The notes beneath the pieces were generated by a model. That model saw only the letters and a list, made by a program, of their open reading frames with translations, was not told where the DNA came from and ran no database searches. The position numbers and the translations under genes are program-made. Shown piece by piece: positions 1 to 27,366 of a stretch of 27,366 nucleotides of DNA. The first letter of the stretch is position 1, and each line of letters begins with the position of its first letter. Source of the stretch: a virus; the IMG/VR virus record IMGVR_UViG_3300033153_003417, positions 1-27,366 of that record; one strand, written 5' to 3'.

Positions 1-93
1 GTCAAGGTGAACGGTAAGCGCAAGTACATCGGGTCGTTCAAGGAATTGGGTGATGCTGTGTCAGCGAAAGAGAACATGATGATGTTCATTTGA
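1..93 (+). CDS. C-terminal end of an AP2-domain protein, probably an HNH homing endonuclease (partial)
   Basis: The reading frame is open from base 1 to TGA at 91-93 and gives 30 residues, including NGKRKYIGSF and then a run rich in Ala, Lys and Met. A pattern of nGKrkyiGsFk followed by a DAvsAKe-like helix is typical of the last strands and helix of the AP2 DNA-binding domain. In phages this domain is usually the C-terminal part of free-standing HNH endonucleases. The catalytic part lies outside the window, so the HNH assignment is inferred from family knowledge. The next gene starts 57 bp downstream after a promoter-like sequence. Confidence 0.6.
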   Translation, partial: VKVNGKRKYIGSFKELGDAVSAKENMMMFI

Positions 94-118
94 CTACTGT
101 GGTACAAAGTGCTACGTT
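90..118 (+). promoter_or_regulatory. Putative promoter for the small-gene operon
   Basis: TTGACT at 90-95 and TACGTT at 113-118 are 17 bp apart, and TGC precedes the -10 to give an extended TGnTAnnnT form. The spacer holds CTAC-TGTGGTAC (94-105), which recurs near two other gene starts in this window. The position, just after a stop codon and before a good ribosome site, fits a promoter. The -10 is a weak match and no transcription data are available. Confidence 0.4.
94..105 (+). promoter_or_regulatory. CTAC/TGTGGTAC motif, copy 1
   Basis: CTAC followed directly by TGTGGTAC, with dyad symmetry TAC-N6-GTA. The same two half-motifs, spaced by 2 bp, occur at 7802-7815 and 12995-13008, each just upstream of a plus-strand gene block. 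It could be an operator for a phage regulator. Confidence 0.4.
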
Positions 119-149
119 ATCAATATCAACTCAACAAGAAGGTGACGAT

Positions 150-581
150 ATGAAAGTAATACCAAACATGAAACCCTGGGAAGTGATGAAGGCTTTTGAG
201 GAAGACGGGAAGCGGGTCGCTGCTAGATTTTTGTATGAAGATATATTCTTGAATGCCTCAGAGCCGGGATGGAACTGGGGTACATACGAATACGCCATCA
301 TCGACGAACCCAAGATTGACTGGGATGGGTTTAACTGGGTGTTCTTCGATCAGTATGGTGGTAAGGACTCACTGGTAGCCTACGACAGAGAGGGTAATGA
401 GGCACTTTTGCAATCCCCCTTCTACCCCTGGTTTGGCAGCGAGTGTCCTGTGCCGGGTAACGTGGAGGTTGAGGTTTGTCATAATGGAGCCGAACCATTT
501 ACTGTCCCAGCAAAAGACGTAAACTGGGTGTGTATTAAAAATAGGTTCTTTGCCTTCCGCATCACCGGGAGAGTGTCATGA
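150..581 (+). CDS. Hypothetical phage protein, 143 aa
   Basis: I do not recognise a family. The protein is acidic and rich in Trp, Tyr and Phe. It begins MKVIPNMKPWEVMKAFEEDG, which resembles the opening of small phage proteins annotated only as hypothetical. There is no signal peptide or membrane segment, so it is probably cytosolic. ATG at 150 is preferred over an upstream TTG at 90 because AAGAAGGTGAC lies just upstream at good spacing. Its stop overlaps the next start in ATGA at 578-581, so the two are likely translationally coupled. It is the first gene of a tightly packed operon of accessory phage genes. Confidence 0.75.
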   Translation: MKVIPNMKPWEVMKAFEEDGKRVAARFLYEDIFLNASEPGWNWGTYEYAIIDEPKIDWDGFNWVFFDQYGGKDSLVAYDREGNEALLQSPFYPWFGSECPVPGNVEVEVCHNGAEPFTVPAKDVNWVCIKNRFFAFRITGRVS

Positions 582-880
582 CACCCAACCAATTAAAGCA
601 ACTCGCCGTGTTCATGGGGCTACCCGAGGTGAAGATACGCAACTCACGCGTGTTCTACCGTAAGCCCGGCTACGAGATGCCTGCACTGTACCAGCCCCAC
701 CTCAACCCTAAGCAGTGCCAGGCGCTCATGGAGCGTATCAGCATCGGTGTGCGCCCTGACCCCGGTACCAGTGAATGGGTAGCATCGGCCTACGGTTACA
801 CTTGGGTATCGAAGCGCGGCGACACCATCGGCAACGCTGTGCTGGCGACTGCCATTGACTACCTGGAGAAGAAGCGATGA
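578..880 (+). CDS. Small phage protein, ABA-sandwich-like, 100 aa
   Basis: The function is unknown. The middle has YQPHLNPKQC followed by a Leu/Glu helix, and the C-terminal part has GYTWVSKRGDTIGNAVLATA before a final helix. This layout (Tyr-x-Pro, short strand, W-V strand, then a helix with Ala-x-x-Ala-Ile) resembles the phage ABA-sandwich domain. The same pattern recurs in the gene at 3180-3518. There is no membrane segment. It starts within the previous stop (ATGA) and its own TGA overlaps the next ATG, so it sits in a coupled chain. The existence of the gene is well supported by coupling and codon use; the fold is a guess from sequence pattern. Confidence 0.75.
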   Translation: MTPNQLKQLAVFMGLPEVKIRNSRVFYRKPGYEMPALYQPHLNPKQCQALMERISIGVRPDPGTSEWVASAYGYTWVSKRGDTIGNAVLATAIDYLEKKR

Positions 881-1254
881 GCGACAAGATAGAAGTAAAC
901 AGTAGTACCGTTGATACAGCAGTTGAGAAGGTGTCAGGGATGCTCGACCAACTAGCACAACAGCTCGGAGTAGCGGTAGAACATTTCTACCCTGTCTTTG
1001 TGCAGCAACAGGTCATCACCGGGACCTTCTACATTGTGATGTCTGCTGTAACTCTACTGGTTGGTGTTCTTTTCGGAGTACTAATGTATCTAGCAATCAA
1101 AGATAAGGAAGAGGCTGCATTCGCGTTAGGGTCTGTTTCATTTGTGTTCTTGATGCTCGCTGGTATAACAGGTTGGAGTGGGTTCACTCATTTATACAAC
1201 CCTGAATACGGCGCACTGATTGAGATTGGTAAGTTTGCGAGGGATTTCAAATGA
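877..1254 (+). CDS. Small membrane protein with two TM helices, 125 aa
   Basis: Residues 1-50 are polar and partly amphipathic (VEKVSGMLDQLAQQL). They are followed by two hydrophobic stretches at about 51-74 and 81-101, separated by a short charged loop, IKDKEEA. The topology suggests an inner-membrane protein with a cytosolic N-terminal helix. No family is recognised. It overlaps the previous gene by ATGA (877-880) and the next start by ATGA (1251-1254). The next gene is also a membrane protein, so the pair could act together at the envelope, for example in superinfection exclusion; that role is speculation. Confidence 0.75.
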   Translation: MSDKIEVNSSTVDTAVEKVSGMLDQLAQQLGVAVEHFYPVFVQQQVITGTFYIVMSAVTLLVGVLFGVLMYLAIKDKEEAAFALGSVSFVFLMLAGITGWSGFTHLYNPEYGALIEIGKFARDFK

Positions 1255-1430
1255 GCGACTACATAATACTCACCCTCGTGACAATGGTGTTCGCCATCAT
1301 GACCTTGGCAGGGTTCACCGTGTGGTGGTGGATTGAGACTGTACCTGAGTGCTTCGGTGCCACTTGGCCTGCGAAGGGTCATGACTGTGATAAATGTCTA
1401 GTGAAAGAGGATTGTAGAGATGAAATTTAA
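1251..1430 (+). CDS. Single-TM protein with Cys-rich tail, 59 aa
   Basis: ATG at 1251 overlaps the TGA of the preceding gene (ATGA), and the frame runs to TAA at 1428-1430. The predicted protein has a hydrophobic helix at about residues 4-28, ending in three tryptophans. A short soluble tail follows with four cysteines (about residues 34, 46, 49 and 55), two as C-D-K-C. The start-stop coupling on the 5' side and the 11-bp overlap with the next gene support it being real despite its size. Its function is unknown. The cysteines could bind a metal or form disulfides if the tail is periplasmic. Confidence 0.65.
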   Translation: MSDYIILTLVTMVFAIMTLAGFTVWWWIETVPECFGATWPAKGHDCDKCLVKEDCRDEI

Positions 1431-1602
1431 ACGAGTCATATTCATAGGTCAGGGTCAAGAGCCCGACCTGATTGGTATAGTTATGCGTGACACCAATGCC
1501 AGTGTCACCGTGCAGGTTGATGGAGAGTGTGACACCTACACTCACGAGGAGCTGCTGGTCATGTCACGCGACGGTGACGTTAAGCTGATAAGGGGTGAGT
1601 GA
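1420..1602 (+). CDS. Hypothetical small phage protein, 60 aa
   Basis: Begins MKFKRVIFIGQGQEPDLIGI and looks like a small all-beta protein with alternating hydrophobic strands. There is no cysteine cluster or membrane helix. The start overlaps the end of the 59-aa gene by 11 bp, with a purine-rich AAAGAGG about 9 nt upstream. Its final TGA overlaps the ATG of the PP-loop enzyme at 1602. No family is recognised. A fold of the kind seen in small phage regulators is possible but unsupported. Confidence 0.65.
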   Translation: MKFKRVIFIGQGQEPDLIGIVMRDTNASVTVQVDGECDTYTHEELLVMSRDGDVKLIRGE

Positions 1603-2450
1603 TGAAAATAGGCTATTACAACATCCACAAGGGTGAATTACACACAGTGAGAAAACCCAATAAGAATCCTAACGAAGAGAGTTTAGTGATTTTATTCTCA
1701 TGCGGGATAACCAGCTTTATAGCGACAATACTCGCATTAGAGGAAAATAGAAAACGGTGGCATCTACCAGTTTACATTATTTATACGCATGTTAGAGAGG
1801 AGCCTGCTGACAACCTTCGCTTCCTTGAAGATGCAGAAAAACACTTCGGGCAGAAGGTTCTCATTATGATGAACGAGGATTTTAACGGCAGCATCTACGA
1901 AGTGTTTGAAAAGACAGGTTGGCTAGTAGGTCCAGGTGGTGCCAGATGTACGACTGAACTTAAATGGCGAGTGCGCAAGAATTTCGTATCTGACAACGAC
2001 ATTCAGGTGTTCGGATTCAACGCTGGTGAAGAAGACCGAATGGACCGGTTTGCTAATGGGAATAACGATATTAATGTGAGTTGCCCATTAATTTGCATGA
2101 GGTATACAAAAGAAAACTGTATCACTATGGCTCACGATATGGGGATCAATATACCAGAGTCATACGGCAAGGGGTATACGAATGCTAATTGTGTAGGATG
2201 TGTCAAGGGGCAGGCTGGCTATTGGAACCATGTCAGGAAGGTTGACCAAAAGGTATTTGATAAAATGGCGAAGGTTGAGAGAGTGATGGATGTCGCAATA
2301 AACAAATCCTATGCGGGTGACGGGAAAAGAAAACGTGTGTTCTTGGACGAATTACCCGTAGGTGCAGGGCGCTATGAGTCGATAGCTGTACCTGATTGTG
2401 GAGTGTTGTGCCAGATGGAAGAAGGGGTGAGTGATGAAGAAGTACATTAG
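1602..2450 (+). CDS. PAPS reductase-like PP-loop enzyme, 282 aa
   Basis: Adenine-nucleotide alpha-hydrolase superfamily, PAPS reductase-like group. The PP-loop is FSCGITS at about residues 32-38, where a cysteine replaces the first glycine of the usual SGGxxS. Further family marks are R-C-T-T-E-L-K (C116), then N-C-V-G-C-V-K-G (C197, C200) and Y-W-N-H-V-R. This combination is recognisable from phage-encoded members, whose substrate is generally unknown. Real PAPS reductases make sulfite; phage versions may instead act in nucleotide or nucleic-acid modification. ATG 1602 is chosen over GTG 1599 because AGGGGTGAG is upstream. The DNA is more AT-rich than the genes just downstream, suggesting separate acquisition. 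Confidence 0.85.
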   Translation: MKIGYYNIHKGELHTVRKPNKNPNEESLVILFSCGITSFIATILALEENRKRWHLPVYIIYTHVREEPADNLRFLEDAEKHFGQKVLIMMNEDFNGSIYEVFEKTGWLVGPGGARCTTELKWRVRKNFVSDNDIQVFGFNAGEEDRMDRFANGNNDINVSCPLICMRYTKENCITMAHDMGINIPESYGKGYTNANCVGCVKGQAGYWNHVRKVDQKVFDKMAKVERVMDVAINKSYAGDGKRKRVFLDELPVGAGRYESIAVPDCGVLCQMEEGVSDEEVH

Positions 2451-2637
2451 AACAGTGAACGGATTCGTCTTGTTCCCTGATACCTTCATACATGCGGAGG
2501 TGGATGTTGGGTTATCGTTGTCACCAATCCGTTCAGCCGGGTTCTACCATAATGGCATCTGTTTCGGTGAGTCAATCAGCCTGGGTATCAAGTCACTGCC
2601 TGAAGACACAGAGGAGCTAGCGAAATGGCTAAGTTAA
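2434..2637 (+). CDS. Hypothetical phage protein, 67 aa
   Basis: Starts inside the end of the PP-loop gene (17-bp overlap) with GAAGGGGTGA upstream of GTGATG; ATG 2434 is the likely start. The sequence alternates short hydrophobic strands with Gly/Ser turns, suggesting a small beta-rich soluble protein. There are no recognisable motifs. It overlaps the next gene by 13 bp. Confidence 0.6.
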   Translation: MKKYIRTVNGFVLFPDTFIHAEVDVGLSLSPIRSAGFYHNGICFGESISLGIKSLPEDTEELAKWLS

Positions 2638-2918
2638 ACTGCAAAGAGTGCCGCCACGACTCCCTGCTGCGCTGTAACGCGGGTAACTGGTCAGCAGGTG
2701 CAAAGGCTCATCAGAAGTTCGTAGACGAGCTACGCGCCTCAGTGGCTAACGTGTGCATCGACTACAACCCACGCGGTGGTGCCAAGATAAAAACAGCGGG
2801 TGGAGTCGTCCAGGAGGATGTCATCGAGGGTATCATTGACCACATCACCGATGACTGCGACTTTGACAATGAGGACGACATCATCGCTGCAATCAAAGAC
2901 GCACCGAGGAGATACTGA
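2625..2918 (+). CDS. Cys-rich small phage protein, 97 aa
   Basis: The N-terminus begins MAKLNCKECRHDSLLRCN, with Cys at 6, 9, 17 and 44. The four cysteines with a C-x2-C pair suggest a small zinc-binding fold. The C-terminal half is acidic and helical (DDCDFDNEDDIIAAIKDA). No named family is recognised. It overlaps the preceding gene by 13 bp. Its TGA overlaps the ATG of a 21-codon microORF at 2918. The DNA here is clearly more GC-rich than in the PP-loop gene or the zinc-finger gene that follows. Confidence 0.7.
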   Translation: MAKLNCKECRHDSLLRCNAGNWSAGAKAHQKFVDELRASVANVCIDYNPRGGAKIKTAGGVVQEDVIEGIIDHITDDCDFDNEDDIIAAIKDAPRRY

Positions 2919-2983
2919 TGATTATCCTATGCGGCTATACACCGGTGATCGTTAAGCTAATTCAATGTGCGGGGTGTTTGTGA
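2918..2983 (+). CDS. Possible 21-aa leader or microprotein
   Basis: ATG at 2918 overlaps the previous stop (TGATG) and the frame ends with TGA at 2981-2983, whose last base is the first base of the next ATG. The product begins MIILCGYTPVIVKLIQ and ends with a C-A-G-C motif. It is hydrophobic. Precise start-stop coupling at both ends suggests that ribosomes read through it, either to make a microprotein or simply to reach the next gene. No homology can be claimed. Confidence 0.35.
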   Translation: MIILCGYTPVIVKLIQCAGCL

Positions 2984-3183
2984 TGGCTTGCGATATTTGC
3001 GGAACTACTGGCTTGCCTCTTGAGGCACTTCGTAAGGATTATCAAACAAAAACCATAAAGGACATTTGTTCTTCCTGCGCCACTAAGGTTAACAGTGAAT
3101 TAACGCGTCAACGCAGTCTTTATTATTTGCAGCAAGAAATTTTCTTGAAAGCGTATATGTGTGGCTTGAGGGTTAAAAAATGA
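2983..3183 (+). CDS. Zinc-ribbon-like small protein, 66 aa
   Basis: Two C-x2-C pairs at residues 3/6 and 29/32 (CDIC and CSSC), separated by 22 residues, look like a treble-clef or zinc-ribbon module. The C-terminal half is basic and helical. I prefer ATG 2983, with GGGGTG six bases upstream, over the in-frame ATG at 2965 that lacks a ribosome site. The DNA is AT-rich compared with the gene before it. The stop overlaps the next start as ATGA. It is possibly a nucleic-acid-binding or host-takeover protein, but the role is unknown. Confidence 0.65.
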   Translation: MACDICGTTGLPLEALRKDYQTKTIKDICSSCATKVNSELTRQRSLYYLQQEIFLKAYMCGLRVKK

Positions 3184-3518
3184 AAACAGCAGACTTAGTA
3201 GCAGACCATCGAACTGATGCGCTGGTAGCGTTGGCGCAGGTTTGGGAGTTGTGCCAAGACAACAACGACAGTAATCGCATGTTTTGGAAAATGGCCCGTA
3301 TATTTGGAGGCGCTACTCCACACATGACGATATGGGTCGATAACTATTCCCCGTCTACCAACCCTGCACAATGCTTTGAGTTGATTGAAGTGTTCTGCTT
3401 ATCAATAGACCAGTTGATCTCAGGGGCACATAATATTCACGTTAATGGATATGGATGGGTTAACGGGGCAGACGAAAATCTTAAGCTAGCCATCTGCAAA
3501 GCAGTTATTACGGCTTGA
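3180..3518 (+). CDS. ABA-sandwich-like phage protein, 112 aa
   Basis: The central part has YSPSTNPAQCFELIE and the end has NGYGWVNGADENLKLAICKA. This is the layout of the phage ABA-sandwich domain, in which a YsPStn-like strand and helix precede a W-V strand and a C-terminal A-I-x-A helix. The protein at 578-880 shares Y-x-P-x2-N-P-x-Q-C and the G-Y-x-W-V segment, so the two are probably distant paralogues. The function of this family is unknown. The start overlaps the zinc-ribbon gene's stop. No membrane segments are present. Confidence 0.75.
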   Translation: MKTADLVADHRTDALVALAQVWELCQDNNDSNRMFWKMARIFGGATPHMTIWVDNYSPSTNPAQCFELIEVFCLSIDQLISGAHNIHVNGYGWVNGADENLKLAICKAVITA

Positions 3519-3560
3519 GTGGGGTGATGTGATACCTGATGAGATATGGGAGAAGGTGAA

Positions 3561-3932
3561 ATGAATACTAAAACAATGAAGGTGACTGCGGAGGAGCTTG
3601 AGCAACTACGCAAAGAGAACGCAGCACAAGCGCAGGAGATTGACGAGCTGAAGGCGCATGCTAATGAGTTGCGTGAGGCGATGGAAGCAGCATGCGCTGA
3701 AGATATGTGGATAGAAACGATGGATGGCTTATTAGATTATCAGTATGTCGATTGGTATGTTGATTGGCTTACAGAATCTCTAGCTAAAACACCAGCCCAA
3801 TCCCTAGCCGCTCACGATGCAGCGATTGAGGGAGAGGCGGTTGAGCGGTGTGCTGATGAGGTGGCAAAGTATTACGGGTCTGGCGCTGGGTCTGTAGCGC
3901 TCCGCAACATGCCGAGAAAGCACGATGTATAA
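3561..3932 (+). CDS. Ea22-like phage protein, 123 aa
   Basis: The N-terminal third is a heptad-rich coiled coil (about residues 8-45). It is followed by an acidic linker and then TPAQSLAAHDA and an E-R-C-A motif, wording commonly seen in Ea22/Ead-like proteins of enterobacterial phages. The role in those phages is unclear; the genes are usually early and non-essential. An upstream in-frame ATG at 3546 exists, but GAGAAGGTGAA precedes ATG 3561, so that start is chosen. It overlaps the next gene by 8 bp. About 40 bp without a convincing gene separates it from the preceding gene. Confidence 0.75.
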   Translation: MNTKTMKVTAEELEQLRKENAAQAQEIDELKAHANELREAMEAACAEDMWIETMDGLLDYQYVDWYVDWLTESLAKTPAQSLAAHDAAIEGEAVERCADEVAKYYGSGAGSVALRNMPRKHDV

Positions 3933-4218
3933 GCGTCCAATGTGGTCATCGGAGCGGTCCAAGAAAGAGATTGTGAAGCGACTGATGAGAAGTCCGTGCC
4001 AGATGAGTGACCTCATCAACTCACTACAAGGTTGCCCGACTGGTAACATGTCGAACTATCTATCAGCACTACTGACATCGAACCTCATCAGCAAGACCGA
4101 CACACGCCCGGCTATCTATACGGTGAATGTCGCGACTGGTGCGGGTATCGTTGTCGGCCAGGTCGGACGACCCTATGCCAGTGAAGACCGTAGTCACTTT
4201 ATTAGAGGGAGGAGATGA
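3925..4218 (+). CDS. Winged-helix-like DNA-binding protein, 97 aa
   Basis: Residues about 10-65 (SKKEIVKRLM, MSDLINSL, MSNYLSALLTSNLISK, then a short beta wing with PAIYTVN) fit a winged helix-turn-helix. The spacing of helices and the final strand-like YTVN are typical of small phage transcription factors. The C-terminus is basic (FIRGRR). It would act on DNA in the host cytoplasm, perhaps as a repressor of early genes; this is inferred from fold pattern only. It overlaps the preceding gene by 8 bp and is followed by GGGAGGAGATGAACC, a strong ribosome site for the next gene. Confidence 0.6.
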   Translation: MYKRPMWSSERSKKEIVKRLMRSPCQMSDLINSLQGCPTGNMSNYLSALLTSNLISKTDTRPAIYTVNVATGAGIVVGQVGRPYASEDRSHFIRGRR

Positions 4219-4221
4219 ACC

Positions 4222-4455
4222 ATGGAACAAATAGCAATAGCATTTACTGGGGCGGTGGCAATTTGGTTAACTCAGGACGACCGTGACAACTGGCGAAAGT
4301 ATGCTTGTTTGTTTGGTATGGCCGGTCAACCGTTTTGGTTTTACTCTGCTTATGCTTCCGAGCAATGGGGGATCTTTGTGCTTTGTATATTTTATACGTG
4401 GGCATGGTTTAAAGGTGTGAGGCTGCACTGGCTGAACAAACCACAAGCCCCTTAA
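4222..4455 (+). CDS. Small phage membrane protein, three TM, 77 aa
   Basis: Hydrophobic segments lie at about residues 3-16, 25-44 and 48-65, with signature patches A-I-W-L-T, FGMAGQPFWFY and EQWGIF. I recognise this as a recurrent small membrane protein of proteobacterial phages (A-x-W-L then Q-P-F/A-W then Q-W-G-I-F), with no assigned function that I know of. GGGAGGAGATGAACC gives a strong ribosome site for ATG 4222. It is the last gene of the first plus-strand block and converges on the methyltransferase gene with only 6 bp between the stop codons. Confidence 0.75.
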   Translation: MEQIAIAFTGAVAIWLTQDDRDNWRKYACLFGMAGQPFWFYSAYASEQWGIFVLCIFYTWAWFKGVRLHWLNKPQAP

Positions 4456-4463
4456 CCGGGGTT
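4446..4463. terminator. Weak bidirectional hairpin between converging genes
   Basis: AGCCCC (4446-4451) can pair with GGGGTT (4458-4463) around a 6-nt loop that contains the stop codon. No T-tract follows on either strand, so it is at best a weak terminator or pause site between the converging operons. Confidence 0.25.
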
Positions 4464-4947
4464 ATCGCATCACCAGAGAAGTAACAGGTAGTCCATTATG
4501 TCCAGGTCGCCAGATGATCAACACTGACCCTTTGTTATTCCCATTCACAGGTTTCCCAGTATCAGCATTGATGAAGCTGATCCGCCCAGAGATGAACCGC
4601 ATCTCACTCGCAGTATCCCAAGCTCTCTTGAACCATTTCACTGATGTGTCAGAAGGAACCAGCATCACCACCGTAGCACCTCCTCTTGCAGCTTCTACCG
4701 CCTTATCTACCCACGGACCTATGTTACTGTAAGGCGGGTTACACCAACACGCTACCGAAGGCCATACATTGTCACCCAGCGCGTTCATCTGCTCATCAAT
4801 ATAGAACGGTGCCAAGTGGTTGTGTTTTGAAGCAGCCACATCAATAGCAAAGTTAAACTCTTCATCAATCCGCTTGTAAAAAGAAGGAGGAGTCTGCCAC
4901 AGGTCTTTGATCTCTTTCGGAGTGTGAGATTTATGTTCGGTACTCAT
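4462..4947 (-). CDS. Phage DNA N6-adenine methyltransferase, 161 aa
   Basis: Transfers methyl from SAM to adenine N6 in DNA. The catalytic motif is C-N-P-P-Y-S-N-I-G-P-W at about residues 69-79. An N-terminal W-Q-T-P region and the F-A-I-D-V-A-A motif that helps bind SAM precede it, and a V-V-M-L-V-P strand and G-R-I-S-F follow. The length and motif order match the phage Dam family (the Dam/DNA_N6_MTase group of small single-domain enzymes). The start overlaps the stop of the primase-helicase by 4 bp (ATGA), so the two are coupled. It may protect phage DNA from restriction or time its replication. Confidence 0.88.
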   Translation of the reverse strand: MSTEHKSHTPKEIKDLWQTPPSFYKRIDEEFNFAIDVAASKHNHLAPFYIDEQMNALGDNVWPSVACWCNPPYSNIGPWVDKAVEAARGGATVVMLVPSDTSVKWFKRAWDTASEMRFISGRISFINADTGKPVNGNNKGSVLIIWRPGHNGLPVTSLVMR

Positions 4948-7529
4948 CTCACCACCTCCAACTGTGCAGCACCGCGTGCCTCTTTCATCTGACGCTCATA
5001 CTCATGGAACAAAGCATTAGAGTCCATGCTTGCATACTTCTCCTTGTTACGGACTACCCACAGCCGTATCGGTGTGCCGAGGTAGTACCCGTTCACCTGG
5101 GTGTACTTGCCAACTTGCCTGAGTGTCATGCCGACCTTCACCGGTGTGAAGAACTTCCCCTCAACATACATATAGGTCTGTGCGAACGCGTCCCCGTTGC
5201 GCAGGGTATCCGACATGTCACTGGCAGTTAAGATGTCACACTTGAACGCGCCTATCTTGTTCGTGACGAATGTCTCAAGAGTTTGTTGACTCGGTGACTT
5301 GGATGCCTCACGGATATCACGCAGGAACTGAGTCATCGGTGGTGCTTCAGCCGGGTTAAAGTCACTCAGGTCCACCACGTACATCAAGTGGTGCGTCACT
5401 GCTTTCCAGCCGTCTGCCTTCATCCAGTTCCACCGGTCTTCCCAGTAGTCCAGCCAGCCCCGTGTCATGTTGTCGTTATCATCCCTGACATTCAGGTCAG
5501 ACCACAGTGCCAGGAACCGACGTGAGGCGCTGTTCAATCGCAGCGGCATCAGACTGTTGGTGGTCATGGTGGCGTTGATGATGTTGCGTATCTTGATGGG
5601 CTTGATGCCCTTCTGGTTGACTCTCAATGTGTCCGGTGGAGCTGCGGCCAGGGGCTTGAGCTTGTTGCTCACGGCTATCGCTTCGCGCCGGTCACCCAGT
5701 TCAGCTTCATTGATGTGCAGGTACTTACTGGACAGCAGGTGATCGTCGAAGTCACGCAGCAGCTCATCCCCACTGATGACGGTGTAGTTATCCCCCATCG
5801 CCTTTGTCAGCGGGTACAGCAGGTAATCTTTGCCGCAACCCTCATTGCTACCCATCAGCAGCATGTGGTTGATCTTGCGATCAGGGTGACGCAGGGTGAA
5901 CGCCATCCATTGTTCGATATGCTTGCGGTAGGATCCCCACCCGAGTGCATCAAAGTGGTCATGCCACCGAGCGATGTCGCCCGGCGCACCCACTGACTGA
6001 CTGACATCAGACCAAGTGTTAGCGTAGACGATACCGTTATCAATGAAGGTCTGAGGTTGTTTCGGTGCGTAGTCCAGCCGATCAACCTTCTTCACCCGGC
6101 CATCTTGCAGAGCTATCTTCCTTGCCTCGGCATCCTCATGAGAGAAGCTGTTCTGAAACGCCTCAGTGCTGAAGAAGATGCGTGACTTGTAGTCGTAGAA
6201 TTGGTTCAACTCTTTAACATACACCACGTCATCATAGAACTCAGCGGTGCTCACCTTGTCACCGTACCACTGTTTGCGCAGGTCTTTGATGATGTCTTTG
6301 AAGTCACCCTTACCCCAACCCATGATGTCGCAGATGACGGTGTGCCAATGGTTCTGGTCGAGCTTCGGCATGTCATCGGTGTGCTTCAACACCTTTGCCG
6401 CCAGCTCACGCGCCGCCTTACTGGTAGGGTGCTCACGTCGCAGCCCATCGCACAGCATCTGTATCGCATCGAGGTCGGGCTCTGCTGGCGCAGTGACGGG
6501 TGCAGGCATGAAGCTGACTGGGGCTATAGGTGCAGCCACGGGCGTTTGGGTAGATGTGACTTGTGGCAGCATGAAGCTGGGCTCACTGACTGATGAGAAC
6601 TCTCGCATGATCTGCCAGTTCTTGAGTATCCCACTGAAACCGGGGGATTGCCCCTCGATATGTCGTAGTAGATCATGCCCGGTTCGACCTTGACATGCAC
6701 CGTGGTGACACTTGAACCCGATTGATCCGTCAGCGTTTGTAAACACTGCCGATCCGCTATCTTCTCCACCCGTATGCTCTTGAACCCATGGGCAGACAGC
6801 ATCAAATCGTCCATCAGAACGCACCTCTTTAATGTGAATGATATCGGGGATGTTCACCAATGGGTGATCGGACACATCAGCAGCACCATCGACCCGCGAC
6901 TCCCGGCGCACCCGGTCAAGGTCAACCATGAACGGTGCAGCCAGTTGCTCAATGGTCACACGGTTGAAGGGTTCCCATAAGGTCAGCTGACACTTGAACG
7001 GTAACCCATTCACCAACTTGGATGCTTTACTGTTGGAGCCTTCAGGCAGACGGACATAGCGTGTGACCCCCTTCATACCTGGATCACGACCCTGTGGTGC
7101 AAGACCGTTAGCCACCAACCCATCTAGCAGGTTCTCTACCTTGGCACGCTCAGTGCAAGGGGTATCGAGGATGTAACCCCACTGCTCTGACCCTTGTGAT
7201 GTCTCAAGCACCCATGCAGGGCGTGGCAGCTTCGACACCTCGGTCATTGACAGCTTCTCTTTCACATCATCCAGTACTATCACCGGTGTGTGTCTGAACA
7301 GAGCTTTACGGCGACGCGCCTGCCCCTGCTCATCAGCGTAGAAGTTGCTAATGGTGAAGTATTGATTGGTGCCGGGGGTCAGATTGTACCGGCTGAAATA
7401 GTCACCCTTCCACGCGATAAGGTGTTTGTCTTTTGGGATGTCACCAGGGTCATACGGGAAGTCAGTTATATGCACCCATGGCGCATCAACACCAAAGAGG
7501 GCGGTCAGGAATTCGTTATTTGTCACCAT
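4944..7529 (-). CDS. Primase-helicase, RepB-like primase plus D5/SF3-like helicase, 861 aa
   Basis: Primes and unwinds DNA at replication. The N-terminal part (about 1-200) contains I-V-L-D-D-V, then an E-T-S-Q-G-S-E-Q-W-G-Y motif and R-D-P-G-M-K-G-V-T-R-Y-V-R-L-P, typical of RepB-like primase domains. A CxHxxxC-like patch with C274, H275, H276 and C279 resembles a zinc site. A Pro/Ala-rich linker follows. The helicase part has Walker A GSNEGCGKD at about 560-568 and a downstream L-H-I-N-E-A-E Walker B. R-R-F further on may be an arginine-finger region. ATG 7529 is chosen over TTG 7556, with AAAAGAG eight bases upstream. It lies 13 bp after the 53-aa gene and is coupled to the methyltransferase. 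Confidence 0.88.
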   Translation of the reverse strand: MVTNNEFLTALFGVDAPWVHITDFPYDPGDIPKDKHLIAWKGDYFSRYNLTPGTNQYFTISNFYADEQGQARRRKALFRHTPVIVLDDVKEKLSMTEVSKLPRPAWVLETSQGSEQWGYILDTPCTERAKVENLLDGLVANGLAPQGRDPGMKGVTRYVRLPEGSNSKASKLVNGLPFKCQLTLWEPFNRVTIEQLAAPFMVDLDRVRRESRVDGAADVSDHPLVNIPDIIHIKEVRSDGRFDAVCPWVQEHTGGEDSGSAVFTNADGSIGFKCHHGACQGRTGHDLLRHIEGQSPGFSGILKNWQIMREFSSVSEPSFMLPQVTSTQTPVAAPIAPVSFMPAPVTAPAEPDLDAIQMLCDGLRREHPTSKAARELAAKVLKHTDDMPKLDQNHWHTVICDIMGWGKGDFKDIIKDLRKQWYGDKVSTAEFYDDVVYVKELNQFYDYKSRIFFSTEAFQNSFSHEDAEARKIALQDGRVKKVDRLDYAPKQPQTFIDNGIVYANTWSDVSQSVGAPGDIARWHDHFDALGWGSYRKHIEQWMAFTLRHPDRKINHMLLMGSNEGCGKDYLLYPLTKAMGDNYTVISGDELLRDFDDHLLSSKYLHINEAELGDRREAIAVSNKLKPLAAAPPDTLRVNQKGIKPIKIRNIINATMTTNSLMPLRLNSASRRFLALWSDLNVRDDNDNMTRGWLDYWEDRWNWMKADGWKAVTHHLMYVVDLSDFNPAEAPPMTQFLRDIREASKSPSQQTLETFVTNKIGAFKCDILTASDMSDTLRNGDAFAQTYMYVEGKFFTPVKVGMTLRQVGKYTQVNGYYLGTPIRLWVVRNKEKYASMDSNALFHEYERQMKEARGAAQLEVVR

Positions 7530-7542
7530 AATGAATGCTCTT

Positions 7543-7704
7543 TTAATTCTGCTCAATGATTTTTATAAGACTGTTGATGTTCACAACTGGTGTTGACCAC
7601 TCATCGCATCCGTACAATCTGTCACCGCCTACCCCCCTGCTCATTAACATGTCTTTGATGTCATTGAGTCTCCATAGAATATCTTTCTGCAATTCCTCAT
7701 CCAT
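7543..7704 (-). CDS. Small acidic protein, 53 aa, first gene of the minus replication operon
   Basis: Starts at ATG 7704 behind AGAGGTGACGACG, an excellent ribosome site, rather than at the upstream in-frame start at 7782. The product begins MDEELQKDILWRLNDIKDML, an amphipathic helix likely to form a coiled coil, followed by a Gly-rich turn. There is no known family. It is the promoter-proximal gene of the operon for the primase-helicase and methyltransferase, and ends 13 bp before the primase start. It could be a replication accessory or regulatory peptide; this is a guess from position. Confidence 0.6.
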   Translation of the reverse strand: MDEELQKDILWRLNDIKDMLMSRGVGGDRLYGCDEWSTPVVNINSLIKIIEQN

Positions 7705-7753
7705 CGTCGTCACCTCTATGTGGGTCGGTAATAATAGCACATTCGTCAGAATC

Positions 7754-7782
7754 AGATTAATCCACACATGGAACAAAGTCAA
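7754..7782 (-). promoter_or_regulatory. Putative sigma70 promoter for the primase operon
   Basis: On the minus strand, TTGACT (7782-7777) and TAATCT (7759-7754) are separated by 17 bp. Closer to the gene there is also an extended -10-like TGCTATTAT (TATTAT at 7736-7731) without a clear -35. Either would serve the operon starting at 7704. Sequence match only. Confidence 0.5.
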
Positions 7783-7791
7783 ACATTTATG

Positions 7792-7821
7792 TTGACAACT
7801 TCTACAATGTGGTACTAGAAT
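7792..7821 (+). promoter_or_regulatory. Sigma70-like promoter for the replication operon
   Basis: A perfect -35 TTGACA (7792-7797) and TAGAAT (7816-7821) are 18 bp apart. The spacer ends in CTACAA-TGTGGTAC (7802-7815), the shared motif. The downstream ATG at 7858 has CGAGGAA in front. It is divergent from the minus promoter at 7754-7782; the two -35 elements are only about 9 bp apart, so binding of one regulator could affect both. Confidence 0.7.
7802..7815 (+). promoter_or_regulatory. CTAC/TGTGGTAC motif, copy 2
   Basis: CTAC-AA-TGTGGTAC with dyad symmetry TAC-N8-GTA, sitting between the -35 and -10 of the replication-operon promoter. A protein bound here would block RNA polymerase. Related copies are at 94-105 and 12995-13008. 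Confidence 0.45.
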
Positions 7822-7857
7822 TGAACTGTGACTTATACATCAACGAGGAATTTAAAC

Positions 7858-8073
7858 ATGTCTGAAGAGGACAACGGTACTACTCTTGACGGTGATTTGC
7901 GAATGCGAATCGAACAGAAGGAGCTTGACATCTTTATCAATAAGTCTCAGCGCACCACTGGCAAGCCTTATCAGATGCTGCTGCGTGAGATCGTCACCGC
8001 ATTCAATGATGGTCGCCTGCGCATCATCCCAACCGAAGACCAACAGAACGGAGAACTTTACAATGTCAATTGA
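7858..8073 (+). CDS. Small RHH-like protein, possible regulator, 71 aa
   Basis: The sequence has a disordered acidic N-terminus, then R-M-R-I, a K-E-L-D-I-F-I-N-K helix and [16 protein letters not shown]. The pattern of a short beta strand, two helices and a TGKPYQ-like turn resembles ribbon-helix-helix (Arc/MetJ-type) phage proteins. An RHH protein would dimerise and bind DNA through its strands. ATG 7858 is preceded by CGAGGAA at good spacing; an upstream in-frame GTG at 7828 lacks one. It is the first gene after the divergent control region, where an autoregulator would be expected. It overlaps the next gene by 11 bp. Confidence 0.6.
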
Positions 8074-8458
8074 AAATAACCTGAAACGCATCGCCGACTC
8101 ACTTGAGTCCATCGCTAAGTCAATGGAGATGAAAGCTAAACCTCCCATGACTGCATCCGCAATTGCATTGCAATCCGAACAGACCCTTGCCCCCATCGTT
8201 GCCGTTGACCCTGCACCCACCGAAGTGAACAGCCAGGTCGCACCACCAACCACCGCCGCAGCCGCTGCAACAATCAACCCCCCGGCTACCATGTCAGCTG
8301 AGGAGATGAACACCGCGCTGGTTGCTGAGTTCAGTCGCCTGGGTAGTCGTGAGCCTATCGACACTGCCATGGCTACACTTGGTGTGACCTCGGTTGCTGA
8401 CCTCGCCGCTGACCAACAGCAGGCGCTGCTCACCGCTGTTCGGGCTATCCCGGCGTGA
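8063..8458 (+). CDS. Coiled-coil and Ala/Pro-linker phage protein, 131 aa
   Basis: The N-terminal helix [20 protein letters not shown] forms short heptads suited to oligomerisation. A long Ala/Pro/Thr linker (about 45-85) follows, and then a helical C-terminal domain (about 88-130). The coiled coil-linker-helical domain layout and the position between a regulator and DUF2800/DUF2815 genes are typical of small replication/recombination accessory proteins of phages. No family name is claimed. It starts in ATGTCAATTGA, overlapping the RHH-like gene by 11 bp. Its TGA overlaps the GTG start of DUF2800, so expression is coupled. Confidence 0.65.
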
Positions 8459-9876
8459 GTGAGGGTCACGCAAGGCTCGGCCCCAGCAACGCAAGATGGC
8501 CGAACTGTCCCGGCTCAGTGCGTGAGGAGGAGCGTTACCCCGACGTATCCGGTGAAGCGGCTATCGACGGCACCGGGTCGCACCTGCTGCTTGAGCTGTG
8601 CCTACAGAACAATGTACCGGCAGCTCAGTATGACCAGCAGATCATAGGTGCAAATCACCCCGACAACATGAACGGGTGGATGGTTGCCCCTGACCGCATC
8701 AAACGTGTGCAGATGGCACTGGACTACATCACTCGGCGAGTTGTTGAGCTTAAAGAGCAGTTCCCAGGGTGCACGGTATCCGTTGAGTCTGAGCAGAAGT
8801 CGGACCCAGGTGGTGCATTTGGTCGTGATGACTGGTGGGGTACTGTTGACATCACCATCACTGCACGCCAGCCGATGACCGGCGAGGCTTACTTCATCGA
8901 GGTGGCTGACTATAAGGATGGTCGCGGGTACGTGTCTGAGAAGCGTAACACTCAGTTGACCAGTTACCTCTTCGGTAAAATGCGCCCTTACATCTGTAGT
9001 GGCAATGAGTTGGTTCGACCGTTCCACCCTAACAAGGTGGGCGGGTGCCGCATGACTATCATCCAGCCAAAGACGAACCCGGTGGTGCGTTACCAGTGCT
9101 CGACTCGACCCGAGGATGAGTTCACACCATGGGGTGTGGTGGATGCCGCTATCGAGCTGTCACAGGCTGCTGTCAAGACTGATGAAGATAATGCGCCGGT
9201 GGCATCGGGTAAGCACTGCCAATGGTGTAAGGCTAACCCTAAACGTGGTGGTCACTGTAATGCAGAGACTGCTAAGAGTATGGAGGTGGTAGAGAGTATG
9301 AATACCGAGATGACCCCAGTAAAAATAGAGGGGGATGCCGGCGATCAGTTAATGAGTTTGATGTTCAACGCCGTTGCAGACCCTAAGTCTCTGACAGTCG
9401 AGCAACTATCTCAACTCGCTGATGCTAAAGACGGCATCATGTCAGTCTTTGACAAGGTGAACGCTGAGATCCAGGAGCGCATCGAGCAGGGCACCAGTGT
9501 GCCAGGGTACGACATGCAGCCTGGTAACAGTTCACAGGTTTATAATGAATCTGAAGAGGTGGTCGCCAAGAAACTCAAAGCGTGCAGAATGAAAAAGGAC
9601 GACATCTTTCCAGCGAAACTCATCACACCTGCTGCATTAATGAAGTCCGAGAACTTGACAACCGGTCAAAAAGAACGACTGAAGAAGGAGTTGATTACAG
9701 TCAAAGGTGGCAAACTGTCGCTGAAGAAAGTCGCACACGATCATGTCAGTGAGAAACTTGTTGCACAAAGTACCACTGATGGTCTACCATCTACTGAAGC
9801 TGAACTGATGTTTGCTGGTGTTCCTAAGATAGAATCAGCGGTTTCGACTGTTGAATCTGAAGTTTCATTCTTTTAA
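8455..9876 (+). CDS. DUF2800 protein, Cas4/RecB-like nuclease fold, 473 aa
   Basis: The N-terminal G-H-A-R-L-G-P-S-N-A-R-W-x-N-C-P-G-S opening is the family hallmark. A PD-(D/E)xK core is visible as D132 in W-W-G-T-V-D, then E149 and D152-Y-K154 in F-I-E-V-A-D-Y-K-D-G-R-G. A late Cys cluster at about 255, 258 and 268 resembles Cas4/AddB-like metal or Fe-S ligands. The family sits beside DUF2815 and a DNA polymerase in many phages and is thought to process DNA ends or aid recombination. The start is GTG 8455, overlapping the previous stop, without a clear ribosome site; translation is likely coupled. The C-terminal 180 residues are Lys/Glu-rich and less conserved. Confidence 0.88.
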   Translation: MSEGHARLGPSNARWPNCPGSVREEERYPDVSGEAAIDGTGSHLLLELCLQNNVPAAQYDQQIIGANHPDNMNGWMVAPDRIKRVQMALDYITRRVVELKEQFPGCTVSVESEQKSDPGGAFGRDDWWGTVDITITARQPMTGEAYFIEVADYKDGRGYVSEKRNTQLTSYLFGKMRPYICSGNELVRPFHPNKVGGCRMTIIQPKTNPVVRYQCSTRPEDEFTPWGVVDAAIELSQAAVKTDEDNAPVASGKHCQWCKANPKRGGHCNAETAKSMEVVESMNTEMTPVKIEGDAGDQLMSLMFNAVADPKSLTVEQLSQLADAKDGIMSVFDKVNAEIQERIEQGTSVPGYDMQPGNSSQVYNESEEVVAKKLKACRMKKDDIFPAKLITPAALMKSENLTTGQKERLKKELITVKGGKLSLKKVAHDHVSEKLVAQSTTDGLPSTEAELMFAGVPKIESAVSTVESEVSFF

Positions 9877-9889
9877 GAGGTGACAAATT

Positions 9890-10639
9890 ATGGCGTTAAT
9901 TAAATGTGTTTTATCATTTAGTGATATTTTTACGGCGAAGATCCCAAAAGCAGGAGGTGATCCAAAGTTTGGAGCGTTGGGGTTAATACCACCCGGTGAT
10001 CCTCAACTTCCTGCTTTGCTTGCTGAAGTCGAAGCTGCAAAGGCAAACACTTTCCCGTCAGGGGTTCCAGCGAATAGCAATATTTGTCTCGACCTTTACG
10101 AAAAGAAAGTCACACCTGACAAAAGCTACTATGACCCGCGTTTCGTAGGTTGGTACGCTTTCAGTTGCTCTGCAAAAGCAGATGATAAACCAGCGGTCGT
10201 TGACATGGCGCATATCGCTATCATTGACCCTTCACAGGTTTATAGTGGGATGGTTGTGTATATCAATGCCGGTATCAGTGGCTATGTTAAAGGTACCGGT
10301 GGTGTTGGTGGTTGGCTCAATGGTGTAATGAGTACCGGCGAGCTTGGTCAGTTTGGTCGAATTGATGGTAAGCCGTCGGTTGAGCAGATGTTCGCTGGGG
10401 TTGCTGGTGGCACTGCTGCTCCTGCTGCTCCTGCCGCTCCTCCTGTTGCTGCTGCTCCTCCTGTTGCTGCTGCTCCTCCTGTTGCTGCTGCTCCTCCTGT
10501 TGCTGCTGCTCCTCCTGTAATGCTACAGATGACCGCAGCGGCTAACGGTGTGACGCTTGAGCAGTACCTTGCCACACCGGGCTGGACTGAACAGATGCTT
10601 ATTGACCAGGGTCTGGCTATCCGTCCGAGTTTCGCTTAA
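9890..10639 (+). CDS. DUF2815 protein, ssDNA-binding-like, with tandem Pro/Ala repeat, 249 aa
   Basis: Residues 1-175 match the DUF2815 pattern: a V-L-S-F-S-D-I-F start, D-P-S-Q-V-Y-S-G, and a G-I-S-G-Y-V-K-G motif in an OB-fold-like region. Family members are believed to bind single-stranded DNA during phage replication or recombination. A low-complexity Ala/Pro/Val stretch (about 177-210), coded by an 18-bp tandem repeat, then links to a short C-terminal helix (MLQMTAAANGV then LEQYLATPGW). Such linkers with terminal tips are common in ssDNA-binding proteins. The ribosome site AGAGGTGAC precedes ATG 9890. A strong terminator follows. Confidence 0.85.
   Translation: MALIKCVLSFSDIFTAKIPKAGGDPKFGALGLIPPGDPQLPALLAEVEAAKANTFPSGVPANSNICLDLYEKKVTPDKSYYDPRFVGWYAFSCSAKADDKPAVVDMAHIAIIDPSQVYSGMVVYINAGISGYVKGTGGVGGWLNGVMSTGELGQFGRIDGKPSVEQMFAGVAGGTAAPAAPAAPPVAAAPPVAAAPPVAAAPPVAAAPPVMLQMTAAANGVTLEQYLATPGWTEQMLIDQGLAIRPSFA
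10436..10518 (+). repeat. 18-bp perfect tandem repeat (about 4.6 copies) inside the DUF2815 gene
   Basis: Unit GCTCCTCCTGTTGCTGCT repeats exactly at 10436, 10454, 10472 and 10490, with an 11-base partial copy at 10508-10518. It encodes A-P-P-V-A-A repeats. Exact identity implies recent slippage expansion, so copy number may vary between isolates. A looser GCT/CCT run precedes it. Confidence 0.95.
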
Positions 10640-10651
10640 CCCCAAGCGTTT

Positions 10652-10680
10652 ACCCTCCTATCCTTGGGAGGGTCTTTTTA
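10652..10680 (+). terminator. Rho-independent terminator after the DUF2815 gene
   Basis: ACCCTCC (10652-10658), a 7-8-nt loop, then GGAGGGT (10667-10673) and CTTTTTA (10674-10680). The stem is GC-rich and the T-tract clear. It would stop the plus-strand transcript 13 bp after the stop codon and separate the DUF2800/DUF2815 genes from the polymerase. Confidence 0.88.
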
Positions 10681-10742
10681 TAGTGACATTGGTGCAGGAT
10701 GCAGGTGTGGTATGGGCACATCGAATCAGTGTCACTATAAAA
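10676..10742. repeat. 13-bp perfect inverted repeat, 41-nt spacer
   Basis: TTTTATAGTGACA at 10676-10688 and its exact complement TGTCACTATAAAA at 10730-10742. The left arm shares the T-tract of the terminator. The spacer holds GCAGGatGCAGG (a short direct repeat) and a TGTGGTAT/CACA patch. The structure lies 21 bp upstream of the next gene's ATG and could be an operator pair, an RNA hairpin or a replication-related site; no data choose between them. Confidence 0.7.
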
Positions 10743-10763
10743 TGACAACAGAGGTGATGAGTG

Positions 10764-10949
10764 ATGCGTGCAGAATACATTTCAAAAAAGTTTTCAGATG
10801 ATATTAGTTGGGGTGAACTTAAAGAGCTTGTTAATTCTCACCCTGATGTTAATGACCATACCAAGATAGACAGCTTTCGATTAAAAGCTAGTCATAATCG
10901 CGTCTATCTAACAGTGAATGATGATTTGGAGATTGTGTTAGGTGACTAA
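10764..10949 (+). CDS. Hypothetical protein, 61 aa, upstream of polymerase
   Basis: Starts at ATG 10764 (within GTGATG) with AGAGGTGATGA upstream. The product starts MRAEYISKKFSDDISWGELK and ends with alternating strand residues (N-R-V-Y-L-T-V-N-D-D-L-E-I-V-L). This looks like a small alpha/beta protein. No family is recognised. It overlaps the polymerase GTG start by 8 bp and so should be coupled to it, perhaps as a small partner or regulator. Confidence 0.6.
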   Translation: MRAEYISKKFSDDISWGELKELVNSHPDVNDHTKIDSFRLKASHNRVYLTVNDDLEIVLGD

Positions 10950-12990
10950 CCCCGACTTCCTCTACGGCATCACACCGGGTGACATCCGCTATGACATCGA
11001 GACCTTCCCCAACATCTTCACCATTGGGTTCTATCATCCTGTCACTAAGCGGAGATGGTTATTCGAGATCAGCTTCAGACGTAACGACATAGTGTCACTG
11101 TGTCGCTTCATTGAGGTGATGGGTGAACAGTGTGTGCGCATGGTTGGTTACAACAACATCGGGTTTGATTATCCAGTGCTTCACTTCATCTACCAGAACC
11201 GTCGAGCCTGTATCACCGCTGCTGACATCTACACCAAAGCAATGTCTATTATAAATGCTCACGGTCCGGCACGATTCTCTCACATGGTGTGGGAGTCTGA
11301 CTGGCTGGTGCAGCAGATTGACCTGTACAAGATCCATCACTTCGATAACATGAGTAAAGCTACCAGTCTGAAGGTGCTTGAGTTCAACATGCGGATGGAC
11401 AGCATTGAAGACCTGCCGTTCCCTGTTGGTACAGAGTTGAACAGTAACCAAGCTGACGTGCTTATCGACTACATGTGGCATGACATCGATGCTACTGATA
11501 TGTTTGCAGATCGGACAGTACCTCAGATTAAACTGCGTGAAGACCTCTCTGAGACTTTCGGTAAGAACATGACGAACATGAGTGACGTGAAGATGGGTGA
11601 AGTCATCCTGGTCACTGAGATGGAGAAACGCGGCATTTCATGCTTCGAGTACCAAGGTAACAGGAAGGTCAAGAAGCAGACCAAGCGTGAGTCGATTGAT
11701 TTAGCACAGGTAATATTCCCTTATGTCAAATTTGAAAACCCAGCGTTCCAACAAATCAAAGTATACCTCGAATCGAAAGTCATCAAAGAAACGAAGGGTG
11801 TCTTCAAAGGTCTCATCGCGACACTGGATGGACTCGACTATCACTTTGGAACCGGTGGACTACACGCCTCTGTTGAGTCACAAGTCATTCACACCGATGA
11901 GCGATACCAGCTGGTTGATGTTGATGTTAAGTCTTTTTATCCTAGGCTCGGCATTGAAAACAAACTCTACCCGGCGCACCTCGGTGAAGCGTTCTGTGAT
12001 GCGTACTTAGGGGTCTATAATACTCGTATTACATACGACAGTGGTACACCGGAGAATAACGCGTTCAAGCTGGCACTGAACGGTGCGTATGGTGGTAGCA
12101 ACAACGACTACAGCCCGTTCCTTGATTCATTCTATACGATGTCGATCACCATCAACGGTCAACTGCTACTGTGTATGCTGGTCGAACAGCTGCTGAAGGT
12201 GCCAGGTCTGAGGATGGTACAGGCGAACACCGATGGTATCACTTACCTCTGTCCTCATGAGTACCTGGAACACACCCGTACCGTCTGCCGATGGTGGGAG
12301 GAGCTGACCAACCTTGAGCTTGAAGAGGCGCTGTATAGCCGCATGTTCATTCGTGATGTGAACAGCTACATCGCCGAGTACAGTAACGGAAAACTAAAAC
12401 GCATAGGAGCATACGCACATGTCACAGCAGAAGAAGACCCAGGAACAAGAGAGTTGCCATATCATAAAGACTGGTCTGCGCGGGTTGTGGCACTGGCTGC
12501 TGAGGCTGCACTGGTGCACGGCGAAGATATCAGGACATTCATTACTAATCATCAAGACGTGTTCGATTTCTTCTTGCGAACTAAAGTGCCGAGATCGTCA
12601 ACTCTTGAATGGGGAGGGGAACGGGTTTCAAATATTATACGTTACTACATCAGCACTGATGGACGACCACTTGAGAAAGTGATGCCACCAAAGGGTAAAG
12701 CCGGTGAGTATAAGCGCGCCAATAAGCTGACTGACTTCCACTTCGATAACGTCATGGCTGAGATTGGTGAAGGTGTGTGGGATGAGCGTGTGCACACCAA
12801 GAACAAGTCAGTGTATGAGGAGCGCCGTAGTGGGATACAGACCGGTTGGACTGTGCAGTTGTGTAATGATTTGGATGACTTACTGTTACCGCCAGACGGT
12901 GGTGATTGGATGAGCCAGAGTCTCAACTATGAATGGTACATCCAGCAAGCAGAGAAATTGGTTAAGCCACTGTTGCAGGGTTCAATATAG
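10942..12990 (+). CDS. Family B DNA polymerase with 3'-5' exonuclease, 682 aa
   Basis: Phage replicative polymerase. Exo I is D-I-E-T-F-P-N (D18, E20), Exo II is G-Y-N-N-I-G-F-D (about 69-76), and Exo III is the Y-M-W-H-D region. The polymerase motif A is D-V-K-S-F-Y-P at 328-334. Motif B is K-L-A-L-N-G-A-Y-G at 376-384, and motif C is N-T-D-G-I at 429-433. Motif C has Asn where most family B enzymes have the first Asp, while the essential second Asp (D431) is kept. The start is GTG 10942, overlapping the previous gene, with GGAG 10 nt upstream. In comparable DUF2800/DUF2815 modules this slot usually holds a family A polymerase. The stop is followed by a promoter-like motif. Confidence 0.93.
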   Translation: MTNPDFLYGITPGDIRYDIETFPNIFTIGFYHPVTKRRWLFEISFRRNDIVSLCRFIEVMGEQCVRMVGYNNIGFDYPVLHFIYQNRRACITAADIYTKAMSIINAHGPARFSHMVWESDWLVQQIDLYKIHHFDNMSKATSLKVLEFNMRMDSIEDLPFPVGTELNSNQADVLIDYMWHDIDATDMFADRTVPQIKLREDLSETFGKNMTNMSDVKMGEVILVTEMEKRGISCFEYQGNRKVKKQTKRESIDLAQVIFPYVKFENPAFQQIKVYLESKVIKETKGVFKGLIATLDGLDYHFGTGGLHASVESQVIHTDERYQLVDVDVKSFYPRLGIENKLYPAHLGEAFCDAYLGVYNTRITYDSGTPENNAFKLALNGAYGGSNNDYSPFLDSFYTMSITINGQLLLCMLVEQLLKVPGLRMVQANTDGITYLCPHEYLEHTRTVCRWWEELTNLELEEALYSRMFIRDVNSYIAEYSNGKLKRIGAYAHVTAEEDPGTRELPYHKDWSARVVALAAEAALVHGEDIRTFITNHQDVFDFFLRTKVPRSSTLEWGGERVSNIIRYYISTDGRPLEKVMPPKGKAGEYKRANKLTDFHFDNVMAEIGEGVWDERVHTKNKSVYEERRSGIQTGWTVQLCNDLDDLLLPPDGGDWMSQSLNYEWYIQQAEKLVKPLLQGSI

Positions 12991-13001
12991 TGTGCTACAT
13001 T
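12973..13001 (+). promoter_or_regulatory. Putative internal promoter at the end of the polymerase gene
   Basis: TTGCAG (12973-12978) and TACATT (12996-13001) are 17 bp apart, with TGC in front of the -10 (extended form). The -35 lies in the polymerase coding end. The motif CTACAT-TGTGGTAC overlaps the -10. A GAGGTGAC ribosome site and the next ATG follow at 13035. The hexamers are modest matches. Confidence 0.4.
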
Positions 13002-13008
13002 GTGGTAC
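12995..13008 (+). promoter_or_regulatory. CTAC/TGTGGTAC motif, copy 3
   Basis: CTAC-AT-TGTGGTAC, dyad TAC-N8-GTA, in the short gap after the polymerase stop. It overlaps the putative -10 at 12996-13001. It is the same motif as at 94-105 and 7802-7815. Confidence 0.45.
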
Positions 13009-13034
13009 ATACTAACTAAAGAGGTGACGCAGTG

Positions 13035-13289
13035 ATGTTAAAAGAAATCAATAGAGCACGAAGAGAATACTCCAATACAGGTGATACTCCTCGCAGCTTC
13101 GCGCTTGGATATGAAGATGGTCTCGATCTTCTGGTTGAGTTCAGTAAGAGTTTACCAGCACCCGACCCTGAGATTGAGGAGATGCTGAACCGTGGTGATC
13201 GCGCTGAGATTAAAGCGCATCTAAATAAATCAACCGTCTACGGTATGGATTTAACCGTGGTTGACTTAGTAATTACAGGAGAACACTGA
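13035..13289 (+). CDS. Hypothetical phage protein, 84 aa
   Basis: ATG 13035 follows GAGGTGACGCAGTG, a strong ribosome site; the GTG at 13032 is less likely. The protein is mainly helical and charged (MLKEINRARREYSNTG, then FALGYEDGLDLLVEFSKSL). There is no known motif or membrane segment. Its TGA overlaps the next ATG by one base. It lies between the polymerase and the nuclease/helicase pair, so a replication-linked role is possible but unproven. Confidence 0.65.
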   Translation: MLKEINRARREYSNTGDTPRSFALGYEDGLDLLVEFSKSLPAPDPEIEEMLNRGDRAEIKAHLNKSTVYGMDLTVVDLVITGEH

Positions 13290-13654
13290 TGAACACGACA
13301 GTAACAGTAACCTACAGCAACGGTGACACTCGGGAGTTCGTCGCATCCGATGAGCTTGAGAAGCTGATCGATGATGGTGATATGTTCAGCGTCAGCACCA
13401 TGCACAGTGACATGGGGTCTGAGCTTGAGGTCTCACTGTCAAAGATGTACGCGGGTAACCCTATCGCTGCACTCGGTCACATGATGATGATACGTCACAA
13501 TGCACAGCAGCTCGACATCGGTGGCCCTAACAAAGATATCATCATCGACATCCTGACCACCTGTATCAAGCTGCTATCCGATGAGACAGCCTCTCACCAG
13601 TCGGGTATGACTACGGTTAATGGTGAGGCTGTGGAGTTGGACAGTGGGAGTTAG
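13289..13654 (+). CDS. Hypothetical phage protein, 121 aa
   Basis: Begins with beta-strand-like TVTVTYSNGDTREFVASDEL and continues into helical, Met-rich LGHMMMIRHNAQQL, with an acidic C-terminal half. I do not recognise a family. It shares one base with the previous gene's stop and overlaps the VRR-NUC start by 11 bp, so the three genes form one translational unit. Codon use is like that of the neighbouring replication genes. Confidence 0.65.
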   Translation: MNTTVTVTYSNGDTREFVASDELEKLIDDGDMFSVSTMHSDMGSELEVSLSKMYAGNPIAALGHMMMIRHNAQQLDIGGPNKDIIIDILTTCIKLLSDETASHQSGMTTVNGEAVELDSGS

Positions 13655-13928
13655 AGAGAACAAGGTCGAACGCTACCTCGACAAGCAGGTCACCGCTATC
13701 AACGGTATCACTCGCAAGTGGGTCAGCCCTGGGCGCGATGGAGTGCCGGACCGCATCGTCATCCTCAGCGGTAGAGTGTGGTTCGTCGAGGTCAAGACTG
13801 TCAGTGGCAAGCTCTCAGTCGCACAGGAGCGTGAGCATCAGCGGCTGCGTGATGTAGGTGCCGAGGTGTTCACCGTGTTCGGTGGGCAAGGGGTTGACTG
13901 TTTCATTAGAGAGGTGTTGTTGAAGTGA
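13644..13928 (+). CDS. VRR-NUC domain nuclease, 94 aa
   Basis: Small PD-(D/E)xK nuclease of the VRR-NUC family, which acts on branched or flap DNA structures. Visible motifs are E9 in the first helix, G-V-P-D-R (D36), V-E-V-K (E49, K51) with T-x-S-G-K-L-S-x-A-Q after it, and a final V-F-T-V-F strand. GTG 13644 is preferred, with GGAG seven bases upstream, over the ATG at 13620 which would add eight non-family residues. The standalone single-domain length is usual for phages. The stop overlaps the helicase's GTG start. Nuclease and helicase adjacency is common in this phage module. Confidence 0.88.
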   Translation: MGVRENKVERYLDKQVTAINGITRKWVSPGRDGVPDRIVILSGRVWFVEVKTVSGKLSVAQEREHQRLRDVGAEVFTVFGGQGVDCFIREVLLK

Positions 13929-15421
13929 CCCAACTCTTAACACCCCAGCAGCTTCACGAATACCAGCGCACCTGCATCATGCACCAGCTCAGTCATGATG
14001 ACTCGATGCTATGGCTTGGGATGGGGCTTGGTAAGACCCCCGTAACGCTCACCACCATCGTTGATCGTATGCGTGCAGGCCAGGTGCAGAAGACTCTTAT
14101 CTTCGGGCCACTGCGAGTCATACAGGCGGTGTGGGCACGTGAGGCGAGGAAGTGGAGCCACACTAAACATCTTCGCTTCAGCGTTGTCCATGGCACCAAG
14201 GAGAAGCGTGCGCGTGCCCTGTTTGCAGATGCTGATATCTACCTCATCAACTACGAGGCAATGAATTGGCTCTCCGAAACCCTTGACCATTACTACATCT
14301 CTCAGGGTAAACCATTACCATTTCAGATGGTGGTCTATGATGAGGTGTCGAAGCTGAAGAACAGCACCACTCTGCGCATGGCCGGGGGTAAACGAGACCG
14401 CAAGGATAAGCGCGGTGAGACATATGAGATCAAGGTCACCGGCTGGCGCAAGATTCTGAACCACTTCAAGTACCGCACTGGTCTCACCGGCACCCCGGCA
14501 TCAAATGGGTATCTGGATCTACACGGTCAGTTCCTGGCCGTCGATGGAGGTGAGCGCCTTGGTGAGTACGTCACCCGGTACAAAGACAGCTACTTCACCA
14601 GCGACTACAGTGGGTGGAACTACTCCCCGACTGAGCTGGGTAAGCAGTGGATTGAGTTTAAGATAAGCGACATCACCGTGAAGATGGACGCTCGTGACTA
14701 CCTCGACCTGCCAGATGTCCAGGTGACGAACCTGATGGTGGACCTCCCTGCTGCTGCACGCAAAGCATACAAAGAGGTGGAGAAGAACATGTTCACGCAG
14801 CTCGATAGCGGTCGTGAGGTGGAGGTGTTCAGTCGCTCATCGGTGTCAAATAAAACTTTACAATTCTGCAATGGAAGTCCATATCTCAGCAGTGAGTCAC
14901 CAGAGTTTGAAGCGCTACATGACGCGAAGCTCGACGCACTTGAGGAGGTACTTGAGGAAGCAGGCGGGTCGCCGGTGCTGTGCAGTTATACCTTCAAGGC
15001 GGATGCCGAGCGCATCATGAAGAAGTTCAAGAAGTATCGACCGGTGAACCTGACAAAGACCAAATCAAAAGACACTGAAGCTATCATTAACAAATGGAAC
15101 AATGGTGAGATTAAGTTGATGGTAGCGCATCCCGCGTCGTCCGGGCATGGGATCGACGGATTGCAGGATGCCGGTCACATCTTGGTGTGGTTCGGTCTTA
15201 ACTGGTCACTAGAGTTATACGAACAAATGTGTGGTCGTATCAACCGTCAGGGGCAGTCTCACCCTGTATCCATCATCAGGATACTATGCAATGATACCGT
15301 TGACCTGGCTGTGGCGGATGCGATAGAGAGGAAGACGGATGACCAAGAGGGGTTGAAAGCGGCATTACAACGATACCGCGACGGTGTGACTACGAATGAT
15401 TTAGAAGTGAACTTCTTTTAA
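13925..15421 (+). CDS. SNF2-type superfamily 2 helicase/translocase, 498 aa
   Basis: ATP-driven dsDNA translocase or helicase. Motif I is G-M-G-L-G-K-T at about 32-38 and motif II is Y-D-E-V-S-K at about 138-143 (DEVS in place of DEAH). Motif III is L-T-G-T-P-A-S-N. The C-terminal lobe has G-H-G-I-D-G-L-Q-D-A-G and Q-M-C-G-R-I-N-R-Q-G-Q (about 435-444), typical of SNF2. Length is right for a minimal phage member without accessory domains. It starts at GTG 13925 in the previous stop. Its TAA overlaps the stop of the minus-strand lysis gene at 15418, with no terminator between them. It likely works with VRR-NUC in replication or recombination. Confidence 0.92.
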   Translation: MTQLLTPQQLHEYQRTCIMHQLSHDDSMLWLGMGLGKTPVTLTTIVDRMRAGQVQKTLIFGPLRVIQAVWAREARKWSHTKHLRFSVVHGTKEKRARALFADADIYLINYEAMNWLSETLDHYYISQGKPLPFQMVVYDEVSKLKNSTTLRMAGGKRDRKDKRGETYEIKVTGWRKILNHFKYRTGLTGTPASNGYLDLHGQFLAVDGGERLGEYVTRYKDSYFTSDYSGWNYSPTELGKQWIEFKISDITVKMDARDYLDLPDVQVTNLMVDLPAAARKAYKEVEKNMFTQLDSGREVEVFSRSSVSNKTLQFCNGSPYLSSESPEFEALHDAKLDALEEVLEEAGGSPVLCSYTFKADAERIMKKFKKYRPVNLTKTKSKDTEAIINKWNNGEIKLMVAHPASSGHGIDGLQDAGHILVWFGLNWSLELYEQMCGRINRQGQSHPVSIIRILCNDTVDLAVADAIERKTDDQEGLKAALQRYRDGVTTNDLEVNFF

Positions 15422-15774
15422 TGTTTGAAATGATTGATCGACCAAGTTATTCCGGTGACTATTCCTGTACCTATGACTCCCCACTTGAGACACCACAGCA
15501 TAAAGCCTTGAACACTCTTACCCATACGAGCTGCACCTTGGAAGTCTTTATGGAGTTGGATGATTTCTTTTGTGTCTTCGACTAATGAAGCGGTTGACTT
15601 GGCGATTGATGTAATAGCGTCAGTGTTAGCCTGTTGAATTTTAGCATTTGCCTTTTGAGCCTCAACCAGACGATCAAGGTCTTTCCGCTCTCTACGTTCA
15701 TATTGCTCGAATCTCATAACATGAGCCTCTAATCTCTGATTCAATCTGAACAACTCATCTTCAGTCTCACCCAT
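15418..15774 (-). CDS. Coiled-coil/TM lysis-cassette protein, XhlA-like, 118 aa
   Basis: Residues 1-85 form a long charged helix with heptads (DELFRLNQRLEAH, DRLVEAQKANAKIQQ). A single hydrophobic segment at about 90-112 ends in a short basic tail. This layout resembles XhlA/hemolysin-like or antiholin proteins of phage lysis cassettes. It would be anchored in the inner membrane. It lies 49 bp downstream of the holin and is last in the operon. The start at ATG 15774 follows GGGAACGGAGTC. Function is inferred from topology and position; a spanin is unlikely because there is no lipobox or periplasmic signal. Confidence 0.65.
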   Translation of the reverse strand: MGETEDELFRLNQRLEAHVMRFEQYERRERKDLDRLVEAQKANAKIQQANTDAITSIAKSTASLVEDTKEIIQLHKDFQGAARMGKSVQGFMLWCLKWGVIGTGIVTGITWSINHFKH

Positions 15775-15823
15775 GACTCCGTTCCCTTTGATTATTACTT
15801 AGTATGGTGGAAAGTATACTTGG

Positions 15824-16297
15824 TTATTTAGCAAACACCTTGAGAATGAGCGGCTCTAGGTTTTTAACTGCCCGTTCACCAAACAGAAACCCTAAGACCA
15901 GCATGTTAATAACAATGAGAGCAGTTTCTTGCTGCTCAGTGAATGCAGAATGCACACCGAAAAACCATTGGTAGTCCATATATAGGGTAGAGAACCCCCA
16001 AATAGGGCGCTGAGAGCCACGGGCGAATATGATCGGTTTACCCAACCAACCCATAGCAAGAAGGTCTTTAGCCGTACCCTCTTGCTCTGCGATCCTTTTA
16101 TCTAGCTGGACCCCTGCCTCTTGCAACAGCTTGTTTGCCTGCATCTCCTTGTCATGCAGCATCTTCTGCAACTTCATTTCCAGTTCAGCTTTCTGCTGTG
16201 GAGACATATCAGGCGGGAAGTAAGACATTACACCATCTTTGATCTCTTTAAATAGTCCACCACCTAGAAAGTCAGTAATACTTGATAGTACACCCAT
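15824..16297 (-). CDS. 3-TM-type holin, 157 aa
   Basis: Inner-membrane holin that times release of the endolysin. The N-terminal part (1-28) is weakly hydrophobic and the middle (about 32-75) is a charged helix. The end has R-G-S-Q-R-P-I-W-G-F (about 93-102), then a hydrophobic stretch and L-V-L-G-F-L-F-G-E-R-A-V-K (about 133-145). The RPxxG and FGxRxxxK patterns recall the gene-transfer-agent-type holin family (Holin of 3TMs). ATG 16297 is used rather than GTG 16300, with AAGGAGTAAGTG upstream. The start overlaps the endolysin's TGA, so the two are coupled. Confidence 0.82.
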   Translation of the reverse strand: MGVLSSITDFLGGGLFKEIKDGVMSYFPPDMSPQQKAELEMKLQKMLHDKEMQANKLLQEAGVQLDKRIAEQEGTAKDLLAMGWLGKPIIFARGSQRPIWGFSTLYMDYQWFFGVHSAFTEQQETALIVINMLVLGFLFGERAVKNLEPLILKVFAK

Positions 16298-16737
16298 CAC
16301 TTACTCCTTACGTCCCACCGAGCGGGACCGTTGGTTCGATTATCGAAGTGCGTCCGGTTGTGGTATCGACCTATCCCGTACTTGCCTGGGTACTTGGATT
16401 CAAGATAATCAGCAACACGGTCAGGGTCAACCTGCATCCCATTGGCACGATGAAATAACTTGAAGTCTACTGCTCTAGCATAGATATGTTGTGAATTTGC
16501 TGATCCACCAACAGATGCGTTATGTGTTACGCACCGGTTCGGGCCTGTGATAGCGATACGGATGTCGTATAATTCAATGGCAGTGATAGCGATACGGATG
16601 TCGTATAATTCAATGGCAGCGAAGTGGTCTGCGCAACCCTGAATGATTGGCGCAAGCTCAATATCAACGGTATCGAAGCCACACCCGCACTCACACGCGA
16701 ATTCAGATCTCGACAAATTATTTGTTAAGTCACCCAT
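16297..16737 (-). CDS. M15-family peptidase endolysin with internal 12-aa duplication, 146 aa
   Basis: Zn-dependent D-Ala-D-Ala-type peptidase (Peptidase_M15_3) that cuts peptidoglycan cross-links at lysis. Conserved marks: the N-terminal R-S-E-F-A-C-E-C-G-C-G opening, G-G-S-A-N-S-Q-H (H84), A-V-D-F (D91), and T-H-F-D (H130, D132). H84, D91 and H130 would hold the zinc. Residues 41-52 (AIELYDIRIAIT) repeat exactly at 53-64 because of a 36-bp tandem duplication. Without it the protein would be about 134 aa, close to the family's usual size. There is no signal peptide, so export depends on the holin just downstream. It overlaps the coiled-coil gene by 8 bp. Confidence 0.88.
   Translation of the reverse strand: MGDLTNNLSRSEFACECGCGFDTVDIELAPIIQGCADHFAAIELYDIRIAITAIELYDIRIAITGPNRCVTHNASVGGSANSQHIYARAVDFKLFHRANGMQVDPDRVADYLESKYPGKYGIGRYHNRTHFDNRTNGPARWDVRSK
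16547..16619 (-). repeat. Exact 36-bp tandem duplication in the endolysin gene
   Basis: Bases 16548-16583 and 16584-16619 are identical, and one more base matches on the left (16547). It is in frame and adds 12 codons. No other repeat is nearby. Exact identity points to a recent event, or to an assembly artefact. Confidence 0.95.
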
Positions 16738-16984
16738 GTTCTGTACCCCATTGAGTTTGCAGTGTTACCAGCTCTGCACGTAGAGTCTCTGCTTCATCCT
16801 CTAACGCAGAAAGAGAAGTATCGTCCTCTGGCTTACCGCGACCGATCCCCTTTGTGCGTAATGCACGAATAGAGAGAACATCAAGCTCAGATAGCCTGAT
16901 TTTTATCTCTTCAATACGCTGGTTGGCAAGAACGACATCTTCTGAAAGAGGCGGCGGAGCATTGCTTGTTGAAAAGGTGGGCAT
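16730..16984 (-). CDS. Coiled-coil tail/lysis-region protein, 84 aa
   Basis: A Pro/Ser-rich N-terminus precedes a helix EEIKIRLSELDVLSIRALR. A short Gly/Pro-containing hinge (G-I-G-R-G-K-P-E-D-D) leads to a second helix with L-E-D-E-A-E-T-L-R-A-E-L heptads, giving a helical hairpin. Small proteins of this form are often encoded between the tail fibre and lysis genes of podoviruses. I know of no assigned function. It could be a tail-fibre chaperone or a virion component. The start overlaps the tail-fibre stop by one base, and its end overlaps the endolysin by 8 bp. Confidence 0.65.
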   Translation of the reverse strand: MPTFSTSNAPPPLSEDVVLANQRIEEIKIRLSELDVLSIRALRTKGIGRGKPEDDTSLSALEDEAETLRAELVTLQTQWGTEHG

Positions 16985-18582
16985 TATTTGTCTCCCCTGT
17001 AAATTCTGACTTTAGTTCCTACAACTAAACCGGATGCCAGAGATGCTTGAAAAGTCACACTGGTTATATTGGTTACAGTAGCACTCTTCATCCATGCTCT
17101 AGTAGACAATGAGATATTACCACTCGCATTATAAGCATTCACAGAAGTAGCCATCGCATAACTTCCTACAACGTTTAAGTCTATTTGTGTTGCAGCTATA
17201 CCATAACTAGCAATTCTACCACTGTTAGACCGACTCCCCGCTACACTTGTAGATAATACCGTTAGTTGTTGAGAATTGTAATTGGTAGATGTAGTGTCCC
17301 CATTTACGAACATCTCTACTGTAGCTGTACCAGAATTAGGATGGGTGAATTCTATTCTATAACTTTTATGCTTATTTATATCTAGGTCAGATACAGTAAG
17401 GCTTGTTACGGCAGAGCCCGTCACTTCAAATTCTGCTAACAAAGAATGTGATGCAGGTTCAATAACATTTACACCATCTGTGATTAATAAAACAGACTCA
17501 CCTGCTAATACCGCAATACCAGTTCCTGATGACGTTTTAAATGTGAGAGTCTGTAATGTGTCATTCTGAGCAAAGAATGTACGCCCGGCGTCACTCACTT
17601 CAACATCAGTAGCACCTGTGAGAATTACACCGGTATCAGTAATAACCACACGACCACTGAGGTTCTGCGTAGCATTCAAAGTAAGAGTAGCATCAGTTAC
17701 TATGTTAATAGTGAGACTATTAGTGATTAAATTCTTCAAAAGGTCAGCAGCATTGGTGCCAATGTCAGTAGTGTTGGTTGCGATAAACCCAGCTAACTCA
17801 TCATTTACTTCCTGCTGAATAGACTTGGTGATGATTCCTGCCGGGGTATTACTGACGTTATTTGCTGACAATCGTTGTAGAACTGCGATGTTCCCGTTAG
17901 CCAGCTCATGATCAATCACACCGTCGAATGCTTGAGGGGAAACCACGTAATAGAAAGCCCAGTCACCATCACCTGCGGTACTGTAACCGCGAGTCTGCAC
18001 CATCACACCGGTGGGTAATGACTCAGCCTTCATCAAAGTTATGTTATCAAAAATAGCATCGACAGTGACAAGCTGAGGAGCACTAGATACAACCAAGTCA
18101 CCATTTGTATCAAACGTGAGATATTTACTCGCACGATCCGCAGCGACATCAGTCAGAAAGAAATCACCATCGAGGTCAATCGAATCCGTAAGCCTGAACG
18201 TGCGGTCGTTACTATCACGCAGCTGCTGAATGAGGAACGTGATGTGGTCCATCTGCTTCTCATGCACATCGGGAAAGAATCCGCCCTGGGAGGCGAATGC
18301 AGTCAGCTGGTTCTCGATGTAGTTAGACCGGATGTACCACTGATAGTCAGTCGGGAGGTTCCCGGCAATACGCAGTATTGTACCCCCCGCATCCTCGCCT
18401 ACATCATTAACGGTGTAGTCGGTATCGACCACTAAGAGAGTCTGCACCCCCGCGTCATCAGTCTCATACACCGAGAGCTGAGTCTTATCCGCAACCCTGA
18501 ACGTATAGGAGTAGGTGTCAGAGGCACCGTTGCCGACATACGGCCCTGATGTGATGTTAGTAGTATTGACAGTCAAGATCAT
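16984..18582 (-). CDS. Tail fibre/receptor-binding protein, 532 aa
   Basis: The N-terminal part resembles the podovirus (T7-type) tail-fibre adaptor: Y-S-Y-T-F-R-V, D-T-D-Y-T-V-N-D-V-G, G-x-I-L-R-I, and H-E-K-Q-M-D-H-I-T-F-L-I-Q-Q-L-R-D. This region binds the tail. The C-terminal half is rich in Thr, Asn and Val with beta-helix-like repeats and would contact the host surface. The DNA switches to more AT-rich near 17850 (about residue 240), consistent with an exchanged receptor-binding module. ATG 18582 follows TAGGAG. No lyase or glycanase motif is evident, so fibre versus enzymatic spike is open. Confidence 0.85.
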   Translation of the reverse strand: MILTVNTTNITSGPYVGNGASDTYSYTFRVADKTQLSVYETDDAGVQTLLVVDTDYTVNDVGEDAGGTILRIAGNLPTDYQWYIRSNYIENQLTAFASQGGFFPDVHEKQMDHITFLIQQLRDSNDRTFRLTDSIDLDGDFFLTDVAADRASKYLTFDTNGDLVVSSAPQLVTVDAIFDNITLMKAESLPTGVMVQTRGYSTAGDGDWAFYYVVSPQAFDGVIDHELANGNIAVLQRLSANNVSNTPAGIITKSIQQEVNDELAGFIATNTTDIGTNAADLLKNLITNSLTINIVTDATLTLNATQNLSGRVVITDTGVILTGATDVEVSDAGRTFFAQNDTLQTLTFKTSSGTGIAVLAGESVLLITDGVNVIEPASHSLLAEFEVTGSAVTSLTVSDLDINKHKSYRIEFTHPNSGTATVEMFVNGDTTSTNYNSQQLTVLSTSVAGSRSNSGRIASYGIAATQIDLNVVGSYAMATSVNAYNASGNISLSTRAWMKSATVTNITSVTFQASLASGLVVGTKVRIYRGDK

Positions 18583-18611
18583 GCACTCCTATAGTTGACG
18601 TGAGTTTACCA

Positions 18612-21600
18612 TTAGTCACGCTTAGGACCAAACAGTAGTTCCTGGGTAGTAAATTCCTCACCTTCCTCGATAACGTCATACAGGTGCTCACCAGTAGACC
18701 ATGCCTGATTCATACCAGGGATACCGATTGCAGCGCCTACCAGCTTGCTGACATTCTTCAACTGACTCTTTGTGATCTCTTCATCAGTCAGCAAATTCTC
18801 GACCAACCCCTTGCCACTGGTGATGCCACGCTCCATCATGGCGGCGACCGGTGTTGAGTTATAACCGAAATCAGACAATGCACCGCTGGCTATGTCACGC
18901 ACGAAGGGTACAGATGTCAATGGGTATAGTGCGCTGGCAGTCAGGAACTTGCTCATACGCTCGTCCTCACCCTCGGGCTCATCCAGCTCACCACGCATCA
19001 GCATCTCAAAGAACACCGGCAGGGTGAACAGGAACATGGTTTTAGCGACAACAGTGGTCAGTGAGTATTGTCCCGACTTTGCACCCCGCGCCAGGTCGCG
19101 GGTCAAATTACCTAACGAGCTGAAGAAAGTCATGAACATGGTGAACGTACTGTGAATTTTAGACTGACTCCGCATGATGCGCGCCATGTCTTTAGTCGCA
19201 CCAGACCCCTGCACATTCTCGATTGTTGCATCAGCAAACTGAACAGCCTTGATTTCATTACCGTTCTCACTCAGATGCTTGTCGTAAGCCGCGTGCCATG
19301 TTGGCAAGTCGATCATGTAGGTCTGGATCAATGCGATATGCTTCATTGATGCTTCCTGCACAGCAGCCAGTGGACCTGTCTTTTTACTCAGGCGGTTCAT
19401 GGCGTTACGGATCTCACGATCCATTGTTTGTACTCGATGCGGCAGCACCTTAGACCGTTCATTGGCGAACTCCCAACCAGTCTGAAGGTCATCGGTGTTG
19501 CCCAGCAGCTTGCGTGCCGCCTTCATGTAGAACGCCCTACCGACAACCGTCTGCACACCCGCGATGGTGGGACCGACTCCCAACTCAGCAGCAGTGGTGA
19601 ATATGCCGAACAGCTGCATGATACCGGTTGACGCTTTGAACCCCATCACACCGAGCGTGGTGCCAAACCTTAACCGATGGAACGCCTCATCAATGAATGT
19701 CTTCACAGGTTGCTGCCTGCCATCTTTGGCGATGTCATTGAGCCACGGCTTCAACTCTTTGAACTCAGACTCGCCCAGTACAGCAGTGATGGCGTTAGCC
19801 ACATCAGGTGACTGTATCAGCCTGTTAACCTGGCGCACTGCGTCATGGTGGGTAATGTAGTGGATAGTCTCATTGAAGTGATCAGGAACCACCTCAAGAC
19901 TCAGATGAATGCGGTCATAGAAACCGGTACGCTCGTTAGTAGCGCCAGTGTTAACCGATGACTGTATGCTTGCTGTATTGTTGAACATCGATTCAGTTTC
20001 AGCTTCACGCTTCTCGGCATTCTTCTCCGCCTTGTGACTACGTTTCGGCGAATACTTCACCGGGTAGTATCCACCCTTGAGCGTGATGACTTCCCCATTA
20101 ACGACGACGGTGACAGGTGTGGCTTCAACTTTCGGTGGTGTGAGACCTGTTGTACGACGATGCACCTCGGCGAGCTGTGGGTATAGCGAATCCATCTGGT
20201 CCCATATCAGCTGCACCAGCTCCCAGTCACTCTTTGTCATGTGAGCCAGCACAGCTTGTAGCTTGGAGTTATTGAAGCTGATGTCTGCGTCATTCTCCGG
20301 GTCAGCCCAACCTTCACCGAGTAGTAGCTTTTTCAAGTTCCCCTGGTTCCCGGTGTTAAGCGCCACTGCGAGAACTCCGTGACCCATCAGGTTGTCGTTG
20401 ATTTCAGGGATAAATATCTTTGTGTTATGACGTTTGATGTCTTCCTTGCTTCGACCAGCGATGGCTTTAATCACCGGTGTAGCTACTTCATCAACCATGG
20501 TCATTTTAGCATCTAGTGCATCGGTGAACTGCTGAATCAATATGTCATGACTCATACCAACACGGTCACCACCATCAAGCCACGATGCAAGAAACGGGAT
20601 CTTTGTTAATTGTGATTGCCAGCGTTGGACATTCTCAAGCAGTGACGCTTTGCGTGAGTCATCGATTCGACTGCGACTGTCTTTAGTGGCGAAGCGTGCG
20701 TCCTGTTTTTCAATATGAGAGATCCAGTTCGACTTCAATTTATTGTAGTCAATCTCCTCCTGCATACCGACCATCTTGTTCGCGTACCGGGCAACGTGCT
20801 CAATGTTCTTCACCGAGTCATTGATACCCTGAAGGTCTGAGAACGGGACGTTCTTCCAGTGAGTCACATAGGATTCATTCAGTACAGCGTTTGACAGTAC
20901 CAGCCCGTCACCGTCGGTCTCCATGCGCTCCTTCATCCATGTGTTGAGGCTTTCAACCTCCTTCAATGTGGCTGACTTACGGAATTCAAAGCGGTCGAGG
21001 ATACGGGTGATCTGGTCCCAGTAACCCCCCTCAGCCTTCATGATCTCCTCACGCACCTTCTTCTTGTTGTACCGCGCCATACGGTCAACAATCTTGGTGG
21101 TCTCATTCTTCGCATCAGTCGCCGCCATGCCGAGGTAGTAGTTCATCACCTGGCGCATCTTGGCTCGTGCTGCACCCTCCTTGTTGCCCTCAGCCAGCAT
21201 CCGAGCAGACTCCTGTGCCGCTCTGATCTCAGCTTTACGGTATTTACCTGGGTGAATCTCACGGAATGACAGCTTACCGATGTTCGTCTCAGCGAGTGAC
21301 TTCATGGTGGTGCGGTCAGTCGTCGGTGCGTTGGTGCCTTTAGCGAGTGCTTTCAACTCACTCAGAATCAGCTTGCCGCGCTCCTCATTCTGCACCGCCT
21401 CATCAGCCTCACGCTCAATGGTGCCATCGGTGAGGATGTCACCGTGACGCTCCACCATGCGAGCCTCAGCATTGACCTCAGCTTGAACCTTGATGTTTGG
21501 CGCAGCGGCAAGGTCGTTCAGCATCTCAGAGCCTGAGCCATACCCGAAGAACGCAGCAGCCTCATCGGGGTGAACCCCTTTCATGCCCTTGGCAGTCATG

Positions 21601-24600
21601 CCGACCAGCTTAGGAGGTATCACGATGGAAGTGCGACCGAGCTTGTTTGTCTTCTCCTCACCCGCCATCTCTTTCACCGTGGCATGGTCGAGCTTGATGT
21701 TGACCTGTTCAGCCTGACGCTCTACTTCTTCTTTGTCCTGCTCGATTGAATCCATGTCATGTTCTATGGATTGAGACTCAGCAGTAACTTCTGGATTAAT
21801 GAAAGAGGTGTCATCAGACAGCATGTCAAAGACAACTTCAACCGCATCATTCGCGGTCAGGTTACCACCAGCGTACCCTTCTTCATTCAGCTTCTCAGCC
21901 AGGTCATCAGCAGTCATCCCACCTTTACGCGGGAACAGCGGCTTACCAAACACCTTAGATTTATCTTTGAAATGCTGAGGGTCAACACCTTCTCTCTCGA
22001 ATGACTCTCGGTTCAATCCACCTTTCTTTGAGATGAACTGACCGACAGTATCATTCTTCTTGTTCAGCTCAGTCAGTCGCGCATCAAGTTCCGCGATCTC
22101 TTTGTCGAGCCCGGCTATCGCCTCATCAAATGGTTTAGTAGGTATGACAGCACGCAACCTCTCACGCGCTGCGTAGACGCGTTGAGCTTTTAGGCTGTCA
22201 ATCTCCTCATCAATGATGTCCTGCTTCTCTTCCTTCCACCATGCTTTAGTCTGGCGGGTGAGCTGCTTTATAATCTTGTCACGCAGAGTCTCAGACTGTA
22301 CGTCCTTAGTCTTCTCCTGCTGCTTCTGATACTTGGTGAACTCCTCTTCAGTCATGCCGGCCATCGCCGCATCGGTGAACATCGGCTCGACCCTGGCACG
22401 CGCCTCAGCCGCTTGGATCTGCTCCTCGGTAGCCAGCAGACGGTCAAACACTTCACGCATCTCTTTGTCAAGGTCCACTCTAAGCTGACCACGCATTGAC
22501 TGATAGATGCGTGACAACCACCGTGCGAACGTCCTGAACGCGTTACGCAGCTCGATAGACGGCGCTTTACCTTCCATCAGGTAAGTCTCGAACCCGCGTG
22601 CAAACTGCTCATGCACAGCGCGACGGATGGCGTTGTCTTTGTCCTTATCACCGGTGGTCTTGTTGTCGAGGTAAGTGACTACATCAGCTTCAGTGATTGA
22701 ACCTTCTTTTGCTGTTGGTGGTTGGGTTGGTTGTGCAAATACATCTAACCTATTCCCAGGTATCAGTGCAACTTCATCAATCAAATTAGGGTAATCAGCA
22801 AGTACATATGAAGGTACAGGTGACCCTTGATATAACGCTCTTTTAACTACACCCCGGTGCAGTGGTTTCTGGTCTAAATTCTGATTTACTTGCACACCTT
22901 CCAGCGATGAAATCCGAGGCTCAATGGTAGCGTGGACCGCTTCAAATGAAGCCCACCGATATTCATTACCATCTTTATCAAAAGTAAATCTTAATACCGG
23001 ATCTCCTGCACCGGGCCTACCATGTTTTTTGATCGCCTCTTTCGTCATAGACGATAGGTCTGAAGATGTCGGATTTCTTACAACCTCAACTTTTTCAGAC
23101 CCTATCTTAATAAAAAATACTTCTGTCGATTTTAATTCAACAGGTTTTTCATATTCCTCTTTTGTTAATTGCCAAGGTTGTAACCCCTGCTTCAACGAAT
23201 CAAACCCCTCACCTAGATAACTATTCGCCTCAGCCGCCACATCCTCAGCATTACGCTTGTACCAGTTGTTGATGCTCTGAAGCATATCGGTGTCACCGTT
23301 AACCTCCATCTCATACATGAAGTGGGCGAACTCGTGCAGGAAGGTGCTCAGGTCCGCCGCTTCAGTTAGGCGAATGATACTGTTGGCCGGGTCGTAGTAG
23401 CCGCGTGCGTCAGGTTGCTTGTCGTCGCGTTGGAACAGCAACCTGCGCTGCTTTGCGATAACGTCAGCACGCGACCCTTCAGTCTTAGGGTCATAAGTCT
23501 TAATCTTCAGACCAGCGTCCTTCAGCACCTGTAGCGCATCCTTACGCATCCCACGCGGGACAACAGCCGTGTTGAACTCTTCAAACCCTACAGCACGCTG
23601 AATCTTCGCTTCAAAGTAACTGGTGGGTAATGCACTCAAGTATTCGAGTAAATCATCAACAATCTGTTGTGCTTCAGGAGTCATGTTGAATGTTTCGTTC
23701 AGACCCTTGCGACCTTCGACAATGGCAGAGCCAGCATCCTCACCGTACCCCCATGAGTCAGCGTCAAACTTATAAAATTCTTTTAGCGCCTCAAGTGCTT
23801 CCTGGAAGACATCAGAAGACTCTTCCTTGATTTTCGTCATGTCTTCTTCACTGACGATCTCATCACGCTTCGCCTGTATCTGAGCGATAGTCTTCATTTC
23901 ATTCGCGTATTTCGAGCGAACAGTTCCAGCACCATAGAAGGTAGACTCGCCAGCTTGTAACTGCTGCGTCATATCCTTTACAACATTCTGAAGGTTATAA
24001 TCGACGTACTTCCTGTTACCAGCAGGAGTGAATCCTTTGAATAGCTTCTTACCGGCGACCATCGAGTTAAACTTGTCAGTCACCCACTGCTCGTACTCGG
24101 TGCGGGTCTTCTTGACACGCATCTTTTTGGCGATGTCATCGCGTAGCTGGTGTACATCTTTCCCTCCCTCCTCACGGAAACGACGGACAGATGCTACCGC
24201 ATCACCCAATTTATCGCGTTTAATCACCCCATCTTTATCAAACCAGAAGCTGTCATACTTCTCACTGCGCGTAGGGTCAGAGCTTTCCATCTGATTGACA
24301 AGTGACCGATAATGGTCAGTAACTATCTTGATGAATCGTTTGTCTTCTGCCATCTCATATACGCTGAGACCAAGTTTTTCAGCCTTACGAATGTAAGGAT
24401 CAATCTTGGCATTCTTCAGCTTCGGAGCTTTACCCTGCTGCTGTAGCCAATGGTACTCAACAGCAGATGAACGCAGAAGGTTATCAGCACCGGATGTGTC
24501 TTCCAGCGAGTTGATATCAGGCTTACTCAGGCCAATGTTGTCAGGATCAAGTTGTTGATACAGCTCACTGTAGATGTCTTGGTCGATATCGTAAACTGCA

Positions 24601-27366
24601 CGCGGCTGACGCGGTGAGTAGATGTCAGCATCAAAGGTACGTGCTTTGGGGTCTTCAAGGAGTGAAGGGTCAGCAAGTAGAGTCACCTCACCGAAACCGG
24701 TGAAGTCGGAGACATCAGCGCGTGCTACGGCAATGGACGGTGCAGCCAGCCCACCAAGACCTTCCGCTGCAAGAATGTTCTCAGCACTGAGGTTGTGGGC
24801 TACGAAGAGGTTCTGTTGTACTGGTTGCGCAAACGGCTCAAGCAGCAGACCAACATCCTCTTCCTGCTTGGTGGCTGTAGCACCCTCAAGGAGAATGACC
24901 CAGTTCAGGTCTTTAACAAGAATGCCGTCATGCCCTGCATCGATGAATGACTCACGACGCTCTGCCATCTGCTCAGCAGTTATATCACCGGTGGTAGCAG
25001 ACTCAAACACATCTTGCTCAATCACCAAGGGGTTATTCAGTGTGAACTCCCACACACCGACCTCGTTACCGTACCGCTGTGCATTACCAACATCAGCAGC
25101 ACCAAGGTAATGGCCGAGGAACGCACTAGGGGTGTCAGTACCTGCTCCTATCTTGGTGTCGTCGAAAGTGGGGAAGTCGCTACGTGAGCGACGGACGAAT
25201 GTTACTGTTTCGCCTGCTTTGGCTCGGTTGAATTCGGCCAGAGCTTCTTCGTCAGTTCTTCTCTTCGCTTCTTCGATAGCGGCTTGTCGGGCTTTTCTTC
25301 GCTCTCGATCACGTTCAAGTTCTTGTCTAGCATCTTCATCGATTACTCCTGGTTGTGCTAATAGTGTAGCACGTTGTGGGACATTGGCAACTGTATCAAT
25401 CTCCGGCGAAACGAACCAATCTACCCCCTCTATATTTTCAAGTAGATCTATGAGTCGTTCTTCTAGTTCGACCACATCTAAATTGTTAAAGTCTCCAGTA
25501 GCGGCGGGGTTAGTCTTCACTAATATATCAATGTCACTTTTACCGGGTCTCTGAGTACCTTTAGCACGAGATCCTACCAGATACACACCGTCATAAACTT
25601 CATCAGGTAATCCAGCTTTCTTGATTTCTTCTTTGAATATCTTCGATGCTTTTTTAGCGGCCTTCTTTGCTTTTATCCGTGCACCAGCTGCCTCTGCTTC
25701 AACCGCTTGACTAGGGAGTTTCTGTTTTAAGTCATGAAGCTGCTGACGTTCCTCTTCGGTTAATAACTCTAAGTCGGTCTGCACAAGCTCAGGGGGGATG
25801 ACACCTGCGTCTTTTTCTGACTCGATTCTACGCTCTTTAATTAACGTATCGAATTTAGCTAACCCTGTTTGAATTTCATCGATATCAAGCCGCTCAGGCT
25901 GCTCCAACACCAACTCACCCTCAAGACGCGCACGCTCACCGGTCTGTGGACCCTCGACAGTGAACCCGAAGCTCTGATATGCCTCTGCCACCGTGATACC
26001 TTCACGTTTTGCTTTCGCTGTGAAGTACGCAGGAGCTAGATTTGTCATTACACGGGCTTGTTCAGGTGCATAAGCCCCCGTGTCAACAAGACTGTTGAAT
26101 ATCTGCTCTGATATCTCCTGTGCCTCAACGTACTCGCTGGCACTCTCCTGCGCCTCCTCCATCAGCACCCTGACGTAACTCTCAGTCTCCTGCTGCGCCT
26201 GCTCCTGCCTGAACGGTGAAGTGGTCTCATCACTCATGGTCATGCTGTCACGCAGCTGCTTATAGTGCTCAGTACCTGCGATGTCAGCGGCGAAGTCAGC
26301 CACCGGTACCTGAACATCAACACCCAGGGCAGCAGCCTCACGCGCCTGTTCTGATAACAGCTTCAGCGCCGGGTCAGCTTCAATCTCCTCAGCGGTCTTG
26401 TCTTGCAGGTACAGAGAGGTCTGTGCACCGTCGATGAACACATGAGTGTTACTGTCACCGTCAGCCTTCTCGACGAACTGTCTGAATGACTCCTTGTTGA
26501 GATTGTTTGTCTCTGACTGGGTTGCCATCTCGTTGAGTTTGTCCAGCTTATCCTGCTCAATGGCACCCTTCGTATCCTTGACATTCTCATCTCTGGCAAT
26601 CTTGCCGACGGTGTACTGAGTCCCACTGGTGACCACACCTGCACCGAAACCACCAAGGCCAGATGCAAGTATCCCTTCACTCAGCTTCTTCTCAGGGTCA
26701 AAGGTTATCTTCTCAGCCAAGTTGGTGTTAGCCGCCTGAGCTGATTCCGTAGCAAACTCTTTAATACCAGTGGTGAGCACCGATAGGAACGAGTTACCCG
26801 CTTCACCTTTCAGCAGTGCATCAGGGACAAACTTCTCAAGAATAGAGTTGACGATACCGACTTGAGCCTGTGCCTGCATGAACTCAACATCATCAATCTT
26901 CTCACCGGTTCGTGCTTCAAAATCAGCCGCATTACTAGCGACTTCCATTGACTCCATCCACGCCATAAACGGGATTGAGCCACCAGACGCATACGCGGTG
27001 ACAAGGGATGGGACAGCTTGACCGAGGAACCCCGACATAGCCACAGGGTCAGTTGCGATATCGATCACACCAGCCAGGTCACCCCCCATAGCAGCGACGA
27101 ACGCAGTATCAGCGCGCTTCGCTGACTCAAGGTTAGCTTTGAATGGTTCAAACTCTTCACTCAGGATCTGCTGAGACTCACTGATTCTCCCGGCGATAGC
27201 AGTACCACCACCTGTGCGAATGTCTGTGCCAGGTATCTGACCTGCACCGAGGAAGTCAGCAACGGATTCAATCGCCCGGATAGGGTTAAGTGCACGAGGT
27301 AACCCGGTGGTGTCCTCAAGTGACTCAGACAGCCCACGAGTCCAGCGACGAACAGCATCAGGGGTA
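18612..27366 (-). CDS. Giant polyvalent virion-type protein, partial (start beyond window)
   Basis: The frame is open from the window edge to TAA at 18612-18614, at least 2,917 residues. The ATG at 27089 is merely internal: in-frame coding continues upstream of it. In protein order: a helical Glu/Gln-rich region; a nucleotidyltransferase with GSRAKG and SDIDILV (25574-25518); an ART-like segment with N-N-P-L-V-I and G-H-D-G-I-L-V (about 25215-24880); an LPD-like N-L-F-V-A-H-N-L-S-A-E-N motif (about 24812); a zincin HEFAH (23336-23322) with a late V-H-E-Q-F-A-R-G-F partner (about 22625); long Lys/Glu-rich coiled coils; and a hydrophobic end (about 19060-18985). The layout matches phage polyvalent proteins co-injected with DNA. 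No T7/N4-type RNA polymerase motif is seen. It is likely virion-borne and acts in the new host cell. Confidence 0.85.
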   Translation of the reverse strand, partial: TPDAVRRWTRGLSESLEDTTGLPRALNPIRAIESVADFLGAGQIPGTDIRTGGGTAIAGRISESQQILSEEFEPFKANLESAKRADTAFVAAMGGDLAGVIDIATDPVAMSGFLGQAVPSLVTAYASGGSIPFMAWMESMEVASNAADFEARTGEKIDDVEFMQAQAQVGIVNSILEKFVPDALLKGEAGNSFLSVLTTGIKEFATESAQAANTNLAEKITFDPEKKLSEGILASGLGGFGAGVVTSGTQYTVGKIARDENVKDTKGAIEQDKLDKLNEMATQSETNNLNKESFRQFVEKADGDSNTHVFIDGAQTSLYLQDKTAEEIEADPALKLLSEQAREAAALGVDVQVPVADFAADIAGTEHYKQLRDSMTMSDETTSPFRQEQAQQETESYVRVLMEEAQESASEYVEAQEISEQIFNSLVDTGAYAPEQARVMTNLAPAYFTAKAKREGITVAEAYQSFGFTVEGPQTGERARLEGELVLEQPERLDIDEIQTGLAKFDTLIKERRIESEKDAGVIPPELVQTDLELLTEEERQQLHDLKQKLPSQAVEAEAAGARIKAKKAAKKASKIFKEEIKKAGLPDEVYDGVYLVGSRAKGTQRPGKSDIDILVKTNPAATGDFNNLDVVELEERLIDLLENIEGVDWFVSPEIDTVANVPQRATLLAQPGVIDEDARQELERDRERRKARQAAIEEAKRRTDEEALAEFNRAKAGETVTFVRRSRSDFPTFDDTKIGAGTDTPSAFLGHYLGAADVGNAQRYGNEVGVWEFTLNNPLVIEQDVFESATTGDITAEQMAERRESFIDAGHDGILVKDLNWVILLEGATATKQEEDVGLLLEPFAQPVQQNLFVAHNLSAENILAAEGLGGLAAPSIAVARADVSDFTGFGEVTLLADPSLLEDPKARTFDADIYSPRQPRAVYDIDQDIYSELYQQLDPDNIGLSKPDINSLEDTSGADNLLRSSAVEYHWLQQQGKAPKLKNAKIDPYIRKAEKLGLSVYEMAEDKRFIKIVTDHYRSLVNQMESSDPTRSEKYDSFWFDKDGVIKRDKLGDAVASVRRFREEGGKDVHQLRDDIAKKMRVKKTRTEYEQWVTDKFNSMVAGKKLFKGFTPAGNRKYVDYNLQNVVKDMTQQLQAGESTFYGAGTVRSKYANEMKTIAQIQAKRDEIVSEEDMTKIKEESSDVFQEALEALKEFYKFDADSWGYGEDAGSAIVEGRKGLNETFNMTPEAQQIVDDLLEYLSALPTSYFEAKIQRAVGFEEFNTAVVPRGMRKDALQVLKDAGLKIKTYDPKTEGSRADVIAKQRRLLFQRDDKQPDARGYYDPANSIIRLTEAADLSTFLHEFAHFMYEMEVNGDTDMLQSINNWYKRNAEDVAAEANSYLGEGFDSLKQGLQPWQLTKEEYEKPVELKSTEVFFIKIGSEKVEVVRNPTSSDLSSMTKEAIKKHGRPGAGDPVLRFTFDKDGNEYRWASFEAVHATIEPRISSLEGVQVNQNLDQKPLHRGVVKRALYQGSPVPSYVLADYPNLIDEVALIPGNRLDVFAQPTQPPTAKEGSITEADVVTYLDNKTTGDKDKDNAIRRAVHEQFARGFETYLMEGKAPSIELRNAFRTFARWLSRIYQSMRGQLRVDLDKEMREVFDRLLATEEQIQAAEARARVEPMFTDAAMAGMTEEEFTKYQKQQEKTKDVQSETLRDKIIKQLTRQTKAWWKEEKQDIIDEEIDSLKAQRVYAARERLRAVIPTKPFDEAIAGLDKEIAELDARLTELNKKNDTVGQFISKKGGLNRESFEREGVDPQHFKDKSKVFGKPLFPRKGGMTADDLAEKLNEEGYAGGNLTANDAVEVVFDMLSDDTSFINPEVTAESQSIEHDMDSIEQDKEEVERQAEQVNIKLDHATVKEMAGEEKTNKLGRTSIVIPPKLVGMTAKGMKGVHPDEAAAFFGYGSGSEMLNDLAAAPNIKVQAEVNAEARMVERHGDILTDGTIEREADEAVQNEERGKLILSELKALAKGTNAPTTDRTTMKSLAETNIGKLSFREIHPGKYRKAEIRAAQESARMLAEGNKEGAARAKMRQVMNYYLGMAATDAKNETTKIVDRMARYNKKKVREEIMKAEGGYWDQITRILDRFEFRKSATLKEVESLNTWMKERMETDGDGLVLSNAVLNESYVTHWKNVPFSDLQGINDSVKNIEHVARYANKMVGMQEEIDYNKLKSNWISHIEKQDARFATKDSRSRIDDSRKASLLENVQRWQSQLTKIPFLASWLDGGDRVGMSHDILIQQFTDALDAKMTMVDEVATPVIKAIAGRSKEDIKRHNTKIFIPEINDNLMGHGVLAVALNTGNQGNLKKLLLGEGWADPENDADISFNNSKLQAVLAHMTKSDWELVQLIWDQMDSLYPQLAEVHRRTTGLTPPKVEATPVTVVVNGEVITLKGGYYPVKYSPKRSHKAEKNAEKREAETESMFNNTASIQSSVNTGATNERTGFYDRIHLSLEVVPDHFNETIHYITHHDAVRQVNRLIQSPDVANAITAVLGESEFKELKPWLNDIAKDGRQQPVKTFIDEAFHRLRFGTTLGVMGFKASTGIMQLFGIFTTAAELGVGPTIAGVQTVVGRAFYMKAARKLLGNTDDLQTGWEFANERSKVLPHRVQTMDREIRNAMNRLSKKTGPLAAVQEASMKHIALIQTYMIDLPTWHAAYDKHLSENGNEIKAVQFADATIENVQGSGATKDMARIMRSQSKIHSTFTMFMTFFSSLGNLTRDLARGAKSGQYSLTTVVAKTMFLFTLPVFFEMLMRGELDEPEGEDERMSKFLTASALYPLTSVPFVRDIASGALSDFGYNSTPVAAMMERGITSGKGLVENLLTDEEITKSQLKNVSKLVGAAIGIPGMNQAWSTGEHLYDVIEEGEEFTTQELLFGPKRD

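Follow-up and report, generated by a model that had tools for sequence, protein, structure and literature searches.

A conserved 19-bp operator at early promoters of a marine phage group and its probable Arc-type repressor

A 19-bp dyad, TGTnnnACA-W-TGTnnnACA, recurs at predicted early promoters of a 27,366-base IMG/VR virus fragment (hereafter the window, the whole stretch of DNA that was analysed) and of related phages, and it is probable that an autoregulated Arc-type repressor controls an early-gene regulon of about five such sites. Comparison among the phages shows that the operators and the promoters are conserved, that the two overlap and that they are linked to the gene of a 71-aa ribbon-helix-helix (RHH)-like protein, the proposed repressor. 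The nearest named relatives of the window are the Vibrio phages MZH0603, 1.185.O, 1.021.A and PS25B.1 (polymerase identity 72-74%), and 12 more related contigs were obtained from IMG/VR; the comparison set consisted of 17 genomes, i.e. the window and 16 related phages. In Vibrio phage 1.185.O, CRISPR spacers are annotated inside an annotated coding gene (L017 28101-28318); they resemble coding repeats and the annotation is probably spurious.

A sequence-only reading of the window had proposed a CTAC(N0-2)TGTGGTAC dyad at three plus-strand gene-block starts. The strings CTAC-TGTGGTAC (94-105), CTAC-AA-TGTGGTAC (7802-7815) and CTAC-AT-TGTGGTAC (12995-13008) were all found to be exact and on the plus strand, and a scan of the window with CTACN{0,3}TGTGGTA returned these three matches and no other (0.01 expected; three were reached in 0 of 100 shuffles). 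Exact TGTGGTAC is likewise confined to the three strings in the window, and with one mismatch it is not enriched there (30 against 25.4). Each string sits in a short gap ahead of a good ribosome site, as had been described, and the promoter overlap claimed for all three is clear at 7798, fair at 98 and weaker at 12991. The motif boundaries were misplaced: judged by comparison, the strings are fragments of the longer 19-bp operator element, which lies at 98-116, 7798-7816 and 12991-13009 and pairs two symmetric subsites at a centre-to-centre distance of 10 bp. CTAC(N0-2)TGTGGTAC was rejected as a unit, the N0 form at 94 being a promoter coincidence; this CTAC is part of the promoter sequence TTGACTAC, and the genuine second half-site, AGTGCTACG, is found further downstream, which explains the odd spacing of N0 versus N2. 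A MAFFT alignment of the three sites was misleading because their flanks are unrelated. The string TGTGGTAT at 10706, taken earlier as a partial form, does occur, but it did not score positively with the operator matrix and was ruled out as an operator. It is enclosed by a 20-nt inverted repeat (90%; GTCTTTTTATAGTGACATTG at 10672-10691 and CAGTGTCACTATAAAATGAC at 10727-10746, 35 nt apart), which precedes a window-specific gene at 10761-10949 and whose 13-base core is absent from all 178 loci examined.

Downstream of the polymerase stop codon a single element recurs at the same place among the relatives; it reads TGTGCTACATTGTGGTACA in the window and, for example, TGTGGGACAATGTTCTACA and TGTGATACATTGTGCAACA elsewhere. 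A matrix trained on 15 polymerase-downstream sites only was scanned over the 17 genomes. At 15 bits or more, 53 sites were obtained, including 38 outside the training place, several of the counted sites being homologous copies in close phages and hence not independent; 40 column-permuted, symmetry-keeping matrices gave 50 sites in total, or about 1.25 each. TTGAC directly flanked 18 of the 53 sites and 10 of the 38 untrained ones; its base rate is 1.6%, and among the 50 control sites it flanked 1. The extra copies in the 16 related phages were located before the RHH-like gene, at the heads of left-arm operons and at the 3' end of the DUF2800 gene, and many copies lie within, or overlap, the -35/-10 region of a promoter of sigma-70 type. 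The same operator is found at several predicted promoters and is kept in relatives, which is the arrangement of an autoregulated regulon. Counted within the window only, the degenerate 19-mer does not reach significance (10 against 10.5 at three or fewer mismatches), and therefore the operator claim is a comparative one. Six phages with a related polymerase and no detected RHH gene, which are more distant overall, were used as a negative-control set and carry 0-1 operator-like sites each. Arrays of 10-bp subsites beyond two were seen as single cases (G009, G005 and G012), with no general excess.

The main switch appears to be the gap between the leftward primase gene and the rightward RHH-like gene (7858-8073, plus strand), the first gene behind the putative promoter P_R; two operators 30-31 bp apart are present in this divergent gap in many phages, and three in Vibrio phages W02-W04. 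P_R (7792-7821, plus strand) consists of TTGACA (7792-7797) and TAGAAT (7816-7821) with a spacer of 18, matches at 11/12 and is the top promoter-like site within 1-14000; operator O2, ACTTCTACAATGTGGTACT (7798-7816, plus strand, score 9.7), lies inside it, 31 bp from O1. The opposing promoter P_L, predicted from sequence to run leftward towards the primase, has its -35 TTGACT at 7782-7777 and its -10 TAATCT at 7759-7754 (minus strand). The -35 is contained in O1, CATGGAACAAAGTCAAACA (7767-7785, minus strand), which scores weakly in the window (6.9) and is kept upstream of the RHH gene in relatives. Collected by the protein alone, 44 RHH loci were available, with 33 non-redundant P_R regions and 29 non-redundant P_L sequences. 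When the P_R regions were aligned on TTGAC, an anchor whose own conservation is no evidence, T, A and T of the -10 were conserved at 94-100% behind an 18-bp spacer, and in the spacer itself conservation was 82, 67 and 70% for ACA, 82, 91 and 97% for TGT, and 91 and 79% for AC. The P_L sequences, aligned on O1 (GTCAAA), share the -10 TAnnnT at 100% with a 17-bp spacer. Taken together, the two alignments place O1 over the predicted -35 of P_L and let O2 fill the predicted spacer of P_R. An operator score of at least 6 within 175 bp upstream was recorded at 36 of the 44 RHH loci, against 40 of 1020 random stretches.

The left-arm operator, TGTGGTACAAAGTGCTACG (98-116, plus strand), sits in the spacer of a candidate promoter, TTGACT (90-95) -17- TACGTT (113-118), and heads the left-arm operon, the first gene of which has its ATG at 150; it scores 17.4 with the matrix, which was not trained on that site. 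Many left-arm operons of the relatives begin with TTGAC-operator-TAnnnT, and in G001 and G002 the operon behind an operator holds a homologue of the window gene 150-581. Positions 1-92 carry the end of a plus-strand gene truncated at the edge of the window; an AP2-like stretch (VKVNGKRKYIGSF) in it was recognised by eye only. A further site, TGTTGCACAAAGTACCACT (9759-9777, plus strand), is intragenic, located within the 3' end of the DUF2800 gene and some 110 bp ahead of the SSB (DUF2815) gene, and comes with TTGCAC (9761-9766) -18- TACCAT (9785-9790). The codons GTT GCA CAA (A/T)GT nnn AC(A/T) are identical in 13 non-redundant DUF2800 tails, flanking residues differ widely, and the usual shares of GTT, GCA, CAA and AGT in these genomes are 0.31, 0.35, 0.44 and 0.21, respectively. 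In two relatives AGT is replaced by TGT, which alters the residue and brings the DNA nearer the consensus, and TAnnnT follows TTGCAC by 18 bp in most tails. By this comparison the site is held at the DNA level, and the tails suggest an intragenic promoter within the DUF2800 gene before the SSB gene. The Enc34-type SSB gene (9890-10639) has a PPVAAA repeat run in its tail.

The post-polymerase operator, TGTGCTACATTGTGGTACA (12991-13009, plus strand), directly follows the stop codon of the polymerase gene and covers a -10-like TACATT (12996-13001), paired with a -35-like TTGCAG (12973-12978) at a spacer of 17, a promoter that is not consensus; the matrix finds the operator in the matching place in 14 relatives with 0 or 1 mismatch. 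An operator-like sequence inside the giant virion gene, TGTCCCACAACGTGCTACA (25365-25383, minus strand, matrix score 17.5), is doubtful as an operator. It encodes VPQRAT, a motif that recurs in G002, G004 and G010 behind unrelated upstream residues, and it may be a DNA signal or a protein-driven linker. As regards membership of the regulon, the three places noted from the sequence were retained and 10706 was dropped, and O1 and the DUF2800 site had been missed.

The 71-aa RHH-like protein is favoured, short of proof, as the most likely binder of the operators. By Blast, its gene is present behind the operator region in each of the 14 relatives with contig coverage of that place. The protein shows a strand-helix-helix pattern, and the structure model, a monomer model of a fold whose strand forms only in the dimer, shows an unpaired stretch at 13-18 followed by helices at 20-34 and 38-50. 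The only VIA match with Z of at least 2, from a comparison limited to two chains, was the DinJ antitoxin (4ml0_G; Z 4.5, rmsd 2.8, 48 residues over model positions 11-59), and Foldseek with the monomer model gave a chance match only. Among 27 sequences R17 is nearly invariant and position 15 is mostly R (else H, K, N, Q or S); both residues would face the DNA. Pfam RHH_1 matched 2 of the 27 members below the cut-off (best E 0.011), and sequence searches of Pfam, PHROGs, NCBIfam and PDB gave no curated match. Profile comparison with Arc (hhalign) was not significant, with a probability of 0.5% and the top alignment in the strand/helix-A register, and comparison with Mnt gave no homology. Membership of the RHH superfamily is likely, although it lies outside what the curated profiles accept. 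No relative was found on plasmids, and a limited scan of 84,980 bacterial and archaeal genomes did not find the regulator.

It is unlikely that another phage protein, such as a helix-turn-helix (HTH) dimer, reads the operators and that the RHH protein is a bystander in the operon. The DNA itself is compatible with a dimeric HTH reader since longer 10-bp arrays were not found, and the 19-mer is a full palindrome, the kind of site favoured by HTH dimers; in addition, the primase and the 131-aa protein encoded at 8063-8458 match the RHH protein in breadth of conservation. But the 131-aa protein has no family match, no further small DNA-binding-like protein is conserved, and the position of the RHH gene directly behind O2 fits autoregulation. 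The winged-helix-like protein at 3925, put forward from the sequence as a second candidate binder, was discarded, with a homologue in 0 of the 16 relatives that keep the operator and a sub-threshold HTH_5 match; of the proposed regulon, a shared operator under one phage factor stays well supported, through its conservation in the relatives, with the RHH-like protein as best candidate.

Use of a host repressor or activator by the phage for early-gene timing is very unlikely. In its favour are promoters of host sigma-70 type and a window in which no phage RNA polymerase was noticed, but the sites go with the phages that carry the RHH gene and are almost lacking in the six polymerase-related phages, two of them Vibrio phages, and their location in the promoter core favours a dedicated repressor. 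The same location, in the -35/-10 spacer, from which a bound protein normally shuts polymerase out, makes it highly improbable that the bound protein mainly activates transcription or shapes DNA for replication or packaging; several sites do lie beside replication genes and a phasing of three turns separates O1 from O2, but the sites are scattered over the early region with no origin-like cluster. Scarcely tenable is a common promoter sequence only, a conserved extended -10 (TGnTACAwT) and no operator, which would account for the likeness to an extended -10 and for the part of the conservation shared with -35 and -10, but not for the retention of both TGTnnnACA subsites, including spacer bases unread by sigma-70, nor for the dyad upstream of a separate -10 at O2.

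For the favoured Arc-type repressor, we infer RHH protein binding, stoichiometry, repression and timing as follows. The 19-bp operators would lie in or across the -35/-10 elements of host-type sigma-70 promoters driving the early and replication blocks, and two RHH dimers, one per TGTnnnACA subsite, would bind 10 bp apart on one helix face and block RNA polymerase. Early in infection the host polymerase would fire P_R, leading to the RHH protein, exonuclease, SSB and polymerase, and also the left-arm promoter and, for the primase, P_L. With accumulation of the RHH protein, O1 and O2 (31 bp, three turns apart) would be filled and P_R and P_L shut, including synthesis of the RHH protein itself; the intragenic promoter before SSB, the post-polymerase promoter and the left-arm promoter would also be damped. 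The likely action would be occlusion of early promoters together with negative feedback on the repressor. A wider reading is possible but rather doubtful, in which one Arc-type repressor would be the master timer of the whole early programme in phages with no sign of lysogeny, acting through two to three operators that lie between divergent promoters in phase, three helical turns apart, and through promoter-operators within coding sequence, in the exonuclease gene and perhaps also in the giant virion gene.

The proposed system would work like Arc/P_ant of phage P22 by analogy of design, and sequence comparison does not place the protein in the Arc family. In P22 the Arc operator occupies the stretch from -35 to -10 of the strong promoter P_ant, the same promoter position as that of O2 in P_R, where the 33 P_R regions put the predicted operator inside the spacer of the promoter that would transcribe the repressor gene itself. 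The gene arc directly follows P_ant, as the RHH-like gene follows P_R, both encode small proteins (53 aa for Arc, 71 aa here), and the divergent mnt promoter overlaps the operator on the other strand, a divergent overlap that is also seen here. Differences are that Arc controls one promoter, beside the Mnt operator, compared with about five early-region sites here, one of them inside coding sequence, and that the operator sequences are unrelated. Operators of the RHH proteins MetJ, CopG and omega are composed of neighbouring short symmetric subsites on one helix face, each taken by one dimer; here the spacing is 10 bp and there are no general arrays past two subsites. In the lambda OR and OL regions, bound by CI and Cro, several operators lie between divergent early promoters and the first gene is a regulator. 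The phages described here share operators between divergent early promoters (three in W02-W04) and the regulator gene in first place, but, unlike lambda, no conserved HTH repressor and no lysogeny switch were seen. The type of replication block, with exonuclease (DUF2800), SSB (Enc34 SSB/DUF2815), polymerase, nuclease and helicase, is shared with Enc34-like phages, whereas the six more distant polymerase relatives lack the operator set.

A literature search, with subscription papers outside its scope, found no description of the regulon. The Arc/P_ant-like design is of a known kind; the new element is a regulon with several early sites, at least one of which is inside a gene. The analysis provides a concrete early-gene circuit for a widespread, little-studied marine phage group with Vibrio isolates, proposes a role for a conserved hypothetical protein of 71 aa, and shows selection on an operator within coding sequence. 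If true, the P22 Arc design, which serves a single promoter, would be widened to a regulon in phages for which no lysogeny switch is known.

Follow-up and report, generated by a model that had tools for sequence, protein, structure and literature searches.

The window analyzed here is the viral record IMGVR_UViG_3300033153_003417 itself, a fragment of 27,366 bases. It contains a minus-strand reading frame (18612..27365) of 2,917 open codons which runs past the window edge at its 5' end. An earlier note on this DNA had remarked that the ATG at 27089 is preceded by 92 open codons reaching to the edge, and that the protein exceeds 2,917 residues with its N-terminus outside the window. Frame analysis bears out the first point and the relatives agree with the second. 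Residues 1-93 can be aligned with two of them (L012, 57% over residues 1-568; L031, 46%), so the codons upstream of this ATG are genuinely coding. Where a relative is complete at its N-terminus, its first Met is mostly found 110-160 codons ahead of residue 1 of the window protein, i.e. beyond the edge, from which a full length of ~3,030-3,080 residues, about 3,050, can be estimated. The gene lies beside tail genes, as previously stated: a tail fibre gene adjoins it, and an endolysin gene is a neighbour (Table 1). Elsewhere in the window, positions 4462-7556 of the minus strand hold an 870-residue ORF with a TTG start and a 161-residue ORF.

The comparison set consisted of 61 IMG/VR loci and of cultured phages. 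Table 1 gives the resulting map: a carrier made of an N-terminal module, a zincin and a C-terminal domain, interrupted at three positions that are referred to as slots 1 to 3.

Table 1. Features of the giant gene and its neighbours in the window. Residues are numbered on the window protein.
Feature	Residues	Position	Strand	Basis
Gene of the giant polyvalent protein, truncated 5' at the contig edge		18612..27365	-	2,917 codons present
Conserved N-terminal carrier module	1-489	25899..27365	-	homology to relatives
Junction tag LEQP, left edge of slot 1	487-490	25896..25907	-	pattern
Pol-beta type nucleotidyltransferase, slot 1	592-659	25389..25592	-	Pfam NTP_transf_2
Junction tag LAQP	669-672	25350..25361	-	pattern
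ART-like module, slot 1	~690-845	24831..25298	-	relatives in 9 loci; hhalign
Codon CGT (Arg725) in ART-like module	725	25191..25193	-	comparison with nine relatives
Junction tag FAQP	845-848	24822..24833	-	pattern
PBECR5 predicted RNase domain, slot 1	850-1040	24246..24818	-	Pfam
Helical domain of unknown function, slot 1	1041-1309	23439..24245	-	homology
Junction tag LFQR, right edge of slot 1	1310-1313	23427..23438	-	pattern
Zincin metallopeptidase, split by slot 2	1314-1395 + 1551-1738	22152..23426	-	motif, alignment
Slot 2 insert in zincin, unknown fold	1396-1545	22731..23180	-	GC3 0.27
Junction tag FAQP, right edge of slot 2	1543-1546	22728..22739	-	pattern
Slot 3 insert, ~150 residues	1739-1888	21702..22151	-	length comparison with relatives
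Conserved helical C-terminal carrier domain	1889-2917	18615..21701	-	PHROG 9880
Tail fibre gene, adjoins giant gene		16984..18582	-	tail PHROG matches over the first ~125 residues
Endolysin gene, neighbour		16297..16737	-	homology

The domain list of the earlier note was right on the nucleotidyltransferase and the zincin, and had overlooked both the PBECR5 domain and the slot structure. The nucleotidyltransferase matches Pfam NTP_transf_2 with 34 bits (cut-off 21) and shows the features of the Pol-beta class, with the GS...DxD pattern present as GSRAKG at 598 and SDIDIL at 610; PADLOC returned weak nucleotidyltransferase matches only. GC3 of residues 490-680, the region around this domain, is 0.33, compared to 0.55-0.69 in the carrier, and neither 50,697 phage records nor a pattern scan of IMG/VR yielded a relative. 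A low GC3 together with no detected relative fits a recent arrival of this region.

The ART-like segment, also named previously, stands through its relatives and not by a Pfam match of its own. The window module has no match to PF18760 (ART-PolyVal), and its best relative (L010) reaches 17.1 bits with this model, below the cut-off of 31.2. Profile comparison with hhalign relates the family to a mostly Pfam-confirmed ART-PolyVal set (95% probability, E 4e-8). Because the PF18760 cut-off is missed, yet the profiles are related, the module is classified as one that would work like ART-PolyVal, not as a full member. The strand-1 His of ART is present in all nine relatives; the window has Arg725 at this position of the H-Y-D active site, so the ART of the window phage may be inactive or altered. 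Since a single base change would suffice, a sequencing error at this codon is possible. PBECR5 (PF18814) scores 43.8 bits (cut-off 25) and is present in 13 relatives, and the helical domain that follows it is found together with PBECR5. The AlphaFold model of cargo and zincin was of low confidence (pLDDT 65, pTM 0.37) and had no PDB match, and was set aside.

The zincin is supported, though no Pfam model matched this region of the window. It carries the motif HEFAH at 1344-1348 and a candidate third ligand, Glu1593; H1344, E1345, H1348 and E1593 are invariant in the alignments, and HExxH is kept in 26 of the 26 zincins of the final alignment. Slot 2 falls between two metal-binding helices, one with HExxH and the other with the Glu, and measures ~3-26 residues in most relatives and 155-416 in 17. 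Its insert in the window is a plausible recent arrival because of its low GC3 (0.27, compared to 0.55-0.69 in the carrier). Slot 3 measures 8-30 residues in most relatives and 142-170 in eight. The slot-3 module recurs in the 3,130-residue giant of Vibrio phage 1.205.O (L074:7186-16578). About 100 records of Vibrio phages, roughly 60 kb in size, carry it as well.

At the N-terminal end of the carrier, LPD22 is present in 45 of the 45 N-terminally complete relatives; the contig edge removes the matching part from the window. The last 1,030 residues of the protein correspond to PHROG 9880 and are helical. The "hydrophobic C-terminus" previously proposed for this part is weak: there is a single clear hydrophobic stretch (2772-2790), and the mean hydropathy of residues 2550-2917 is -0.16. 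This domain gave no significant PDB profile match or fold match among solved structures, and PDB sequence searches yielded nothing significant. At E<=0.001 the predicted fold of the C-terminal domain matches 75 models of viral proteins, and several of these are named LPD, ART-PolyVal, MuF-C or nuclease proteins.

Between matched points, length varies by 0.9% in the N-module, 0.5% in the second zincin half and 1.3% in the C-terminus, compared to 53% in slot 1, which ranges from 13 residues (MZH0603) to 1,588 (L059). Judged on sequence, the giant protein is a fixed carrier with three positions taking swappable foreign modules. One continuous chain is dispensable, since some relatives split the carrier: in L039 (8696-21875) and L035 (8-15187) one gene encodes the N-module and another the zincin-C-terminal half, and several smaller, unnamed genes occupy the place of slot 1 between them.

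The cargo turns over rapidly. L034 and L056 share 96-99% DNA identity over about 14.5 kb around the giant gene, and their slot-1 cargo (about 440 and 640 codons) shows no similarity, with sharp borders. Among pairs at 80-90% C-terminal identity, 57% have less than a quarter of their slot-1 cargo in common. On a quick tree of the C-terminal domain, in which some branches are long, the presence of PBECR5 (13 carriers among 43 proteins) takes 12 changes. The cargo is independent of carrier descent, because PBECR5 needs these 12 changes and close C-terminal pairs differ. The same module was found in slot 2 of L016 and slot 1 of L017, at 72% identity. This turnover bears on the claim that the combination of domains may be new: the claim is true and carries little weight, each named enzyme domain being already listed for polyvalent proteins. 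An unseen combination is to be expected because slot contents change even between near-identical phages.

Pfam census of 56 slot-1 segments gave the following distribution: ART-PolyVal 24, PBECR5 14, GNAT 10, GGDEF 6 and RadC 3, with single occurrences of kinase, zeta toxin, PBECR1 and LPD23. By the same means, ART-PolyVal was identified in 9 of 27 slot-2/3 inserts. GGDEF-like cargo with the motif ISGDEF/VSGDEF is present in slot 1 of L012, L017, L027, L033 and L042, and is a possible candidate for an injected cyclic-nucleotide synthase. For all cargo modules the enzymes named are predicted ones, including the ART of the window without its expected His. Two scans of genome contigs with a few peptide patterns returned no prophage relatives, an absence that such scans support weakly.

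The position of the giant gene was then considered together with its neighbours. Head and ejection genes are located upstream of it in relatives. In Vibrio phage 1.185.O a gene of the T7_gp14 family (Pfam 3.5e-14) is followed by that of a 543-residue protein, by the giant and then by the tail genes, and a relative of the 543-residue gene directly precedes the giant in 48 loci. The order gp14-gp15-gp16 is that of podovirus ejection protein genes (PMC8954989); a T7 gp14-like gene and a ~540-residue gene upstream thus put the giant in the gp16 position, implying ejection. As a separate observation, the 543-residue gene (L002:11290-12918) matches the N-terminal part of the BPP-1 transglycosylase protein family, PHROG 10475; Pfam search of this gene revealed no transglycosylase domain.

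We consider it likely that the protein is a large ejection protein of a BPP-1-like podovirus, in the gp16 position, and acts as a carrier with three slots for exchangeable modules. The carrier, composed of LPD22 and the N-terminal module, the zincin and the 1,030-residue helical C-terminus, would be loaded into the head and driven through the tail along with the DNA, as gene order and the known class suggest. The giant protein is probably packaged in the virion and injected into the bacterium. We found no virion proteomics for family members; the BPP-1 paper identified two capsid proteins only. Once inside, the cargo modules, many of them predicted enzymes, would act on host molecules at an early stage of infection by modifying or cleaving them, and the identity of their domains points to a role in counter-defence or host takeover. 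A structural tail or tape-measure-like protein, with enzyme-like domains that have decayed and have no effector role, could also adjoin tail genes and would account for the replaced strand-1 His of the window ART. However, PBECR5 and the nucleotidyltransferase score above cut-off, the zincin motif is intact and the kinds of module present are those usual for conflict enzymes, which makes this alternative very improbable.

Most of the modules are bordered by short tags ending in a Gln. In the window protein the pattern [LF][EAF]Q[PR] has five occurrences (487, 669, 845, 1310 and 1543), which coincide with the five borders drawn by homology. With patterns picked after the data were seen and junctions that are related by descent, a hydrophobic-x-Gln tripeptide is located within the 20 residues adjoining the slot-1 junctions in 91% of cases on the left and 89% on the right (non-redundant), against a background of 21% of windows inside cargo or the C-terminal domain and 44% in the N-module; under the same reservation, slots are enriched versus shuffles in LLAQ (13 against 0.85) and LLFQ (6 against 0.55). 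Descent alone is insufficient to explain the right-hand tags, because such tags occur on unrelated module types. Right ends bear a tag in 13 of 17 cases for slot 2 and in 0 of 9 for slot 3. A universal polyvalent feature is ruled out, as N4 gp50 and the 1.205.O giant show no enrichment of the pattern.

Several functions can be envisaged for these tags. They could be traces of cassette swapping, i.e. short shared sequences for recombination, and no protease sites. This agrees with L034 and L056, where the tags VLTQ on the left and Q-NQPDTGG on the right exactly bound the exchanged cargo, and with MZH0603, whose empty slot 1 retains one tag, VLTQPDTSGARGYYDP. Few codons are in common, however, right-hand tags vary by module type, and longer conserved flanks (GPQTGE..., ARGYYDP) would be better suited to recombination; we find this explanation somewhat unlikely. 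Alternatively, the tags possibly mark candidate cut sites of the chain. The protein would then be a polyprotein: an ejected, constant carrier whose exchangeable effector cassettes terminate in hydrophobic-x-Gln tags. In this speculative scheme the embedded zincin would cut at or near the tags and free the modules in the cell or in the head. We put the polyprotein forward tentatively and consider it unlikely; we know of no preference of zincins for Gln. A third view is that the giant is ejected whole and uncut, in which case the zincin would itself act as an effector or be a structural remnant, with the Gln tags serving only as linkers or domain caps. It is in line with N4 vRNAP, which has a similar layout and is packaged unprocessed according to PMC5512222, and with the lack of tag enrichment in N4 gp50 and the 1.205.O giant. 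It fits less well with the same kind of tag (LLFQ, IFKQ, LLAQ, FAQ) ending unrelated modules, and with split-gene relatives, where the two halves are evidently able to exist as separate chains. On balance we give ejection of an uncut chain a little less than an even chance.

Processing of polyvalent proteins by the zincin was proposed in the 2017 survey (PMC5512222), and we found no cut site named in it. The present family supplies a defined candidate site at predictable positions for this idea. With this site, the empty slot of MZH0603, the matched swaps and the cultured members, ideas on processing and delivery become directly testable. If the polyprotein reading is true, ejection of a single chain would provide several free enzymes; a carrier able to take up any module at a fixed position would be a natural scaffold for phage-to-bacterium protein delivery. 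The slots are also a place to seek further early counter-defence enzymes, since what they contain changes rapidly and in many cases matches no Pfam model.

At least two enzyme domains, unrelated in their chemistry, are joined in this protein, and it is encoded among virion genes, which confirms its assignment by the earlier note to the large phage polyvalent proteins. These were described as a class in 2017 by Iyer et al. (PMC5512222). The proteins of that survey are alike in being very large chains of unrelated enzymes encoded beside virion genes, and have in common with the giant the zincin, ART, PBECR and Pol-beta NTase domains, and with its N-terminally complete relatives LPD22. The survey found the nucleotidyltransferase domain mainly in firmicute conjugative elements; its setting in a phage is somewhat unusual. 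It reports a domain network, variable zincin inserts and possible cassette recombination in one kinase-bearing group, and the passages considered here contain no description of a constant carrier with three fixed slots or of Gln-ending junction tags, nor any account of swaps between near-identical phages. The unexpected part is the carrier-and-slot design with its junction tags, rather than the particular domain mix.

Among individual systems, Bbp10 of BPP-1 is a direct homologue, whose N-module, zincin and C-terminal pieces share 25-43% identity with the giant; it has the same gene position and an HESGH zincin. It differs by its size (2,052 residues) and short slot 1 (180 residues), and its upstream gene is annotated with a transglycosylase whereas the Vibrio phage gene has none in Pfam. 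The layout of N4 vRNAP, i.e. N-terminal domain, enzyme, HExxH domain and 110-kDa helical domain (PMC12633501), is the same, N4 gp50 having an HExxH domain and a helical end of about 1,100 residues in a three-gene operon (150, 644 and 3,500 residues; PMC12633501). Unlike the giant, N4 gp50 has an RNA polymerase as its enzyme and no enrichment of the tag pattern. Homology to the N4 vRNAP C-terminus (zincin and C2 region) was not significant (hhalign probability 4% and 0.4%). T7 gp16 is likewise encoded behind a gene of the gp14 family and that of a mid-sized protein. No transglycosylase domain was found in the giant, and no sequence or fold match indicated a T7 gp16 homologue, so that only gene position agrees. 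N4 vRNAP and T7 gp16 are likenesses and not memberships, because homology tests found none. Finally, the T4 internal proteins (IPI etc.) similarly join a conserved packaging element to highly diverse, injected, defence-inhibiting cargo (PMC3012670), but they are small, separate and matured by proteolysis in the head, whereas the giant is one chain with its own zincin.
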